Shown here piece after piece: positions 1 to 63,662 of a DNA stretch of 63,662 bases. This DNA comes from Clostridia bacterium (GTDB taxonomy: Bacteria > Bacillota > Clostridia > Christensenellales > Aristaeellaceae), in contig JAFXCE010000032.1 in assembly GCA_017521565.1 (NCBI GenBank), positions 1 through 63,662 on the forward strand, in the 5' to 3' direction. The number at the start of each line of letters is the position of its first letter. The first letter of the stretch is position 1. The notes beneath the pieces were generated by a model. It was not told the origin of the DNA, searched no databases, and saw only the letters and a program-made list of their open reading frames with translations. A program made the translations under genes and the position numbers.

Positions 1-232
1 GGCGTGGGTGTGGGTGTGGGCGTTGGTGTCGGGGTTGGCGTCGGCGTCGGGGTGGGCGTCGGCGTCGGGGTAGGCGTCGGCGTCGGAGTAGGCGTCGGAG
101 TAGGCGTCGGCGTCGGCGTCGGGGTAGGTGTCGGGGTGGGCGTCGGCGTCGGGGTGGGCGTCGGCGTCGGGGTGGGCGTCGGCGTCGAAGTAGGCGTCGG
201 CGTCGGGATCGGCGTTGCGGTCGCAAACGGAA
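1..232. repeat. Short-period repeat coding for (Thr-Pro)n
   Basis: This is a 6/12-bp degenerate repeat built from gtcggc/gtgggc units on the plus strand. On the minus strand it encodes alternating Thr and Pro, interrupted by rare Ser (ACT TCG). The plus strand also stays open as a Gly-Val frame, which is a by-product of the repeat. Such tracts change length by slippage, so copy number here is the least reliable part of the assembly. Confidence 0.9.
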
Positions 233-608
233 TCACTTTGCCGACAGTCTGCTCAAAAACCATCTGGCTCTGCTGCGGGAACAGATAAAAGAGCAGCGCA
301 GCAGCAGCAATCAAAAGCAAAAGAATACAAAGCACTGCCTTCAGGCAGCCGCCCTTCTTTTTCCTCTTGCTGCTTTTCCTATGCTTGGAAACCGGGATGT
401 CTTCCTCTTCCTCTTCTTCAAAATCATCATCATCCCATAGCGGTTCCTGTACACTCTGCTGCACACGAACCGGCTGCTCCTCAAACAACTCTGTTTTCGG
501 CGCTTCAACCGGAGTCTCCTCCGGCTGCACGATCGCGCTGTCTTCTTCTGATACAATTACCGGCGTAACAACCCTTCTACGTCTGCGGGGCCGCGGCGTA
601 TTGTTCAT
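1..608 (-). CDS. Single-pass membrane protein with Thr-Pro repeat tail (3' end outside window)
   Basis: Reading leftward from an ATG at 608, the protein starts [11 protein letters not shown]. It continues with an acidic cytoplasmic segment (about residues 20-70, ending [11 protein letters not shown]), a lysine/arginine cluster, and one hydrophobic helix ([20 protein letters not shown], about residues 90-110). After [16 protein letters not shown] the chain becomes an almost pure Thr-Pro dipeptide repeat that runs off the window edge. An in-frame GTG at 629 is an alternative start. The layout (charged inside, one helix, extended Thr-Pro stalk outside) predicts a membrane-anchored surface protein whose functional domain lies beyond the edge. 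The stalk is probably rigid and may be glycosylated. I do not recognise the family. A strong promoter sits just upstream. Confidence 0.75.
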
Positions 609-656
609 CTGTTCATCCAAATCGTACACCTCATTTCGACTATTCGGTCTCGCTCT

Positions 657-685
657 ATTATACAGGATATTGTTCGTTTTCTCAA
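657..685 (-). promoter_or_regulatory. Sigma-A type promoter for the Thr-Pro membrane protein
   Basis: Reading leftward, TTGAGA (680-685) and a perfect TATAAT (657-662) are separated by exactly 17 bp. They place a transcript start near 650, about 40 bases before the ATG. Confidence 0.75.
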
Positions 686-713
686 TCCCATTTTAAACAA
701 AAGGCAGAAAGCT

Positions 714-739
714 GTGCATTTTTATGCCAACAAATGCAC
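714..739. promoter_or_regulatory. Inverted repeat GTGCATTT-N10-AAATGCAC
   Basis: A perfect 8-bp inverted repeat with a 10-base spacer lies between the leftward promoter at 657-685 and the rightward small gene at 812. There is no T-run, so an operator is as likely as a structural role. The function is unknown. Confidence 0.4.
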
Positions 740-811
740 CTCCTCTGCTGCATGCACATCGCCGGAAGAGCGTCATACTCTGTTAGAAAGAAATCAACAG
801 GAGGAATGCAC

Positions 812-1072
812 ATGCCTGACGCGCTCTCGCCCTATCAGCTTCTCAAGTCAAGCCGACCGCAATCGCCAACATGGATCAGCGACTATGACCGGCGCATCAC
901 CCAAGCAAATGCGCAGCCCATAGAGGAACAGTATCTCCATGCTCTCGTCCCTGCGCAGGAAAACACACCGCTATCTGATCAGAAAAACGCGTTGCCTCCA
1001 TTCAAAAGAACGCACTATATTGCAGATATTCATAACAGACATGCTGCTGCGCTCCGTCACCTGCCAGTCTAG
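812..1072 (+). CDS. Small uncharacterised protein, 86 aa
   Basis: The ATG at 812 follows AGGAGGA by about six bases, a near-ideal ribosome binding site. An ATG two codons earlier (806) abuts the site and is less likely. The product begins MPDALSPYQLLKSS and is hydrophilic, rich in His, Pro and Ala, with no signal peptide, helix or known motif. It ends tail-to-tail with the next, opposite-strand gene, overlapping it by four bases. The strong ribosome binding site is the main support. Codon pattern and length cannot exclude a chance frame. Confidence 0.5.
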   Translation: MPDALSPYQLLKSSRPQSPTWISDYDRRITQANAQPIEEQYLHALVPAQENTPLSDQKNALPPFKRTHYIADIHNRHAAALRHLPV

Positions 1073-1548
1073 CTCTCCTTGGCTTCAATTCCTTCCTTCC
1101 ACCGCCCCTGATCATAGACAGCCGATGACCAGCACACAGGCGGCGGCCATCTTCTTTGCGGCCACCGCTTCATATCACAAGCCGGCACTGACGATGACGT
1201 ATGCTCATACCGCTTGCTTTCCCGGCCACTTATTTTATTTTTCTGGTTGCTCTGCCTGTTCGTCTCCTGCTGCGTACGTTCAAATTGCAGCTTAGACGCC
1301 TCGTCCGTCGCAAAACACAATTGTTCTCCTTTTACAACAACAGCACCGCGTATGTCCGCTCCCGCGGCAGGAAATCGCTGCTCTCTGCCGCCAGCTTCCA
1401 TATGCAGGTATTGACTTTGCCGGCCATAGACAATCAGCTTCGCCTCTATGCTTGCGTCCGTCAATCTGCATCGCACTTCATCCTGATGCAACTGGAGATA
1501 CCCGCCCATTCTGCCCTCTCTGTCTTTCAGCACAAAGCTTTTCGCCAT
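1069..1548 (-). CDS. Uncharacterised protein, 159 aa
   Basis: The start MAKSFVLKDREGR is chosen because GGGGAGG lies seven bases upstream; a longer frame begins six codons earlier without a site. The first ~95 residues look like a small beta-rich domain (GYLQL, VRCRL, KLIVYGR, EQRFPAAG, GAVVVKG) ending in a helix (FATDEASKLQFERTQQE). A low-complexity polar linker follows, then a basic, Trp- and Pro-rich tail (KRWPQRRWPPPVCW, GRWKEG). There is no signal peptide or membrane helix. I do not recognise a family. A conserved-looking tail joined by a poor linker suggests a binding motif at the C terminus. That is inference. Confidence 0.65.
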   Translation of the reverse strand: MAKSFVLKDREGRMGGYLQLHQDEVRCRLTDASIEAKLIVYGRQSQYLHMEAGGREQRFPAAGADIRGAVVVKGEQLCFATDEASKLQFERTQQETNRQSNQKNKISGRESKRYEHTSSSVPACDMKRWPQRRWPPPVCWSSAVYDQGRWKEGIEAKES

Positions 1549-1669
1549 GCAAACACCTCCCCGCAAAACTATGCAGGATTCAAGCTTGCGTTGCAGGCTG
1601 ATTCGCAGTATAATAAATTGATTATTCTGTTTTGATACTGGGGACGCGATCTACAACGGAGGCGCTATC

Positions 1670-2722
1670 GTGAGAAGAATTTCCCTTTTGCTTTTCCTTT
1701 TCCTGCTTATCTGCCCTTTGGCCTTCGCAGATGACACCGGATACGACATCTGCTATGAGGATTTTATGGAATACGCCGATGCAAGCGGAAAGCCCATGCT
1801 TCTGTATACCGGCAGAACGGTCGTTTCTCTGAACATGCGCAGCCGTCCTGACAAGGGCAGCGCATCTTTAGGGGTTATCAAGGAGCGCGGGCGTGTTTAC
1901 ATCTTCGGTTTTGACCAGCAGTGGCTATTCTGCTGGGATGACGAGGTTGGCGTGTATTATATCGGTCGCCACAATGTCGATGAAATCACGCCGCTGAGTG
2001 AAGATATCCCGCCCTACGGCGTGATCAAGAACCGCTTCATTGCAACCACTGCACGCGAAACCGCTCTGCTCGTGAGCCCGGAAATGGGTGCAGAAGCGCT
2101 GGGAACCTACCCCGCCGGCACGCGCATGAGCCTCTGGCTGATTCGCGACGGCTGGGCTGTCGTACCCTATAATCGCCTTGTGGGTTATGTGTACGTCGGC
2201 GATCTGACGGATCTGACGCCGGTCGCACCCAGCATCGAAGATGCTGAACCGGGCGACATTCTTGCTGCATTTACCACGTTCTATTCCACCAAGACGACTG
2301 AGCTGAACCTTGGCCGCATGGAAAACATGCGCGTAGGCTGCGAATACATCGACCAGACCTATGAACCCGGCTATCAATTCGACTTCAACAATGTCGCAGG
2401 CCCGTACCGTTACAGCCGCGGCTACAAGGATGCGCCCGTGCTGATTGACGGACAGACGGTTGGCGGCGCCGGCGGCGGCACCTGCCAGGTCTCTACGACG
2501 CTGTATAACGTGCTGCTTCAGATTTCGGATGGCATCGAGATCATCTGGCGCAGGCCGCATGGCCCGGGCGGCGCGAAATATGCGCCCCATGGCGTGGACG
2601 CGGCGGTCGGTGCGGAAAACCTGAATCTGGAGTTCGAGAACGATTTTGATTTTCCCATCACCATTCAGTCCACAGTTCACAGCGGTGCGCTGTGCATCTG
2701 CATCCTCAAGGGCGCATACTAA
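1670..2722 (+). CDS. Secreted VanW-family protein with SH3-like N-terminal part
   Basis: The GTG start at 1670 follows CGGAGG. Residues 1-20 form a signal peptide (RRISLLLFLFLLICPLAFA). Two SH3-like segments follow (about 45-105, with SLNMRSRPDKGSASLG; about 120-185). The VanW region covers about 215-345, with EPGYQFDFNNVAGP, GGAGGGTCQVSTTLYN and a C-terminal LEFENDFDFPITI. VanW domains occur in vancomycin-resistance clusters and in many clostridial surface proteins; their reaction is not established. SH3-like repeats usually bind the cell wall, so this is probably an extracytoplasmic wall-associated protein. It stands alone. A TATAAT at 1609-1614 could be its -10 element, but no good -35 precedes it. 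A hairpin at 2786 ends the unit. Confidence 0.88.
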   Translation: MRRISLLLFLFLLICPLAFADDTGYDICYEDFMEYADASGKPMLLYTGRTVVSLNMRSRPDKGSASLGVIKERGRVYIFGFDQQWLFCWDDEVGVYYIGRHNVDEITPLSEDIPPYGVIKNRFIATTARETALLVSPEMGAEALGTYPAGTRMSLWLIRDGWAVVPYNRLVGYVYVGDLTDLTPVAPSIEDAEPGDILAAFTTFYSTKTTELNLGRMENMRVGCEYIDQTYEPGYQFDFNNVAGPYRYSRGYKDAPVLIDGQTVGGAGGGTCQVSTTLYNVLLQISDGIEIIWRRPHGPGGAKYAPHGVDAAVGAENLNLEFENDFDFPITIQSTVHSGALCICILKGAY

Positions 2723-2785
2723 AACACACAAACAGCACGCGCCCTGTCATCTTCTGTTTCCAAAGAATATGCCAATGCAACAAAG

Positions 2786-2812
2786 AACGACCAGCTGCTG
2801 AAGCTGGCCGTT
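2786..2812. terminator. Terminator between convergent VanW gene and recN
   Basis: The stem AACGaCCAGCT / AGCTGGcCGTT has a five-base loop. Rightward it is followed by ATTTTGT and leftward by CTTTGTT. The position between two convergent genes suggests it works in both directions. Confidence 0.7.
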
Positions 2813-2828
2813 ATTTTGTCTGTACATT

Positions 2829-4577
2829 TTACGATACGCGATAAGCCTCGCGCAGAACGCGCTTGCGCTCCTCCGCCTCATCAAGCATTGTCATCGCATG
2901 GCGGATACTGCTCTCACTTTCGCATGCAGCGCCGCCAACCATGCGTGCAATTTCCTGAGCGCGCTGCTGGCGGTTCAGGCAGACGACCTCCGTACGGGTT
3001 ACGCCGCCCTCATCGCCCTTGCGCACAAGGAACTGCTCATCCGCCATCGCAGCAATCTGCGGCAGATGCGTTACGCAGATCACCTGATGATGATCGCCAA
3101 TTTGAGACATCTTTTCGGAGACCACCTGCGCCATACGCCCGCTGATGCCCGTATCGATCTCATCAAACACCATGCTGCGCGGAATCCCCGGCTTCTGAGC
3201 AGAAAGATTTTTGAGCGCAAGCATGATACGCGAGAGTTCACCGCCCGATGCGACGCGCGCAAGCGGCTTCATCGTCTGCCCAAGATTGGCGCAAAACATC
3301 ATCTCCACGCGATCAACGCCCTGCGCACTGAAGCGATCGCTGATCTTTTCCGCTGGTCCCAAGGGCGTGAAATTCATAGACAGGCGTGCATTTTTCATGC
3401 CGAGATCGTGCAGCTGCGCTTCAATGCTCTTTTCAAAGCGGCGAGCAGCGCTTTCTCTGGCACGCGTCAATTCCGCAGAGATCTCCTTAAGCGCTTTGGC
3501 ATTCTGGCGGAATTCCTTTTCGAAGCGTTCCATGGCCTCGTCAGAATCCTCCAGTTCGCCGAGTTCCGCAGCAATACGATCGCGATAGCGGATCATGTCT
3601 CGCGTCGTTGCGCCGTATTTTCTGTTGAGCCGGTGCAGCAGGTCAAGCCTGCTTTCCACAAGCTCCGCCTCCTGCTCGTCATAATCCATATCATCGCGCA
3701 GATCCGTCAGCTCAGCTACTGCGTCCTCAACCTCATAACAAAGACCATCAAGCCGCGCATGCACCGCTTCATAACGGCTATCGAGCACGGCAACCGGTGT
3801 CAGCGCGCGAACGCCCTCGCGCAGGAGTTCCACAGCCGACGAGCCGCCCTGCGCCGATCCTGAATCCAGCAAACCGCAAGCCTCGTCGAATGCCGCCATG
3901 ATCTTCCCCGCGTTGCGGTAAAACACCTTCTGGCGTTCAAGTTCCTCTTCCTCATCCTCGACAAGGCGTGCATTCTTGAGTTCCTCAAGCTGAAAGCGCA
4001 GCATATCGATGCGCTGTTCGCGCTCTGAAACGCTCTTGCGCAGCTTGGTGAGCTTGACTGCACTAGCGCGCCAAAGGCTGTAGATCTGCTCTGTTTTTTC
4101 AAGCAGCGGCTTGATCTCATCTCCGGCAAACTCGTCGAGGTATGCGATATGGTTCTTGCTGTCCAGCAGAAGCTGATGTTCATGCTGTCCATGAATATCC
4201 AATAGCTGCGAGGAAATCTGCCTGAGCGTCTGCAAGGGAACAACCGTGCCGTTGATACGGCAGATGTTCTTTCCTGCACTGGTCAATTCGCGCGAAATGG
4301 AGGTCGTATCCTCGTCGCCGTCAATCTCCATCTGCGCAAGAATCGCCTTCACCTTTTCATTATCCGTGATATCAAAGACCGCCTCTACGCGCGCCTTGCT
4401 CTGGCCATCGGCAATCAGGTCGCGATCAGCGCGCTCACCGAGCACCAGATTGACGGCATCGACGACGATCGATTTACCTGCGCCGGTTTCTCCCGTCATG
4501 ACGTTCATACCCGGCGCAAAGTCGATGGTGATGGCATCAATCAGGGCAAGGTTTTTTATACTGAGCTGCAGCAGCAT
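2829..4577 (-). CDS. recN: DNA repair protein RecN
   Basis: This SMC-like ATPase acts in double-strand break repair. The N terminus (LSIKNLALIDAITIDFAPG) leads into a Walker A motif GETGAGKS near residue 30. Central coiled coils flank the middle of the chain. Near the C terminus come the ABC signature (SGGELSRIMLALK) and Walker B (MVFDEIDTGISG), followed by the CVTHLPQIAA segment. The 582-residue length fits the family (about 550-570). It is the last gene of the leftward block, 27 bp after argR. In many Clostridia spoIVB and spo0A follow recN; here a convergent VanW gene follows instead. Confidence 0.97.
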   Translation of the reverse strand: MLLQLSIKNLALIDAITIDFAPGMNVMTGETGAGKSIVVDAVNLVLGERADRDLIADGQSKARVEAVFDITDNEKVKAILAQMEIDGDEDTTSISRELTSAGKNICRINGTVVPLQTLRQISSQLLDIHGQHEHQLLLDSKNHIAYLDEFAGDEIKPLLEKTEQIYSLWRASAVKLTKLRKSVSEREQRIDMLRFQLEELKNARLVEDEEEELERQKVFYRNAGKIMAAFDEACGLLDSGSAQGGSSAVELLREGVRALTPVAVLDSRYEAVHARLDGLCYEVEDAVAELTDLRDDMDYDEQEAELVESRLDLLHRLNRKYGATTRDMIRYRDRIAAELGELEDSDEAMERFEKEFRQNAKALKEISAELTRARESAARRFEKSIEAQLHDLGMKNARLSMNFTPLGPAEKISDRFSAQGVDRVEMMFCANLGQTMKPLARVASGGELSRIMLALKNLSAQKPGIPRSMVFDEIDTGISGRMAQVVSEKMSQIGDHHQVICVTHLPQIAAMADEQFLVRKGDEGGVTRTEVVCLNRQQRAQEIARMVGGAACESESSIRHAMTMLDEAEERKRVLREAYRVS

Positions 4578-4604
4578 ACACGAATCATCCTTTTGTTTCC
4601 GACA

Positions 4605-5054
4605 TTATTTGACCAGACTGCGAAAGCGGCGAACCACCTCTTCCACCTCTTCATTGGAGCGGACGATCGCAAGAATGGTATTATCTCCGGCGATGGTGCC
4701 CAGCACCTCCTGCCATTTCAGGCTGTCGATCGCCTCAGCAGCAACATGAGCGCTGCCCGGCAGCGTATGAATCACGATGAGGTTATTCGCGCTGCTGATG
4801 TCTACAACAGAATCCGAAAGCATGCGAATCAAACGATCGTTCATGCCCGAATCGCCCTTCTCCATCGTCGAATAGCGATAGTTTCCGTTATCCGCGAGCA
4901 CCTTGAGCAGATGCATCTCTTTGATATCTCTGGATACGGTCGCCTGCGTGACCACCATACCCTGTGCGCGAAGCGCCTCCGCAAGTTCCTCCTGCGTCTG
5001 AATGCTCTGACTCTCTACGATTTCGCGAATCATCGCCTGACGTCTTGCTTTCAT
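4605..5054 (-). CDS. argR: Arginine repressor ArgR
   Basis: This 149-residue protein has a winged-helix DNA-binding N-terminal half (about 1-70, with TQEELAEALRAQG and VTQATVSRDIKEMHLLKV, the typical ArgR recognition region). The oligomerisation and arginine-binding half (about 80-149) contains TLPGSAHVAAEAID and GTIAGDNTILAIVRS. The ATG follows GAGGGGGG. ArgR represses arginine synthesis when arginine is high, but its placement before recN is a conserved firmicute arrangement and no arg genes are in the window. Confidence 0.96.
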   Translation of the reverse strand: MKARRQAMIREIVESQSIQTQEELAEALRAQGMVVTQATVSRDIKEMHLLKVLADNGNYRYSTMEKGDSGMNDRLIRMLSDSVVDISSANNLIVIHTLPGSAHVAAEAIDSLKWQEVLGTIAGDNTILAIVRSNEEVEEVVRRFRSLVK

Positions 5055-5092
5055 GCGTAATTCCCCCCTCGTTCAAAATTCCTTCCGATCAA

Positions 5093-5977
5093 TCACAAGC
5101 TCCACTGCGCAAGCTTTTCCCTGAGCAGAGAGAAATAATTCCTATCTTTGTTGAATCGGATCAGCATCGCATCGTGCGGCGAACGATAAACGCAGACCTC
5201 TTCATGATTGCGCATCTCACAGATGGCCTGGCCATCCACAGACAGCAGCATCCCCTCGCGCATTTCCTTCATGCTGATGCGAAGGCGAACGCGTTCCGTG
5301 GGTGAAAGCACAATCGGACGGGACTGCAGCGAGTGCGGACAGATTGGGCTGAGCACGAAACACTGCACATCCGGCGCAACAATCGGGCCGCCGCATGAAA
5401 GCGAATATGCCGTCGAACCCGTCGGACTGGCGAGCACAAGGCCGTCTGCGATATAATGATCCACCAGTGTCTGCCCTACATAGGCATCCATCGCAATCAT
5501 CCGCTGAGACAGGCCGCGTGAAATGGAGACATCGTTGCTCGCATATGCACAGATCTGCTTTCCAGCACAAACGCCCTCTACGCGCAGCATCATCCTGCGC
5601 TCAATCTCGAATTTGCCTTTGCAGAGCAGGTCAAGCGCATGCCCCAATTCTTCCGGCGGCGTTTCAAGCAGGAACCCCATGCGCCCCAGATTGACGCCGA
5701 GCACAGGGATTTCCTGATCGACATACAGATCCAGTGCACGCAGCACCGTGCCGTCTCCGCCAAAGACAAGAACCACATCCACCTTGCCAGATTTGGGGGC
5801 GTCCATGATAATGCTGCCCTCCAGCGCCTGGGGAGCAAACAGACGGAGCTGCTGTGCGTCCTCGGAAAAAAAGCACGGCTGAATTCCCCGCTCCGCACAC
5901 AGCGCAGCGCTGCGGCTGACAATTTCATAAATGGACGGCTTGTCCTTGTTCAGGTAAAACATCACACGACGGATCAC
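5093..5977 (-). CDS. nadK: NAD kinase
   Basis: This enzyme phosphorylates NAD to NADP. Visible hallmarks are the FGGDGTVLRALD phosphate-binding motif (about residues 70-80), LGVNLGRMGFL after it, and DGLVLASPTGSTAYSLSCGGPI (GSTAYS, the second signature) in the middle. The GTG start (5977) has AAGGAG eight bases upstream. The length of 294 residues is normal. It lies between tlyA (30 bp) and argR (38 bp) in the same leftward unit. Confidence 0.96.
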   Translation of the reverse strand: MIRRVMFYLNKDKPSIYEIVSRSAALCAERGIQPCFFSEDAQQLRLFAPQALEGSIIMDAPKSGKVDVVLVFGGDGTVLRALDLYVDQEIPVLGVNLGRMGFLLETPPEELGHALDLLCKGKFEIERRMMLRVEGVCAGKQICAYASNDVSISRGLSQRMIAMDAYVGQTLVDHYIADGLVLASPTGSTAYSLSCGGPIVAPDVQCFVLSPICPHSLQSRPIVLSPTERVRLRISMKEMREGMLLSVDGQAICEMRNHEEVCVYRSPHDAMLIRFNKDRNYFSLLREKLAQWSL

Positions 5978-6007
5978 GCGCTGAATCTCCTTAAACCAAT
6001 CGAAATA

Positions 6008-6826
6008 TCACGCCTCTTTCAGGCTGGCGTGCGCCTGCTCAACAACATCGTCAATCTCCTTATGCGTAACGCTGTGCGTCGCGCGGGACTTGGGCAGGAT
6101 ATGCACAAGAAACTCGATATTGCCTTCCGGGCCTTTGATGGGCGAATACGACAGCGCCTGCGCCGACCAGCCCAGATCATTTTCAATAAACGCAAGGATT
6201 TCGCAGATCACATCGCGATGCACCTGCTTATCGCGCACAACACCCTTTTTGCCGACACGATCACGCCCCGCCTCAAACTGGGGCTTGATGAGCGAAATAA
6301 ATGCGCCATCCTCTCCCATAATCTCCGCCGCAGCGGGCAGAATCTTAGTGATGGAGATAAACGAAACATCCATGACGCCGAGCGTCGGATGGAGCGGAAG
6401 ATCTTCACGCTTCAGATATCGCGCATTGGTGCGTTCCATCACCGTGACGCGGGGATCATTGCGCAGGGACCAATCAAGCTGTCCATAACCCACATCGATG
6501 GAATAAACATGCGCCGCACCATTTTTAAGCAGTACATCGGTAAAACCGCCGGTCGACGCACCGAGATCCATCGCAACCACACCAGACGGATTGACATCAA
6601 AAACCTTGAGTCCCTTTTCCAGCTTCAGCGCGCCGCGGCTGACATACCCCGTTCCGCTGCTTCTGACAATGAGTTCATCGGCCTCTGTCACTGTGACAGA
6701 AGCCTTTGTCACTTTATTCTCCCCAATGTAGACAACGCCGGACATCACCAGCGCCTGCGCCTTTTCGCGGCTCGCAGCAAGGCCGCGCTCCACCAGCGCA
6801 ACATCCACTCTTTTCTTATCAGCCAT
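6008..6826 (-). CDS. tlyA: TlyA family rRNA (cytidine-2'-O)-methyltransferase
   Basis: Residues 1-60 form an S4 RNA-binding domain (VDVALVERGLAASREKAQAL, then VYIGENKVTKAS). The rest is an FtsJ/RrmJ-type SAM-dependent methyltransferase with the binding motif AMDLGASTGGFTDVLL (about 85-100) and later DVSFISITKILP and LIKPQFEAGRDRVGKKG. TlyA methylates ribosomal RNA. I chose the ATG at 6826 (MADKKRVDVAL), eight bases inside the end of dxs, because it matches the family start; the open frame extends 57 codons further without support. The length of 272 residues is usual. Confidence 0.95.
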   Translation of the reverse strand: MADKKRVDVALVERGLAASREKAQALVMSGVVYIGENKVTKASVTVTEADELIVRSSGTGYVSRGALKLEKGLKVFDVNPSGVVAMDLGASTGGFTDVLLKNGAAHVYSIDVGYGQLDWSLRNDPRVTVMERTNARYLKREDLPLHPTLGVMDVSFISITKILPAAAEIMGEDGAFISLIKPQFEAGRDRVGKKGVVRDKQVHRDVICEILAFIENDLGWSAQALSYSPIKGPEGNIEFLVHILPKSRATHSVTHKEIDDVVEQAHASLKEA

Positions 6827-8720
6827 GTTCCTTCTCCGTAACGCATAGCACTTTTCGGATTCGCTCAGCAATCTGTTCGCTCGTAAGGCCGCACTCCTCA
6901 AGGAGCTGATCAACCGTACCATGCGCGATAAACCGGTTCGGCAAGCCAAAGATCGCCGCCGGTTCCTGCGCATGATGCTCCACACACAGACGCGCAATCT
7001 CCGAACCGAAACCGCCGATCAATTCGCCTTCCTCAATGGTGATGAGTCGGGTCTTTGCCTCAAACAACGCCTTCAGGCAATCCATATCCATCGGGCGCAG
7101 AGACCAGCAATCGATCACGCCGATATGCAGCCCCGCCTGATCATGCAGAATCCTAGCCGCCTCCATCGCATGCTTGGTCATGCGTCCATAAGCCAGAATC
7201 ACGCAGTTGTCACGCGCATCGGTTTCCCGCAGTTTCTGCCAGCGGCCGATTTGAAGCGGGCAGCCATCGATAGGCTTCGCATAGGGCTCGATACCATCCT
7301 TGGGATACTGGATCACGCACGGCCCCTCAAGCCCAAGTGTTGCACGAAGTCCATCCGTAAGCGTCTGCGTATCGCGCGGTGCAAGCAGTGTCATGTTCGG
7401 AATGCTCATGAGCATCGGTACGCTGAGCACGCCATGATGTGTCTTTCCGTCGTCGCCGACAAGCGCAACATGATCGGACATGATGCATACCGGCAGATTC
7501 TGCAGACAGACGTCATGCACAATCTGATCATAGGCCCGCTGCAAAAACGTCGAATAGACCGCAAAATACGGTCTGACGCCCGCGCGGGCAAGACCTGCCG
7601 CCATGCTGACGGCATGCTGCTCGGCAATGCCAACGTCAAAGAAGCGTTCCGGATAGTATTCGGCGAACTGCGAAAGTCCTGTTCCGCCAGCCATCGCCGC
7701 CGTAATCGCCACCACCCGCGGATCCTCTGCCGCCATGGCGCAAAGCGCCTTACCCGCAATCTGGGCTGCGCTGGCTTTAGGCGACTGATTGCGCTTGAGG
7801 CCATTCTCTACGCGGAACGGCGCCACGCCGTGGAATTTCTCCGGCTGGCGCTCGGCAAGATCGTATCCGTATCCCTTCTTCGTGATCACATGAATGAGCA
7901 GCGGCGTATCGCTGACACGCTTTGCCTGCTCGAGCACGCGCGTCATTTCGTCGATATTATGTCCATCAAACGGCCCCAGATAACGGAAACCCAGCGCCTC
8001 AAACATTTCGCCCTCGGTCACAAGTGATTTGATCATGTTTTTGGCATTCTCGATCATGCCGGCAACTGGCTTGCCCAGCAGCGGAATGCTCTGAAGGCGA
8101 TGCTTGATCCGTTTTTTTCCGCCATACCACGAAGCGCTCGCACGAAGATGCTTAAAATATGTAGAAAGTGCACCGACATTTCGTGAAATCGACATCTCGT
8201 TGTCGTTGAGAATCACAATCAGGCGGCTTTTTCCGTTGCCCGCGTCATTCATCGCCTCATAACACATACCGCCGGTCAGCGCCCCATCGCCAACGACAGC
8301 AACAACATGATGCTTTTCGCCCTTGAGATCGCGCGCACGTGCCAGCCCCAGCGCCATTGAAATCGCCGTTGAAGAATGACCTGTATCGAAAAGATCATGC
8401 TCGCTCTCCGCATGGCACGGGAAACCGCTCATCCCCTGATAGGATCTGAGCGTATCAAAACGATCCTGCCGTCCGGTAAGCAGCTTATGCGCGTAAATCT
8501 GATGGCCGACGTCAAAGAGAATCTTATCCGTCGGGCTGTTAAAGACACGATGAAGCGCAATCGTCAATTCCACATTGCCCAGATTAGAGGCCAGATGGCC
8601 GCCCTGCCTGGAAACGGTATCGATGATCGTCTGTCTGATTTCGGTCGCAAGTGCGCCGCACTGCTCAAGCGAGAGTTTTTTTACATCATCAGGCCCATGA
8701 ATCTGTGAAAGCAATGCCAT
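6819..8720 (-). CDS. dxs: 1-deoxy-D-xylulose-5-phosphate synthase
   Basis: This thiamin-diphosphate enzyme condenses pyruvate and glyceraldehyde 3-phosphate, the first step of the MEP isoprenoid route. Visible motifs are DVGHQIYAHKLLTGRQD, the ThDP/Mg site VVGDGALTGGMCYEAMND with NDNEMSIS behind it, and the transketolase pyrimidine domain (AAGLARAGVRPYFAVYSTF, DVGIAEQHAV). The 633-residue length is standard. The ATG follows AAAGGAGG. Its position two genes after ispA, with xseAB upstream, is the common clostridial order and puts both ends of isoprenoid supply in one unit. Confidence 0.97.
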   Translation of the reverse strand: MALLSQIHGPDDVKKLSLEQCGALATEIRQTIIDTVSRQGGHLASNLGNVELTIALHRVFNSPTDKILFDVGHQIYAHKLLTGRQDRFDTLRSYQGMSGFPCHAESEHDLFDTGHSSTAISMALGLARARDLKGEKHHVVAVVGDGALTGGMCYEAMNDAGNGKSRLIVILNDNEMSISRNVGALSTYFKHLRASASWYGGKKRIKHRLQSIPLLGKPVAGMIENAKNMIKSLVTEGEMFEALGFRYLGPFDGHNIDEMTRVLEQAKRVSDTPLLIHVITKKGYGYDLAERQPEKFHGVAPFRVENGLKRNQSPKASAAQIAGKALCAMAAEDPRVVAITAAMAGGTGLSQFAEYYPERFFDVGIAEQHAVSMAAGLARAGVRPYFAVYSTFLQRAYDQIVHDVCLQNLPVCIMSDHVALVGDDGKTHHGVLSVPMLMSIPNMTLLAPRDTQTLTDGLRATLGLEGPCVIQYPKDGIEPYAKPIDGCPLQIGRWQKLRETDARDNCVILAYGRMTKHAMEAARILHDQAGLHIGVIDCWSLRPMDMDCLKALFEAKTRLITIEEGELIGGFGSEIARLCVEHHAQEPAAIFGLPNRFIAHGTVDQLLEECGLTSEQIAERIRKVLCVTEKEHG

Positions 8721-8782
8721 TCATCGAGCCTCCTTTGCTTTCTATATTCTATAACCGTCTTTTGAGCTCAACTGCCCGTTCA

Positions 8783-9229
8783 TTACGCAAGCAGCGTACC
8801 CACAAAAACGCCCAACAGCGCGCCTGCCAGAACCTGAATCGGCGTATGACCGACGAGTTCCTTAAGACGCTCCTCGTTAAACTCAAATCCATTGCCCACA
8901 AGGCCCTCGATCAAATGATTGAGCACCTCTGCATTCTTGCCAGTTGAGCGGCGAACGCCCGCAGCGTCATACATCACAACGCCGGAAAAGCAAAATGCCA
9001 GCGCAAAAACAGAAGATGAAAACCCTTCGTGGAAGCCGATCACCATCAGCATCGCACAGGTCATTGCCGAATGTGAACTGGGCATGCCGCCTGATCCCAG
9101 CATGCGGGAGCTGTCAAACCTTCCGCTGAGAATCAACGTCAGGATGACCTTCAGCCCCTGCGCAACCGCCCATGCCAGCGCGGCTGCCTGAATCACCCTG
9201 TTCCCCAGGATTTCAAACACTACACTCAC
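8783..9229 (-). CDS. Divergent PAP2 family membrane protein
   Basis: This 148-residue protein has several hydrophobic helices and the motif GMPSSHSAMTCAML, typical of the divergent PAP2 (DUF212, YuiD-like) family, plus VMYDAAGVRRSTGKNAEVLN and a GHTPIQVLAGALLG helix. Classical PAP2 enzymes remove phosphate from lipids; the divergent group keeps part of the active site and its substrate is not established. Position between ispA and dxs makes a polyprenyl-phosphate substrate attractive but unproven. The GTG start has GGGGGA seven bases upstream. Confidence 0.88.
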   Translation of the reverse strand: MSVVFEILGNRVIQAAALAWAVAQGLKVILTLILSGRFDSSRMLGSGGMPSSHSAMTCAMLMVIGFHEGFSSSVFALAFCFSGVVMYDAAGVRRSTGKNAEVLNHLIEGLVGNGFEFNEERLKELVGHTPIQVLAGALLGVFVGTLLA

Positions 9230-9276
9230 GTGTGATCCCCCTATTATTCTTTCGGAGTGTGTTCACAGTGCGCTCA

Positions 9277-10188
9277 TCAGCTCTTGCGCATGCGCATCTG
9301 ATCGGCAAATCCGCGCATGAACCACGCGCGTTCACCAAAGCAGCTGATTGCTTCCTCCGCCTCGTCCCACAGACGGGCAGAACGTTCCTTTGCAGCCTCC
9401 ACGCCCACAAGCGCAGGCCACGTCATTTTTCCCCGCTGGGCATCCATACCGGTCTGCTTGCCCAGAAGCGCAGCGTCGCCCTCTACATCCAACAGATCAT
9501 CATCGATCTGGAACGCAATGCCCACGCACCAGCCAAAGCGCTCAAGAGCAGCAATCTGCTCCTCGCTGGCGCCGGCGATATATGCAGCCGCCAGCAGCGG
9601 CGCCGTCAGAAGATCCGCCGTCTTATGCGTGTGGATGTAGGCAAGCCTGTCCGCATCCGGCGCCATATGCTCGCTGGAAAGGTCGATGCTCTGACCCGCA
9701 ATCATGCCGCATACGCCCGCGCGGTTGGCAATTGCCTTTGCAGCGCGCATGTGTCCTTCAAGATTATGCGGATAATCCACAGCATTGGCAAGCAGGGACT
9801 CATATGCGTAGTTGAGAAGGCCATCGCCGGCCAGAATCGCCGGACCTACGCCATAGACTTTATGGTTTGTCAGCCTGCCACGGCGATAATCATCGTCGTC
9901 CATGCCCGGCAGATCATCATGGATCAGCGAATAGGTATGGACCATCTCCAGCGCAGCAGCAGGAACCTTCGCCTGCTCGATATCACCGCCCAGCATCTCA
10001 CAGCAGGCCAGCAGCAGAACAGGACGGATGCGTTTCCCGCCGGCAAGCAGGCTGTAACGCATGGATTCGCACAAAAGCTTCGGCATTGCGCCTTCTTTGG
10101 AGAAAACCTCCTCCGTCTGAGGCATCAGCTTTTCAATCGTTTCTTCGATCATGCCGACATAGTGGCTGTATTGCTCATGATATCCCAT
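9277..10188 (-). CDS. ispA: Polyprenyl (farnesyl/geranylgeranyl) diphosphate synthase
   Basis: This short-chain trans-prenyltransferase has the first aspartate-rich motif DDLPGMDDDDYRRG (about residues 80-93) and the second QIDDDLLD (about 230). The substrate-binding GGKRIRPVLLLA comes near residue 52 and SLIHDDLP in the region that sets chain length. It elongates dimethylallyl diphosphate with isopentenyl diphosphate made by the dxs pathway. I prefer the ATG at 10188 (MGYHEQYSHYVG), nine bases after GGAGG, over that at 10194, which is only three bases away. It follows xseB in the same unit, a conserved neighbour pair. Confidence 0.94.
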   Translation of the reverse strand: MGYHEQYSHYVGMIEETIEKLMPQTEEVFSKEGAMPKLLCESMRYSLLAGGKRIRPVLLLACCEMLGGDIEQAKVPAAALEMVHTYSLIHDDLPGMDDDDYRRGRLTNHKVYGVGPAILAGDGLLNYAYESLLANAVDYPHNLEGHMRAAKAIANRAGVCGMIAGQSIDLSSEHMAPDADRLAYIHTHKTADLLTAPLLAAAYIAGASEEQIAALERFGWCVGIAFQIDDDLLDVEGDAALLGKQTGMDAQRGKMTWPALVGVEAAKERSARLWDEAEEAISCFGERAWFMRGFADQMRMRKS

Positions 10189-10224
10189 TTTCATGCTCCT
10201 CCATCACGCACAAGCGCGCTTTGC

Positions 10225-10461
10225 TCAGTCGTTCTCTCTTTCCCCAAACGGTTCAATTTCTCCGGTATCCGGATCGATCATCTCAATCCGTTTCTGCTGA
10301 GCAGAAAGCTGGCTTTCCAGTTCTTTGGCAAGCATTTTGCCCTGCTCATACAGCGCAATCGCCTCATCAAGCGGCAGTTCGCTTCCACTCAGCCGATCGA
10401 CCAGCGCTTCAAGCTCCTGCATACCCGTTTCAAAGGTCATCTTTTTCCTTTTGGCTGCCAT
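10225..10461 (-). CDS. xseB: Exodeoxyribonuclease VII small subunit
   Basis: This 78-residue helical protein has the family core MTFETGMQELEALVDRLSG followed by LPLDEAIALYEQGKML. It binds XseA to form exonuclease VII, which degrades single-stranded DNA in either direction. It starts two bases after the xseA stop, so the two are almost certainly co-translated. Confidence 0.95.
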   Translation of the reverse strand: MAAKRKKMTFETGMQELEALVDRLSGSELPLDEAIALYEQGKMLAKELESQLSAQQKRIEMIDPDTGEIEPFGEREND

Positions 10462-10463
10462 GA

Positions 10464-11684
10464 TTAAGCCTCCTGTGAATCCAGCACCGCAGCACGCGTC
10501 TCGCCATCGGCGAAGCGGAGTCTCACGCGGTCACCAGCATGCAGCATCGCGCTTGAAACGACCGGCATTCCCTCCCGGGTGACAATCGCATAACCGCGCG
10601 ACAGCACACGATAGGGACTAAGCATCTCCAGCTCGCGCATGCGCTGAGAAAGACGCGTTCTTTCCGAATTCAGGCGCAGCGCTATCTGCCGGTCCAGCGC
10701 AGCGCAGGCAAACCCAAGCCGCGTTTTCTCCTGCTTCAGTCTGTTTGACGGCCTGCACGCTGAAAGCCGCGCCCTGATCATCTGAAGCCGATTCTGCCTG
10801 CCGGCAATCTGCGCAAGCATTCCTACCCGCAGCGCTCTATTCAGCGTTTCAAGCTGTGCATCCAGCTCATCGCGCAGCGGCACAGCGCATTCCGCAGCAG
10901 CAGACGGCGTCGGAACGCGCAAATCTGCTGCAAGATCGCAGAGTGTAACGTCTGTTTCATGCCCAACTGCTGACACGACGGGCTTACTGCATGCAGCAAC
11001 AGCACGGACGACCATTTCTTCATTAAATGTCCAAAGATCTTCTATAGAGCCGCCGCCGCGCGCCACGATAATCACGCTGACGCTGTCGATGCTTTCAAGC
11101 AATCGGATCGCGTGTACGACCTCCTGCGCAGCGCCAACACCCTGCACACGAACCGGACACAGCAGAATCCGCACCTGCGGATCCCGACGCTGCGACACGT
11201 TCAAAATGTCATGGATCACCGCGCCCGTCGGAGATGAGACCACGCCGATCGTATCCGGGACAAGCGGAATACTCCGTTTTCTTTCGGGCGCAAAAATGCC
11301 CTCACAAGCAAGCTGCTGCTTAAGCGCCATCAAGCGCTCATACAAAGCGCCTACACCATCTGCACGAAGCTGACTGGCGTAGAACTGCATTTGTCCGCCT
11401 TTGACATACACACCGGCGCTGCCGCAGACAACAGCGCGCATGCCTTCAAAAGGCTCCACCTGAAGCCGCTCGGCATCCGACGCGTACATCACACACTGAA
11501 TAGACGCATGCTCGTCTTTGAGCGTAAAAAACAACGTCCCACTCTGATGAAACTTCAAATTGCTGATCTCGCCCTTCAGTTCGACACTGTGCAGCATCGG
11601 ATCGAGCTGAAACATCCTGCGAATGTATTCGCACAACTGAGAGACGGTCAGGGTCAGTTTAGCAGCCACAGCGTTCGGCCGCAT
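10464..11684 (-). CDS. xseA: Exodeoxyribonuclease VII large subunit
   Basis: An N-terminal OB fold (about 1-100: [37 protein letters not shown]) is followed by the nuclease core with [33 protein letters not shown] and [17 protein letters not shown], all hallmark XseA segments. The coiled-coil region and a C-terminal [12 protein letters not shown] complete it. The start is uncertain: the ATG at 11684 ([10 protein letters not shown]) overlaps the end of folD by 26 bases, while a GTG five codons later overlaps by 11. Neither has a strong ribosome binding site, which suggests translational coupling. Confidence 0.94.
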
Positions 11685-12507
11685 CCAGCGTATTGGCGAG
11701 TAGCAGCGCAATCGTCATCTGGCCAACGCCGCCCGGAACCGGTGTGATATACCCTGCCTTTTCAGACACAGCAGCATAATCCACGTCGCCAACAATCTGT
11801 CCATCCACACGATTAATGCCCACGTCGATGACCGTCGCCCCGGGCTTGACCATATCCGCCGTCACAAAACCCGCTCGTCCAACCGCGGCGACGAGAATAT
11901 CCGCCTGACGCGTCAGTTCCGCCAGATTTTGCGTGCGGGAATGGCAGATCGTCACAGTCGCATTCGCAGCAAGCAGCAGCATGGCCATCGGCTTGCCGAC
12001 AATGTTGCTTCGGCCAATCACAACAGCATGCTTCCCCGCGATCGAAATATCATACGCTTTAAGCAGCTCCATCACGCCAAGCGGTGTGCATGGCACAAAA
12101 CCGGGCTGACCATTCATCAGCCTGCCGGAATTCATCGCATGAAATCCATCGACATCCTTGTCAGGATCAATCAGTCGAAGCACGCGCGCCTCGTCAAGGT
12201 GCTTAGGCAGCGGGAGCTGGACGAGAATACCGTGAACAGAGGCATCTTTGTTCAGCGCGCTCACTGTCTCCTCAAGCGTCTCCTGCGTACAATCCTGCGC
12301 AAGGCGAATCACAGTGGAACGGATTCCAGCCTTGATGCAGGCATTTTCCTTGTTGCGGACATAGACCTGACTGGCAGGATTCTCACCCACGAGCACCACC
12401 GCCAGATGCGGCACAATACCGCGCGCGATCATCTCCTGCGTGCGCGCAGCAATCCCTTCTTTATATGCTTTAGCCACAGCGCGGCCGTCAATGATCACAG
12501 CAGCCAT
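11659..12507 (-). CDS. folD: Bifunctional methylenetetrahydrofolate dehydrogenase/cyclohydrolase FolD
   Basis: This enzyme interconverts methylene-, methenyl- and formyl-tetrahydrofolate. The catalytic lysine lies in [13 protein letters not shown] (about residue 55). Further hallmarks are [13 protein letters not shown], the NADP-binding [14 protein letters not shown] and the C-terminal [14 protein letters not shown]. The ATG at 12507 follows GGGAGG; a longer open frame adds seven codons without a site. The length of 282 residues is normal. It sits in the sporulation-isoprenoid block between an M22 protein and xseA, as in many Clostridia. Confidence 0.97.
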
Positions 12508-12524
12508 GATTCGCTTCCTCCCAT

Positions 12525-13517
12525 TCAATCGCTGATCTGTTCAGCATTTTCATCTCTCTTCTTAGCTTGCCTGAGCATCTGCGCGCCCATGAGGGCGACA
12601 CCCACGGCATTGTCCCCGGACAGTTCCGGCCGGGCAAAGCAGAGTCGGCAATCCAACCTGCGCTTTTTCGCACGCTTGATCAGCATATCGCGCAGGAGCG
12701 TGGACGACGCAACCCCGCCTGCCAGCAGTGCCTGACGTGCGCCAGTTTGCTCGCAGGCATTCTCAATCATTCGTTCAATCGTCCTGCAAAGGAAATCAAA
12801 TACCTCGACGGCGATCTCCTCATGGGACATCTCGCCCGCTTCAAGCCATTTGACAATTTTGTTTTCCGCGCCGGACATATTGCAGTCAACACCCTTGATC
12901 GAAACGCCAAGCAGTCCTTTGGCCGGCGCATGTGCAATGCCACTCTGCGCAAGCTTCTCAAGCGCAGGGCCAGCCGGGAAAGGCAAATGCATATAGACGC
13001 CTGTACGGTCGACCAGCTGACCGGCATGCAGATCAAGACTGCCGCCCAGCAGCGTCAGTTTACCATGATCAGACAGCAGAATCTCTGTCGTTCCGCCGGA
13101 AAGATGCAGCGCAAGAAAGGGCATAGCAGACTCTATGCCCGCGCCCACCATCGCCGCACGAACATGCCCCTCCTGATGACTGGCAGGATAAAAAGGCACG
13201 CGCAGCAATGCTGCCGCTGCGCGCGCCTGACTTTCACCTGCTTTAAACACGGGCATATACGAATCCTCTGCCGGCCGCGGACGCGTGCTGGCACAGACAG
13301 CAGCAATCTGCGCATCCTGTGCCTTGCTCATCACATCGTCGATCATCTCCGGCAGATTCCTGACATGCTGAAACAGGCCCTGCGACTGCATCAGGCCTCG
13401 TTCTCCATCTTCAACCGTCAGCAAGCGGCGGGAAGAGGCGATCAACCTGCCGGAAACGGATACCAATGCTGCCGAGGTGGTGTAGCAGCTGGTATCAATG
13501 CCTAGCACCGCTTTCAT
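12525..13517 (-). CDS. TsaD/Kae1-like (peptidase M22) paralogue
   Basis: This 330-residue ASKHA-fold protein starts [15 protein letters not shown], resembling but not matching the GIETSCDET start of true TsaD. It has the metal-site histidines in [11 protein letters not shown] (about 112-117), [12 protein letters not shown], and the late [13 protein letters not shown] segment with [15 protein letters not shown]. TsaD makes the t6A modification in tRNA; this branch is a second copy found in firmicutes next to nusB and folD, and its substrate is unknown. The start ATGA overlaps the nusB stop by four bases, so translation is coupled. Confidence 0.85.
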
Positions 13518-13918
13518 GCTTTTGCTGCCAGCTTTCTGCTGATGGTTCCCAGCACGCCGTTGACAAACGAGCAGGAATTCTCATTAGAATACTTGCGCGT
13601 CAGTTCAACCGCTTCATTGATGGAAACAGCCACCGGGAGACCGGCATACTTCATTTCAAAGACAGAAAGGCGCAGAATCGCCAGATCCACGCGGGAAAGA
13701 CGCGCGATCGTCCAGCCGCGAAGGCAGGCAGCAATCTCGCTATCCAGATCTGCAGCGTGTTCTTTCACGCCGGAAACGACCATATCAATATACTGTCTGT
13801 CATTATCAACCGGTTCATAGTCAATCAGATCAACGAGGGTTTCCGTTTCCCCTTCGCCTCCGAAAAGCTGCTCAAATACCAGCTGCATTGCAGCCTCTCG
13901 CGCAATAGGACGTGCCAT
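13514..13918 (-). CDS. nusB: Transcription antitermination factor NusB
   Basis: This 134-residue all-helical protein has the family features ARPIAREAAMQLVFEQLF, a central LRGWTIARLSRVDLAILRLSVFEM and a C-terminal VSINEAVELTRKYSNENSCSFVNGVLG segment, here quoted in parts. With NusE it binds boxA RNA and supports rRNA antitermination. It sits 56 bp after the DUF2273 gene and overlaps the M22 gene by four bases. Confidence 0.96.
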   Translation of the reverse strand: MARPIAREAAMQLVFEQLFGGEGETETLVDLIDYEPVDNDRQYIDMVVSGVKEHAADLDSEIAACLRGWTIARLSRVDLAILRLSVFEMKYAGLPVAVSINEAVELTRKYSNENSCSFVNGVLGTISRKLAAKA

Positions 13919-13974
13919 TTTTCTTTAGCTCCGATCAATAGAATTTGAGAAATACGTTATTGCAGTTCAGACGC

Positions 13975-14202
13975 TCAATCCTCGCGGTGCAGCGCGCCAA
14001 GTACCCTGCGGATGAATCCGCCCTTATCCTTCACGCCGCCGACAAACGCGCCGACCAGACAGAATACGCCGATCAGCAGCGTCTTGCCTACGCCAAGCGT
14101 CAAACAGAGGATAGCAAAGACAAAGCCAATCGCAATGCCAAACACCGTGCAGGGCATTGTGCCGGGCGTAAACATCTGGCTAAAAAAACTCTTCTTATCC
14201 AT
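13975..14202 (-). CDS. DUF2273 small membrane protein
   Basis: The 75 residues hold two hydrophobic helices (TVFGIAIGFVFAILCLTLG and KTLLIGVFCLVGAFVGG) flanked by lysines and arginines. Its place four bases after amaP and downstream of asp23 is the usual context of DUF2273. The role is probably in the Asp23 envelope-stress complex, but I know of no defined activity. Confidence 0.8.
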   Translation of the reverse strand: MDKKSFFSQMFTPGTMPCTVFGIAIGFVFAILCLTLGVGKTLLIGVFCLVGAFVGGVKDKGGFIRRVLGALHRED

Positions 14203-14206
14203 ACGA

Positions 14207-15019
14207 TTATTCGCTCACTTCGTCAGTCTTTTCGGGTTCCTCGGTTTCATCCTGTGCGGCTTCTTCCGCCTCACAGGTTTCCGCCGGCTCCTCGGCCGTT
14301 TCAGCTTCCTGTGCAGCTTCTGCCACAGCTTCCTCGGCCATAATCTCCTCAGAAGCGGTCTCCTCGGCAGCCTCTGCCAGTTCTTCCTGCGGCTCGTCCT
14401 TCAGGTCGGAGAGATCCGCATCCTTTTCGAGTACAGAAGCCGGAATCGCATACGGAGAAAGCGCAGTTTCTGCATTGGCCGGAATCGTTCCGTCGACAAA
14501 GACGCGCACTTCCTGCACAACCACGCCAGAGCAGGCCTCAAGGTAGCGCTTGATCTGCTTTTGCAGTGCAGAGATCGCCAGCGGCATGCTGATATCAGAC
14601 TGGAGAGTGATATGGGCATCCACGCACACGGTCTCCTCGTCGCTGAAGAGCGAAGACGAGACCACCTTGAGCTCCGGATGCTGATTCAGGCAGCGCTGCA
14701 CAAGCGCCTCCAGCGCCTTGACAGAGATGCGAACCATGCCATTTTCATTCTGCTGATAGGCAAAGCTGCTGGAGCGCTTCTTCTTAGCCGGCAGCAGAAT
14801 CGCAAACAGGCGCAGGGCAACCAGCACCAGCACGATGGCCGCTGCAGCCAGCGCTGCCTGCTCTTTCACGGAGACGCCGTCAGAGATGCGCGCAAGGAGC
14901 GCTGTCACAGGGTCCACCGTGACCACGCCAAGCAGCAGCGCAGCCGGAACCGCAGCAACGCAAAGGCCGCAAACGCCGCAAAGGAAAATCCAAATTCTGT
15001 CTCTAACAGGGTGCTTCAT
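14207..15019 (-). CDS. amaP: Alkaline shock response membrane anchor AmaP, with acidic tail
   Basis: Two N-terminal helices (about 9-33 and 53-76) are followed by a beta-alpha domain resembling Asp23 (NGMVRISVKALEALVQRCL, VDAHITLQSDISMPLAI, VQEVRVFVDGTIP; about 90-180). In staphylococci AmaP anchors Asp23 to the membrane. Unusually, the last ~85 residues are an Ala/Glu-rich, strongly acidic low-complexity tail (EEAVAEAAQEAETAEEP). Typical AmaP proteins stop soon after the domain. It is 54 bp downstream of asp23. Confidence 0.85.
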   Translation of the reverse strand: MKHPVRDRIWIFLCGVCGLCVAAVPAALLLGVVTVDPVTALLARISDGVSVKEQAALAAAAIVLVLVALRLFAILLPAKKKRSSSFAYQQNENGMVRISVKALEALVQRCLNQHPELKVVSSSLFSDEETVCVDAHITLQSDISMPLAISALQKQIKRYLEACSGVVVQEVRVFVDGTIPANAETALSPYAIPASVLEKDADLSDLKDEPQEELAEAAEETASEEIMAEEAVAEAAQEAETAEEPAETCEAEEAAQDETEEPEKTDEVSE

Positions 15020-15073
15020 TGCTCGTCTCCTCCTTGATTAACCCGGCAGCTGCGCTGCGGACGGTTTCTGTTG

Positions 15074-15634
15074 TTATTCTTCTTCCGTCTCTTCGTCGAG
15101 TTCTTCGTCCTCGTCGTCAAGATCGTCGTCTTCCACCAGCTCAACCGGCGCGTTCTCCACCGGCTGCTCAGACGCAGTCTCCTCGCCGGCGCGCTCCTCT
15201 TCCGCGTCTTCCACGGACATGGCGACATTCTGGCTGAGCTGCATCTCCTGGTTTTCCTTTTCAAAGCTTACGCCCACGACATGCAGGTCGACCTTCTCCA
15301 CGGACAGACCGGTCATGGATTCGATCGACTTGCGCACATTCTCCTGAACGTTGCGGCCAACCTTCTGGATCGGCATGCCATAATCGACGTTCACGCTGAT
15401 ATCCACGTTGACATTCTCGCCCTTCATATCCACGCGCACGCCGCGCACGTTGCTTCTGGAGGACTTACCCTTGCCGAATACGCCGGAAATCGTAGAATTG
15501 GAACCCACGATGCCGGAAATACCGTCAACCTCCGTCGTAGCGACATTCACAATCGTCGCGATGACTTCATTCGCGTATGTGATCTGGCCATTATCCTGGC
15601 CCTTTTCCATATCAATGGTCATATTTTCGTTCAT
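15074..15634 (-). CDS. Asp23/Gls24 family envelope stress protein, with acidic tail
   Basis: The core (about 15-120) has the Asp23 pattern: QITYANEVIATIVNVATTEVDG, DISVNVDYGMPI, VGRNVQENVRKSIESMTG and VEKVDLHVVGVSFE, quoted in parts. Asp23 proteins form a membrane-associated layer held by AmaP and respond to cell-wall stress. The last ~50 residues are highly acidic (VEDDDLDDEDEELDEETEEE), matching the acidic tail on AmaP next door. A promoter with -10 TATACT precedes it, and GGGAGG lies before the ATG. Confidence 0.92.
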   Translation of the reverse strand: MNENMTIDMEKGQDNGQITYANEVIATIVNVATTEVDGISGIVGSNSTISGVFGKGKSSRSNVRGVRVDMKGENVNVDISVNVDYGMPIQKVGRNVQENVRKSIESMTGLSVEKVDLHVVGVSFEKENQEMQLSQNVAMSVEDAEEERAGEETASEQPVENAPVELVEDDDLDDEDEELDEETEEE

Positions 15635-15664
15635 GTAAAGAACACCTCCCTATGGATACACATA

Positions 15665-15693
15665 AGTATATCAGATTTTTCTCCCTTACACAA
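15665..15693 (-). promoter_or_regulatory. Probable promoter of the asp23-amaP-DUF2273 unit
   Basis: Reading leftward, TTGTGT (15688-15693) and TATACT (15665-15670) are 17 bp apart. The -35 is weak (three of six) but the -10 is good. The site begins just past the spoIIIAH stop, so the envelope-stress genes can be transcribed independently of the sporulation operon. Confidence 0.5.
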
Positions 15694-15697
15694 TCTC

Positions 15698-16222
15698 TCA
15701 TTCATTTTTTGGCAGAATGATTTTCACGCATTCAACCGGAAGCTGCGCTTCATCCGCCGCCGCCGCAATCAGTTTTACACGCTCCGACGAATCCGATGCA
15801 TACTGCCACGGTGCAACAATGGTCATTTTGTCCTCACCGCAGATGACATTCACCTGCGGATATCCCATATAGGAAAGCGCCGCTTTCGTACGCGCTTCCC
15901 TTTCCATTCTTTCGCTCAGCTGCATTTTCTGCGCAAGCGCCTGAGCAACAAGCTCGGCAGACGCATCCTGGTTGGCAATCACACTGTCGAGCATGGCAAT
16001 TTCCCTCTCGCGCTCGCGCCCAAGCCGAACGCTTACATCCTCCATCGCCTCCTCTGAAATCTCCCATGCGCTAAGGACTTCATACACCACCGGTACGCTG
16101 ACCGACTGCACAGCCTCCTGCTGCGCCCCGGCATAACCGCAGACAGCCAGCATCGTCAGAAGCAGCACACTTTCAGCCGCTCGAATACACGAATACGTCC
16201 TTCTTTTTCCGAATGAAGTCAT
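15698..16222 (-). CDS. spoIIIAH: Stage III sporulation protein AH
   Basis: The 174-residue chain has one N-terminal helix (about 14-33), a heptad-rich segment with GREREREIAMLDSVIANQDAS and LVAQALAQKMQLSERME, and a C-terminal ring-forming domain (YPQVNVICGEDKMTIVAP, ECVKIILPKNE). SpoIIIAH of the mother cell binds forespore SpoIIQ to form the channel across the two membranes. The ATG at 16222 follows GGGAGGGGAG and begins one base after the spoIIIAG stop. It is somewhat shorter than the B. subtilis protein (about 218). Confidence 0.88.
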   Translation of the reverse strand: MTSFGKRRTYSCIRAAESVLLLTMLAVCGYAGAQQEAVQSVSVPVVYEVLSAWEISEEAMEDVSVRLGREREREIAMLDSVIANQDASAELVAQALAQKMQLSERMEREARTKAALSYMGYPQVNVICGEDKMTIVAPWQYASDSSERVKLIAAAADEAQLPVECVKIILPKNE

Positions 16223-16223
16223 G

Positions 16224-16601
16224 TTACTCCCCTCCCGCAACAACGCTCACCGCAGAAACCGGCAGACCGAGCAGGGCGCAAAGCGCCTCCTGCAATTGAA
16301 TCTGGACCCATGGGTCACTTGCCCCCTGTGCCACCACAACCGCGCCGCAGGGCACGTCTGCTCCCGTAGAGGCGGACGCAAGACTGTTTTGCCGCGGCGC
16401 TTCCCGCATTCTGATGACCACCTGCACCTTTCCCGCGCCGCTGACAGCTGCAAGCGCTTCCTCTGTGCGCTTTTCCAGCGCCGTTCTCGAATCTCCCTTC
16501 TGCGCAAAGCCCATGCCAAGCAGCAAAAGCGCCAGCACAATCAGTGCCTGCGGGGTCAGCGCCGCCCGCAGCCTCAAAAGGAGATCCCTCAATCGCTTCA
16601 C
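16224..16601 (-). CDS. spoIIIAG: Stage III sporulation protein AG (short form)
   Basis: A basic N terminus and one helix (PQALIVLALLLLGMGFA, about 17-34) are followed by the family segment TRTEEALAAVSGAGKVQVVIRM (family sense: LaaVkGaGkVkVmi), here split as EEALAAVSGAGKVQVVIRM, and by VVAQGASDPWVQIQLQEAL and PVSAVSVVAGGE. In B. subtilis AG forms a large ring in the feeding channel. At 125 residues it is much shorter than the usual ~200, having lost most of the linker and loop insertions. The GTG start lies ten bases after spoIIIAF. Confidence 0.88.
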   Translation of the reverse strand: MKRLRDLLLRLRAALTPQALIVLALLLLGMGFAQKGDSRTALEKRTEEALAAVSGAGKVQVVIRMREAPRQNSLASASTGADVPCGAVVVAQGASDPWVQIQLQEALCALLGLPVSAVSVVAGGE

Positions 16602-16611
16602 CTTCTATCCT

Positions 16612-16818
16612 CTATTTCATCAGAATATCAAAGATCTGCATCAGATCCCCGGAATCCATCGCCTGCCCTGACAGCGTATTCGCGCCGGACAACACAAGAT
16701 GCAGCATCAGCAGCCCGCCGATCAGGCGCAGACTGTCCCTTGCCTCTTCCGGTGCAGCCATCTGCATCAGAGAACACATGGCACACAGCGCGCAGAGCCT
16801 CGCAATGATTGAAACCAC
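16612..16818 (-). CDS. spoIIIAF: SpoIIIAF-like minimal membrane protein, 68 aa
   Basis: The frame encodes two hydrophobic helices (SIIARLCALCAMCSLMQMAA and LRLIGGLLMLHLVLSGA) separated by a short EEARDS turn. This matches the N-terminal half of SpoIIIAF, which starts with two helices. The soluble ring-building C-terminal domain (over 100 residues in typical AF) is missing, and the frame ends at DLMQIFDILMK. Position between AE (21 bp) and AG (10 bp) is exactly that of AF. I infer a reduced AF; a coincidental small protein is possible. Confidence 0.7.
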   Translation of the reverse strand: MVSIIARLCALCAMCSLMQMAAPEEARDSLRLIGGLLMLHLVLSGANTLSGQAMDSGDLMQIFDILMK

Positions 16819-16839
16819 CCGCAGCCTCCTGCTCTCTTC

Positions 16840-18006
16840 TTATCTGAGCAAAACTGTCAGATTGCCGACAAGAAGCATTTGAACGATCAGAAGAAAATAC
16901 ATCGTACCCACACAGAGCATCGTGATCAAAAAGAGCACAATGGTCCCTGAAAAATCCCCGATCGCCTGTACAACGTCCCCATCCGCCACAGGTTCCAACA
17001 GCGCCGCGCTCAGTTTCATCACAAAGACCACTGCGAGCGTACGCATCATGGGGCCCAGAATCACCGCAAGCAGCACAAACACCGCTGTGACGCCCAGCGC
17101 ATTTTTGACGATCAATGTACACCCAACCAGCGTATCCATCGTATCCGAAAACATGCCGCCGACGACCGGTACGAAGTTATCCACTGCGTATTTCGCAGCA
17201 CGGATCACCATGCCGTCTATCGACGCGCTGCACACCCCCTGAACCGACATGGCCCCCAGAAACACCGTAAAGCTCACGCCCAGCAGCCAGCAGACCGCGC
17301 TGCGCAAAAGACGCGCCATCCGCGTCAGATGCGCGCGATCCGAAAGATGATTGACCGTCGTTACCGCGCATGTACACATGACCAGGCGCAGAATCACCTC
17401 CCTCGCTAGAAACACCATGCTGCCCGAAGCGGCGACCACCATCGGATGCAGAAAAGCTGAGGACGCATTGCCGCCCAGAGCCGTGAGCAGCGCAAGGAGC
17501 AGCGGGAGCAGCTTGTCCATGCGGTTGGTCATCGCCGTAATCGTTTCACGCGCATGTTCAAGCTCTGAAAGCACGAGCAAAACGACAGGGATAAGGATCA
17601 CAATAAACCCTACGCCGTGCGCGAGGCCCGAAAGCCCGCCCTTGCCGCCAAGAAGCGTATGTGACAATACGCTCAAAAGCAAAACCGGCAGCATCAGCGC
17701 AGTCATCAGCCTGCCAAGCCGTTTCAATTCGCTAAGGAATAACCCAAGCACACCGGCTACAACGTCCTCAGACTGCACCACCTCGCCCGCGGCAAAAAAC
17801 GAAACTGCCTCCCGGACGCCCGGCGAACCGGGCAGCACATCGATCAGCATATTCTCCATTCCCGAAAAATCGAGTCCTGCGATCACCTCGTCAATCTGTG
17901 TCTGTATAACCTGCTGTTCCATATCCCGCTGTTCCATTCCCTGTGCACCGGCTTCTCCCGCCATAACCAGCAGCGCCAGCAGCAATGCGCATACCAGCCG
18001 CTTCAC
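16840..18006 (-). CDS. spoIIIAE: Stage III sporulation protein AE
   Basis: This 388-residue polytopic protein has a signal-like start (VKRLVCALLLALLVMAGEAGA), a luminal segment with IDEVIAGLDFSGMENMLIDVLPG, and about eight helices. LSDRAHLTRMARLLRSAVCWLLG and VPVVGGMFSDTMDTLVGC are typical of the family, here taken in parts. It is an inner component of the forespore feeding channel. I place the start at the GTG at 18006, whose GTGA overlaps the spoIIIAD stop by four bases. The open frame runs 131 codons further upstream across spoIIIAD, but that part is an out-of-frame reading of AD. Confidence 0.93.
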   Translation of the reverse strand: MKRLVCALLLALLVMAGEAGAQGMEQRDMEQQVIQTQIDEVIAGLDFSGMENMLIDVLPGSPGVREAVSFFAAGEVVQSEDVVAGVLGLFLSELKRLGRLMTALMLPVLLLSVLSHTLLGGKGGLSGLAHGVGFIVILIPVVLLVLSELEHARETITAMTNRMDKLLPLLLALLTALGGNASSAFLHPMVVAASGSMVFLAREVILRLVMCTCAVTTVNHLSDRAHLTRMARLLRSAVCWLLGVSFTVFLGAMSVQGVCSASIDGMVIRAAKYAVDNFVPVVGGMFSDTMDTLVGCTLIVKNALGVTAVFVLLAVILGPMMRTLAVVFVMKLSAALLEPVADGDVVQAIGDFSGTIVLFLITMLCVGTMYFLLIVQMLLVGNLTVLLR

Positions 18007-18389
18007 CGCAGCGCCCCCACGGCCATCTGTGTCAGCTGCACAAACACAGGCACCGCAACACTCATCAGCGCAACACGTCCGCAGAACTCCGCGCGGCGGG
18101 CGATTGACGGCGCATCCAGATCCTGACAGACCTGCATCGCAATCTGTGTCGTCAATGCAATGCCCATCGTCTTGAGCATGATCCGATAATACTGCGCATC
18201 CATGCCCAATGAAGCGAGGAATCCATGAACGGTATCGATCAGAGATTTGATCTGCGGCAGAAGAAACCCCGCCATCAAAACGCCAAAGGCTGCCGTCAAA
18301 AGCCCTGCCGCCGCTGCATTCATCTGGCGCAGCACCAGCACCATCGACGCCGCGAGCAGGCAATACCCGATGAGCGCCATCCACTCCAT
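18003..18389 (-). CDS. spoIIIAD: Stage III sporulation protein AD
   Basis: The 128 residues hold four helices with the family pattern VLRQMNAAAAGLLTAAFGVLM, LIDTVHGFLASLG, YYRIMLKTMGIALTTQIAMQ and ICQDLDAPSIARRAEFCGRV-like CQDLDAPSIARRAEFCGR near residue 95. It is an inner-membrane part of the feeding channel and is closely related to AC. It is followed by AE with a four-base overlap. Confidence 0.93.
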   Translation of the reverse strand: MEWMALIGYCLLAASMVLVLRQMNAAAAGLLTAAFGVLMAGFLLPQIKSLIDTVHGFLASLGMDAQYYRIMLKTMGIALTTQIAMQVCQDLDAPSIARRAEFCGRVALMSVAVPVFVQLTQMAVGALR

Positions 18390-18407
18390 CTTCTCTCATT
18401 CCCCTTT

Positions 18408-18605
18408 TCAGTACAGGCCAAAGATACTTTTCACATTGTTGAGCAGCTGCGCCACCAGATCGACCACCAGAAACAGCACCACCACCAGACCCGCCACCGA
18501 GGCAAGTACAGCGATGTCCTCCCGGCCCGCCTTTTGAAGCACCTGATTCACAGCAAACACCAGAATGCCCACGCCGGCAATCTGGAACAAAAGATCAATG
18601 TTCAT
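18408..18605 (-). CDS. spoIIIAC: Stage III sporulation protein AC
   Basis: The 65 residues have the typical start MNIDLLFQIAGVGILVFAVN, a short polar turn QKAGREDIAVLASVAG, and a second helix LVVVLFLVVDLVAQLL. Length and motifs match the family (about 65-68). It lies 21 bp after AB and 18 bp before AD. Confidence 0.95.
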   Translation of the reverse strand: MNIDLLFQIAGVGILVFAVNQVLQKAGREDIAVLASVAGLVVVLFLVVDLVAQLLNNVKSIFGLY

Positions 18606-18626
18606 GCGCCTCTCCCTTCGTCTCCG

Positions 18627-19154
18627 TCAGATCAGAATCAAAAAGACCGCTGCACCGCCCGCAAGCCCCAGCGTGCGAATGAGCCTTGCGCGCTTTGTGC
18701 ATTCCCGCGCCAGCATCTCTTCTCTAGCGCGGAGTTGCTCGTCCGCGCTGTCAATCAGACGAATCTGTTCCTGAAGGCGCGTTTGGCCCAGTTCTCCGAG
18801 TACGCACTCAAACGCTGTGCGATCCTCTTCGCTGAGTACGCCATAATCCGGCAGTTTTGCGCTCTCTCCGGCAAAAAGCAGCATCAGCTTCGGATTGCTG
18901 CACGTTTCCATCCTCTGGGCACAGGCATGCAAAAGACGCGTCAGTTCGCGCTCCTGCTGCGTGGCGCGCAGATCAATGCGGCGCAGCAGCAGGCCAAGCC
19001 CCGGCTGTTCGTAGCGGATGATGCCGTGCATCCGCAGCAGGCAGCGCCGCATCGCCTGGATCCAGCGCACGCGGCGCTGTTCGCCGTCCGATATCAAAAA
19101 CGCCGCCGCGCTGATGCCGATCATGGCCATCACCGCCGCATCCCGGTTTGTCAT
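18627..19154 (-). CDS. spoIIIAB: Stage III sporulation protein AB
   Basis: The 175-residue protein has a helix near each end (about 8-21 and 158-174). The cytoplasmic core contains RRVRWIQAMRRCLLRMHGIIRYE, DYGVLSEEDRTAFECVLGELGQT and LARECTKRARLIRTLGLAGG, taken in parts, as in family members of about 170 residues. I chose the ATG at 19154 because GAGGAGGGG precedes it; the frame is open for 33 codons more. The first 182 bases of this gene also lie inside the open frame of spoIIIAA. Confidence 0.93.
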   Translation of the reverse strand: MTNRDAAVMAMIGISAAAFLISDGEQRRVRWIQAMRRCLLRMHGIIRYEQPGLGLLLRRIDLRATQQERELTRLLHACAQRMETCSNPKLMLLFAGESAKLPDYGVLSEEDRTAFECVLGELGQTRLQEQIRLIDSADEQLRAREEMLARECTKRARLIRTLGLAGGAAVFLILI

Positions 19155-20046
19155 TGCACATCCCCTCCTCATCACCCAATTGCCGTCCGCTTTCGTCCCA
19201 TATCCGAAAAAAGCTTCTGCCCGCCTGACGCTTAAGCAGTACATACCGGTCAAAAACGCGCTCTTCCATCAGCCTGCGCAGCACCGGCCTATCCATGCAT
19301 TCCGCCAAGCTGCCCGCATGTGCGGAGGTCAGAAGACCGACGCCGCAGCGCGTGATCTCCTCAATTGCGTGCGCATCCTCCGGTCTGCCAATCTCATCGG
19401 TCACGATTGCCTGCGGCGCCATCGAACGCAGCAGCAGCATGATCGACTGTGCCTTGTCCATCCCCGAGAGCACATCGACGCGTCTGGATACATCCGGAGA
19501 AAACAACTCTTCGCGCTCATCCGCAGCCGCAACACGAAGCCCGAATGCTTCCGCCAGATACAGCGCCACATCGCGAAGCACCGTCGTTTTTCCACTGCCC
19601 GGAATGCCCAGAAAAAGCACGCGGCGCACACTGCCGGCTGTATGAAGCAAATGCCGATACACTGGTGCGCCCGCACCGGGCACGTGTCGGCTTATGCGCA
19701 GACACAGGGATGTCACCTCGCCCATTCGCCATGTGCCATCCTCCAGGACCATTCTGCCGCAAACCCCCGCGCGATGCCCGCCGCCGACAGGCAGATACCC
19801 CTGTGCAAGCTCCCGCTCACACCGATACAGCGCATATCCGGACAACGCAGCCAGAAGCCCCTCCATCCGGGCGGTATCCATGATCAGCGGCAGACGAACC
19901 GTTTTCCCCTCGGCAACCAGCTCCAGCGCAGAACCGGCATACGCGCGGATTTCCTCAAGCCGGGTCAGGCAGCTTTCCTCCTGCCGGCATAAGGCATTCA
20001 CAACCTCTTGCGGCAGACAGGGATACAGCGTTTTTCTCCAGGGCAT
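18973..20046 (-). CDS. spoIIIAA: Stage III sporulation protein AA (ATPase), with C-terminal read-through
   Basis: This secretion-ATPase-like protein is thought to power the feeding channel. It has Walker A LGIPGSGKTTVLRD (about residue 148), ADEREELFSPDVS, a Walker B region with SMAPQAIVTDEIGRPED, and a late TSAHAGSLAECMDRPVL. Homologues end near residue 300-310, about where SGRQLGDEEG lies here. No stop occurs there: the frame continues for 60 residues across the start of spoIIIAB, giving 357 in total and a 182-base overlap. The extra tail (Gly/Ala/Pro/His-rich) is just the other frame of AB. The ATG at 20046 has GAGG upstream. Confidence 0.93.
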   Translation of the reverse strand: MPWRKTLYPCLPQEVVNALCRQEESCLTRLEEIRAYAGSALELVAEGKTVRLPLIMDTARMEGLLAALSGYALYRCERELAQGYLPVGGGHRAGVCGRMVLEDGTWRMGEVTSLCLRISRHVPGAGAPVYRHLLHTAGSVRRVLFLGIPGSGKTTVLRDVALYLAEAFGLRVAAADEREELFSPDVSRRVDVLSGMDKAQSIMLLLRSMAPQAIVTDEIGRPEDAHAIEEITRCGVGLLTSAHAGSLAECMDRPVLRRLMEERVFDRYVLLKRQAGRSFFRIWDESGRQLGDEEGMCNDKPGCGGDGHDRHQRGGVFDIGRRTAPRALDPGDAALPAADARHHPLRTAGAWPAAAPH

Positions 20047-20065
20047 ATTTTCACCTCATCACAAC

Positions 20066-20101
20066 AAAAAGAACGCAGGGCGCTTTTACCGCTCTGCGTT
20101 C
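20066..20101 (-). terminator. Terminator of the cysteine desulfurase-thiI unit
   Basis: Leftward, GAACGCAG pairs with CTGCGTTC with an inner GCG stem, and TTTTTG follows. It lies 32-68 bases after the thiI stop and ends only about 20 bases before spoIIIAA, so any spoIIIA promoter must overlap it or lie upstream of it. Confidence 0.75.
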
Positions 20102-20133
20102 ATCATATGATCGGTATGCAGTTTTTAGGCCAT

Positions 20134-21282
20134 TCAGCCGACTTCAACGATCTCGGTACCCGCCACAGCTGCATCGATCAGTGTCTGAGAATCGAGCTTT
20201 TCCTCCGCGCGGCGGACAAGCTCCTTTCGCGGGTGAGTCGCCGGATGCTTGGGGGTAAAGACGGTGCAGCAGTCCTCATACGGCAGAGCCGAGGTCTCCA
20301 TCGTGCCAATCGCCTCCGCACGCTCGATGATCTCGCTCTTGTCCATGCCCACACACGGGCGGAATACCGGCATATTCACCACCTCATCGGTGCAGCCGAG
20401 CGCTTCCATCGTCTGGCTGGCCACCTGACCGATGGACTCGCCGGTAATCAGCGCCTGCGCGCCATCCTTGCGGGCAAGAATCTCCGCAATGCGCATCATA
20501 TAGCGGCGCATGATCAGCGTCGTGAAGTTCTCCGGACACTTTTCATGGATTTCCATCTGAATCTCGGTGAACGGAACGACATACACGCGCATCTTTCCGC
20601 AGTACTCGCTGAGAATACGCGCAAGCTCAAGCACCTTTTCCTTCGCGCGTTCGCTGGTATACGGGAAGGAATGATAATGCACGCAGCACAGCTCCACGCC
20701 TCGCTTGGCAATCATAAAGCCGGCAACCGGGCTGTCGATGCCGCCGGAAAGCAGGAGGCAAGCCTTGCCGTTGGTGCCCATCGGCATACCCGCCACGCCC
20801 ATCACGCGATCAACAGACAGATAAGCCATGCCGCGGATCTCAATGGTGATCTCATGATCCGGCTTATTGACATCGACCGACAGATGCGGCACATGCTCAA
20901 GAATGTAGCCGCTGGCCTCGCGCATAATCGCCGGAGAATCCAGCGGATAGCGCTTGTCCGAGCGCTTTGCCAGCACCTTGAACGTACCGTTCTTGACGGA
21001 CATCATCTTTGCGGCCTGCTCGCAGATCGCCTCGAAATTGTCCTTCTCCATCTCAACCGCCGGGCTGACGGAATGCACGCCGAATACCCGGGATACACGG
21101 CGGATCGCCTCATCCTGATCGGAATAATCGGACACATAGATACGTCCGTCGCTCAGCCAAACATGGCCATGCACCTCCTGCACAGCCAGCTTCACATGAT
21201 CCACCAGCTTGCGCAGGAAAAACGGGCGGTTCTGTCCCTTGAGGAACACCTCGCCATAGCGGACCAGCAGAATCTCTCTCAT
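20134..21282 (-). CDS. thiI: tRNA 4-thiouridine synthetase ThiI
   Basis: The 382-residue protein has a ferredoxin-like N terminus with GEVFLKGQNRPFF, a THUMP domain (about 60-165), and an adenylation domain with the PP-loop LLLSGGIDSPVAGFMIAKRG (about 180) and ALITGESIGQVASQTMEAL. It inserts sulfur at U8 of tRNA and can take part in thiazole synthesis. There is no C-terminal rhodanese domain, as usual in firmicutes. Sulfur presumably comes from the cysteine desulfurase encoded two bases upstream. Confidence 0.96.
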   Translation of the reverse strand: MREILLVRYGEVFLKGQNRPFFLRKLVDHVKLAVQEVHGHVWLSDGRIYVSDYSDQDEAIRRVSRVFGVHSVSPAVEMEKDNFEAICEQAAKMMSVKNGTFKVLAKRSDKRYPLDSPAIMREASGYILEHVPHLSVDVNKPDHEITIEIRGMAYLSVDRVMGVAGMPMGTNGKACLLLSGGIDSPVAGFMIAKRGVELCCVHYHSFPYTSERAKEKVLELARILSEYCGKMRVYVVPFTEIQMEIHEKCPENFTTLIMRRYMMRIAEILARKDGAQALITGESIGQVASQTMEALGCTDEVVNMPVFRPCVGMDKSEIIERAEAIGTMETSALPYEDCCTVFTPKHPATHPRKELVRRAEEKLDSQTLIDAAVAGTEIVEVG

Positions 21283-21284
21283 GG

Positions 21285-22436
21285 TTATCTCCTCCTGTAT
21301 CGGGCAAGCAGCGCAAACATCTTTTCCATCTGCGCCGCAGTCTCTTCCATTTCTTCCATCATATTGTACAGGCCCAGGCTGACGCGAATCGTTCCATCCG
21401 CCTGTTCAGCTGTCAGGCCCATGGCTTTCAGCGTCGCAGAAACCTTCTGCTTATGAGACGCGCAGGCAGAGCCGGTGGATACCAGAATCCCCGCGCTCTC
21501 CAATGCGTTGCGCATAACCTCCCCGCGCACGCCGTCAAAGGACAAGCTTAGAATATGCGGCGCAGAATCCTTCTCCTGCGGCAGAGGGCCATTGACGCGC
21601 ACGCCCTCCAGCGCAGAAAGCCTCGTCCACAGGCATTCCTTCAACCCGCGCATCGCAGCAATCTGCTCCTGCCGCGCCGTCATCTCTCGAACAGCCTCGC
21701 CAAGCGCAAGAATCCCTGCCGAATTGTATGTACCGGAGCGCAGATTCTTCTCCTGTCCTCCGCCCGTTGTCTGCGGCATCAGACGGATCCCCTTTTTTAC
21801 AATGAGCGCGCCGATGCCCTTGGGGCCATGGATCTTATGGCCGCTGAGCGCATACATATCCACGCCCATTTTTCCCATATGCATCGGGACGCGCATGAAC
21901 CCCTGCACACCGTCGACAAAGACGCGCACATCCGGATTTTTTCTTCTTGCCAGCGCAGCAAGCTGCGCGACCGGCTGAATCGCGCCGGTCTCATTGCTCA
22001 CCTGCATGCAGGCAACAAGCGCAGTATTTTCATCAATCATCTGCTCCGCAGCCGCGAGATCGACCCGCCCCCGGCTGTCAATCGGCAGTTCCCGCACGGT
22101 ATGCCCGAGCTTTTCCACCCGGCGGATGGTGTCAAGCACAGCAGGATGCTCAATCGCGCTGCACACGAAATTCGCAGGCCTGCGCAGCGTTTCGGCATAA
22201 CCCAGAATCGCCAGATTGTCGCTTTCCGTTCCGCCCGCTGTAAAGTAAACCTCGTCCTCTTTTGCGCCAAGCTGCGCGGCAATCAGCTTGCGGCAGGCGC
22301 GAATCTCACGATCCACATCCACCGCAGGCTTATACGCCGCCGACGCATTAAAGTACGCATCGCGCATACAGGAGACAGTCTTTTCGATCACGCTGTCAAA
22401 CGGACGCGTCGTCGCGCTGTTGTCAAGATAGATCAC
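21285..22436 (-). CDS. Cysteine desulfurase (class V, NifS-like)
   Basis: This PLP enzyme releases sulfur from cysteine. Motifs are VIYLDNSATTRP at the start, FTAGGTESDNLAILG, the cofactor histidine region AIEHPAVLDT, the PLP lysine in ALSGHKIHGPKGIGAL (about residue 200), and the catalytic cysteine in STGSACASHKQK (about 325). I place the start at GTG 22436, after AAGGGGA; upstream start codons are TTG only. Adjacent thiI makes it the likely partner for tRNA thiolation, as with B. subtilis NifZ. Confidence 0.93.
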   Translation of the reverse strand: MIYLDNSATTRPFDSVIEKTVSCMRDAYFNASAAYKPAVDVDREIRACRKLIAAQLGAKEDEVYFTAGGTESDNLAILGYAETLRRPANFVCSAIEHPAVLDTIRRVEKLGHTVRELPIDSRGRVDLAAAEQMIDENTALVACMQVSNETGAIQPVAQLAALARRKNPDVRVFVDGVQGFMRVPMHMGKMGVDMYALSGHKIHGPKGIGALIVKKGIRLMPQTTGGGQEKNLRSGTYNSAGILALGEAVREMTARQEQIAAMRGLKECLWTRLSALEGVRVNGPLPQEKDSAPHILSLSFDGVRGEVMRNALESAGILVSTGSACASHKQKVSATLKAMGLTAEQADGTIRVSLGLYNMMEEMEETAAQMEKMFALLARYRRR

Positions 22437-22493
22437 AGTATTCCCCTTATTCCCCAATTCACGTTTTTGTAAATTCCCATAACGCAAGAAAAT

Positions 22494-22520
22494 CTCCAGT
22501 ACGGACAGGCCATGCTGGAG
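22494..22520 (-). terminator. Weak hairpin after the DUF6106-like gene
   Basis: CTCCAG and CTGGAG form a six-pair stem around a 15-base loop, followed leftward by ATTTTC. It lies between the small membrane protein gene and the cysteine desulfurase gene. Stability looks modest. Confidence 0.35.
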
Positions 22521-22534
22521 ACGAATACGCTGGC

Positions 22535-23065
22535 TTAACCCTGATAGACGCCAACCGGCAGATAATGACGAATCATATCGATCATTTCTTCGCTCGGCTC
22601 AATGATGATCATGTGCTTCTGATTCTCTTTCACATAATAGAAATAGAACAGATTGCCGTCGCGGTTGAGGAACCAGTTGCGCTTTTGCACATCCTTCATC
22701 GCCAGAAACTTGCGGAAGCTGTCATGCGCCACATGACCGCAGGCGGAGACATTTGCCACGTTCATGCTGCCCAGCTCCTTGCGCCTGGCGCCGCGCATGA
22801 CCTTTGCAAAATCCAGAGATCCGTTGGTAAACGCATACTCAAATTCAACCTTGAAATTATCCTTGAAGAAGAATAACAGCACCGCACCGCCAATGCAGAA
22901 AACCGTAATGAGCAGCGCAGCAAGATTAAATGCATAAAACACAACCTGCATCATCAGCATGCCATACAGGCCAAGAACCACAACGAACACCCAGCAGAGC
23001 ATATAAAGAATACTGTTCAGCATACTGTTGCGCGCGGTCACAACCTCTTCCTTGAAATAATCCAT
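22535..23065 (-). CDS. Two-helix membrane protein, DUF6106-like
   Basis: The 176 residues start MDYFKEEVVTARNSMLN. Two hydrophobic segments (about 19-45 and 50-70) are followed by a soluble domain with EYAFTNGSLDFAKVMRGARRKELGS, SACGHVAHDSF and NLFYFYYVKENQKHMIIIEPSEEM, taken in parts. From memory this resembles the DUF6106 family of Clostridia; I cannot confirm it. The soluble part probably faces the cytoplasm. No function is known to me. It is divergent from the zinc-ribbon gene, with its own promoter. Confidence 0.75.
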   Translation of the reverse strand: MDYFKEEVVTARNSMLNSILYMLCWVFVVVLGLYGMLMMQVVFYAFNLAALLITVFCIGGAVLLFFFKDNFKVEFEYAFTNGSLDFAKVMRGARRKELGSMNVANVSACGHVAHDSFRKFLAMKDVQKRNWFLNRDGNLFYFYYVKENQKHMIIIEPSEEMIDMIRHYLPVGVYQG

Positions 23066-23098
23066 AACAAAACAGACCTCCGTATTTCATTGTATGCC

Positions 23099-23128
23099 AT
23101 TATAACACCAAACCATATCAAAGGACAA
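23099..23128 (-). promoter_or_regulatory. Promoter of the DUF6106-like gene
   Basis: Leftward TTGTCC (23123-23128) and a perfect TATAAT (23099-23104) are 18 bp apart. The start point would be about 25-30 bases before the ATG, leaving just room for the GGAGG site. Confidence 0.6.
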
Positions 23129-23253
23129 GAGTTTCTGTTTCCTTCCCGTCAGCAATTCTTTTGACTCAATCAAAAAAAGGACTTTTGCCGCCTGTCGCGA
23201 AATGAATAATGTTAAGCTATTTTTGATCAACATCATCGGAGGTTTTCCGCGCT

Positions 23254-25308
23254 ATGAAATGTCCCCACTGCGGCGCATGGAATGCAGCCTATCTGCCCAA
23301 ATGCTGCCGCTGCGGCACGCCGCTTGACAACAACACACAAAAGCAACTCTCATGGGAAGAATCCATGCACAAAAAGAACCATTCGCTGACCGTCGTGCAG
23401 TTTGATGAATACGACGAAAGCATGCCTGTGCAGCATGACGCCGTTCATGAGGATGATCCCTTTGATCCCGATACGCTCAACCGCACTGAACTGACCGACG
23501 AAATTGAAATGCTCAAGCAGCGCCGCGAGGAAGGCTCGCGCCGTATTGAGCAGATGAAGGAGCAGGCAAGCCGCGTCCACCGCTCGCTGCGCGAGGTGCA
23601 GGTTGTCCGGCCAATGCCCGAAGAAGGCGATGCGCCCTCTGCCTATGACAGCGACAGCATCGTTATCCGCCGCAGGCAGCAGAGCAGTCAGGCCCGATAC
23701 AGCGCCAGGCTGCAGGAATCCGACATTATGGACAATTCCTATGCCGATGAGGGCAGCATTTCTGCCGCGCAGCAGCGGAGCCAATACGACCGGTACGGGT
23801 ATTTCGGCGATTCCACCGAGCAGCCGCTAACCTATGTGGATGACGACGAAGACGCTCCGGTCTACTATGACGGCTATACGCCGGACTCCGGGGATGAGGG
23901 CGCGCTCACAGACGAAGAATTCATGCCTCGCCGGATCCAGCCCCGAAACAACCACGAAGATGAGCTTGAAACGGTCAACACCGGAAAGAGAAAAAAGAGC
24001 CGCATTTTCCGTTTCTTTCTCAGCGCAGCCATCTTCCTGCTGTGCTGCGCTATCGTCGGCGCAGGCGGGCTGTTCGCTGCCCGAAAATACATCGAGCAGC
24101 AGGGCCTGCAAAAGCGCGCAGACAGCGATACGCACGTGGAAGTAACCGCCACAACCGTAGACGGGCTGCCCGCACATACGCTGACCATCTACGGCAAGGA
24201 AAACGCGACGGTTTACCTGCGCGAAATGCAGTCCTCCTATGTAATCGCCGACGGCAAGATCGAGGTGACCGTGCCCGACTATATGTGGTACGACACGGAG
24301 TCCTCCACATTCGCCACACCCGTGGAAACCGATACGATGGACGTCACCATCACGCCGTTCATCCGTTACTCCCAGGAAGGCGACCAGTATCAGCTCGATC
24401 CCATCCAGTTCACCATTGACGTTCCGCTCTCTCAGATCTATCTGCTCAATCCATCGACGATTCGCGCAGAGGTTGGCGTATCCATTTACGAAGTCCGCAT
24501 CAACGTTGAGCCAGGCTCCACGGTCATCATCGATGGCACAAATGTTTCCACGCTCATCAGAGAAACCGGAAACGTCTCTAAAAACGTTCAGGTTCTGCCC
24601 GTCGGCGACAACACGATCTCCATTTCCGTTAAGAGCAAGTACTGCCGAGAAAACAAGATGGAGGTTACCCTCTACCGCGAGCCGCAGGAGATTCCGCTGG
24701 AGCTTGACGCAACCGTGCTTGTCGAGTGGAACTATGAGCCGATCACCAATGAAAAGTATGCCGCTGCCAGCGATGAAGAGCGAGCCAAAATGCAGCGCCC
24801 GTCCATCGGCGGCACGATGCTGCCCGGCGCAACCATCCACGTCGACTTCCCGCACGAGAATCTCTCCGTCGATTCCGTGAACGGCAAATTCACGTTCAAT
24901 CCGCTCTTCTCTTCTCTGGGCAACAACGACGTCGTCATCCGCGCCTCCTATGAGGGCAAGAAGGATGCCGTCATCACCCATACCGTCTACTACATGCCCA
25001 ACGCAGACATCTATACCCGCCGTGCATGGGACCTGAACGCCCAGTACACCGATCTGATCAACTACATCAACATCCGCAAGGGAACGATCTACATGGGCAT
25101 CGGTACTGTCGAGCGCATCATCAGCACTGCACCCCAGATGGCGATCATGAATATCGGCACAGATACGTTTGAAAAACGGATTATGATCGAAAACAGCTCC
25201 AAGACGACATGGGCGGTCGGCGAAAAGTACAGGATATACGGCGAAGCCTATGGCCTGTATGATACAATGCCGCGACTGACCGTCCGATACACGTATCTCG
25301 CAGAGTAA
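23254..25308 (+). CDS. Zinc-ribbon membrane protein with large extracellular part
   Basis: The 684-residue protein opens with a zinc ribbon (MKCPHCGAWNAAYLPKCCRCG; Cys 3, 6, 17, 20, with an extra Cys 18). A polar cytoplasmic segment of about 220 residues follows, including a Glu-rich coil (LTDEIEMLKQRREEGSRRIE). One helix spans about 250-278. The external ~400 residues look like stacked beta domains (EVGVSIYEVRINVEPGSTVII, PGATIHVDFPHENLSV, TIYMGIGTVERIISTAPQ, taken in parts). I do not recognise a family beyond the ribbon. The topology suggests an envelope protein with a metal-binding cytoplasmic head. The ATG follows CGGAGG by about ten bases. It forms a single-gene unit ended by a perfect hairpin. 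Confidence 0.85.
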   Translation: MKCPHCGAWNAAYLPKCCRCGTPLDNNTQKQLSWEESMHKKNHSLTVVQFDEYDESMPVQHDAVHEDDPFDPDTLNRTELTDEIEMLKQRREEGSRRIEQMKEQASRVHRSLREVQVVRPMPEEGDAPSAYDSDSIVIRRRQQSSQARYSARLQESDIMDNSYADEGSISAAQQRSQYDRYGYFGDSTEQPLTYVDDDEDAPVYYDGYTPDSGDEGALTDEEFMPRRIQPRNNHEDELETVNTGKRKKSRIFRFFLSAAIFLLCCAIVGAGGLFAARKYIEQQGLQKRADSDTHVEVTATTVDGLPAHTLTIYGKENATVYLREMQSSYVIADGKIEVTVPDYMWYDTESSTFATPVETDTMDVTITPFIRYSQEGDQYQLDPIQFTIDVPLSQIYLLNPSTIRAEVGVSIYEVRINVEPGSTVIIDGTNVSTLIRETGNVSKNVQVLPVGDNTISISVKSKYCRENKMEVTLYREPQEIPLELDATVLVEWNYEPITNEKYAAASDEERAKMQRPSIGGTMLPGATIHVDFPHENLSVDSVNGKFTFNPLFSSLGNNDVVIRASYEGKKDAVITHTVYYMPNADIYTRRAWDLNAQYTDLINYINIRKGTIYMGIGTVERIISTAPQMAIMNIGTDTFEKRIMIENSSKTTWAVGEKYRIYGEAYGLYDTMPRLTVRYTYLAE

Positions 25309-25328
25309 CATTGCGCATATCAACAGAC

Positions 25329-25364
25329 AAACGGGTACTTCCGAAGAAGCGGAAGTACCCGTTT
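25329..25364. terminator. Perfect 15-bp hairpin between convergent genes
   Basis: AAACGGGTACTTCCG and its exact complement enclose a six-base loop (AAGAAG). It lies 20 bases after the zinc-ribbon gene and 52 bases beyond the ogt stop on the other strand. The A/T ends of the stem provide U-runs in both directions, so it can serve both genes. Confidence 0.8.
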
Positions 25365-25416
25365 CAGCATGCTAAAGCTTCCTATATGTCAAAGAAGCCT
25401 TTTTCATCATCAGCGC

Positions 25417-25896
25417 TCATACCATTCTGCCATTCCTGACCGTATGTCCCTCCAGCGCGAGCAATCTTTGCTTGGCATCAAGCCCGGCAGCAAAGCCCGT
25501 AAGCCTTCCGCCGCTGCCCACAACCCGGTGACACGGCACGACGATCAGCACAGGATTCTTTCCGCAGGCAGCGCCCACCGCTCTTGCCGCTTTGGGTTTT
25601 CCCATTTCTGCGGCAATCTGAGCGTATGTTCTGGTTTCTCCATACGGAATTGCACACAGCCGCTGCCATACCGCCTGTTCAAACGGCGTCCCAGATACAG
25701 AAACCGACAGATCAAAAGTCTGTCTTTCTCCTGAAAAATACGCGCGAAGCTGTGCCTGCGCGCAGTTGAGGAGCGGAGAATCCATCTCATCCGCCACGTC
25801 TTCCCCTTCGCGCAGCATACGGATTTCGCAAATTCCATGCCCGTCATCGCGGACAAGCAGTCTTCCGATACATTCATCCATGACCCTAACAGCCAT
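25417..25896 (-). CDS. ogt: Methylated-DNA--protein-cysteine methyltransferase
   Basis: This suicide repair protein moves the alkyl group from O6-alkylguanine to its own cysteine. The active site IVVPCHRVVGSGGRLTGFA (Cys near residue 125) is intact, preceded by the DNA-binding segment YGETRTYAQIAAEMGKPKAARAVG. The C-terminal GLDAKQRLLALEG is typical. I chose the ATG at 25896, after GGAGGG; the open frame extends 35 codons upstream into the promoter of the neighbouring gene. The 159-residue length suits the Ogt type without an Ada domain. Confidence 0.94.
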   Translation of the reverse strand: MAVRVMDECIGRLLVRDDGHGICEIRMLREGEDVADEMDSPLLNCAQAQLRAYFSGERQTFDLSVSVSGTPFEQAVWQRLCAIPYGETRTYAQIAAEMGKPKAARAVGAACGKNPVLIVVPCHRVVGSGGRLTGFAAGLDAKQRLLALEGHTVRNGRMV

Positions 25897-25913
25897 CTTT
25901 TCCCTCCACGCTC

Positions 25914-25942
25914 TTGACGCGCATTTGCAGTATATGCATAAT
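25914..25942 (+). promoter_or_regulatory. Promoter of the serine hydrolase gene
   Basis: TTGACG (25914-25919) and CATAAT (25937-25942), each five of six, are exactly 17 bp apart. The ogt gene starts on the other strand 18 bases away, so the two divergent promoters overlap in this short gap. Confidence 0.7.
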
Positions 25943-25978
25943 AAATCTATCACAAAAACAGTTCCACGGAGGTATGTC

Positions 25979-27202
25979 ATGCAGGCTCTGCTAAAAAACA
26001 TGCGATATCTGTGCGATGACGCACAGATGCTTGCCGGAATCTGCGCCGCCTACGGCACGGCGGATCAAAGTGAATGCGCATGCTACGGCAGAGCGCAGGA
26101 AGTACAGCTGACAAACGGAAGCTTTGTTCCCTGCGAGCGCCCGCTCACTCCGCAGAACATCTGCGACCTGGCATCGCTGACCAAGCTCATCGTCTCCGTG
26201 ATGACCATGCGCCTGGTTGAACTGGGCATGCTCTCGCTGGAGGAAACCGTGGGCGCCATCGATCCGCGCTTTGTCCATCTGAAAGATGTCTCGGTATTCG
26301 ATGTGCTCTGCTACCGCGTCTGCCTGCAGACGCCCGGGCGCATTGACGACGCGCCCACACGTGAAGAAGGGCTTCTCCGGCTGTTCGATGTCCGAACAGC
26401 TCCCCTGCCCCCTGTTCGCATCTATTCCGACATCAACGCCATGGTAATCAAATATGTCATTGAAGCCAGAAGCGGTATGCCGCTTTATGATACGCTCAAG
26501 CGCCATATCTTTGATCCTGCCGGCATGAAAGAAACCTTCAGCACTGTCCCGGCGGATTTGCTGGACCGCTGTGTATGCTACAATTATGAGCACCGCATTG
26601 TCCGCGACCGGTACATTCTGCGGGACTGTGTGCCGCCCGGCATGCCGCATGATCCCAAAGCGCTGCTGCTGTGTGACGAAGGCAGCGATCTATGCGGACA
26701 TGCAGGCCTCTTCTCGACGGCATCGGATATGACTCGCTTTGCTCAGGCGCTGCTGCGCGGAGAACTCATCCGCCGGGACACGCTATTCTCCATCGCAACC
26801 AACCGCACAGGACGATACAACGCTGATGGAAGCTATCGGCAGCCTCTTGGCTTCCTCTGTTTCCTCAAGCATCCCGTTCAGCGGCTGAGTGAAGTTCCTG
26901 TATACATGGGCGAACACGGCTTCGGAATCAGCGGCTTTACGGGCAACCATCTGGTCATCGATCCAGATCTTGGCGTATTCGAGCTCTTTCTTGGAAACCG
27001 ATGCCACGCGCGCGTATCGCATATCACGCCGCCGGAAGGACGCACAATCGAAGATTTCGGCCTCGACGAATACGGCGCAGGTCGCATCCTCTGGCCTGAC
27101 GGCCGCCTCGTCCCCACGTCCGCAAAATACGTCTATCGAAAAGATGCATGCCTGCACGATCCCATCGTACAGCGCATGCATCAGCTTGGCTGGCTCGCAT
27201 AA
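25979..27202 (+). CDS. Beta-lactamase-fold serine hydrolase
   Basis: The 407-residue protein has the catalytic SxxK tetrad in LASLTKLIVSVMTMRLVELG (Ser near residue 63), a second-motif tyrosine in RIYSDINAMVIKYVIE, and a late EHGFGISGFTGNHLVIDPD where a KTG-like motif is expected (here SGFTG). There is no signal peptide, so it should act in the cytoplasm, as esterase-type members do. Substrate is unknown; class C beta-lactamase, D-aminopeptidase and esterase are all related. I chose the ATG at 25979 because CGGAGG precedes it; the frame is open for 71 codons more across ogt. Confidence 0.88.
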   Translation: MQALLKNMRYLCDDAQMLAGICAAYGTADQSECACYGRAQEVQLTNGSFVPCERPLTPQNICDLASLTKLIVSVMTMRLVELGMLSLEETVGAIDPRFVHLKDVSVFDVLCYRVCLQTPGRIDDAPTREEGLLRLFDVRTAPLPPVRIYSDINAMVIKYVIEARSGMPLYDTLKRHIFDPAGMKETFSTVPADLLDRCVCYNYEHRIVRDRYILRDCVPPGMPHDPKALLLCDEGSDLCGHAGLFSTASDMTRFAQALLRGELIRRDTLFSIATNRTGRYNADGSYRQPLGFLCFLKHPVQRLSEVPVYMGEHGFGISGFTGNHLVIDPDLGVFELFLGNRCHARVSHITPPEGRTIEDFGLDEYGAGRILWPDGRLVPTSAKYVYRKDACLHDPIVQRMHQLGWLA

Positions 27203-27218
27203 GCGAGCCGGTTTTTTT
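27192..27218 (+). terminator. Terminator of the serine hydrolase gene, stop codon in the loop
   Basis: GGCTCGC and GCGAGCC enclose ATAA, and a seven-T run follows. The last two bases of the loop belong to the TAA stop, so the stem is built partly from the last codons (W-L-A). Confidence 0.85.
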
Positions 27219-27267
27219 ACCTTATAGGAAATTGCGCAAAATTGCATGCTGCGCAGGCCGCACCGGC

Positions 27268-28530
27268 TCAGTCAAACTTGAGTCCGGCAAAATCAAACGT
27301 CGCGAAATAATCCTCGGGCGTCTCCGCGCGGCGGATCATCTGCACGCTGCCATCCTCGCGCAGCATGAGCTCTGCACTGCGCAGCTTTCCATTGTAGTTG
27401 TAACCCATGGAAAAGCCATGTGCACCGGTATCGTGGATATAAAGGAGATCGCCGCGGTCAATCGCCGGCATACGGCGATCGATGGCAAACTTATCATTAT
27501 TCTCACACAGACTGCCTACGATATCGTATACCCGATCCTCCGGCGCATTTTCCTTACCCAATACGGTAATATGGTGATACGCACCATACATCGCTGGTCG
27601 CATCAGATTGCATGCGCAGGCGTCCACCCCGACGTATTCCTTATAGGTATGCTTTTCGTGACAGGCAGTCGTCACCAGCGCACCGTTGGGCGCAAGCATA
27701 AAACGGCCCAGCTCGGTGCAGATTGCCACATCGCCCATGCCAGCCGGAACGAGCACCTCTTCGTATGCCTTGCGCACACCCTCGCCGATGGCGGCGATAT
27801 CATTATCCGGCTCTTCCGGACGATATGCCACGCCCACGCCGCCGGAGAGATTGATGAACGCAATATGCGCGCCGGTCTCCTGATGCAGTTCCACGGCCGT
27901 GGTAAAGAGAATGCGCGCCAGCGTCGGATAATAGGCGTTGGTCAGCGTATTGGAGGCAAGGAACGCATGCAAACCGAAATGCTTTGCTCCCTTCTCCATC
28001 AGCTTGCGGTATGCCTGCGTCAGCTGGGCACGGGTCATGCCATATTTCGCATCCTTGGGCTGGTCCATGATCTCGTTGCCGATTGAAAACTCCCCGCCCG
28101 GATTATAGCGGCAGGAAACCGTCTCCGGAATGCCGCAGGACTCCTCAAGGGTATCGATCAGCGTATAATCATCCAGATTGATGATTCCGCCCAGACGATG
28201 CGCATAGGCAAATTCGCTGCCCTGCGTCTCGTTGGAGGAAAACATGATTTCCCTGCCGGAAAAACCGGAGGCATGGCTGAGCATGAGTTCCGTCACAGAG
28301 GAACAATCCACACCGCAGCCCTCCTCACGCAGGACGCGCAGAATAAACGGATTGGGCGTCGCCTTGACGGCAAAATACTCCTTGAAGCCCGGATTCCAGG
28401 CAAATGCCTTATTCAGCGCCCGGGCCGTGCGGCGGATACCCGCCTCGTCATAAATATGAAACGGCGTCGGATACGCTTTGGCAATCTCCTTCGCCTGATC
28501 AAGTGTGATAAACGGAATCTTCTGGCTCAT
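27268..28530 (-). CDS. lysA: Diaminopimelate decarboxylase
   Basis: This PLP enzyme makes lysine from meso-diaminopimelate. The PLP lysine lies in YFAVKATPNPFILRVLREEG (about residue 60), with CGVDCSSVTELMLS, NLSGGVGVAYRPEEPD, and the second-site cysteine in VGSLCENNDKFA followed by GDLLYIHDTGAHGFSMGYNYNG. The phosphate-loop EPGR of many homologues reads ELGR here. I chose the ATG at 28530 with GGAGGAAAGAGGAAG upstream. Length 420 is usual. It stands alone behind a strong promoter with a leader of about 50 bases, too short for a lysine riboswitch. Confidence 0.93.
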   Translation of the reverse strand: MSQKIPFITLDQAKEIAKAYPTPFHIYDEAGIRRTARALNKAFAWNPGFKEYFAVKATPNPFILRVLREEGCGVDCSSVTELMLSHASGFSGREIMFSSNETQGSEFAYAHRLGGIINLDDYTLIDTLEESCGIPETVSCRYNPGGEFSIGNEIMDQPKDAKYGMTRAQLTQAYRKLMEKGAKHFGLHAFLASNTLTNAYYPTLARILFTTAVELHQETGAHIAFINLSGGVGVAYRPEEPDNDIAAIGEGVRKAYEEVLVPAGMGDVAICTELGRFMLAPNGALVTTACHEKHTYKEYVGVDACACNLMRPAMYGAYHHITVLGKENAPEDRVYDIVGSLCENNDKFAIDRRMPAIDRGDLLYIHDTGAHGFSMGYNYNGKLRSAELMLREDGSVQMIRRAETPEDYFATFDFAGLKFD

Positions 28531-28584
28531 ATGCGCTTCCTCTTTCCTCCGCCTGTTTGCGGAGATATGCAAAATCTACTCCAC

Positions 28585-28614
28585 ACTATACATGTACAGG
28601 ACATACCTTGTCAA
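28585..28614 (-). promoter_or_regulatory. Promoter of lysA
   Basis: Leftward, a perfect TTGACA (28609-28614) and TATAGT (28585-28590) are 18 bp apart. The predicted transcript starts about 50 bases before the lysA ATG. Confidence 0.75.
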
Positions 28615-28749
28615 GCGATTCGAAAAGGAAAACACAGCAAAAGGGCCTCCACCCTTTTCCACTGCGCTTTCCCCTTGAGATATTCTGCGTTTTTAACACG
28701 TTTCTTCTCAATTCTCTATCAGAAAAAGTGCCAGTTGCCGCTCCCACAT

Positions 28750-28776
28750 AAAAAAGAGGCGCGTTATCCGCGTCTC
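28750..28776 (-). terminator. Terminator of degV-tadA, stop codon in the loop
   Basis: Leftward, GAGACGCG and CGCGCCTC pair with one mismatch around GATAA, then TTTTTT. The TAA of tadA lies in the loop, so the stem begins inside the last codons, like the terminator at 27192. Confidence 0.85.
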
Positions 28777-29210
28777 TCCTCAAAAAAGTCATCCAGCGCC
28801 TTCATGCATGCCTCAGCCATCAGGCCGCCCATACACGGAATCTTTCTTCCGAATGCCGGATCCTCCGGCAGAGCATAAACACTGCCGGCACAGCCCGCCC
28901 GTTCGTCCGCCGCACCATAATACACGCCATCTACGCCAGCCATCACAATGGCGCCCGCGCACATTGGACAGGGCTCCAGCGTCACATAAAGCGTACAGCC
29001 ATCAAGACGCCTTTTCCCCAGATGCTTCGCAGCGCGTCGAAGCGCAAGCACCTCAGCATGCGCGGTGGGATCCATCAGCGCTTCCCGCTCATTATGCGCG
29101 CGGGCGATGATCTCTCCTTCGCAGACAACGACCGCACCGACAGGGATCTCGCCTTCGCCTTTCGCGATCGCCGCCTCTTCAAGTGCAGCGCGCATGTATG
29201 CCTCGTGCAT
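28764..29210 (-). CDS. tadA: tRNA-specific adenosine deaminase
   Basis: The 148-residue zinc deaminase converts A34 to inosine in tRNA-Arg. The zinc and catalytic motifs are THAEVLALRRA (HAE, about residue 51) and EPCPMCAGAIVMAGVDGVYYG (PCxxC, about 81-84), taken in parts. The N terminus MHEAYMRAALEEA is typical. Its ATG shares one base with the degV stop (TGATG), so the two are translationally coupled. Confidence 0.95.
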   Translation of the reverse strand: MHEAYMRAALEEAAIAKGEGEIPVGAVVVCEGEIIARAHNEREALMDPTAHAEVLALRRAAKHLGKRRLDGCTLYVTLEPCPMCAGAIVMAGVDGVYYGAADERAGCAGSVYALPEDPAFGRKIPCMGGLMAEACMKALDDFFEERRG

Positions 29211-30082
29211 CAGCCTCTATCCTTTCCGCGGAAAAACAGCGCGACAGTACCCGGACCGGCATGGCTGCCAATCACAGGCCCGACAAAGCTGAGCACAATC
29301 TTTTCAGGATCGCATCCATAAGCATCCACCAGTTCCTGCTTGACCTGCAGCGCATCTGCCTCGCAGTCGCCATGGCTGATGAACACCCACTGATCCTTCG
29401 ATGCTTCCAATTCGCCAAACTTCTGCGCAAGTGCGCGCAGCGCCTGCCTGCGCCCGCGCACTTTACTGCGCGCCACAAGCCTGCCTTCCTCACTGACATG
29501 CAGCACAGGCTTAATGCTGAGCATGGAACCGAAGAACGCCGAGGACGGCGAACAACGGCCGCCGCGCTTGAGGAAATGCAGATCATCCACCGTAAACCAC
29601 TGCGCATAGCTCTGCGCATGCTCCCGCAGCCATGCGGCGTTCTCGCGCACATCCATACCCTGTGTGCGGTTCTCTGCAGCATCGCAGACCATCAACCCCT
29701 GACCGGCGCTGGCAGCGAGCGTATCCACCACCTCGATCGCCGCATCCGGGTACGCTTCAAGGATCATATCCCTGGCAACGCAGGCAGAACCATACGTACC
29801 GGAAAGCGCAGAGGAAAACTGCAAACACAGCAGCGCCTCACCGCTTCGCGCATACGGCTCAAATGCCTCATAAAACACAGCCGGCGTGATCTGCGATGTG
29901 GTGCTGACCTCGCCAGCGCGCAGGCGGTCATAATATGCATGCACATCCTTGGGATCGGTCATGCTGTCCGCATAGGTTTCGCCGCCGATGGTGTAGCTCA
30001 GCGGAAGAATCACCAGTTTTTCATAGCCCGCCGCAACCCTGGGATTCAGATCGCAGCAGGAATCCGTCATAATTGTATACAT
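29210..30082 (-). CDS. DegV family fatty-acid-binding protein
   Basis: The 290-residue protein starts MYTIMTDSCCDLNPR, followed by VILPLSYTIGGETYAD, the lipid-contact segment TSQITPAVFYEAFEP, FSSALSGTYGSAC and LHFLKRGGRCSPSSAFFGSM, all DegV hallmarks. Family members bind fatty acids and some serve as FakB subunits delivering them to a kinase (FakA); no kinase gene is near. The ATG at 30082 follows GGGAGG. It is the first gene of a two-gene unit with tadA. Confidence 0.93.
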   Translation of the reverse strand: MYTIMTDSCCDLNPRVAAGYEKLVILPLSYTIGGETYADSMTDPKDVHAYYDRLRAGEVSTTSQITPAVFYEAFEPYARSGEALLCLQFSSALSGTYGSACVARDMILEAYPDAAIEVVDTLAASAGQGLMVCDAAENRTQGMDVRENAAWLREHAQSYAQWFTVDDLHFLKRGGRCSPSSAFFGSMLSIKPVLHVSEEGRLVARSKVRGRRQALRALAQKFGELEASKDQWVFISHGDCEADALQVKQELVDAYGCDPEKIVLSFVGPVIGSHAGPGTVALFFRGKDRG

Positions 30083-30210
30083 TTTCTTTCCTCCCATCAT
30101 ATGGGTCATCCGTGTCCCGATCAACGCATCATCGCACCTTTGCCAAATGCATTGGACTGACAGATAATTCTAGGTTGTATTTCAAATTCCTGCTGACCCG
30201 CTTCATTTAT

Positions 30211-32592
30211 TCATCCATAAACACGCGTCATACGCATGTTGAGCATACTATTCTTTGGGGCAGTATATGCGGAATCGCCCCTCCGCGATGACTCAAGATA
30301 ACGCTGTATGTACCAGATTCCGTCTCTGAGCCAGAGGGTGATACATCCGTTTTCATCTGTACGCAGCACCGCGCTCCCAGCGGAATCCAGCGCATCCAGA
30401 ACGCGCCTAGCAGGATGCCCATAGCGATTATCCTTTCCAACGCTGATCAGGGACAGGGTCGGCCGCGCCCTTGCAAGAAACGCATCGCTGGTCGCCTTGG
30501 CGCTGCCGTGATGCGCAACCTTGAGCACATCACAGCGCGGGATGTTCTCTGGTTCGCTCTCCTGCGGAAGGTCGCCCGTCAGCAGGAAATCCGTGCCGCT
30601 CATGCTTGCATGCAGAAGCAGCGACCGTTCATTGCTGCCCAGACGAAGCTCATCCGGAGAATATACGTCCATCACAAGGCTTCCAAAATGAATCCTATCG
30701 CCTCTGCGAACCTCATGCACCGCAATTCCCTGTGCCTCCAGCTTTTTCAGCCCCGCAAGAACATCCTGCGATACGTCGTCATGCCACGCGCCCTCCGCCA
30801 TGATGACGCAGGGAATATCAACCTCTGAATCAAGCAGAACGGCAAGCGCGCCTGCATGATCTTCATCCAGATGCGAAAGCACCACGGCATCCACAAAGAG
30901 CCCCTCATGGCGAAGATAGCGCAGCATATCATAGCTGTTCGCAGGGCCCACGTCCACCAGCACGGCATGCCGGCCGCTTCGAAAGAGCGCCGCATCTCCC
31001 TGCCCCACGTCAAGCTGAACATAACGCGGCAGCGGACAAACGCGCGGCAGATAGGCTACCGCCAGCAACAGCGCTGTACACAGCGCTGCAATTCTTCTGC
31101 GCTTTCCAAAGCGGATACGGCAGCTGAGCAGCGCCATCAGCGCCGCAAACAGAAAAACTGACGCAGCGTATGGCGCAGGAAGGCGCAATACGCCCAATCT
31201 CGACGACGCTACCGCAACGCTCGCCGCCTCAAATCTGCCGCTGATCATTCCCAGCGCCGATACAGGCAGATCATATACCCACGCAGGAAACACACTCGCC
31301 AGCGTACACAGCCAGCCGCCCAGCAAAAGCACAGGCATCAACATGCCGCAGAGAAAATTCATCGGCAAGGCCAGCAGCGGCACATAGCCGTAAAACATCA
31401 GCTGCATAGGCAATGCAGCGATCTGTGCCGTCGCGCTGACGGAAACCATCTCCAAGCTGCGCCGGATCGCATCCGGCATATGCAGCCGGTTCAGATACGC
31501 TGAAATGCCCTGCCCCAGGAGGATGATCCCCAGCATGACAAAAAACGAAAACTGAAACGATGCATCCAGCGCCCACAGCGGCCTGATCAGCGTCATGATC
31601 AGCGCTGCAAAAGAAAGCGCCGTCAGCGGCTCATACGTTCGCCCGCGAATCCGCGCCCATTCACGAAGAAGCGCCATGATCAGCGCACGTACCGTACCCG
31701 CTGCGCCGCCTGTCAGACAGGAGAAGAAACCCAGCGCCCCTCCAAGGACACCGAAGCGGACATATCGTCCAGCGCCCAGCTTTCGAAGCAGGGCGCTCAG
31801 CACCTCGGCAATCATGCCAAGATGCATGCCCGAAACCGTAAGCACATGGACGGTACCCGTCAGCCGCATCGCATGGGATACTTCGCTGCTGATTGCACTT
31901 TTATCGCCCAGCATGATCCCCTGAAACAGCGCAGCCCGCTCTCCAAAGATGGATGCTGTCCGCGCAAGCATCCTTTCACGGAGACAGCGAAACCATTCCC
32001 ACAGGGAAAAGCATGCCGTCCCTTCCACAGTCCATCCCGGCAGGATATAGCCTGAAAGCTCATATCCATCCGCAAGCGCCCGTATGCGCTGATCGATGCC
32101 GCCGGGATTACGCACTTCCTCCGGCGCAAAGAGCCTCCCGTATCCACTGACAAGCTGACCCACGGAAGCATCCGGCAGCGGCTCCTCGTCAGAATCCTCG
32201 CGCATCAGCGTAACAAGCACAGCCCTTTGGATTCTGGGTTCGCCGTCCACCAGCACATCCTTCAAATACACACGGTATGGTTTTTCTACTGCCGCAATCC
32301 GCCCTGTCACATGCACGCCAGGCTGCGTCGGCAGGTCCCGCACAGATATCTGATACCCGGCTATTCCATTGCCTGCAAGCAGAAATATCCCCATCACAAA
32401 AAGAAGTGCGCTTTTGCGCCGGGCAAGCCGAAGGAAGGCCCACCCCAGCAAAAAAGCGCACAATGCCAGGGTCCATGCAGCAGGAAACTGAGCATGCACC
32501 GAAAGATAGACACCGGCCAGATAGGCCATTGCGAATGAGGCAAGCTTGCGGCGAACGGGCAAAAAGAGTCTTTCACGCCCGCTGATGCTCAC
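30211..32592 (-). CDS. comEC: ComEC/Rec2 DNA uptake channel
   Basis: The 793-residue protein has N-terminal helices and a soluble OB-like part (about 60-190), the competence domain with many helices (about 225-500, including GIMLGDKSAISSEV and LTVSGMHLGMIAEVLSALLRK, in parts), and a C-terminal metallo-beta-lactamase-like domain with VQLDVGQGDAALFRSG, SHLDEDHAGAL and VAHHGSAKATSD. ComEC carries single-stranded DNA across the membrane. All expected parts are present and the frame is intact, so transformation is possible in principle, though comEA is not beside it. The GTG at 32592 has GGGAGG upstream and overlaps the MATE stop by four bases. Confidence 0.95.
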   Translation of the reverse strand: MSISGRERLFLPVRRKLASFAMAYLAGVYLSVHAQFPAAWTLALCAFLLGWAFLRLARRKSALLFVMGIFLLAGNGIAGYQISVRDLPTQPGVHVTGRIAAVEKPYRVYLKDVLVDGEPRIQRAVLVTLMREDSDEEPLPDASVGQLVSGYGRLFAPEEVRNPGGIDQRIRALADGYELSGYILPGWTVEGTACFSLWEWFRCLRERMLARTASIFGERAALFQGIMLGDKSAISSEVSHAMRLTGTVHVLTVSGMHLGMIAEVLSALLRKLGAGRYVRFGVLGGALGFFSCLTGGAAGTVRALIMALLREWARIRGRTYEPLTALSFAALIMTLIRPLWALDASFQFSFFVMLGIILLGQGISAYLNRLHMPDAIRRSLEMVSVSATAQIAALPMQLMFYGYVPLLALPMNFLCGMLMPVLLLGGWLCTLASVFPAWVYDLPVSALGMISGRFEAASVAVASSRLGVLRLPAPYAASVFLFAALMALLSCRIRFGKRRRIAALCTALLLAVAYLPRVCPLPRYVQLDVGQGDAALFRSGRHAVLVDVGPANSYDMLRYLRHEGLFVDAVVLSHLDEDHAGALAVLLDSEVDIPCVIMAEGAWHDDVSQDVLAGLKKLEAQGIAVHEVRRGDRIHFGSLVMDVYSPDELRLGSNERSLLLHASMSGTDFLLTGDLPQESEPENIPRCDVLKVAHHGSAKATSDAFLARARPTLSLISVGKDNRYGHPARRVLDALDSAGSAVLRTDENGCITLWLRDGIWYIQRYLESSRRGDSAYTAPKNSMLNMRMTRVYG

Positions 32593-33980
32593 TGAGCAGC
32601 CTCCCGCTCGCTCTGCTTTTTCATGCAGCGCTTGAGCCAGTTGCCTCTGCGGTAATAAACGATAAACAATATCGACGTAATGATCCACGCCAGCGGATAG
32701 CTGAGCAGCAGCATGCTCAGTTCATGGCGCATCGGAACAATCACCGTGATCCAGAAAATACGAAGCATGCATACGCCCACCAGCGTCATCAGGGTGGGGA
32801 TCAGCGTATCGCCTGCGCCGCGCATCGAACCGGAAAGGATCTCGATAGACAGATAACAGATCCACGTCGGCGCAATCAGCCGGATGATGGACACGCCAAT
32901 CTCCAGCACATGCGGGTCATCGGTAAACATGCCAAGCATCGGGCGACCGATGATGAGGATCAATACGCTCATAAACACGGTGGCACCGGCGGCGATGCCC
33001 ATGCACACACGGATACTGCGGCGCATTCTGTCGTAAAGCTTAGCGCCAAAGTTCTGGCCGGCAAACGTCGTGATCGAAACGCCAAATGCGCTGATGATCA
33101 TCCAGAACAGGCCGTCAATCTTGCCGTATGCCGTCCACGCCGCCATCACATCCGTACCAAAGCCGTTGACACCGGTCTGGATGATGATATTAGAGAACGA
33201 ATACATCACAGACTGCAGACCGGCAGGCAAACCGATGGCCACAATGCGCGCAAGCATATCGCCATGGAAGCGGATTTTATGGATATGCAGCCGGTAGGCA
33301 GGGTTTGCATGGTGGAGGCTTCCCAGGATCATCATCGCGCTGACCAGCTGAGAGAGAATTGTTGCCCATGCCGCGCCTCTGACGCCCATATCAAGACCCA
33401 ATACGAAGATGATGTCAAGCACGATGTTGGTCATCGCTGCACAGATCAGGAAAAGCATCGGCCGGCGGGAATCACCCACAGCACGCAGAACACCGGAGCC
33501 GATGTTGTATATCAGCTGCGGGATCATGCCCATGAAGTAAATGCTCAGATACGGTACGGCATAGACCATGACCTCTTCCGGCGTACCCATCAGCTGAAGG
33601 ATATCATCGGCAAACACCAGCCCCAGCGCCATAAGCACCGCACCACCGGCCACCGCAAGGGCAATGGTGGTATGCACCGCACGCGAAACATCCTCCGCCT
33701 TGCGTGCGCCAAAGAGCTGCGCGATGATCACGGACGCACCGGACGCCACGCCGACAAAGAAACCAACAAGCAGATTGACCAGCGTACCGGTCGAACCGCC
33801 GACAGCGGCCAACGCCTCCTTGCCGACAACCTTGCCGACAATGATCGCATCCGCCGTATTATACAGCTGCTGAAAGAACGTGCCCAGTACGATCGGGAAA
33901 AAGAAAAGCAGAAGCTGTTTCCAGATGACGCCCTCCGTGATTCCGTTCACATCGGGTCTTTGCCTGATCAATCGTCTCAT
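32589..33980 (-). CDS. MATE family multidrug/organic cation efflux transporter
   Basis: The 463-residue protein has about twelve helices in two halves. It begins with GVIWKQLLLFFFPIVLGTFFQQLYNTADAIIVG (in parts), includes GVASGASVIIAQLFGARK and GSGVLRAVGDSRRPM in the first half, and VSITTFAGQNFGAK and SGSMRGAGDTLIPT in the second. These are MATE signatures. Substrate cannot be told from sequence. I chose the ATG at 33980, after GTGAGG, rather than a GTG four codons earlier. It is translationally coupled to comEC, which is probably incidental. Confidence 0.93.
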   Translation of the reverse strand: MRRLIRQRPDVNGITEGVIWKQLLLFFFPIVLGTFFQQLYNTADAIIVGKVVGKEALAAVGGSTGTLVNLLVGFFVGVASGASVIIAQLFGARKAEDVSRAVHTTIALAVAGGAVLMALGLVFADDILQLMGTPEEVMVYAVPYLSIYFMGMIPQLIYNIGSGVLRAVGDSRRPMLFLICAAMTNIVLDIIFVLGLDMGVRGAAWATILSQLVSAMMILGSLHHANPAYRLHIHKIRFHGDMLARIVAIGLPAGLQSVMYSFSNIIIQTGVNGFGTDVMAAWTAYGKIDGLFWMIISAFGVSITTFAGQNFGAKLYDRMRRSIRVCMGIAAGATVFMSVLILIIGRPMLGMFTDDPHVLEIGVSIIRLIAPTWICYLSIEILSGSMRGAGDTLIPTLMTLVGVCMLRIFWITVIVPMRHELSMLLLSYPLAWIITSILFIVYYRRGNWLKRCMKKQSEREAAQ

Positions 33981-34031
33981 ATGCAACCTCACATATGCTT
34001 TAAGAACCTTTAGCGGATCCCACAGACTTGA

Positions 34032-35222
34032 TTAACCGCCAATCAACATGCGCAGCCGTCGAAGCGCACCCAGCGGCAGATGCGCAATCCTGCGGATCAC
34101 CTTTTCCAGCTTTCCCGGGCCGGCAAGCAGCTTCATCACCCGCTTGCTGTCAAATCCCTGCTCCCTGAAGCCCCTGAAGAATGCCGCGCGCTTTGCATGC
34201 GCCTCTGCAGGTCTGACAAGGCATGGATTCATACGCAGCAAGCGATCAACTTCCCGGATCGGGAACACCGTCAGCTGCGAAGCGCAGGCGTCAAGATACT
34301 TCCGTCCCTTTTGCGTATTGACGAAAACCAGCGACAGACCCGTATCGTCATCCTGCTGAGGACACACTTCCTGCGCTCCCCAGAGATCGGCAATTGTGAT
34401 ATCGGCAGGGTGCTTATTGCCGCGCAGCTCCGTACACTGCGCGCAAGCCGGGCGCAGATACAGATTCTGCAAGAATCCATACAGAAACGGATCGGTCACC
34501 TGAGAACCCACATGTTCGCTGCCATCGTCAAAGGTCGCAACCGCAGAAAAATCCTTCCAGCCGTTTCGCTTGTCCCTGAACGTATACGCCGTCACTTTTT
34601 TTCCGTACTGCTGTTCCAGTTCCTTCAGATAGGATGCAAAGACCCCGGGAGCCGGAACGCCATGGCAGACAAAGTCAACCGTCAGCAGCTGATCCTCATG
34701 CTTTCCATGGAGCTTCGCCGCAAGTCCGCTGATCTGGCAGGGCGTTCCGGAAAAGAGCACCGGGATCCCACGCTCAAGCAGCGAAGCCGCATGACCGATC
34801 GCCTCCGCCGCATCGCTCTGCACATATTTGGAACCGCGAAGCGCCGAAAGCTCCGTCTCATCAAACGCGCCGATATGCTCTACACGCAGCGCCTCATCAA
34901 ACGCTGCGCCAAATACTACGCCGCCCTTTTTGAACATCTCCCGGGCAAGCGCCGTAAACACGCCGCCGGAAGAAGAAACGCCTCTCACCTGCGCATCACG
35001 ATGCTGCGCGCCGACAACCTGCGGCGTGTGTTCCTTCATAGGCTTTCCTGCCGGGCAGCGCTTTTCGCAGAGATCGCAATTCACACACAGCCCGCTATCA
35101 ACCGCAGGATAGAGAAAACCCTCTTCGTCCATCTTCATGGTGATGGCCGCCTTCGGGCAGACGCTTACGCATGCGCCGCAACCCGTGCATTCGAGCTTGT
35201 TTGCTCTGACTGTCGTTCTCAT
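34032..35222 (-). CDS. FrhB-like iron-sulfur protein of a glycan cluster
   Basis: Two ferredoxin-type clusters open the 396-residue protein (CTGCGACVSVCPKAAI, about 12-27, and CVNCDLCEKRCPAG, about 48-60). The coenzyme F420 hydrogenase/dehydrogenase beta-subunit N- and C-terminal domains follow (VSSSGGVFTALAREMF; GTPCQISGLAAKLHG; TVDFVCHGVPAP; DITIADLWGAQEV). Proteins of this kind are often next to polysaccharide pyruvyl transferases in surface glycan clusters; their redox partner and reaction are unknown. It follows such a transferase here by 11 bp. The ATG at 35222 has GAGGGG; one five codons earlier overlaps the previous stop. Confidence 0.9.
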   Translation of the reverse strand: MRTTVRANKLECTGCGACVSVCPKAAITMKMDEEGFLYPAVDSGLCVNCDLCEKRCPAGKPMKEHTPQVVGAQHRDAQVRGVSSSGGVFTALAREMFKKGGVVFGAAFDEALRVEHIGAFDETELSALRGSKYVQSDAAEAIGHAASLLERGIPVLFSGTPCQISGLAAKLHGKHEDQLLTVDFVCHGVPAPGVFASYLKELEQQYGKKVTAYTFRDKRNGWKDFSAVATFDDGSEHVGSQVTDPFLYGFLQNLYLRPACAQCTELRGNKHPADITIADLWGAQEVCPQQDDDTGLSLVFVNTQKGRKYLDACASQLTVFPIREVDRLLRMNPCLVRPAEAHAKRAAFFRGFREQGFDSKRVMKLLAGPGKLEKVIRRIAHLPLGALRRLRMLIGG

Positions 35223-35233
35223 CGTCTCGCCCC

Positions 35234-36394
35234 TCATCGTGCCAGATTCAGCACGGCGTCGATGGTTTCTTCTGCCCCTGCCGTATAGACCGGCAGTCTC
35301 TCTAATAGGAATCCGCGCTCCTTATTCCCACGCCGGATCAGCGCATCGTAAGATGCGATCAACTCCGCCTCGCCGCTGAGCTCCTGCACGGGAATCAGGT
35401 GTCCCGCCTCGTCGCCGAACAGATCACGGGCAATGCCCTTGGCCTTGACAGAATAGCCGATGACCAGCGTCGGCACAGCGCTTGAATACGCCGCAATCGA
35501 CGCATGCGTACGCGCCGTCACCAGCGCAGACAGCCTTCGAATATAGCCCTTGACCTGCAAAGCATTGAGCGAGCCCGGCAGCATAAACACGCGCGGTTCA
35601 TCCGCAAAGCGTTCCTTGAGCGCGCCAAGCGCCTTAAGGTCATTGTCCTTTTCCCAGATGACATGCGGAATCAGCGCGACGGCCGCATCGCTGGTTTTGA
35701 GAATATGACGCACAAGCGCAGCAAACGCTTCGATGGCCTTTGCTCCATCCTTGGCGCGATCCAGCACCAGCGGGCTGACATTCAGCCCCACCGTGTTTCC
35801 CGCTTTCCATGCAGCCGGCAGCGGCAGTTCCTCATACGCAAGCGTGAACGCCGGATCACACCAGCGGATCACAGGAAGGCCCGCCTCCAGCATCGCCTGC
35901 TCCGTGATCGTCTCGCGTGCAACAATCAGGTCATATGCCCGAAGGTCCTCGAGCGTGCGCGTTTTAAGCAGGTCCGGCTCGACCGAGCATCCCCAAAGCA
36001 CCATGGGCTTATTCGCCCGCTTGAGTCTGCCGTTGATCACCTGCAGATGCTCCTGAAAATTATAGCAGTACGTATCTCCGCCGATGGAAAGACAGATATC
36101 GCTGCGCTTACCGAGGTCAATCACCGTGCTATGCTTGCGGGCAACTTCCTGCTCGCGCGGAATACCCAGTCTGAAACCGATGGAATTGACAAAGCGGCGA
36201 ACGCTGTAAGGCGCAATCTCGCTGGAGATCACCTTTTCGATCCCATCAAGCCCTGCAGCAGCATCCAGCTTCGGCTGGTCCGACGCCAAGGCAAGCCTGG
36301 CTTTGCCGGTAAACAGCCCCGCTGTCGAACGGACGATGGCCTCGCAGCCGCGATTCTCACAGCCGCCATGGTTATAGAGCATGATGCGCTTCAT
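35234..36394 (-). CDS. Polysaccharide pyruvyl transferase family protein
   Basis: The 386-residue protein starts MKRIMLYNHGGCENRGCEAI, matching the GGxNxGxEAI start of the family. It has a GT-B-like layout with LSIGGDTYCYNF, VLWGCSVEPD, VARETITEQAMLEAG, NTVGLNVSPLVL and the late VTARTHASIAAYSSAVPTLVIGYSVKAKG (in parts). The late histidine in ARTHASI is the site conserved in pyruvyl transferases (H in SRLH/TRxH). It probably adds a ketal pyruvate from phosphoenolpyruvate to a sugar of the glycan made by the adjacent glycosyltransferases. It overlaps the previous gene by four bases (ATGA). Confidence 0.88.
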   Translation of the reverse strand: MKRIMLYNHGGCENRGCEAIVRSTAGLFTGKARLALASDQPKLDAAAGLDGIEKVISSEIAPYSVRRFVNSIGFRLGIPREQEVARKHSTVIDLGKRSDICLSIGGDTYCYNFQEHLQVINGRLKRANKPMVLWGCSVEPDLLKTRTLEDLRAYDLIVARETITEQAMLEAGLPVIRWCDPAFTLAYEELPLPAAWKAGNTVGLNVSPLVLDRAKDGAKAIEAFAALVRHILKTSDAAVALIPHVIWEKDNDLKALGALKERFADEPRVFMLPGSLNALQVKGYIRRLSALVTARTHASIAAYSSAVPTLVIGYSVKAKGIARDLFGDEAGHLIPVQELSGEAELIASYDALIRRGNKERGFLLERLPVYTAGAEETIDAVLNLAR

Positions 36395-37371
36395 CGCCGG
36401 ATCCCCCATCTCTTTCCTGTGATCTTTTCTCTTATCCGCATGAGCATATAAAACGCTGGGAAATGTCCTCCGGCAACCAGGCGATACAGCCTTTCATCCT
36501 GCCGGGCAATTCGCCTGGGGCACAGCCCTTCCATGACAAGCGGACGGACGCGTGCATCAAACGTGTCCATACAGGCCCTGATGCCCCGCTCCTTTTCGTC
36601 TATCCATACGCAGCTCTGCAAATAATCCCTGAAGTACCGCTCCTTGACGCCCTCTGCAAGCAGGATACCGCTCATTGCGCGCAGCATCGGCTGATGCGCG
36701 TCGCTGTAGCCCTTGATGCCGGCCATCGCAGAGCTGCCATGCACCCGGTATACATAGGTGTATTCCGGCAGATGCGCAACCCGCTTCGCCCGGCTGTAGA
36801 GCTGGAGGTTAAGGATCGCATCCTCGCCAATGCGCACCGACTCATCAAGGCTCAATCCGTCAAAGAGCGCGCGGTCATAGAGCTTATTCCAGATGTTGTT
36901 GTATATGCGGTGCATGTGGATAATCTCTTTGATGATTTCCGAAGGCTGCTGCACAACCGGCTCAACCTCAACCTGAACGCGCCGGTTGTTTTCCACCTCA
37001 AAGAGCGTGTGGTTGGCCGAAACAATCTGTGCGCCGGAACGCACAGCATGCTGATAAAGCAGCTGCAGGCTGTTCTCCTCGAGCGCATCATCCGCATCCA
37101 TAAAAGCGATATATCTGCCGCCCGCCAGTTCAAGTCCCCGGTTCCGCGCGCTGGATACGCCGCCATTTTTCACATGGATGACCTTTGCGCGCGGTTCGCC
37201 CTCGGCAAAGCGATCCAAAATGGCGCCGGTAGCATCCGTGGAGCCGTCATCGATCAGGATCATTTCAATCTCAGGCTGCTTCTGCGCCTTCAAGCTTTCC
37301 AGACATATGTTGAGATACCGATCTGCATTATAACAAGGCACGATGATGCTGATATCGGCCTGTCTGTTCAT
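36391..37371 (-). CDS. Family 2 glycosyltransferase
   Basis: The 326-residue protein has a GT-A fold: SIIVPCYNADRYLNICLESL, MILIDDGSTDATGAILD, NGGVSSARNRGLELAGG and the metal-binding FMDADDALEENSL (DxD, about 97-99). Acceptor and donor sugars cannot be read from sequence. The C-terminal ~150 residues are more variable, with ENSL and IGEDAILNLQLYSRAKRVAH. It is the fourth gene of a six-gene leftward unit, overlaps the pyruvyl transferase gene by four bases and lies 30 bp after another family-2 enzyme. Confidence 0.92.
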   Translation of the reverse strand: MNRQADISIIVPCYNADRYLNICLESLKAQKQPEIEMILIDDGSTDATGAILDRFAEGEPRAKVIHVKNGGVSSARNRGLELAGGRYIAFMDADDALEENSLQLLYQHAVRSGAQIVSANHTLFEVENNRRVQVEVEPVVQQPSEIIKEIIHMHRIYNNIWNKLYDRALFDGLSLDESVRIGEDAILNLQLYSRAKRVAHLPEYTYVYRVHGSSAMAGIKGYSDAHQPMLRAMSGILLAEGVKERYFRDYLQSCVWIDEKERGIRACMDTFDARVRPLVMEGLCPRRIARQDERLYRLVAGGHFPAFYMLMRIREKITGKRWGIRR

Positions 37372-37401
37372 TCGTGTGTTCCTCCACTTCGGGTGATGGG
37401 A

Positions 37402-38334
37402 TTATGGCAGCAGGAAGCTCGACGCAGGCAGGATCTTCAGCGCCGCGTAATACAGCTTCTGCTTTGCCGGAAGCGCCGAAAAATCCACGCCAGCCGTCAT
37501 GGCAGAAACCATGTTCCGGCTTAGCCTGCATGCCGCACGCAGCCTGCCGCAGTCCGCGCGCAGCGTACGCACATAGATGTCAATATGCGCCCGAAACAGC
37601 GCCGTTTCAAGGCCGTGTTTGGCAATAAACCGGCCGATTCCCTCCAGCATTGCTGTGCTGCGCTGGTAGCGGTCTGTCCGTGCGCGGGTCATGGCGGAAT
37701 CTCCGCCAAATTCATACACATAGATGGTTTCGCTGCTCATGCGCCATGCACGGGCAGCCATAAAAGCATCAAGATTGAACAGCACATCCTCGCCAACCTT
37801 CACGCCGAGCGGCGCAAGCACGCCATGGCCGCGGATGATGCTTGTGCGATAGAGGCGCGCACACATGCTGTTGAGCGCACTGTCACCGCGAATCAGGCTT
37901 TCAAGCACAACCTGAAGCGCACCATCTGCACAGACATGCTGCTCGACGCGCCCCCCTTCATCGCGAAAGCGCATCTCATAGGCACCGCAGACGATATCCA
38001 CGCTGTCAGCCGTCATGGAGAGCAGATGCTCAAGCGCATGCGGCAGCAGCCAGTCATCCGCATCGACAAAGAACAGCCAACTGCCCTTCGCTGCGCGAAT
38101 TCCCGCGTTGCGCGCGCTCGACACGCCTCCATTCTCCTGATGAATCACGCGCATGCGCGGTTCATCCTTTGCAATCCGCTCAAGGACGGCAAGCGTATCG
38201 TCTTTTGATCCATCGTCTACCGTGATCAATTCCCAATCTGCGATTGTCTGCGCCTGAATGCTTTCCACCGTACAGGCAAGCGTACTTCCATTCTGGTAGC
38301 AAGGCATGATGATCGATATCATTGGACTATGCAT
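37402..38334 (-). CDS. Family 2 glycosyltransferase
   Basis: Typical GT-A N terminus: ISIIMPCYQNGSTLACTVES, LITVDDGSKDDTLAVLE, NGGVSSARNAGIRAAKG and the metal site FFVDADDWLLPHALE. It shares with its neighbours the mid-chain VGEDVLFNLDAFMA, so the four family-2 enzymes of this unit look like paralogues. The start at 38334 has GGAGATG upstream and overlaps the previous gene by eight bases; a second ATG four codons on is possible. Length 310 is normal. Confidence 0.92.
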   Translation of the reverse strand: MHSPMISIIMPCYQNGSTLACTVESIQAQTIADWELITVDDGSKDDTLAVLERIAKDEPRMRVIHQENGGVSSARNAGIRAAKGSWLFFVDADDWLLPHALEHLLSMTADSVDIVCGAYEMRFRDEGGRVEQHVCADGALQVVLESLIRGDSALNSMCARLYRTSIIRGHGVLAPLGVKVGEDVLFNLDAFMAARAWRMSSETIYVYEFGGDSAMTRARTDRYQRSTAMLEGIGRFIAKHGLETALFRAHIDIYVRTLRADCGRLRAACRLSRNMVSAMTAGVDFSALPAKQKLYYAALKILPASSFLLP

Positions 38335-39352
38335 CCGGCATCTCCTTCCTCGCTCGCAGATAGAACGCAGCCTCTCTCGCCTTGCGGCGGATCACCTGCA
38401 CAGGATAGATCGCAGGGTAAACAATCGGATACAGGCCGCGCTTCACAATACAGGCAAGCAGCCATGCAGCAGCCGTCATGCGCGATGTATCCAGACGGTC
38501 CACCACCACAAGCGGCACAGCCTTTTTCCGAAAACCGCCCATAACGCCCTGTACCCCGCCATCTTTATACAAGCGCAGGGCGACACTGTCAAGGTAGGCG
38601 CCGTAATACGCCTCCATGGCTTTTCGCTTCAGAAGCACCTCGCGCATGGCGCGAAGCCATGGCAGATGTTTGTCAAACTCCGAGGCGGTCTGGCTCTGCG
38701 TAGCGGAAGCCGCATGCATGCGATACAGATACGTGGCCTTGTTGACATAGGCAATCCCGCGTCCGCAAAGCACGGCTTCCAGATTAAACAGCGCATCCTC
38801 CGCGATGCGGACACTGCGATCAAGCCGCAGACCTTCGCGCTCAATCAGCGCCCGACGATGCAGTTTGTTGCACATGATGTTGAGCACGCAGTCGCCCTCG
38901 ATCAGACGGAGCGCAGCCGCGCGCTTTTTGGCCTCTCCCTTGAGATCCATCCAGCGTGTCTCGGGAATCACAATTTCCTCCGAACCCGCATCCGTAAACG
39001 TCTTATGCGCACAGACGACCATATCCACTCCAGCCTCCGCCGCAGACAGCATCGTCTCGAGCATATCCGGCACAATCAAATCGTCGCTGTCCACAAACGT
39101 CACCCATTCGCCGCAGCTGTGATCAAGCCCCAGATTGCGCGCAGCGGAAACACCGCTGTTCTTCTGGCTGAGCACGCGCACGCGTGCGTCCTGCTCAGCT
39201 ATGCGCTGCGCAATCGCCAGCGTCCGATCTGTCGATCCGTCGTCGACGAGAATCACCTCGAAATCCGTCATCGTCTGCGCGAGCACGGACGCCATACAGG
39301 CTTCCAGATACGTTGCACTGTTATAGCACGGAATGATGATGCTGACCCTCAT
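38327..39352 (-). CDS. Family 2 glycosyltransferase
   Basis: The 341-residue enzyme begins MRVSIIIPCYNSATYLEACM, with VILVDDGSTDRTLAIAQ, NSGVSAARNLGLDHS and the metal site FVDSDDLIVPDML. It shares IAEDALFNLEAVLCG with its neighbours. A hydrophobic segment near the C terminus (WLLACIVKRGLYPIVYPAIYP) may bring it to the membrane, where lipid-linked acceptors lie. The ATG follows GGGAGG, and ATGA overlaps the upstream gene by four bases. Confidence 0.92.
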   Translation of the reverse strand: MRVSIIIPCYNSATYLEACMASVLAQTMTDFEVILVDDGSTDRTLAIAQRIAEQDARVRVLSQKNSGVSAARNLGLDHSCGEWVTFVDSDDLIVPDMLETMLSAAEAGVDMVVCAHKTFTDAGSEEIVIPETRWMDLKGEAKKRAAALRLIEGDCVLNIMCNKLHRRALIEREGLRLDRSVRIAEDALFNLEAVLCGRGIAYVNKATYLYRMHAASATQSQTASEFDKHLPWLRAMREVLLKRKAMEAYYGAYLDSVALRLYKDGGVQGVMGGFRKKAVPLVVVDRLDTSRMTAAAWLLACIVKRGLYPIVYPAIYPVQVIRRKAREAAFYLRARKEMPDA

Positions 39353-40392
39353 ACCTGAGCCTCCCGCCCCTGCACAAGCGCGGCAGCGCCCTTCACATTG
39401 CCGCGCAGCCAGCGCAGCGCGAAGAGGCGCGCACGTACCTGTGTGCGGATTCCCTTATGCGTTTTCAGCGTGTACATCAAAAGCGGCATCGGCGAAAGCA
39501 GCGCCCGCAGCAGGCCGCGCATGGTAGAATTCTTGCCGTATTCCTCCATGGCACGATATACGTCCTCGCTCTTCGGGTCAAACCGGATACCCTTGGTGAT
39601 CAGCTTATCATAACAGAGCACCGGCAGAACATTTCGAATCTCCTCAAAACAACCGCAGGCCTTCGCATATTCCGTCAGCCGGACAGAGAGCGTCATCAGC
39701 CGCCACGCAAGACGCGGCTTGGCAAGTCCCATGAGCGAATCACCGCGCTGAACATAGTATACATACGGCTTTGAAAGCGCTGCGATCTTCTTCGTGTGCA
39801 GCAGGTACATCGCGGAAAAGAGCGTATCCTCCGCAAAAACCTCGTTATTAGGCGCATAGCGCAGGCCGTTTTCTTCGATCACACTGCGGCGATAGAGCTT
39901 GCTCCACGCCTCCTGACCATGCCGATAGGGCATCCAGTAGCGATAGAAATAATTGGCAAGACCAAGCGCCTGCAGATCGATCGTCTCATCGGTCATATCC
40001 AGATATGCGCCCTTCTGCACGCCATCCACAACAAGCTGATAATTGAAAAGCACCTGCTCCGCGCCGGTTTCCTCCGCGGCGCGAACGGCATCCTCCAGCA
40101 GTGTCGGCGCGATATAGTCATCCGAATCGACAAATGCGATATACTCACCCTTCGCAACATCGAGCCCCGCGTTGCGCGCAGAAGACAACCCCCCGTTTTC
40201 CTTATGCACCTGCCGGATACGGGCGTCCTTGTCCGCATAGGCCTGCATGATCGCCGGGCAACCATCCTTTGTGCCGTCGTTGACCAGAATCAGTTCAAAA
40301 TCCTCAAATGTCTGCGCAAGAATGCTGTCGATGCAGCGCGCAAGATACTGTTCCACCTGATATACCGGCACAATCACACTCACTCGACACAT
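39349..40392 (-). CDS. Family 2 glycosyltransferase, first gene of the unit
   Basis: The 347-residue enzyme begins MCRVSVIVPVYQVEQYLARC, with LILVNDGTKDGCPAIMQ (DGT where the others have DGS), NGGLSSARNAGLDVAKG and the metal site FVDSDDYIAPTLLE. VFAEDTLFSAMYLLHTKK replaces the GEDxLFN pattern of its neighbours. I chose the ATG at 40392, after GGGGG; eleven more codons are open upstream. It is the first gene behind the promoter at 40434-40463 and leads the glycan unit that runs to 34032. Confidence 0.92.
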   Translation of the reverse strand: MCRVSVIVPVYQVEQYLARCIDSILAQTFEDFELILVNDGTKDGCPAIMQAYADKDARIRQVHKENGGLSSARNAGLDVAKGEYIAFVDSDDYIAPTLLEDAVRAAEETGAEQVLFNYQLVVDGVQKGAYLDMTDETIDLQALGLANYFYRYWMPYRHGQEAWSKLYRRSVIEENGLRYAPNNEVFAEDTLFSAMYLLHTKKIAALSKPYVYYVQRGDSLMGLAKPRLAWRLMTLSVRLTEYAKACGCFEEIRNVLPVLCYDKLITKGIRFDPKSEDVYRAMEEYGKNSTMRGLLRALLSPMPLLMYTLKTHKGIRTQVRARLFALRWLRGNVKGAAALVQGREAQV

Positions 40393-40433
40393 CGCAAACA
40401 CCCCCATTTCGACATACATAATCATACAGATTG

Positions 40434-40463
40434 ATTATACCATATTCCACACGCGAAAGACAA
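40434..40463 (-). promoter_or_regulatory. Promoter of the first glycan operon (extended -10)
   Basis: Leftward TTGTCT (40458-40463) and TATAAT (40434-40439) are 18 bp apart, with TGG directly before TATAAT (extended -10). The -35 element lies in the U-rich tail of the terminator that ends the S41 protease gene. Confidence 0.7.
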
Positions 40464-40487
40464 GAGCCTCCACTTTTCAGTGAAGGC
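40456..40487 (-). terminator. Terminator of the S41 protease gene
   Basis: Leftward, GCCTTCAC pairs with GTGGAGGC (one G-T pair) around TGAAAA, then TCTTGTCTTT. It overlaps the promoter of the next unit. Confidence 0.65.
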
Positions 40488-40501
40488 CCATATGCATATG
40501 G

Positions 40502-41731
40502 TTATTGGATTTCTCCGGTTTGAATCAGTTCTATCGCTTTCTGAAGCTGTGCATCCTGGTCGTGCGGGAGATTGTTGATGCCATAAAGCGTCACGACATC
40601 CTCATTAAGCTCCACGACGACATCCGGCTCAATACCGACTTCGTGGATGCATTCGCCGCTGGGCGTATAGTAGCGTGCCGTCGTAACCTTCAGGCCGCTG
40701 CCATCCGGAAAATCCACCACGCTCTGCACAACGCCTTTGCCAAACGTTTTGGTGCCAACAAGCGTGCCCGCGCCGTAATCGCGAATCGCTCCGGCGAGGA
40801 TTTCCGAAGCGCTGGCAGAATACTCATTGACCAGCACCGCCATCGGAACATCATAATAGTTCTCGTCAATTTCGTACCGGTCCTCGCGGCCAAGCTTATC
40901 GCGCACGGACACAACCGTACCCTGCGGCAGAATCATATCCGCCAGCGCAACGCTGGCATCCAGCAATCCGCCTCCATTGTTGCGCAGATCGATGATCACG
41001 CCGGAAACATTGGCAGCCTGAAAACTCGCAAGCGCCTGCTCAAAGCCTTCGACTGCATTGCCCAGAAAGTCATAGACCATCACATAGCCGATATTGCCTT
41101 CCAGAATCTGCGATTCTACATACGTGATATTGACAATCTTACGCGTGATATCAAAGTCGATCGTTTCGAGACCGCGCATAACCGTCACCTTGACCGATTC
41201 GCCCGGCGTACCGCGCATGACGTCGACCGCCGCATCCATCTCATACGCGGAATAGTAGACATCGTTCACGTAGACGATCTTATCCCCCGTACGCATACCG
41301 ACTTCCTCTGCAGGGCTCCCCTTAAAGACGCGCGTAACCGTGATCAGCTGATCTGTAGGATCTGCAAGAAGCTGGCAGCCAATACCTGCATATTCGCCCT
41401 CCGTCTCCTCGTTGAACGCCTCCATATCCTCTTTCGTGTAGTACGTGCTGTAGACATCTCCGATTCCTGCAATCAGCCCCCACGCGGCGCTTTCGAGCAT
41501 TTCCTCCGTATCCACATCCTCGTAGTAATACATATCCACAAGCTGCATGAGCACATCGAGTTTCTCATATTGCAAAAGCCGCTCATACTCTTCACGGGGG
41601 ATGGTCACATCCCCCTGCTGCCTGAACATGGGCAGCTTCGACGCGCCGCAGGCCGTGGACATGCAGACAACCATCAGGATCACAGCCGCAGTCAGCGAAA
41701 TGGTAACATGTTTGCGCTTCACTCTGTTCAC
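40502..41731 (-). CDS. S41 (C-terminal processing) protease, lipoprotein
   Basis: The 409-residue protein has a signal peptide ending in a lipobox-like STAC (Cys 28), so it is likely anchored outside the membrane. A PDZ domain (about 105-195: AGIGCQLLADPTDQ, VGMRTGDKIVYVNDV) is followed by the protease domain with GVIIDLRNNGGGLLDASV, the catalytic serine in VNEYSASASEILAGA and the lysine in VGTKTFGKGVVQSV. Substrates may be envelope proteins or sporulation factors. The GTG start follows AAAGGA. It has no promoter of its own that I can see; a hairpin separates it from the upstream regulator gene. Confidence 0.93.
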   Translation of the reverse strand: MNRVKRKHVTISLTAAVILMVVCMSTACGASKLPMFRQQGDVTIPREEYERLLQYEKLDVLMQLVDMYYYEDVDTEEMLESAAWGLIAGIGDVYSTYYTKEDMEAFNEETEGEYAGIGCQLLADPTDQLITVTRVFKGSPAEEVGMRTGDKIVYVNDVYYSAYEMDAAVDVMRGTPGESVKVTVMRGLETIDFDITRKIVNITYVESQILEGNIGYVMVYDFLGNAVEGFEQALASFQAANVSGVIIDLRNNGGGLLDASVALADMILPQGTVVSVRDKLGREDRYEIDENYYDVPMAVLVNEYSASASEILAGAIRDYGAGTLVGTKTFGKGVVQSVVDFPDGSGLKVTTARYYTPSGECIHEVGIEPDVVVELNEDVVTLYGINNLPHDQDAQLQKAIELIQTGEIQ

Positions 41732-41747
41732 GTTTCCTTTCTATTTC

Positions 41748-41779
41748 AAAACAGCCGGCGATTGGCGCCGGCTGTCTTT
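41748..41779. terminator. Hairpin between the CdaR-type regulator and S41 protease genes
   Basis: A perfect 10-bp stem (ACAGCCGGCG / CGCCGGCTGT) with the loop ATTGG on the plus strand. Leftward it is followed by TTTTG, rightward by CTTTTG. As the S41 gene has no clear promoter, partial read-through may feed it. Confidence 0.7.
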
Positions 41780-41786
41780 TGCAGAA

Positions 41787-42857
41787 TCAATATACGGGAC
41801 GGGGCTTATCCTTGCCGCTCTTGCCAAGCAGCATCATCATCTTGAAGGTCACCGCATCGTCAAACTTCCGCAGATCCAGACCGGTCTGGCGCTGCACCTT
41901 GTCAAGGCGGTAAACAAGCGTATTGCGATGGATATACAGCTGGCGCGCGGTATCCGAAAGATTGAGATCCTTAGCAAAGAACATCTCAATGGTGTGAAGC
42001 ATCTCGTCGTTAAACAGACGCGCAGTCTTGCGATTGAAGAGAATGCTGTGATAACGGGCACCCATCTCGCGCGGGATATCCATCAGGAAGCGCTCGAGCA
42101 CGAGGCCGCGATAGATGTAGATGTGCTGATCGTTGAGGAAGATACGGCCAACCTCAACAGCGCGGCGGGACTCGCGATAGCTCTCGCCAATCTCCGGGAA
42201 GGTCTTCTTCGGTTCGCCGATACCGATGACGCAGCTCTTGCCCACCTCATCAAGCAGGGTCTGCTCGATGGCTTCGGCCAGCTGATACAGCTCGTCAAAG
42301 GACTCGATATTGTCCATGCTCTTGAGGAACACGACGGTATGACGGTCCATCTCCACGAGCAGATCGCCGCTCGCGCGCGGAACAAGTTCCTCAAGCATGT
42401 TGAACGCGGTTTCATTTTCAGTCTGCAGAATCTGGAAGGTGAGCACGCAGCGCTCACGGTTCATTTCAATCTGATGCTCATGCGCAAGCGCCTCAAGCTC
42501 AGAACCGGTCAGTTCGTCGCGGAGGACACGGCGGTAAACATCGTAGCGGCTCTGGATCGGCGCCTCGCCGCGGCCCATGGACTGGATCATCGCACCGGCG
42601 AGCACGATGCAGTCATGCGTCGCAGCACCCTGCGCATCCGCGCAGAGGATCAGTTCCGGCGTAATGCCAATCATCAGGAAAGTCTTGCCTTCAAAGGCAA
42701 CCGGCATACCCGGTTCCATGAACTCAGGCAGGCTGATCTTGCTGCGGTTTTCTTCCGGCAGAAGAACGGTGCCTTCGGTATCAAGCAGCCACAGCGGCTG
42801 CATCAGGCGGGCGAGAACCTGCTGAATCTGGTTCAGAAACCGCTTTTCAGGAATCAT
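41787..42857 (-). CDS. CdaR/PucR-type transcriptional regulator
   Basis: The 356-residue protein has an N-terminal sensor-like region (about 1-130, with PLWLLDTEGTVLLPEENRS), a GGDEF-like middle (about 150-270), and a C-terminal PucR-type helix-turn-helix: DLNLSDTARQLYIHRNTLVYRLDKVQRQTGLDLR (in parts). Such proteins usually activate sugar-acid or purine catabolic genes. The signal here is unknown. Its neighbour msmX, encoding the shared sugar-ABC ATPase, makes a carbohydrate-related role likely. The start (ATG 42857) follows AAAGGGG. A -10 element TATAAT lies at 42910-42915. Confidence 0.88.
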   Translation of the reverse strand: MIPEKRFLNQIQQVLARLMQPLWLLDTEGTVLLPEENRSKISLPEFMEPGMPVAFEGKTFLMIGITPELILCADAQGAATHDCIVLAGAMIQSMGRGEAPIQSRYDVYRRVLRDELTGSELEALAHEHQIEMNRERCVLTFQILQTENETAFNMLEELVPRASGDLLVEMDRHTVVFLKSMDNIESFDELYQLAEAIEQTLLDEVGKSCVIGIGEPKKTFPEIGESYRESRRAVEVGRIFLNDQHIYIYRGLVLERFLMDIPREMGARYHSILFNRKTARLFNDEMLHTIEMFFAKDLNLSDTARQLYIHRNTLVYRLDKVQRQTGLDLRKFDDAVTFKMMMLLGKSGKDKPRPVY

Positions 42858-42909
42858 TATGTTCATTCCCCTTTCGAGAATACTAGTCAATTAATACAGA
42901 TACAAATTT

Positions 42910-42915
42910 ATTATA
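42910..42915 (-). promoter_or_regulatory. Candidate -10 element of the regulator gene
   Basis: A perfect TATAAT lies about 55 bases before the regulator ATG. The -35 at the right distance (TAGATT) is poor, so an activator or autoregulation is possible. Confidence 0.35.
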
Positions 42916-43001
42916 GCGCATTATCATTCAAAAATCTATATCTTTCAAAAAATATCTCCGCAAATTTGGTAAAATATGCCGTATTTTTGTGGAACTAGCA
43001 C

Positions 43002-43033
43002 AAAAAGAGACCACACCGAAACGGTGTGGTCTC
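43002..43033 (-). terminator. Terminator of msmX
   Basis: A perfect 12-bp stem (GAGACCACACCG) with a three-base loop, then TTTTT leftward. It lies 13 bases after the msmX stop. Confidence 0.9.
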
Positions 43034-43046
43034 GAATATGAACAAA

Positions 43047-44168
43047 TTAGCGGTTGAGAATGCTCTTCTCGGTATCCTTATCGAAGAAGTGCAGGCGGCT
43101 GGTTTCGAAGGCGACCTTGATGGTGTCTCCGTTGCGGGCGGTGCTGCGCGGATCAACGCGAGCAACAACGTTGCCTTCCTTGCCGGTGGTCTGCAGGTAC
43201 AGATAGGTCTCAGAGCCCATCAGCTCGGTAACTTCGACCTTCGCCTCGACGAGGTTGCCGTCGGCGACAGAGAGGAAGCGCTCTTCATCGTGGATATTCT
43301 CCGGACGGATGCCCATGACAACTTCCTTGCCGATGTAGGACTCGTCAACCAGCTTGCGAACCTTCGCATCCGGAACCTTGATGGCGTTGGTACCGAACTC
43401 GGCCCAAACTTCGCCGTTCTTCTTCACGAGCTTGGCGTTGAAGAAGTTCATCTGCGGGCTGCCGATGAAGGAACCGACGAACAGGTTGGTCGGATAGTCG
43501 TACAGGTTCTGCGGGGTGTCGACCTGCTGGATGAAGCCGTCCTTCATGACGACGATGCGGGAAGCCATGGTCATGGCCTCGGTCTGGTCATGGGTAACGT
43601 AGATGAAGGTGGTCTGCAGACGCTGATGCAGCTTGGTGATCTCGGTGCGCATCTGAACGCGGAGCTTGGCATCCAGGTTGGACAGCGGCTCGTCGAACAG
43701 GAAGACCTTCGGGTCACGGACGATGGCGCGGCCGAGCGCGACGCGCTGACGCTGACCACCGGACAGAGCCTTCGGCTTACGGTTGAGGTACGGCTCGATG
43801 GACAGGATCTTGGCAGCCTCACGAACCAGCTTGTCGATCTCGTCCTTCGGCTTCTTGCGCAGCTTGAGGCCGAACGCCATGTTGTCATACACGGTCATGT
43901 GCGGATAGAGCGCGTAGTTCTGGAACACCATCGCGATGTCGCGATCCTTCGGCGCGACGTCGTTCACGAGGCGATCACCGATGTAGAGTTCGCCCTCGGA
44001 AATCTCTTCCAGACCAGCGACCATGCGCAGGGTGGTGGACTTGCCGCAGCCAGACGGGCCAACCAGAACGATAAACTCCTTATCGTCGATTTCCAGACAG
44101 AAGTCAGAAACAGCAGTAACGTTGCCAGAATAGATCTTATAGATGTGATTAAGCTTCAGGCCTGCCAT
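43047..44168 (-). CDS. msmX: Multitask sugar ABC transporter ATPase, MsmX/UgpC type
   Basis: The 373-residue protein has Walker [17 protein letters not shown] (about 38), Q-loop [16 protein letters not shown], signature [18 protein letters not shown] and Walker [14 protein letters not shown], then a TOBE-type regulatory domain (about 240-373, with [13 protein letters not shown] and [10 protein letters not shown]). In firmicutes one such ATPase serves many carbohydrate importers. No permease or binding protein gene is adjacent, in line with that role. Codons look strongly biased to C-ending forms, suggesting high expression. It has its own good promoter and terminator. Confidence 0.9.
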
Positions 44169-44245
44169 TGAGATAATCCCCCTTTAATTTCGTCCAAAGT
44201 GACTAACGCCGTGTATTTTCGTTCTGCGGCGTTTGGTTTGACTAC

Positions 44246-44274
44246 ATTATACGGATTCTGATTCATTTTTTCAA
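44246..44274 (-). promoter_or_regulatory. Promoter of msmX
   Basis: Leftward TTGAAA (44269-44274) and a perfect TATAAT (44246-44251) are exactly 17 bp apart. The leader is about 70 bases and ends in AAAGGGGG before the ATG. Confidence 0.8.
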
Positions 44275-44463
44275 TTGCTTAACTTCACAAAAAACTCACA
44301 CAATTATCCCGTTTCTTCTTCTATTATTTTCATTTATTTGTTTCAAATTTCATTAATTACGCCAGAATTTTCGATTTACCTTATCGATAATCTCAATATC
44401 TCTTATTTTCTCATGTTTTCTTAATTTTTGTTCACCTTGTTCACAGCCAAACATTTGTATCGG

Positions 44464-44574
44464 TTATGTTACGATTCGAAACATAGAAGTACCGGTATCG
44501 TTTCCGAAACAAATTTTATGCAAATTTCGGGTGTGAACCCCTTTTTTTGAAAACTCCTCTCTTAATTCCTGCAT
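44464..44574 (-). CDS. Possible 36-aa small protein upstream of msmX
   Basis: An ATG at 44574 with GAGAGG about six bases upstream opens a 36-codon frame (MQELREEFSKKGVHTRN...). The product is hydrophilic and basic in the middle, with one Cys and no helix or signal. The frame contains the GTTTCCGAAAC palindrome and ends about 190 bases before the msmX promoter. Only the ribosome binding site supports it, so it may be chance. I do not recognise it. Confidence 0.25.
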   Translation of the reverse strand: MQELREEFSKKGVHTRNLHKICFGNDTGTSMFRIVT

Positions 44575-44644
44575 TTTTTACCTCTCATATTCTTTCATTT
44601 TCCACTGATTTCATCCTCTGATTACAGATCGTCAAGTCTCATCT

Positions 44645-44659
44645 TGTGCAAATTGCACA
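44645..44659. promoter_or_regulatory. 15-bp palindrome TGTGCAAATTGCACA
   Basis: A perfect palindrome around a central A, with the size and symmetry of a dimeric repressor site. It lies 70 bases upstream of the possible small frame and just past the hom terminator. The regulator is unknown. Confidence 0.4.
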
Positions 44660-44707
44660 TATGCAATATTCTACAGTTTTTGATCAAAAAACTTTTCTTT
44701 ATTATAG

Positions 44708-44734
44708 AAAAAACAGCATGTTTTCACACGCTGT
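44708..44734 (-). terminator. Terminator of the panT-coaX-hom operon
   Basis: Leftward, ACAGCGTGT and ACATGCTGT form a nine-pair stem (one G-T) around GAAA, followed by TTTTTT. It lies about 40 bases after the hom stop. Confidence 0.85.
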
Positions 44735-44774
44735 CATTGTCTTTTCTCTATAAATCATAGGCTAAATGGAAAAC

Positions 44775-46043
44775 TCATTCACCTTCTACGCGAATGATGC
44801 TGCCGATACAAACCTTCTCAGCAGGAAGCGCCGCAAGCGCAGAACGCACCGCTCGCTCCGACGCCTCATGCGTCAGGAAGATGACCTGGACATATCCGTC
44901 CGCATCCCGATCTCCCTTCTGCACCATCGAAGAGATGCTTACGCCATACTGAGCAAACTGACCGGAAACCAGCGCAAGCACGCCGGGCTCGTCTTTCGCC
45001 TTCATGCGAACAAAATGCACGCAGCTCCAGTCCTCCGCGATCTCACACGGAACATCGTTCACTGCAGGCAGCGGATGGCGCTTGGTATGCGCCGCTTTAA
45101 TCAGATCGGACACCAGCGCGCTCGCCGTCGGCATATCTCCCGCGCCCCTGCCATAAAACATCATCTCTCCGCAGGCATGCCCGTTGACATAGACCGCATT
45201 GAATGCGTCGCTCACGCCGGCAAGCGGATGGCTGCTTCTGACAAACGTCGGATGGACGCGCGCCTGAATCTTTCCGTCCTCTTCCTTGGCCACACCAAGC
45301 AGCTTAAGCGTCAGGCCAAACTCCTTGCCGCATTGCACGTCAAGCGGCGTGATTCCGGTAATCCCTTCACGATAAATGCACTCTACCGGCACATGGCGAT
45401 GAAACGCCAGTGTAGAGAGAATGGACAGCTTATACGCCGCATCATATCCCTCCACGTCCGCCGTGGGATCCGGCTCCGCCAGACCAAGTTTCTGCGCATC
45501 TGCCAGCACATCCTCATACGCAGCGCCTTCCTGGCTCATGCGGCTGAGAATATAATTCGTCGTGCCATTGATGATCCCCATCACCGAAGTGATGCGGTTC
45601 GCCTGCAAGGAATCGTTAATCGCACGGATAACCGGAATAGCGCCACAGACGCTGGCTTCATAATACAGCCCGGCGCCATGCTCCCGCGCAGCGGAAACAA
45701 TGGCATTCCAGTTGGATGCAAGCGCCATCTTGTTTGCCGTTACCACGGTTTTGCCGCCCTCAAGCGCACGAATCATATAAGAAGAAGCCGGCTCCTCACC
45801 GCCCATGAACTCCATGACAACGGCAATCTCCGGATCATCCAGCACTTCGTCCGGATGATCCGTGAGCAGATGCGCCGGGATGTTCCAGCTTCTCTTCTTT
45901 CCGAGCGAGCGCACCAGAATCTTCTTTACATCAAATGCAACGCCCTCGTTCCTAAAAATCTCTTCCCCATAGGTCTCCAGCAGCTTGTACACGCCGCAGC
46001 CAATATTGCCGCAGCCCAGAAAGCCCACTGTAATCCTCTCCAT
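44775..46043 (-). CDS. hom: Homoserine dehydrogenase
   Basis: This NAD(P)-dependent enzyme reduces aspartate semialdehyde to homoserine for methionine and threonine. The N-terminal Rossmann motif is VGFLGCGNIGCGVYKLLE. The substrate region has VMGIINGTTNYILSRM and LGLAEPDPTADVEGYDAAYKLSIL (in parts), followed by GAGDMPTASALVSDL. A C-terminal ACT domain (about 345-422, DEPGVLALVSGQFAQYGVSI) suggests feedback control by an amino acid. It is 22 bp after coaX in the same unit; thrB, thrC and the aspartokinase gene are not nearby. Confidence 0.95.
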   Translation of the reverse strand: MERITVGFLGCGNIGCGVYKLLETYGEEIFRNEGVAFDVKKILVRSLGKKRSWNIPAHLLTDHPDEVLDDPEIAVVMEFMGGEEPASSYMIRALEGGKTVVTANKMALASNWNAIVSAAREHGAGLYYEASVCGAIPVIRAINDSLQANRITSVMGIINGTTNYILSRMSQEGAAYEDVLADAQKLGLAEPDPTADVEGYDAAYKLSILSTLAFHRHVPVECIYREGITGITPLDVQCGKEFGLTLKLLGVAKEEDGKIQARVHPTFVRSSHPLAGVSDAFNAVYVNGHACGEMMFYGRGAGDMPTASALVSDLIKAAHTKRHPLPAVNDVPCEIAEDWSCVHFVRMKAKDEPGVLALVSGQFAQYGVSISSMVQKGDRDADGYVQVIFLTHEASERAVRSALAALPAEKVCIGSIIRVEGE

Positions 46044-46065
46044 GTGTTTCCTCCCGTCAGCCCTG

Positions 46066-46836
46066 TCAGGCCTGGTTCTTTTCGTAGATAATACGTAGCC
46101 CGGTCAGCGTCAAATCTGGATTGATCTCATCGATGACTGAAGAATTGTTCCTGACAATATGCGCCATGCCTCCAGTTGCAATAACCTTTGCATCCGGGCA
46201 GCCCATCTCTTCCTTCATCGCGCCAACAATCTTTTCGACCGAGCCGATATAGCCGTAAAGCACGCCGGACTGAATGTTGCAAACCGTCGTTTTTCCGATA
46301 ACCTTCGGCGGAACCACCAGCTCAATGCTCGGTAGCTTTGCCGTGCCGGTGGAAAGCGCCTTATTCATCATCCTCAATCCCGGCGCAATCGCACCGCCAA
46401 GGAACTCACCCTTTTCAGAAACCACGCCATAGGTTGTCGCGGTACCAAAGTCGATAAAGATCGACGGACCACCATAAAGCGTGGATACCGCAACAGCGTT
46501 CGCGATACGGTCGCTGCCCAGCTCCCGCGGATTCTCATATTTGATATTCAGCCCCGTCTTCATCCCCGGCACAAGCAGGCGCGGCTCCTTGCCAAAGTAA
46601 TCCAGACACATGTGCTCAATGGTGAAGTTAATCGTCGGTACGACGGACGAGATCATAATACCCTCGATGGCCTTCATATCCAGCTGATGATAGCGGAAAA
46701 GATCCGACATGATAATGCCGTACTGGTCCGACGTCATCGACGGATCGGTTGCACAGCGCCAGCGCTTGAGCAGTTTTTCTCCATCAAATACCGCAGCCTT
46801 GATATTCGTATTGCCAACATCCATGACAAAGATCAT
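46066..46836 (-). CDS. coaX: Type III pantothenate kinase
   Basis: The 256-residue ASKHA-fold enzyme carries out the first step of coenzyme A synthesis. Hallmarks are IFVMDVGNTNIKAAVFDGEK at the start, MISSVVPTINFTIEHMC, GSDRIANAVAVSTLYGGPSI and FIDFGTATTYGVVSEKGEFLGG, in parts. It follows the ECF transporter gene by 33 bp, which supports pantothenate as the substrate of that transporter. Confidence 0.96.
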   Translation of the reverse strand: MIFVMDVGNTNIKAAVFDGEKLLKRWRCATDPSMTSDQYGIIMSDLFRYHQLDMKAIEGIMISSVVPTINFTIEHMCLDYFGKEPRLLVPGMKTGLNIKYENPRELGSDRIANAVAVSTLYGGPSIFIDFGTATTYGVVSEKGEFLGGAIAPGLRMMNKALSTGTAKLPSIELVVPPKVIGKTTVCNIQSGVLYGYIGSVEKIVGAMKEEMGCPDAKVIATGGMAHIVRNNSSVIDEINPDLTLTGLRIIYEKNQA

Positions 46837-46869
46837 TGTGTATTTCCTCCATTCGGAACCCGGTGCATA

Positions 46870-47496
46870 TCAGCGCGTCGGCCTTCCGAACGCCTTGAGC
46901 AACCCTCCCGCGACCGCCGTGCCCACAACAGAACAGACAACCGCTTCAACAACTCCCTGAACGCCCACAAGCGCAGCAACGAACATCATGGGATTCGCAG
47001 CGCCATTCGCCGCTGCCATTCCCTGAATATACTCTGTCTGATAAAACGCCAGGACGATATAGCCCATAAAAAGCAGCGTATTGAGCAGCGGCGCTGAAAG
47101 TGAAGTAACAAAGCAATTCAGCATACGCTTTTTGCTGATTTTCGTCATCAACCCATACACTCCGCCGACGCACAGCCCCATCAGCACACGCATGACAAAG
47201 CAAAGCGCAAACGTATGTACCGGCGAAACCGCCAGCAAATTCGACGTCATGATCGATGCGCCCTTGATCGCATCCATGAAGCTCACAAAGCCAAATACGC
47301 CGCCCAGAATCATACTGGCCATCGGCCCCATCACAATTGCGCCGATGGCAATGGGAACCGTCAGAAACGACATATACAACGGACCAACCGGCACACTGCC
47401 CAAACCGATCATCTTCATCACACACTCAACCGCAACGAGCAGCGCCAGCTGCGTAAGATATAGAACGCTATATCTGTTCCTCTGCTTATTCTTCAT
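46870..47496 (-). CDS. ECF transporter S component, probably for pantothenate
   Basis: The 208-residue protein has about six helices and the S-component features LGSVPVGPLYMSFLTVPIAIGAIVMGP (in parts), GGVFGFVSFMDAIKG and MRVLMGLCVGGVYGLM. S components bind the vitamin and use a shared EcfAA'T module coded elsewhere. The substrate is inferred from coaX immediately downstream (PanT role). The gene leads the panT-coaX-hom unit and has a good promoter, with GGAGG before the ATG. Confidence 0.85.
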   Translation of the reverse strand: MKNKQRNRYSVLYLTQLALLVAVECVMKMIGLGSVPVGPLYMSFLTVPIAIGAIVMGPMASMILGGVFGFVSFMDAIKGASIMTSNLLAVSPVHTFALCFVMRVLMGLCVGGVYGLMTKISKKRMLNCFVTSLSAPLLNTLLFMGYIVLAFYQTEYIQGMAAANGAANPMMFVAALVGVQGVVEAVVCSVVGTAVAGGLLKAFGRPTR

Positions 47497-47607
47497 TTTT
47501 CATTCCTCCGTTCAGGTTCACAAGGGATACCCGACGTTTTTGTTTATACCTGCATTCCACTTCATTTGGGTCCATTCTGCTTGCAGTAACAGCCCATAAA
47601 CATATTT

Positions 47608-47636
47608 ATTGTATCAAATATCATACAGCGATGCAA
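47608..47636 (-). promoter_or_regulatory. Promoter of the panT-coaX-hom operon
   Basis: Leftward TTGCAT (47631-47636) and TACAAT (47608-47613) are 17 bp apart. The leader to the ATG is about 105 bases, long enough for a regulatory structure, though I see no known riboswitch. Confidence 0.65.
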
Positions 47637-47646
47637 GTTCTGCAGC

Positions 47647-47674
47647 AAAAAAGCGACCATCAATTGATGATCGC
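47647..47674 (-). terminator. Terminator downstream of the CHAP gene
   Basis: Leftward, GCGATCATC and GATGGTCGC (one T-G pair) enclose AATT and are followed by TTTTTT. It is about 185 bases beyond the CHAP stop, so the transcript carries an unusually long 3' part. Confidence 0.8.
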
Positions 47675-47858
47675 CCGTCAATCAGATAGCAGCCATTCCG
47701 TTTTCTTAATATCCTTCACGGCATTTTTGCGGCATGTTGCAGAGTTTTTGCATCGCCTTCTACTCTGCAAAACCCGCTGCTGGGAATACCTTCACAAATG
47801 CAAGCAGCTTTGTCTCGTCCACCCGCTTGCTTTTGTTATGATCAGCCGTCTCGTCAGG

Positions 47859-49181
47859 TTAATCATTCGGATTGTTAGGCTCGATCAGATTGTTCTGTTC
47901 GTCCAGATACTTCTGCATCAGCGCATCAATGGACGCGTAAGCAGCAATTCTCTCATTCGTCAGTTCATGCTCACGGCTGCAAACGGAACGGTTGACATTG
48001 CCCTCGATGGTATAGAGCTTGCCGTCCTCTACCTTCTCAACAAGACCTACATGCTTGAACTTGCCGGTTTCAACATTGACAAAGAATACAATGTCGCCCG
48101 TCTGTGGAACATACGCATCCAGATCCGTTCTGCATGCTCCAACTTCCTGCATTTCCTCGACAAGATCTGATACGCTGGAATCGGTCGGATAGCTGCCCGC
48201 TGGAATCTTCGCGTAATTGGCGCAGAACGCAATGAACATCGCACACCACTCGCCGTAAGCCGCGCCATACCACGCTCCATAGCGAGTATAATAGCTCTTC
48301 TTACCGTTCCTGTCGACCGTGAAATCCTTTTTGCTCTCCTTATAACCGATCTGGCTCTTGGCAATGGCAATGATATCCTCACCCCAGATGCCGGAGAGTT
48401 CGACATCCTTAACAGATTCCTCCCAATCCTCAACGGTCTCGTCTTCACGCTCTGCGCAGTAAAAAAGCAAAGACCCTTTCGCCACAGCTCCTTCTGCGTC
48501 CGTTACCTGCACCAACACCTCGGTATCGTCCCAGGAACGCGGCATGCAGCTGATCGTTAGAGACTTCTTTTTTGTCGTTACAGGTTCTACGCGTTTCACA
48601 TCTCCGTGGACAGTCACCGTATATGGCGCAGAACCGCCGCTGATTGCGACATCAATCTCCATTTTCTTCTCACCAACAACGGCATACGCCTCGTCAGTGT
48701 CGATAGAAACATGCAAAGGGTCCGTCTTTGGCTTCTTGGACGACTGTTTCTTGCTCTTATCCGTTTTGTTCTGCGCAGCCTCTTTTTGGCTCGTTGCTTC
48801 GGCTGGTTCCTTGCCCGATTCCTTCTCCGGTTTCTTCTCCGGCTCCGGTTCCTTCTCCGGCTCCGGTTCCTTCTCCGGCTCCGGTTCCTTCTCCGGCTCC
48901 GGCTTCTTCTCCGGCTCCGGTTCCTTCTCCGGCTCCGGTTTCTTCTCCGGCTCCGGCTTCTTCTCCGGCTCCGGTTTCTTCTCCGGCTCCGGTTTCTTCT
49001 CCGGCTCCGGTTTCTTCTCCGATTCCGGCTCTGGCTTGTTCTCGGGTTCCTCCGCAGACATTACCTCATCCTGATCATGTGTCTCAAGCTCTTCCACAAT
49101 TCCCCTTGCAGGCAGCACAGAAAATGCCATAACAAACACAAGCAGCATGGTAATGAGCCGCTTTACCTTGTTCTTCGTCAT
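47859..49181 (-). CDS. Secreted CHAP-domain protein with Lys-Pro-Glu repeat stalk
   Basis: The 440-residue protein has a signal peptide ([27 protein letters not shown]), quoted here only to mark residues 1-27 with its hydrophobic [15 protein letters not shown] core. A highly charged stalk of about a dozen [12 protein letters not shown] hexapeptides covers about 45-125. A Lys-rich linker and an Ig/PKD-like domain (about 155-245) follow. The CHAP domain (about 270-410) has the cysteine in [18 protein letters not shown], the histidine in [14 protein letters not shown] and TIEGNVN. CHAP enzymes cut peptidoglycan peptides as amidases or endopeptidases. The stalk would span or bind the wall. Confidence 0.9.
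48821..49050. repeat. Tandem 18-bp repeat coding for KPEPEK units
   Basis: About eleven copies of an 18-bp unit (ttctccggctccggcttc and variants) on the plus strand encode the Lys/Glu-Pro-Glu stalk of the CHAP protein. The third base pattern varies only between gtt and gct forms, so copies are nearly identical and prone to slippage. Confidence 0.92.
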
Positions 49182-49209
49182 GTCAATCCCTCTTTCATGT
49201 ATTATTCAT

Positions 49210-49215
49210 ATTATA
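49210..49215 (-). promoter_or_regulatory. -10 element of the CHAP gene
   Basis: A perfect TATAAT lies 29 bases before the CHAP ATG. The -35 at 17 bp (CTCAGA) is poor. Confidence 0.45.
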
Positions 49216-49674
49216 CGCATCTTTCAATGGTATCTGAGAATGTGATGTTTACACACGCATGAACGCTGTATATTGCATGTCAGTACATCAAAAACAGCCC
49301 CCGCAGTTCCAGCGCTCACACAAGTATCCGACACTTCTTTTCCAATGTGCCCGTATACATATAAAACTCAACAAATGTATTTTACTACGTATACTCTGAT
49401 TTATCAAGCGCATGCAGCCTCCAAACAGAATTAAAGCTTGAGCAGTCATGATTCTCTGTCTAAATCGCTGCCACGGACATTTCTGTTTCTTGGCAGGTGA
49501 CTAAAACCGCTTGATAACCGCTGAATTGCGCTTTCTTATATTACGTGATACTCCTGTATCCTACGGCTTCACGATTTATCTTTCAAGCGCGCTGCTACGT
49601 TAACCCTTTCAGTATGCAGATATCTTACAGTATGATTCTGCTTTCTTCACCGCACTCACAGTACAAACATATGC

Positions 49675-49708
49675 AAAACAGCCGGACGCAGCAGCTTGCG
49701 TCCGGCTG
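49675..49708 (-). terminator. Terminator of the second glycan operon
   Basis: A perfect 12-bp stem (CAGCCGGACGCA / TGCGTCCGGCTG) with a six-base loop, followed leftward by TTTTG. It lies 116 bases past the flippase stop. Confidence 0.8.
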
Positions 49709-49823
49709 ACATTTTCTGTAATCAGAACCTTTTTCATCGTGTATCCTATACCGTTTGAATATCAACAATTCCTTCGCTTTTGCTCCGCTCTCACGATCCC
49801 AGCGCATTTATGCAGCATTCCCA

Positions 49824-51380
49824 TCATGCTTTCCTAAATCGCCTTAACAAAGAGAGCCTTCCTCCTATGATTCTATCCATAAACTGCAAGGCCTGTGCAT
49901 ACTGCTGGGTCCTGCCAAACAGCAGGTAAAACAGCATGCACGGAACTGTAACCGAAATCAGCATGCACAGCATCAGCTTCAGCCACAATCCACAATGGAT
50001 CTCCGCACAGACCGCGCCAGACACGACCGCAGCCATCAATGCCGCTCCGGCATATTTCAGCAAACTGAAGCAGAACCCCTTCATTCGGCTCCGCCCGAAG
50101 AATAGCCGAAACAGATTATATACAACCCACGGTATCTCGACAAACGCTAACGCGGCAACCGTAGAAAGAATCACACCCAATATTCCCCAGCTGCGTACCC
50201 ACCAAAGATTCAGTCCCAGATTGGCAAATGCTGCAACCATCGGGCGAAAACGATCCTCATGCCACAGCCCCGCGGAGTCCTTATAGACATTAAGCAGCTT
50301 ATTCAAAGCAAACACGTAGAAATACACAGCAAAGCAGATTACCTCTGCCGCCCCAAGCATCAATTCTCTGCCAACCCAAATCTCCATAAACGGTTGATAC
50401 ATGGTCAGAAAACAGCAAGAACCCATCCCGACTGCCCACATGTAGATAAATGTAAACTTGTCCAGATCCTGAAAGTTCTTCTCCTGTGTTTCTGTAATAA
50501 AGCTATTGCCCAATCCCGCACGTATGGATGCCATCAGGATTTCAATGACAGCAACAATCGATGACAGTATAAAATAATAGTTTTGATAGATTGCCAGCAT
50601 CGAGAGTCCCAAGAAGGCTGAAATCACAATCGTATCCGATGAGCTGAGCACTACGTATCCCAGTTTTCCGGTAAACAGATCTCTGATTTTTCCGTTAATC
50701 TGCTTCACAACCGACTTTGGAAGCTCGCCTTGTGGACGGTACTGCGGATACTTCTGCCTAGCAACAGCAGCGGTCAGCACGTTATTGAGCATCGTGGTCA
50801 TCAAGAGTACAATCACATACAGGTAGTAGTTTTTAACCCAAAGTATGACTGCAAGCTGGAGGGCGTACTGCGCCGCCTGTGTGATAATCAGCACTGTATT
50901 GATTATATCCGCACGCTGATATGCATGCAGAATACAGTTTCTGTAAGCAAACAACCAGTATGACAACACCGTTGCGCCCAGATTCAGCCAATACAGTATA
51001 TAAACGCTTAGCCCTGCAGGTATTTCTCCTGAAATCAGATTAGGAATCATCGGTGTCAGTGCAAAACCGACAACGCCAATAATCAATCCTATGATCCTGT
51101 AATACTTTCTGTACAGCTTCATCAGCGCACAGATCGTCACTGTATCATCCTCAGCGATGGGCTTGTACATACTGAACACCATCGCCGCACCCACACCCAA
51201 TTCGGCCAGATTCAGCACATGCAGCACTGAAGAAAACAGGCTGTTTAGCCCCAGATACTGAACACCCATGAAATGAATCATCGCCGTACGCACACAAAAA
51301 GGTGCAGCCATCTGGAATATTCGCTGTATCAGCCCAACCCTGATGCCATTCATTGCATTTTTTGTCCGCGCTATCTTCAT
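49824..51380 (-). CDS. Polysaccharide flippase (MOP/Wzx-like)
   Basis: The 518-residue protein has about fourteen helices. The start NGIRVGLIQRIFQMAAPFCVRTAMIHFMGVQYLGLNSLFSSVL (in parts), followed by NLAELGVGAAMVFSMY, is typical of Wzx-type repeat-unit flippases of the PST family. It would turn the lipid-linked glycan unit to the outer face. It is the last gene of a five-gene unit with the polymerase 23 bp upstream. Confidence 0.88.
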   Translation of the reverse strand: MKIARTKNAMNGIRVGLIQRIFQMAAPFCVRTAMIHFMGVQYLGLNSLFSSVLHVLNLAELGVGAAMVFSMYKPIAEDDTVTICALMKLYRKYYRIIGLIIGVVGFALTPMIPNLISGEIPAGLSVYILYWLNLGATVLSYWLFAYRNCILHAYQRADIINTVLIITQAAQYALQLAVILWVKNYYLYVIVLLMTTMLNNVLTAAVARQKYPQYRPQGELPKSVVKQINGKIRDLFTGKLGYVVLSSSDTIVISAFLGLSMLAIYQNYYFILSSIVAVIEILMASIRAGLGNSFITETQEKNFQDLDKFTFIYMWAVGMGSCCFLTMYQPFMEIWVGRELMLGAAEVICFAVYFYVFALNKLLNVYKDSAGLWHEDRFRPMVAAFANLGLNLWWVRSWGILGVILSTVAALAFVEIPWVVYNLFRLFFGRSRMKGFCFSLLKYAGAALMAAVVSGAVCAEIHCGLWLKLMLCMLISVTVPCMLFYLLFGRTQQYAQALQFMDRIIGGRLSLLRRFRKA

Positions 51381-51403
51381 TCTGTAATTCCTCTTTCCTT
51401 CAT

Positions 51404-52642
51404 TCAGGTTTTGCCTTTGACAGGCTCACTGCCATTGACATACATAAACAGCAGCGCGAACCACAGAATAAAGCTCATATCTATTGTAGGTTCCACGGTT
51501 CCCAACGCAATATACACATAAATCAGCGCCAGCAGTGGGCGGATAACCATCGTCTGATCCAACCTGTAACGCTGAACCCGCCACATAATTACGGTCAGCA
51601 GCGCGATCAGCATCGTTGTGCCCAAAACACCGGTTTGCAGAATCCAGTGAAGTATCACGTTCTGTGTATTTGCATATCCAAATAGCTTCACAGACATTTG
51701 ATTGCCGCTGCCATAGCCATAACCCAGCAGCCAGTTTCCTGCCATTCGATCCGCAAACACTTGATATATATTTAGCCGTCCCGTCAGGTTGCTGTTTCTT
51801 CCCAGTAACTCCTCCACAAAATACTCAAACACAGAAAGACTCATAATACTGTCGACGACGAAGGGAAAAACAAAGCTGATCATCAGGCATATATTCATAT
51901 TGACCGGAGAGGAGAGCCATTTCACAGTTTCTCTTCTTCCAGTATTCTGCCAGAAAAGCAAGATAATCAACATGCAAGCGCCAATGAGTCCAGTCATACA
52001 ACTCACGCGCAAGGAAAGCCATGCAAACATCGCCGCTGCGCCCCAAAGCAGCCATCTGGACAGATATACTGTATTTTTCTCATCCATGCACTTCATCCGC
52101 CAGAATACGATCAAATTCATATGCAGATATACGATCGTAAACTTAGTACCAATAAGATAGTGTTCATGTGCCCCTGAATTAAAGCGGACAATACCCGTAA
52201 GCATCAGTGTGTCTGTCAAAATCGTCAGCACCAGCAGATATCCATACAAAAACCGCAGCGCGCGCCTGCTCCATCCCGCCTCTGCCAGCAGAATAACCAA
52301 TGCGAAGAGTTCAACCAAATACAGCACAAGCCGCTGCACGCTTCGCATCAAAGCAGCGTCTCCTTTGGGATTCAAGTATGTCGCAATGACCATCGTTACA
52401 CACATGATCAGCAGCACCAGAACCACATAAAAATATCGCTTCTTGAGGATGTTCTTCAGCAGTACGTTAACCTGCGTCAGAATGCAAAGGCCTCCTGCAT
52501 ATAGGAGCGGTCTTTTTACCAGCGAAAAAGCTGGAATCGGAATACTGACATGCTCCAGCAATGCGAATGAAAACACAAATAACATCGCCAACCAGAGCAT
52601 CAGGTTTCGAAAAGGAAATCTCTTCTTAATTCTGAGTATCAT
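51404..52642 (-). CDS. O-antigen polymerase/ligase-like protein (Wzy)
   Basis: The 412-residue protein has about ten or eleven helices and little sequence identity typical of Wzy proteins. The long outer loop holds LLGRNSNLTGRLNIYQVFADRMAGNWLLGYGYGSGNQ (in parts), the GRxxxW/LxGxGxGS pattern of the O-antigen ligase/polymerase superfamily, and then NTQNVILHWILQTGVLG. It would join repeat units outside the membrane. It overlaps the preceding glycosyltransferase by 17 bases. Confidence 0.85.
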   Translation of the reverse strand: MILRIKKRFPFRNLMLWLAMLFVFSFALLEHVSIPIPAFSLVKRPLLYAGGLCILTQVNVLLKNILKKRYFYVVLVLLIMCVTMVIATYLNPKGDAALMRSVQRLVLYLVELFALVILLAEAGWSRRALRFLYGYLLVLTILTDTLMLTGIVRFNSGAHEHYLIGTKFTIVYLHMNLIVFWRMKCMDEKNTVYLSRWLLWGAAAMFAWLSLRVSCMTGLIGACMLIILLFWQNTGRRETVKWLSSPVNMNICLMISFVFPFVVDSIMSLSVFEYFVEELLGRNSNLTGRLNIYQVFADRMAGNWLLGYGYGSGNQMSVKLFGYANTQNVILHWILQTGVLGTTMLIALLTVIMWRVQRYRLDQTMVIRPLLALIYVYIALGTVEPTIDMSFILWFALLFMYVNGSEPVKGKT

Positions 52643-53684
52643 CGTTGCGGCGCAATCCTTTCTTCAGTACAGGCTTTACCACATACACAATGAAAAGAAT
52701 CACTTCCATTCTGTACTTCAGCGCCCAGTATATTTTCCTGTTCTTCCGGCGGAGCATATGCTCATCACATTGGTTTAGCGCTCGCCGAAAAACCTCACTG
52801 CGCAAAAACTGACGTATATTTCTTCGACCATCAGCCAAAGTGTGCCCCTCTGAAACGTAGTATTCGTTGAGGATGCAGGTGCCGCGCATCAGATGCCAGA
52901 CATAAAAGAAGCTGATCCCTTCCCGGTATCTGTCCAGAATCCCCACGCTCCTGTAGCTTTCCTCCAACTGACAAAACAGCCTTGTATACCGTTGCGGAAG
53001 ATCTTTCTTGTATCGCTGAGACAAACTGCCTATGCGCATTTCATAGTTATAGAGGAATTGTTTTATTACCCGCACCTTTTTTACCTGAGCCAACAATTGT
53101 AGGTTAAACAGATAGTCCTCGCTACCTATGATTCTCTCCGACAAAAATTCTACTCTTGTACGCCTCAGGAAATCTGTCAGATAGATATTCATACATGCAG
53201 AAAGCGAAAAAACACCAGCAGAATACAGCGCCCAATTCATCAGCCTATCAATTCTTATATCGTCCTCATAAACCCCTGGTTCTGCGTTAGACAATACTTC
53301 ATAACGTCTTTCTCCTACCACTCGATAATGACTGAACTTCACTAAGTCTGGAGAATCACGACAGGTTGCCTGATACAGCGTATTCAGAGCGTTAGGCTCA
53401 ATCCAATCATCCGAATCCACCCACCAAATATATCTTCCTCGCGCAACAGCAAGCCCCGCATTTCTTGCGCTGGCTAAACCACCATTCTCCATGTGAATTA
53501 CGCGGATAAACTCATATTCTTGTGCGTACCGGTCACAAATCTGAGGTGACCCATCTGTTGATCCATCATCGACTAGAATGATTTCATAATCCTTGAAACT
53601 CTGCTCTAGCACTGACTGAATACACCGCTCCAGATAGGCTGCCACATTGTATACTGGCAGAATGACGCTAAAATACGGCTGCAC
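52626..53684 (-). CDS. Family 2 glycosyltransferase
   Basis: The 352-residue enzyme begins MQPYFSVILPVYNVAAYLER, with IILVDDGSTDGSPQICD, NGGLASARNAGLAVARG and the metal site WWVDSDDWIEPNAL. The mid-chain IGSEDYLFNLQLLAQVKK resembles the pattern of the family-2 enzymes in the first cluster. The GTG start follows GGGAGG. It is third in the second glycan unit, between a family-4 enzyme and the polymerase. Confidence 0.92.
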   Translation of the reverse strand: MQPYFSVILPVYNVAAYLERCIQSVLEQSFKDYEIILVDDGSTDGSPQICDRYAQEYEFIRVIHMENGGLASARNAGLAVARGRYIWWVDSDDWIEPNALNTLYQATCRDSPDLVKFSHYRVVGERRYEVLSNAEPGVYEDDIRIDRLMNWALYSAGVFSLSACMNIYLTDFLRRTRVEFLSERIIGSEDYLFNLQLLAQVKKVRVIKQFLYNYEMRIGSLSQRYKKDLPQRYTRLFCQLEESYRSVGILDRYREGISFFYVWHLMRGTCILNEYYVSEGHTLADGRRNIRQFLRSEVFRRALNQCDEHMLRRKNRKIYWALKYRMEVILFIVYVVKPVLKKGLRRNDDTQN

Positions 53685-53705
53685 AATTATCCTCCCATTT
53701 CCATC

Positions 53706-54905
53706 CTATTTCATCATAAGATCAATATACTTTTTCAGTTCCTCCGCATTTCCCTTAGGTTGTTTTTCCAGGTATTCTGTAAGGCTTTTTCGAAGTGCTC
53801 CATCACACATCATATGCGCAATGCCATCGCACAGAGCCTCAGGCGTCATATCAACAATCCAACCACTCTTTCCATGCTCAAGAGAATCTCGGACAGTGGT
53901 ATAATTCGTAGCCACAATAGGCCGGCAGAACACCTTAGCTTCATCCAAAACCATAGATCTGCCCTCAACTCGGGAAGGCTGAACAAGAATATCACATTCT
54001 CTGATGTATGGATAAGGATTCTTTTTAGAGCCAAGTAATTTAAAGCACTCCGCGGCACCGCTTTCCTCTAACTGTTGCTCAAGCCGCGCACGCTCAGAAC
54101 CATCACCCAGAACAAACCACTGAAATGCTTCGCCTCTCTCCTTTAGCAGGCGTGCTGCCTCGATGGCAATATCCACGCCCTTCTGATGGTTCAATCTGCC
54201 TACAGACAGGATTTTCATTCCTTCCACAGCAGCAAACTCCTTCGGCACGTAAGCTTTACTCTGGTGAATTATACTCTGAGACGAGGTAATGTTTTCAAGA
54301 ACATAGACCTTATTTTCCAACTGCGGAAACTCTCTTACAATACAGCTGCGGCAATTCTCCGAAATCGTTACCACTGCGTCACATAATCCAAAATAGCTGC
54401 GATCAAACACTGAATCGTATTTCTGTTTCTGGTATTCACTATGTACCCACAAAACCTTCTTTTGACTAAATACCTTGTCCATCAGCCAGTAATTGGGCGG
54501 CCCATCCATATAGGAGATGGCAAAATCATATTTTTCTTTCCACTTCGGAATAAAGGGACGCCAACTCTGCCATAGCTTTTGCTCTGTGTTCAGCCCTTTA
54601 GGAAACAGATCCAGCTTTTTACGCAGAACCCAACAAATCTCACCCAGCAGTGCTCGTATGGAAAAAAAACTGCAAATCAGTCTGAACGACATCCGTCCAC
54701 CTAACCACCTGAGTTCAGGAACCGAAATGAGGCGCACATTGTCTGGCAACTCCCTCATGAATTCACCCACAGGATCCATCACAAGCAGATGAATCTCATA
54801 ATCCGCTGCATATTCCGACACAGATAATTCCTGCAGAAAAGACAACAAACTCTTCTGAGCACCGCCGATTCTCATATTATTGATTGCAATCAATACCTTA
54901 CGCAT
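53706..54905 (-). CDS. Family 4 glycosyltransferase
   Basis: The 399-residue GT-B enzyme has an N-terminal acceptor domain (VLIAINNMRIGGAQKSLLSF, then VLWVHSEYQKQKYDS and VVTISENCRSCIV) and a C-terminal donor domain (ILSVGRLNHQKGVDIAIEAA, GSERARLEQQLEE, then QPSRVEGRSMVLDEAKVF, the E-x7-E motif). It is clearly a paralogue of the next gene upstream, sharing SVGRL.xQKG and SR.EG.S.VLDEAK. The ATG at 54905 has GGAG upstream and overlaps the neighbour by eight bases. Confidence 0.93.
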   Translation of the reverse strand: MRKVLIAINNMRIGGAQKSLLSFLQELSVSEYAADYEIHLLVMDPVGEFMRELPDNVRLISVPELRWLGGRMSFRLICSFFSIRALLGEICWVLRKKLDLFPKGLNTEQKLWQSWRPFIPKWKEKYDFAISYMDGPPNYWLMDKVFSQKKVLWVHSEYQKQKYDSVFDRSYFGLCDAVVTISENCRSCIVREFPQLENKVYVLENITSSQSIIHQSKAYVPKEFAAVEGMKILSVGRLNHQKGVDIAIEAARLLKERGEAFQWFVLGDGSERARLEQQLEESGAAECFKLLGSKKNPYPYIRECDILVQPSRVEGRSMVLDEAKVFCRPIVATNYTTVRDSLEHGKSGWIVDMTPEALCDGIAHMMCDGALRKSLTEYLEKQPKGNAEELKKYIDLMMK

Positions 54906-56076
54906 TGCTTTCTCCATCAAATAGACTCATATACTTCTCTATTTCGTGCTGATTGCCGTATTCGTGTGTAGAAAGATAGCTGCTAATCCTTCCATACAAA
55001 AACTGATCACCCAGTAAGCGCATAACGCCCTCTGCTACGCCTTCAGCAGACATCGGAACGATCAACCCTTCATTCCCATCCACGATTTGATCTCTAACCG
55101 TAGGATAAGCCGTTGCCACGATTGCCTTGCCCAGGATTTTTGCCTCATCCAGCACCACCGACTTTCCCTCAAAACGCGACGGCTGAACAAACACACTGCA
55201 ATTACGGATGTACGGGTATGGGTTGCTCCGTGTGCCCAGAAGCACAAAATACTCCTCAGCACCCGCATCCCGAATCTGCCGTTCCAGATCGCTGCGAAGC
55301 TCACCCTCGCCAATCACGAACCAGCGGAAGCAAATTCCTTGTTTTCGCAGCAAGACAGCAGCCTGGATTGCCATGTCAAAACCCTTCTGTTTTGCAAGCC
55401 GCCCAACGGACAATATATTTATCGTGCAATCGCCAAATTCCATCGGTTCAAACTGCATTGCCTGCGCTCTGACCATGGATGAGGATATAATGTTCTGAAC
55501 ATAATGTACACGCTCTCGGAACTCTGGAAACTCATGACGCAGAATTTCCGCGCATTCATCCGAAACCGACACGATCGCATCCATGTCCGCAAGGTAAGGA
55601 AATTCATCCTCACGAGAATATCCAGCTGCCCGATAATCATTGTGAACCCACACCAGCTTCCTGTCTGAAGAAACCTTATCACGAACATAAAACATAATTT
55701 CAGAACCGACATAGGCCACTGCGACATCGTAATGCCCATCGAGACTGTCAATCGCTCGCTTATAAAACATTTTCCAGCGAAACGAGCGCTGCTCTTTACG
55801 AGTTCGTTTAACCAGCTTGGCACAACATGTTCCAACCAGCTTCCTCAGTGAGAGTCCGGAAAACAGCTGCAGCGGCGCATACAGCCTGCGAAGCTGCTCG
55901 GGAGTCTCAAGAAGCTGAACCCATGCAGGAATTTGCTGCCTGAATCCACCACGATTCTGAAACAGAAGTACATCCACCTGATACCGGTTTGCCGGTAATT
56001 CATTGAGTAAATTGATAAGACTTCTTTCTGCTCCGCCATAGCTCAGAGAGTGAATTACAAACAGCAGTTTTTTCAT
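54898..56076 (-). CDS. Family 4 glycosyltransferase, first gene of the unit
   Basis: The 392-residue GT-B enzyme starts LLFVIHSLSYGGAERSLINL, with KLVWVHNDYRAAGYS, IVSVSDECAEILR, ILSVGRLAKQKGFDMAIQAA and the E-x7-E motif in QPSRFEGKSVVLDEAKIL. It may compose the inner part of the repeat unit with its downstream paralogue. Its ATG follows GAGGAG. I see no clear promoter; a group of hairpins separates it from the giant surface-protein gene upstream. Confidence 0.93.
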   Translation of the reverse strand: MKKLLFVIHSLSYGGAERSLINLLNELPANRYQVDVLLFQNRGGFRQQIPAWVQLLETPEQLRRLYAPLQLFSGLSLRKLVGTCCAKLVKRTRKEQRSFRWKMFYKRAIDSLDGHYDVAVAYVGSEIMFYVRDKVSSDRKLVWVHNDYRAAGYSREDEFPYLADMDAIVSVSDECAEILRHEFPEFRERVHYVQNIISSSMVRAQAMQFEPMEFGDCTINILSVGRLAKQKGFDMAIQAAVLLRKQGICFRWFVIGEGELRSDLERQIRDAGAEEYFVLLGTRSNPYPYIRNCSVFVQPSRFEGKSVVLDEAKILGKAIVATAYPTVRDQIVDGNEGLIVPMSAEGVAEGVMRLLGDQFLYGRISSYLSTHEYGNQHEIEKYMSLFDGESNA

Positions 56077-56125
56077 TCAGATTTCTCCTCAAGTATTCAA
56101 ATGTAACCCATTTAGGCCGGACGGC

Positions 56126-56211
56126 ATTTCAAAAGAATCCTTTATAGAATTCCTTTGAAATACCGCCCATTCCACATCGTAGAATGGGCGGCTTGCCTGC
56201 TCAACGCAGGC
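56126..56211 (-). terminator. Three consecutive hairpins after the giant surface-protein gene
   Basis: In leftward order: GCCTGC/GCAGGC with a five-base loop (56195-56211), a perfect 10-bp stem CCGCCCATTC/GAATGGGCGG (56163-56191), and a 13-bp A/T-rich stem with one mismatch around ATTTCAAA (56126-56161). The middle one is the most likely terminator, but no long T-run follows. Together they fill most of the gap to the first glycan gene. Confidence 0.6.
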
Positions 56212-56219
56212 GTCTTGGA

Positions 56220-59200
56220 TTAGTCGATGACCATATGGCCTTCTGTATCAAAGGTGTACATGCCCGCAGTGAACGGATAACCGTTCATCTTTGAGACCCA
56301 ACGCGTCTGGCTGACGATAACCGCACCGCCGGAGCTGACGCAGTAGTAGTACTCGCCTACCTTCACAAGACCAGCGTTATCAATTCTTCTGCCCTCGTTG
56401 TAGTAGTAGTACACGCCGCCCTCGTTTACAACTGCGGCTTCCATCATGATTCTGCCGTCGACATCGAAACGATACGTGCCCGCAGGCAGCTTGCCATGCA
56501 TGTTGTTGCTGATCCAGCCCGTCTCATTCATCTTCAGCTTACCGCCGCTTCCTGCGTAATAGTAGCTTCCGTCGATCTCAACCAGACCGGCTGCCGTTCT
56601 CATGCCGTCCACGTAGTAGTAGCCTTCAAGAATGCCCGTGAAGATCTGCAGCGTTCCGTCTTCTCCGAAGCAGTACACGCCAGCAGGTTTGAGACCGTTC
56701 GTCTTGCTCGCAGTCACATTCACAGTGGTATTTACCGCCACCTTGGCATCAGCGCCTACATAGTAGTAAGCGCCATTGTACTCAACCAGACCAGCGTTTG
56801 CTGTACGCATGCCGCTCTTGTAGTAGTACAGAACTCCATCCTCATTGACAATATCAGTCGTCATGATGATGCGGCCCATGTCGTCAAAGCGATACATGCC
56901 CGCGGCGAACGGATAACCGTTCACCTTCGACATCCAACGCGTCTCACTGACAATGACCTTGCCGCCAGAGCTGACGCAGTAATAGTACTCGCCCACCTTC
57001 ACAAGGCCAGCATTCTCTACCCTTCTGCCCTCATTGTAGTAGTAGTACACACCGTCTTCATTCACAACCTCTTCGGTCATGATGATCTTTCCGTCAGCAG
57101 CAAAACGATACATGCCAGCAGTGAACGGATAATTGTTCACCTTCGACATCCAGCGCGTCTGATCGACGATGACCATACCGCCAGAACTGACACAGTAATA
57201 GTCCTCACCCACCTTCACAAGGCCGGCATTGTCCACTCTTCTGCCTTCGTTATAGTAGTAGTAGACGCCGTTCTCATTCACAACTTCAGCTTCCATCATG
57301 ATCTTGCCATCCGCAGCAAAGCGGTAGGTGCCCGCCGGGAACGGCAAGCCATTCATGTTGGAGATCCAGCCCACTCTATTGACATGAGCGTTATAGCTGG
57401 AACTAAAGTAGTAGTAGTCGCCGTCAATGCAGTACAGACCGGTATGCTGATCCAAAGTATCCACAACATAGTAGAGCTTATCTTCAAACCAGTACAGACC
57501 GTCCTCCGCCTCACCGATCAGCGCGCCATTTTCAGCGAACTCATACCACGTTCTGAAAGTGGCATGCGCAGGTCTGACAGGCTTTACGCCGGTCTTGGCA
57601 TAGTACTCCTCAAAGAAGTACTGCTCACCGTCGATGGTCTTCCAGCCTTGCGCATAGTACCACGGACCATAGAAGTACCGCAGTCCGATTTCGTCCTCGT
57701 GCCAGAAGCCCTTCACCAGACGACCGTTGTCCATTTCATAGGTGACTGCAACACCATTGATGGTTTCGCGATGTGTGCCATCAACACCAACGCCGGTGCT
57801 CCAGTTGAACAGATACCAATCGTCGCCGATGCTCTGCCAGCCCTTGACGAGTTCGCCGTTGCGGGCAAAGTAGGTATTCTCGTTCTTCACGAACAGGCCG
57901 CTGTACTTCGTCTGGCCGACATTGATACCCTTCTCACCAAAGTCGTAGTAGTAACCATCGACCAATTCAATGCCATACAGACGCTTACCCTCAACATAGT
58001 AGGCAAAACCGCCATCCATGCTGAACCAACCATCCTTCAGCGCATTCTTAAGAACGAATTCATCCTTAATGGTGGTGTAAGTATCCTTGAAGTAACCGCC
58101 AGCATCAGAACTCATCGCCTCATTACGGTAGGGATACAGTCCGAAGACCGCCTGGTTTTCAGGCTTCTGCGCGAAGGAGTACAGACCGCTTGCGCGCATA
58201 TAGATCTGGTAGCCAACTTCACCGCCGCATACCGCCTCGATAACAGGCTCCTCGTCGGTCAGGACACCGTCCTTCGGCGTCAGCTTGATGCCATTGATCA
58301 GGCACAGGGGATTCGCCGTAGCCGGATCGATAGCCTGAGAGACGCGAATCCAATTCAGCGTCAGGGTCAGGGTATTGGTGGTTTCATCAAACTTGATGCC
58401 GCCGCCTTCAGAGTTCTCACTCAGTTTGAAGTAATCGTTGACGACCTTCAGTTCGCTGTAATCCACATCAAAACGATCATCGAAGTCAACCGTCGCCTTT
58501 ACCCATGTGAGATCACTGATACGCTGAGCCAACTGCAGCAGGAAGGTCCACGCAGATGCACCTTCCAGGTCAGAGCCAGGCAGCATGTAAATCAGATCAT
58601 CGAGACGTTCCGGAATCGGGATCGCTGTCATGTCCATCGCAAAGGTGTAGTTAACCTCCATCTTCTGCGCAGGATCAATGACGTTATAGATGTTCGTAGT
58701 ATCCTCTTCAAGCGTAGCATTCGTCACCTGACGATTCCAGGCCAGCATACGATCGCCGCCGGAGGCCTGAGTAAAGTCAAAGTACTTGTCGCCCTGCTCA
58801 AAGAGCATCACAGTAATAGACGCAGTCTTGCTCGAATTCGCCTTCAGGCTTGCCTTAACGGTCGTTGTCGTCACTGTTGTATTGGGATTCGTCGCAAAGA
58901 ACATGCCCTGCATCTCACCCGCATCAGTATTGTACTCAAAGACCAGATCGGAAGAGGTAATCGCGATATCCTTGCCTGCGAAACTCGCTACCAGAGGCAG
59001 CTCAACGCTGGAACCATACACCACGTCCACCTTATCCTTGGTGAAGTACAGCTGATCGGGGTTCGTCATGGTCATGGACTTCGAGCCGACAACGATGGGT
59101 TCTCCGCCCTCCTCTGCAGCAGGCTGCATCAGATAGACAGTCACATCGCCCAGACCCTTGCCCACAAAGACGCCTTCCTCCGTAATAGAAGCATAGCCTT

Positions 59201-62200
59201 CGTCGCTCACAGCCCAGTAAGTGCCTTCGGGCAGAGCCACGGTATTGCCGCTCGGGCTGATACCGCTCGCAGTCATCTGCACAGGCGTACCAACGGTGGC
59301 GTAATCATACGCAGACTCAATCAGCGCATGATCAAACGCAGTAGAGCTGGGAGCGGTGGAGAACACCAGCAAAGAAGTGGAAACAGAACGGGGATAACCA
59401 TCGGAAGGACGGTTCATGATCGTCAGTTCAGTATCTCCGGGCTGACGTGCCACAAAGGTAGTAGAACCGCCGCCGTCCAGGTTGATGGCGTTCACACAGC
59501 CGGCTTCCTTCATGATGTAACCGATTTCCGCCAGACTGCCGCCCGCAGAGAAAGGCCTCTGACGTCCATCCAGACACATGATAACTACACGGCCGGTCGC
59601 CGTGATACCCACGGAAGTACGCGGAGCATCATTGGCTGCTGCACTTCCGACAACTTCTCCGTCCTTAACGACAAAGCTGCCGAAACCGCCGACCGCTTCC
59701 TTAATCTGATCCTTCATCTCGGCATACTCACCAGGGCCACCCAGGTAAGCCTCGCCATTCTTGAGAATCGCAAAGAAGCCGACGTCACTGGTGTTGGCAT
59801 GCCATTCCACACCATCCATCACCAGCAGGTTGCCGGGGTTGCCGTTGGACATATCAAAACCGCCGGCGTTGGTAGAAACGATAACCTCAAAGTTTTCGAT
59901 ATGGTTGGGATTCGTCGGATCGCCATAGATATTCTGTGCATTCTGCGCAGAATCGAGAACGCGGGACATCGCCCAACGCGGCTTGTCCGGCGTGCCAGGC
60001 TCACGCTCATTGTAGTTTACCCACATATCGACGTCTTCACGGCTCACGTCCGCAGTTGCAACGTAGTAAACAACCTGATCTCCGTTGGCATTGGTCGCAT
60101 AGCTGATCTTCTGGCTGATACCGGGGGCCAGATTCTTGGTTTCGGTATCGAAAACCGTGAAGTAGGGGTTAACCAGGTCTTCTACGTAGTCGCCTGCCAC
60201 CTTACAGATTTCATCCGCAAAAGCATAGCAAGTCGCCTTACGCAGTTCGGTCAGATCCGCGCCGCTGTGGCTGAAGTTACGGGTGCCTTCCAGCGTAGAG
60301 AGCAGCTTATTGCTGGTATACGCATTGTACACCGCATTGCGCAGCTCCTGACGGGTACTGACACCGTCCAGACGATTGTTGATGAAGTACTCAAGACGAC
60401 CAGTGAATGTCTGACGTTCTTCCAGATAGAACTCGGTCATGATCTTGGACAGATCGCCCACTTTATAGCTGTTCATGAGCTGATCCATGAAGTAGAAGCC
60501 TTCCATGTCCTGATACATGTCCGTGATGCCAAAGGAACCTTCGGAGCCTGCAATTTCAACAGAGAACAGCAGATTCTCGCGAATCTTTGCAATCTTCTCC
60601 TCAGTGTTCAGATCCATCAGGCTGAAACGATCCGCATACTGATCAACGGTATCCACAAGGTCCACAAGGTCGCCCGCCCAGCCGGAAATATCCGCATGGT
60701 TCTGGCTGCCCTTATTGTGATAGGTCATATCCATCAGACCAAAGAGATGACCGCTACCGAAGCTTACCTGGCCCTTCCAGCTGCCGTAGTACTGCTCATT
60801 GTACGGAAGCTCATAGTTCTTCAGCTTCTTGAGACCAGAGACATTCAGCATAGCCGCCTGTTCAGCAGTATAGCCAAACTGCTCCGGATTGGTCTTGATG
60901 GCATCCTCAAGCTGGTAGACATAGTCACGGAATTTGGTATTTTCCTCACCAGCCATGATGCCCCAGGAACCGGAGGTATAGTTGGAAACGCCAGTACGGA
61001 TGTAGTTGAGCGTCAGAGCCAGCGGATCCGTACCAGGATTCTCGCGGGTATAGTTGCTCGCCATCATTTCCAGCGCGCCAACGTTCAGCAGGAACAGTTC
61101 GGCAGTTGCGTTGGATACCACCTCAAGCTTCGCATATTCCTCGTAGTTCTCGCTGCGCTGACCACAGAACAGACACCTCTGATGCTCATTCCAGCCCACA
61201 TTGGTGTAGGTCGGAGCCTTAGCATCCATGTCCATCCACTCATGCTGCAGCGCGGGAATGGGATCCGCGTCATAGTTACAATAGTTACAATACGACGCGC
61301 CCACATGGTGACCATCATAGCCACAGGTTGCCGGGATCTCCATATCGGCAACAAGCCACTCATGATCAGCCAGCGGGATGACCTCCTGTGCAACCAGCAC
61401 TTCACCGCACCAACCGCAATGAGAGCCTTCGGTCAAGCCGGTTTCCACACAGGTCGCAGCCATGCCGGGATCCGTCACAGCAAGATGCTCCTGCTGCTCC
61501 TCGTACCGCTCATAGCAGCGATAGCACAAAGACGTCTCGTTCTGGCAGGGATATCTCTCATTCCAATGATGTCCCAGCGCAGACAGCGGTTCGCTGTCCT
61601 GCAGGCCGGTATTACACACGGAGCAGATGATGGAAGCCGTCCAACCGCCCTCGGTACAGGTCGGATCTTTCGCTTCCTTAATCACCTTAGGCGTATGCTT
61701 CGGCTGCGTCACCACAAATTCTTCAGTCTCGCAAAGCTGACACTTCTGCCAGTAGCCGCCATCAGAATTACAGCTATGCAGCTCTTCAGATGTCTGCTTC
61801 CAGTCATGTCCATCCGGATCGACAGGCGTAACCATGGTCTTGGTCGCACCGCAGATTGCAGCATTCTCAGCCTCACCCGCAGTCGCTTCCGTCAGCGCCA
61901 TGTTATCGATGCCGATATATTCGTCATCAATAGCAGCCTTAACATTGGTACAGATGAACACGCTCTCGCCCTCAGCCTGGCAGGTAGCCGGCGTCAGCAC
62001 TTCATGTTCAAACCATGCATGTGCTTCAGGATTGACAGGGATACTCTCGTACTTCTTGAAAGCACCGGATTCGTCCTTGCTGATGCAGTTTTCATTCGTA
62101 CAGGTGTAGGTCTTCTCACCCATCGCCTGACAGGTAGACGCCAGCGTCTCAACGCCTTCATCCCAGATGTGATTATCGGAGTACACCTCGGGATCAAACT

Positions 62201-63662
62201 TTTCCGCTTCTGTACGGGTCTGCGTGCAGCCATTCACAACAGCTTCGCTCTGCGTAGCATCGGTTACAGGCAGGTTGACGCAATGGAACTCGCGTACACC
62301 ATCTTCCGCACAGGTGGGTTCCTTGGTTACAGTACCCACATCCCACGTATGGTTATCGGAATCGATGGGCAGAACCACGGTCTTCAGAACGGTTTCAGTA
62401 GCCTTGCCCTCCTCATCGGCAAAGTTCAGCCCACAGACACCGCAGTGCCAATAGGCAACATTGCCCTCCGCCTGACAGGTCGCCGCAACACCCGGCACAA
62501 AGGTCAGATCATGACCAACTGCCTTGAGCGCCTCAATGTCGCTTTCGACAATCAGCGTCTGAATAGACACATCCAGATCTGCATAAACCGTATCAATAGT
62601 CACAATCACGTTTTCTTCGCAGCCATTGCCGCAGACAAACGTGCGCGTACCATTTTCCGTACAGGTCGGCGCAATCGCCAGGGACGCATCCTCAGCATAT
62701 GCATGACCGGTAGCCGGGATCACCGTTTCCTTCGTCTGCACCGCAAAGGCGGTATTCTCAAAGGCCTCGGATGTCCACAGGCCGCTGCCGGCAGCTTCGC
62801 ATTCCGCTTCCGTCACGACTGCATACGTCGCATCAACGGTTTCGGTCTCGAAATGATCGGCATCGTTCTCACACACACGGGTCGCGGTGACCGTCATGGT
62901 ACCCTTCTCGGTATCCTCGGTCCACTCATAGCTCGCTTCGCCGTAGGTATGGTCCGCAAGAGGCAGGATCCAGCTGTTCTCAGCAATTTCATGCTGACCC
63001 GCCTCATCGGAGTAGTAGTTCTGACAGGCAGAACAGTACCAGTAAGCAGTATTACCCTGTTCGATACAGGTCGATGCCTTGGCCGCAGTGCCAGTCATGG
63101 TTCCGATATGCTCACACGTAAGCATCGGGATCACGGTGTTCTCGTTCCGCTTATCATGGCAGACGGTACATTCCTCATGCCTGATACCGGATTCCAGAAC
63201 AGTGGCAGCCTTATCAATTACCCACTGGTAATCATGGCCGTTCTCATCTACATAGTTGTCTTTATAGGTATCGCCGCAGGCATAACAGGTATGCGTGGTA
63301 TAGCCCTGCTCGGTACAGGTCGGCTCAGTCACGGTATCCGTATAGTCATGGCCCAGCGCGTCGACCGTGATGGTCTCACGGCTCACTTCGCCATTACACA
63401 CGGAGCAGTACACGACGCTGTCGTAGCTGCCAGTTTCAGTGCAGGTCGGAGCCTTTTCGTTCTCCTTCACAGCCGCTGCTTCGGTGTGGCCCAGCGCGTC
63501 GACCGTGGTGGTCTCGCGGCTCACTTCGACATTACACACGGAGCAGTACACAACGGTGTCGTAGCTGCCTTCCTCGGTACAGGTCGCATCGACGTTATTT
63601 TCGATGACGGCCTCCTTCTCGGTGTGGCCCAGCGCGTCGACCGTGATGGTCTCGCGGCTCAC
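56220..63662 (-). CDS. Giant surface phosphodiester glycosidase with CxxC and wall-binding repeats (5' end outside window)
   Basis: The visible 2,480 residues lack the start and signal peptide, which lie beyond the right edge. Residues 1 to about 846 are repeats of a CxxC-type module (for example TCTEEGSYDTVVYCSVCN, ALGHxx), at first with an exact 46-residue period. About 847-1240 is a helical domain I do not recognise (GHLFGLMDMTYHNKGSQNH, ADISGWAGDLVDLVD). About 1250-1435 is a phosphodiester glycosidase (NAGPA) domain: STNAGGFDMSNGNPGNL, DAPRTSVGITATGRVVIMC with CLDGRQ, NAINLDGGGSTTF and NRPSDGYPRSVS. An Ig-like domain (about 1450-1530) and a beta-rich domain follow. About 1840-2480 are aromatic repeats (GVYYYYNEGRR, AGLVKVGEYYYC) like cell-wall/glucan-binding modules. 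It would be secreted, wall-bound, and cleave sugar-phosphodiester bonds. Confidence 0.88.
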   Translation of the reverse strand: MSRETITVDALGHTEKEAVIENNVDATCTEEGSYDTVVYCSVCNVEVSRETTTVDALGHTEAAAVKENEKAPTCTETGSYDSVVYCSVCNGEVSRETITVDALGHDYTDTVTEPTCTEQGYTTHTCYACGDTYKDNYVDENGHDYQWVIDKAATVLESGIRHEECTVCHDKRNENTVIPMLTCEHIGTMTGTAAKASTCIEQGNTAYWYCSACQNYYSDEAGQHEIAENSWILPLADHTYGEASYEWTEDTEKGTMTVTATRVCENDADHFETETVDATYAVVTEAECEAAGSGLWTSEAFENTAFAVQTKETVIPATGHAYAEDASLAIAPTCTENGTRTFVCGNGCEENVIVTIDTVYADLDVSIQTLIVESDIEALKAVGHDLTFVPGVAATCQAEGNVAYWHCGVCGLNFADEEGKATETVLKTVVLPIDSDNHTWDVGTVTKEPTCAEDGVREFHCVNLPVTDATQSEAVVNGCTQTRTEAEKFDPEVYSDNHIWDEGVETLASTCQAMGEKTYTCTNENCISKDESGAFKKYESIPVNPEAHAWFEHEVLTPATCQAEGESVFICTNVKAAIDDEYIGIDNMALTEATAGEAENAAICGATKTMVTPVDPDGHDWKQTSEELHSCNSDGGYWQKCQLCETEEFVVTQPKHTPKVIKEAKDPTCTEGGWTASIICSVCNTGLQDSEPLSALGHHWNERYPCQNETSLCYRCYERYEEQQEHLAVTDPGMAATCVETGLTEGSHCGWCGEVLVAQEVIPLADHEWLVADMEIPATCGYDGHHVGASYCNYCNYDADPIPALQHEWMDMDAKAPTYTNVGWNEHQRCLFCGQRSENYEEYAKLEVVSNATAELFLLNVGALEMMASNYTRENPGTDPLALTLNYIRTGVSNYTSGSWGIMAGEENTKFRDYVYQLEDAIKTNPEQFGYTAEQAAMLNVSGLKKLKNYELPYNEQYYGSWKGQVSFGSGHLFGLMDMTYHNKGSQNHADISGWAGDLVDLVDTVDQYADRFSLMDLNTEEKIAKIRENLLFSVEIAGSEGSFGITDMYQDMEGFYFMDQLMNSYKVGDLSKIMTEFYLEERQTFTGRLEYFINNRLDGVSTRQELRNAVYNAYTSNKLLSTLEGTRNFSHSGADLTELRKATCYAFADEICKVAGDYVEDLVNPYFTVFDTETKNLAPGISQKISYATNANGDQVVYYVATADVSREDVDMWVNYNEREPGTPDKPRWAMSRVLDSAQNAQNIYGDPTNPNHIENFEVIVSTNAGGFDMSNGNPGNLLVMDGVEWHANTSDVGFFAILKNGEAYLGGPGEYAEMKDQIKEAVGGFGSFVVKDGEVVGSAAANDAPRTSVGITATGRVVIMCLDGRQRPFSAGGSLAEIGYIMKEAGCVNAINLDGGGSTTFVARQPGDTELTIMNRPSDGYPRSVSTSLLVFSTAPSSTAFDHALIESAYDYATVGTPVQMTASGISPSGNTVALPEGTYWAVSDEGYASITEEGVFVGKGLGDVTVYLMQPAAEEGGEPIVVGSKSMTMTNPDQLYFTKDKVDVVYGSSVELPLVASFAGKDIAITSSDLVFEYNTDAGEMQGMFFATNPNTTVTTTTVKASLKANSSKTASITVMLFEQGDKYFDFTQASGGDRMLAWNRQVTNATLEEDTTNIYNVIDPAQKMEVNYTFAMDMTAIPIPERLDDLIYMLPGSDLEGASAWTFLLQLAQRISDLTWVKATVDFDDRFDVDYSELKVVNDYFKLSENSEGGGIKFDETTNTLTLTLNWIRVSQAIDPATANPLCLINGIKLTPKDGVLTDEEPVIEAVCGGEVGYQIYMRASGLYSFAQKPENQAVFGLYPYRNEAMSSDAGGYFKDTYTTIKDEFVLKNALKDGWFSMDGGFAYYVEGKRLYGIELVDGYYYDFGEKGINVGQTKYSGLFVKNENTYFARNGELVKGWQSIGDDWYLFNWSTGVGVDGTHRETINGVAVTYEMDNGRLVKGFWHEDEIGLRYFYGPWYYAQGWKTIDGEQYFFEEYYAKTGVKPVRPAHATFRTWYEFAENGALIGEAEDGLYWFEDKLYYVVDTLDQHTGLYCIDGDYYYFSSSYNAHVNRVGWISNMNGLPFPAGTYRFAADGKIMMEAEVVNENGVYYYYNEGRRVDNAGLVKVGEDYYCVSSGGMVIVDQTRWMSKVNNYPFTAGMYRFAADGKIIMTEEVVNEDGVYYYYNEGRRVENAGLVKVGEYYYCVSSGGKVIVSETRWMSKVNGYPFAAGMYRFDDMGRIIMTTDIVNEDGVLYYYKSGMRTANAGLVEYNGAYYYVGADAKVAVNTTVNVTASKTNGLKPAGVYCFGEDGTLQIFTGILEGYYYVDGMRTAAGLVEIDGSYYYAGSGGKLKMNETGWISNNMHGKLPAGTYRFDVDGRIMMEAAVVNEGGVYYYYNEGRRIDNAGLVKVGEYYYCVSSGGAVIVSQTRWVSKMNGYPFTAGMYTFDTEGHMVID
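56240..57440. repeat. 216-bp direct repeats coding for 72-residue wall-binding units
   Basis: The phrase gaacggata/gaacggca recurs at 56907, 57123 and 57339, exactly 216 bp apart, with a further copy at 56271 after two diverged units. Copies are highly similar in DNA (for example the tagtagtagtac tract encoding Tyr runs), so recombination between them could change unit number. Confidence 0.85.
63381..63662. repeat. 138-bp direct repeats coding for 46-residue CxxC units
   Basis: The unit starting gctcac occurs at 63381, 63519 and 63657, exactly 138 bp apart, and continues past the window edge. The first two copies differ at only some positions. Each encodes one VSRET-VDALGH-TCTE-YCSVCN module of the giant protein. 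Confidence 0.88.

What the first reader, a model, noticed from the sequence alone, without database searches (positions are those of the whole stretch)
56220..63662. Giant wall-bound phosphodiester glycosidase next to a Wzx/Wzy glycan operon
The visible chain joins CxxC modules, an unrecognised helical domain, a NAGPA-type domain with NLDGGGS and NRPSDG motifs, and a long wall-binding repeat tail. NAGPA enzymes cut sugar-phosphodiester bonds. The gene lies directly upstream of an operon that builds and exports a polysaccharide. A secreted enzyme that trims phosphodiester-linked sugars on the cell's own (or a rival's) glycan would be a new kind of envelope remodelling system. The link is inference from domains and position.
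Basis: partly seen in the sequence, partly recalled or inferred. Interest (0 to 1): 0.8.

Follow-up and report, generated by a model that had tools for sequence, protein, structure and literature searches.

The report
Giant wall enzyme in sugar-coat locus
A very large secreted bacterial protein carries two enzyme domains that probably cut phosphate-linked sugars and lipid-linked sugar chains; the domain pair is already described in print, but its repeated place inside surface-polysaccharide gene clusters suggests that it may work on the cell's own sugar coat.

Summary
Window 56220-63662 (-) is the 3' part (2480 codons) of a giant gene cut by the contig edge; a same-genus relative (G009) has a complete 5519-aa version. 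The chain is CxxC modules, helical domain, NAGPA (PF09992), beta-rich part, wall-binding repeats. It lies 143 bp upstream, same strand, of GT4-GT4-GT2-Wzy-Wzx-like genes. The 'unrecognised helical domain' is very probably a prok-TelC Lipocone domain: profiles link it (hhalign 99.1%, 1.2e-18) to Rv2525c/peptidoglycan-binding proteins of the kind Burroughs et al. (eLife 2025) call TelC. That paper already describes large Bacillota proteins with a TelC+NAGPA core, read as conflict systems. What I add is context: the six giant NAGPA domains found form one clade (98/93), and 4 of 5 testable giants have at least two glycan-cluster genes within 10 kb by one probe set, against 0 of 20 other NAGPA regions. 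Glycan clusters do not require the giant (2 of 29 same-genus genomes). Best reading: an accessory enzyme that frees or trims the cell's own glycan, TelC-like part at undecaprenyl-diphosphate chains, NAGPA at sugar-1-phosphate diesters such as the LCP-made wall link. Function is inference; no fold could be predicted and no activity is shown.

The parts
56220..63662 (-). giant secreted wall-binding protein, 3' part of the gene (2480 codons; 5' end off the contig)
   Evidence: open frame to contig end; 5519-aa complete relative in G009:C66:44365-60924
61149..63662 (-). CxxC-rich modules, aa 1-838 (no Pfam family)
   Evidence: 12 CxxC pairs; no Pfam match over its cut-off (aa 1-451 scanned alone, whole chain)
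60168..61121 (-). helical domain, aa 848-1165: TelC-like (Lipocone) domain
   Evidence: hhalign with Rv2525c/PG-binding plasmid proteins 99.1%, 1.2e-18; 8-row alignment with invariant His972, Trp995, Asp998, Asp1052 (numbering checked)
59361..59888 (-). NAGPA (phosphodiester glycosidase) domain PF09992, aa 1259-1434
   Evidence: 2e-34; PDB 3ohg 4.8e-20 and solved NAGPA chains such as 6pki 1.5e-05
59463..59483 (-). NLDGGGS motif
   Evidence: aligned with 3ohg
59397..59414 (-). NRPSDG motif
57963..59354 (-). beta-rich (Ig-like?, by eye) region, aa 1437-1900, no Pfam match
56223..57962 (-). degenerate choline-binding-type wall-binding repeats
   Evidence: PF19127 3.1e-05, below cut-off; tandem unit 216 bp
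56077..56219 (-). gap with two strong RNA hairpins, no clear U-run
   Evidence: z -7.49
54898..56076 (-). GT4 glycosyltransferase
   Evidence: PF00534
53706..54920 (-). GT4 glycosyltransferase
   Evidence: PF00534
52626..53684 (-). GT2 glycosyltransferase
   Evidence: PF00535
51404..52642 (-). Wzy-like polymerase/ligase
   Evidence: PF04932, 32.9 bits against 31.7
49824..51380 (-). Wzx-like flippase
   Evidence: NCBIfam WZX_like 8.6e-08, below cut-off; no Pfam match
49679..49708 (-). terminator-like hairpin after the operon
   Evidence: one of 9 found in the scan, 8.2 expected by chance; 12-13 pairs, the longest stem of the nine
47859..49181 (-). CHAP-domain protein with a signal-like start, like the N-terminal part of the G009 giant
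   Evidence: PF05257; 46% identity, 1.4e-90, match running slightly past the stop codon

Best explanation
It is a giant, wall-bound member of the published TelC+NAGPA protein class, encoded in the cell's own glycan locus. Most likely it acts on that glycan after export: the TelC-like domain would cut polymer (or precursor) off undecaprenyl diphosphate, and the NAGPA domain would hydrolyse sugar-1-phosphate diesters. A chemically apt target is the alpha-GlcNAc-1-phosphate-6-O-MurNAc bond by which LCP enzymes fix such glycans to the wall, the same bond type as the GlcNAc-1-P-6-mannose that mammalian NAGPA cuts. The repeats would hold the enzyme in the wall and the long CxxC part would act as spacer. 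Shown: architecture, domain families (NAGPA firmly, TelC-like by profile chain), locus context. Inferred: secretion of the window copy (its start is missing), every reaction, the substrate and the benefit (release, turnover or length control of the surface glycan).
For: NAGPA 2e-34. Helical domain tied to Rv2525c/PG-binding proteins by hhalign 1.2e-18; their PF08924 and PF01471 domains were checked in three, and the Lipocone paper names such fusions as TelC. Giant NAGPA domains group together, 6 of 6, support 98/93 among 36. Within 10 kb, 4 of 5 giants have at least 2 glycan markers against 0 of 20 other NAGPA regions (Fisher p 4e-4; without window and G009, whose genes were the probes, 2 of 3 against 0 of 20, p 0.012). 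Pfam confirms glycan genes at each of the five giants: window GT4, GT4, GT2, Wzy_C; G009 Bac_transf and four GT4; G029 LCP PF03816, CpsB PF19567, Wzz PF02706, Bac_transf, Wzy_C, GT4 and GT2; G633 Bac_transf, GT2, GT4 and LicD PF04991; G603 GT2 domains on both flanking genes. LicD proteins move phosphate-linked groups onto glycans (recalled), which would fit a phosphodiester in that glycan. Bond chemistry: LCP link in PMC8807736 passages, NAGPA substrate in PMC12024695 passages. TelC cleaves lipid II between undecaprenol and diphosphate (PMC12419801 passages; PMC5555719 passages).
Against: No activity, no glycan structure and no expression data. The TelC-like domain gave no sequence match to the solved TelC and could not be folded. 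Two of the six giants (G029, G603) show no TelC-like domain by eye, so it is not essential to the clade. LCP was verified only in the G029 cluster. The genes I call Wzy, Wzx and Wzz in G009, and Wzx in G029, have no Pfam or NCBIfam match and are labelled by eye or by phmmer among themselves. The controls were not scanned with Pfam. Only 2 of 29 same-genus genomes have the TelC-NAGPA gene although 29 of 29 have Bac_transf. Strong hairpins separate giant and operon. The published authors read the class as a conflict system.
Confidence: 0.42

Rival explanations
1. Conflict system, as published: a wall-displayed antibacterial weapon whose TelC-like and NAGPA domains attack lipid II and phosphodiester-linked wall polymers of rivals; the variable repeats are binding parts in an arms race.
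For: Burroughs et al. interpret the TelC+NAGPA class so; TelC itself is a lipid II phosphatase toxin; a small lipoprotein-like gene lies directly upstream of the giant in G633 and G705 (27% identity, 5.5e-16) and could be an immunity protein; patchy distribution.
Against: Location in the cell's own glycan clusters; no relative of that lipoprotein found in the fetched G009 stretch or the window (upstream of the window gene is off the contig); G029 has a faint lipoprotein relative but no TelC-like domain seen; no LXG or other delivery part in the Pfam scans of the giants' parts.
Confidence: 0.28
2. Passenger of a variable surface locus: the giant is mainly an adhesin or receptor whose enzymes act on wall teichoic acid or host/diet glycans; glycan clusters and giant surface genes share hot spots for gene turnover without a functional link.
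For: Giant is rare in the genus while Bac_transf is universal; a second giant of at least 2827 aa lies next to the G633 one; enzyme make-up varies (G603 has NAGPA plus a calcineurin-like domain).
Against: One NAGPA clade shares the location; the 20 other NAGPA regions do not.
Confidence: 0.22
3. The NAGPA or TelC-like domain is catalytically dead and only binds sugar phosphates (a lectin-like tether for the glycan).
For: Glu1054 stands where 5 of the 7 other aligned rows have Asp in the D-rich stretch; no assay.
Against: NAGPA motifs DGRQ, DGGGS and PSDG are kept in all six giants (five, where G029 reads NGDGGGS instead of NLDGGGS; G603 read by eye), and His972, Asp998 and Asp1052 in all eight TelC-like rows.
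Confidence: 0.08

Closest known systems
TelC+NAGPA large proteins of spore-forming Bacillota (Burroughs, Nicastro, Aravind, eLife 2025, PMC12419801; passages and section 19 read)
   Same: TelC-like domain plus NAGPA, extracellular cell-wall-binding repeats, in some an NlpC/P60-superfamily peptidase (CHAP, which I recall as belonging there, is in the G009 giant).
   Different: Here the genes lie in glycan clusters, which the passages I read do not mention for this class; very long CxxC part; in the window a CHAP domain sits on a separate gene.
PGBD-Rv2525c-TelC proteins on plasmids of Lactiplantibacillus, Streptomyces and Curtobacterium (e.g. NZ_CP017411.1)
   Same: Same helical domain (hhalign 1.2e-18).
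   Different: No NAGPA match; 765-803 aa proteins with PF01471 and PF08924.
DUF2233 protein 3OHG and mammalian NAGPA / uncovering enzyme (6PKI and others)
   Same: NAGPA family and motifs.
   Different: No TelC-like or wall-binding parts (recalled); the mammalian enzyme acts on lysosomal enzymes (PMC12024695 passages).
TelC of Streptococcus intermedius (5UKH)
   Same: Presumed Lipocone family and attack on polyprenyl-linked head groups (inferred).
   Different: Not detected by sequence from this domain; T7SS-delivered LXG toxin (PMC5555719 abstract start and passages).
VanZ Lipocones in polysaccharide operons (PMC12419801 section 19)
   Same: Published proposal that a Lipocone may release mature glycan chains from the lipid carrier.
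   Different: Another Lipocone clade; no NAGPA mentioned there.

Membership tests
NAGPA / phosphodiester glycosidase (PF09992) | profile score above curated cut-off | tested here: met
   119.7 bits against 25
NAGPA / phosphodiester glycosidase (PF09992) | conserved motifs shared with solved members | tested here: met
   PRTSVG, DGR, NLDGGGSTT aligned with 3ohg; catalytic roles not mapped
NAGPA / phosphodiester glycosidase (PF09992) | hydrolysis of sugar-1-phosphate diesters | not testable with these tools
   no assay; the structure paper (PMC3675612) is not held
prok-TelC (Lipocone superfamily) | homology to described prok-TelC fusions (PGBD + Rv2525c barrel) | tested here: met
   profile and tblastn chain, PF08924+PF01471 present, hhalign 99.1%; that these are the very proteins the paper means rests on matching its description
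prok-TelC (Lipocone superfamily) | sequence match to solved TelC 5UKH (not strictly defining; the superfamily is described as extremely divergent) | tested here: not met
   not among matches up to E 10
prok-TelC (Lipocone superfamily) | four-helix Lipocone fold with cap | not testable with these tools
   prediction job interrupted, then tool switched off
prok-TelC (Lipocone superfamily) | Asp six positions after the active-site Asp of helix 4; active-site His in helix 2 | tested here: inconclusive
   His972 invariant in 8 of 8; at six after Asp1048 the window has Glu1054, 5 of 8 rows Asp, the others Pro and Val; helix assignment is mine, without a structure
TelC+NAGPA large wall-binding proteins (eLife 2025) | TelC and NAGPA in one secreted chain with wall-binding hairpins | tested here: met
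   signal-like start read by eye only, in G009 and G633; the window copy lacks its start
TelC+NAGPA large wall-binding proteins (eLife 2025) | NlpC/P60-superfamily peptidase (in some) | tested here: inconclusive
   CHAP PF05257 in the G009 giant and on a separate gene in the window; window N-terminus missing
Wzy-dependent glycan cluster | GTs, Wzy, Wzx, initiating transferase | tested here: inconclusive
   window: GTs and Wzy_C, weak Wzx, no initiating transferase among the genes scanned and the upstream side is off the contig; G029: Bac_transf, Wzy_C, Wzz, LCP; G009: Bac_transf and GTs, its Wzy- and Wzx-like genes without family match; G633: Bac_transf and GTs, no Wzy or Wzx identified; G603: GT2 only

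The most novel reading that the evidence does not exclude
The TelC+NAGPA giants are not weapons but dedicated surface-glycan release machines: one wall-bound chain that undoes both attachments of a Wzy-made polymer, the undecaprenyl-diphosphate link (TelC-like) and the LCP-made sugar-1-phosphate link to MurNAc (NAGPA), with CHAP acting on the peptidoglycan. NAGPA would then be an enzyme that reverses LCP ligation, of which I know no named case (recalled).
Probability: 0.2. Interest if true: 0.75.

Novelty: new member of a known kind. Interest (0 to 1): 0.45.

Why it matters
How Gram-positive bacteria shed or shorten polysaccharide already fixed to lipid carrier or wall is, as far as I know (recalled, not searched), poorly understood. 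A NAGPA clade that keeps company with glycan genes gives a testable candidate, and it sets the published 'conflict' reading of TelC+NAGPA proteins against an 'own-envelope' reading that a deletion or an enzyme assay can decide.

Tried and rejected
Finding the missing 5' part: the G009 N-terminus against the own genome gave six places, among them the window's own CHAP gene and a CHAP-like frame at the end of C8. C8 was read and looks like another surface protein without glycan probe hits nearby; the contig-end DNA matches nothing else in the genome. So the window gene's N-terminus is unknown, and the G009 form is only a guide.

G426 and G567 were taken as chance: a 79-position partial match repeated in four 337-aa frames, and a membrane protein. 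PDB tyrosyl-tRNA synthetase, RBL4 and beta-lactamase matches were rejected as chance (partial; the best, RBL4 at 4e-4, has no stretch that passes on its own).

Literature: searches gave no test of a bacterial NAGPA enzyme that I saw in the listings; PMC12599335 was seen in a listing only. PMC11188070 passages note NAGPA fused to calcineurin-like surface proteins; PMC9862828 passages predict NAGPA-like phage depolymerases; PMC4000134 cites DUF2233 in its references only. TelC together with NAGPA as whole words occurs in one held paper. Most subscription papers are not held, so absence from print is not shown.

Limits of the location test: the probes come from the window and G009, and three G009 probes (named Wzy, Wzx, Wzz by me) have no family match; without them G009 still has four markers and G029 three (counted). 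Contigs differ in length (three controls only 7.7-9.8 kb); genomes are related; the 20 controls were chosen by me from the hit lists, not drawn at random, and not Pfam-scanned. G705 (3.5-kb contig) was left out as untestable. G603 has one marker by the probes; Pfam later showed a GT2 domain on its other flank too, which I did not add to the test. The tree used 36 domains found with a profile built from five of the six giants.

Full report
What is there. The window is contig G000:C57 in full, from a 3.08-Mb, 160-contig assembly estimated 85% complete. The minus-strand frame 56220-63662 is open to the contig end, 2480 codons. NAGPA PF09992 matches aa 1259-1434 at 2e-34. The genome holds six NAGPA matches: this giant, three in a row on C20, one each on C1 and C70.

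Relatives. Among 60 related genomes (own included) one other, G009, matches the helical+NAGPA stretch over its full length (70% identity, 1.1e-281). Its gene, G009:C66:44365-60924, is complete: 5519 aa with a signal-like start (by eye), an E/P/T-rich stalk, CHAP (PF05257), an SH3_3 domain (PF08239), a long CxxC part, the helical domain, NAGPA and wall repeats. A profile of the helical domain found two more in 396 genomes of the order, G633 (1635 aa, complete) and G705 (cut by a 3.5-kb contig), besides the window's own and one chance match. A better profile found, in 398 genomes of the phylum, besides the window's own, a 550-aa protein of G226 with peptidoglycan-binding and DUF5675 domains. A NAGPA profile of the giants at E 1e-30 found, in 297 genomes of the order, the window's own, G705, G633 and one further giant, G603, which has NAGPA plus a calcineurin-like phosphoesterase (PF00149) and no TelC-like part that I saw. 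G029 has a 2397-aa NAGPA giant, also without that part by eye.

What the helical domain is. Pfam, NCBIfam and PADLOC do not know it. The G226 domain hits 63 plasmid records by tblastn, 49 of them Lactiplantibacillus; the annotations in the 20 listed rows are glycoside-hydrolase-domain or peptidoglycan-binding protein, or none. The window domain itself hits one Curtobacterium protein annotated alike, at 6e-3 over 83% of the query. Three such proteins (L. plantarum, S. clavifer, Curtobacterium) hold PF08924 (Rv2525c-like) and PF01471. hhalign of the four giant domains against these three gives probability 99.1, E 1.2e-18 over 202 columns. Eight aligned rows keep, in window numbering, Ala868, Leu883, Arg889, Trp900, Gly905, His972, Trp995, Gly997, Asp998 and Asp1052. 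Burroughs et al. 2025 (PMC12419801; I read passages, and section 19) state that TelC domains occur fused to peptidoglycan-binding domains and an Rv2525c-like barrel, and that large Bacillota proteins combine a prok-TelC + NAGPA core with wall-binding hairpins and sometimes NlpC/P60. Both descriptions fit, so I take the domain as TelC-like. A direct match to the solved TelC was not found and the fold could not be tested.

Location. Downstream on the same strand lie GT4, GT4, GT2, Wzy and a flippase-like gene, then a terminator-like hairpin at 49679-49708. In G009 the giant lies after an initiating sugar transferase (PF02397) and three GT4 genes, and before another GT4 and two membrane proteins that I call Wzy- and Wzx-like by eye; these two and an upstream 'Wzz' have no Pfam or NCBIfam match. 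G029 has LCP, CpsB, Wzz, an AAA_31 ATPase, Bac_transf and Wzy_C and GT4 and GT2 genes. G633 has a NusG-like gene, Bac_transf, GT2 and GT4 and a LicD gene. G603 has GT2 domains on both flanking long genes. Counted with one probe set within 10 kb: giants 5, 7, 4, 2, 1 markers; 20 other NAGPA regions 0 or 1 (5 of 20 with one). At least two markers: 4 of 5 against 0 of 20, Fisher p 4e-4; without window and G009, from which the probes were taken, 2 of 3 against 0 of 20, p 0.012. The six giant NAGPA domains form one group, 98/93, in a tree of 36. The converse fails: 29 of 29 same-genus genomes have Bac_transf, 2 of 29 the TelC-NAGPA gene; many of these are incomplete.

How it may work. TelC cleaves lipid II between undecaprenol and diphosphate (PMC12419801 and PMC5555719 passages). 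Precursors of other surface polysaccharides are carried on the same lipid diphosphate (section 19 of PMC12419801, which itself proposes that VanZ Lipocones may release mature chains). LCP enzymes join such glycans to MurNAc O6 through a GlcNAc-1-phosphate diester (PMC8807736 passages). The mammalian NAGPA removes GlcNAc from GlcNAc-1-P-6-mannose (PMC12024695 passages). A wall-bound chain with both domains, coded in the glycan locus, could therefore free the polymer from both anchors. This step is inference. The published rival, a weapon against other bacteria, stays open: a small lipoprotein-like gene directly upstream of the giant in G633 and G705 (5.5e-16) could be an immunity protein or simply a partner.

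Verdict. New here, as far as the passages and searches I read go, is the repeated place in glycan clusters.

Noticed in passing
window 56077-56219 (-) and the stretch after the giant in G009, G029, G633: Strong RNA hairpins without clear U-runs directly after the giant gene in 4 of 4 loci folded (z -7.5, -7.3, -4.8, -4.2); perhaps attenuators or mRNA-end protectors. G603 was not folded.
   Followed up: partly
G633:C23:107010-107552 (+), G705:C19:2444-2992 (-), G029:C86:76528-77073 (-): Small lipoprotein-like or secreted gene (180-182 aa) directly upstream of the giant; G633 and G705 copies related (5.5e-16), G029 copy only faintly (4e-4 by phmmer). No Pfam family.
   Followed up: partly
G009:C66:43553-44209, G633:C23:112609-113310: LGT-family gene (PF01790 tested for G009; G633 copy homologous) next to the giant in both.
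   Followed up: partly
G633:C23:103721-104578 (+): LicD-family gene (PF04991) in the glycan cluster of the G633 giant; such proteins handle phosphate-linked groups (recalled), so this glycan may hold a phosphodiester.
   Followed up: no
window 34032-40425 (-): A second glycan-type cluster: FrhB/FdhB-like, polysaccharide pyruvyl transferase and four GT2 genes.
   Followed up: no
G000:C20:45509-48455 and G009:C109:3893-6857: Three small NAGPA genes in a row in both species, each pairing with its counterpart in the tree, with one GT4-like gene but no other glycan probe hit within 10 kb.
   Followed up: partly
G603:C11:2225-7810 (+): 1861-aa giant with NAGPA and a calcineurin-like phosphoesterase in one chain, between two long genes that each hold a GT2 domain.
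   Followed up: partly
G633:C23:113389-121869 (+): Second giant surface gene (at least 2827 aa, runs off the contig) near the TelC-NAGPA giant; a stretch resembles by eye the middle of the G009 giant.
   Followed up: no
window 56496-63662 (+): Antisense frame open for 2389 codons opposite the giant; most likely a by-product of codon use and repeats.
   Followed up: no
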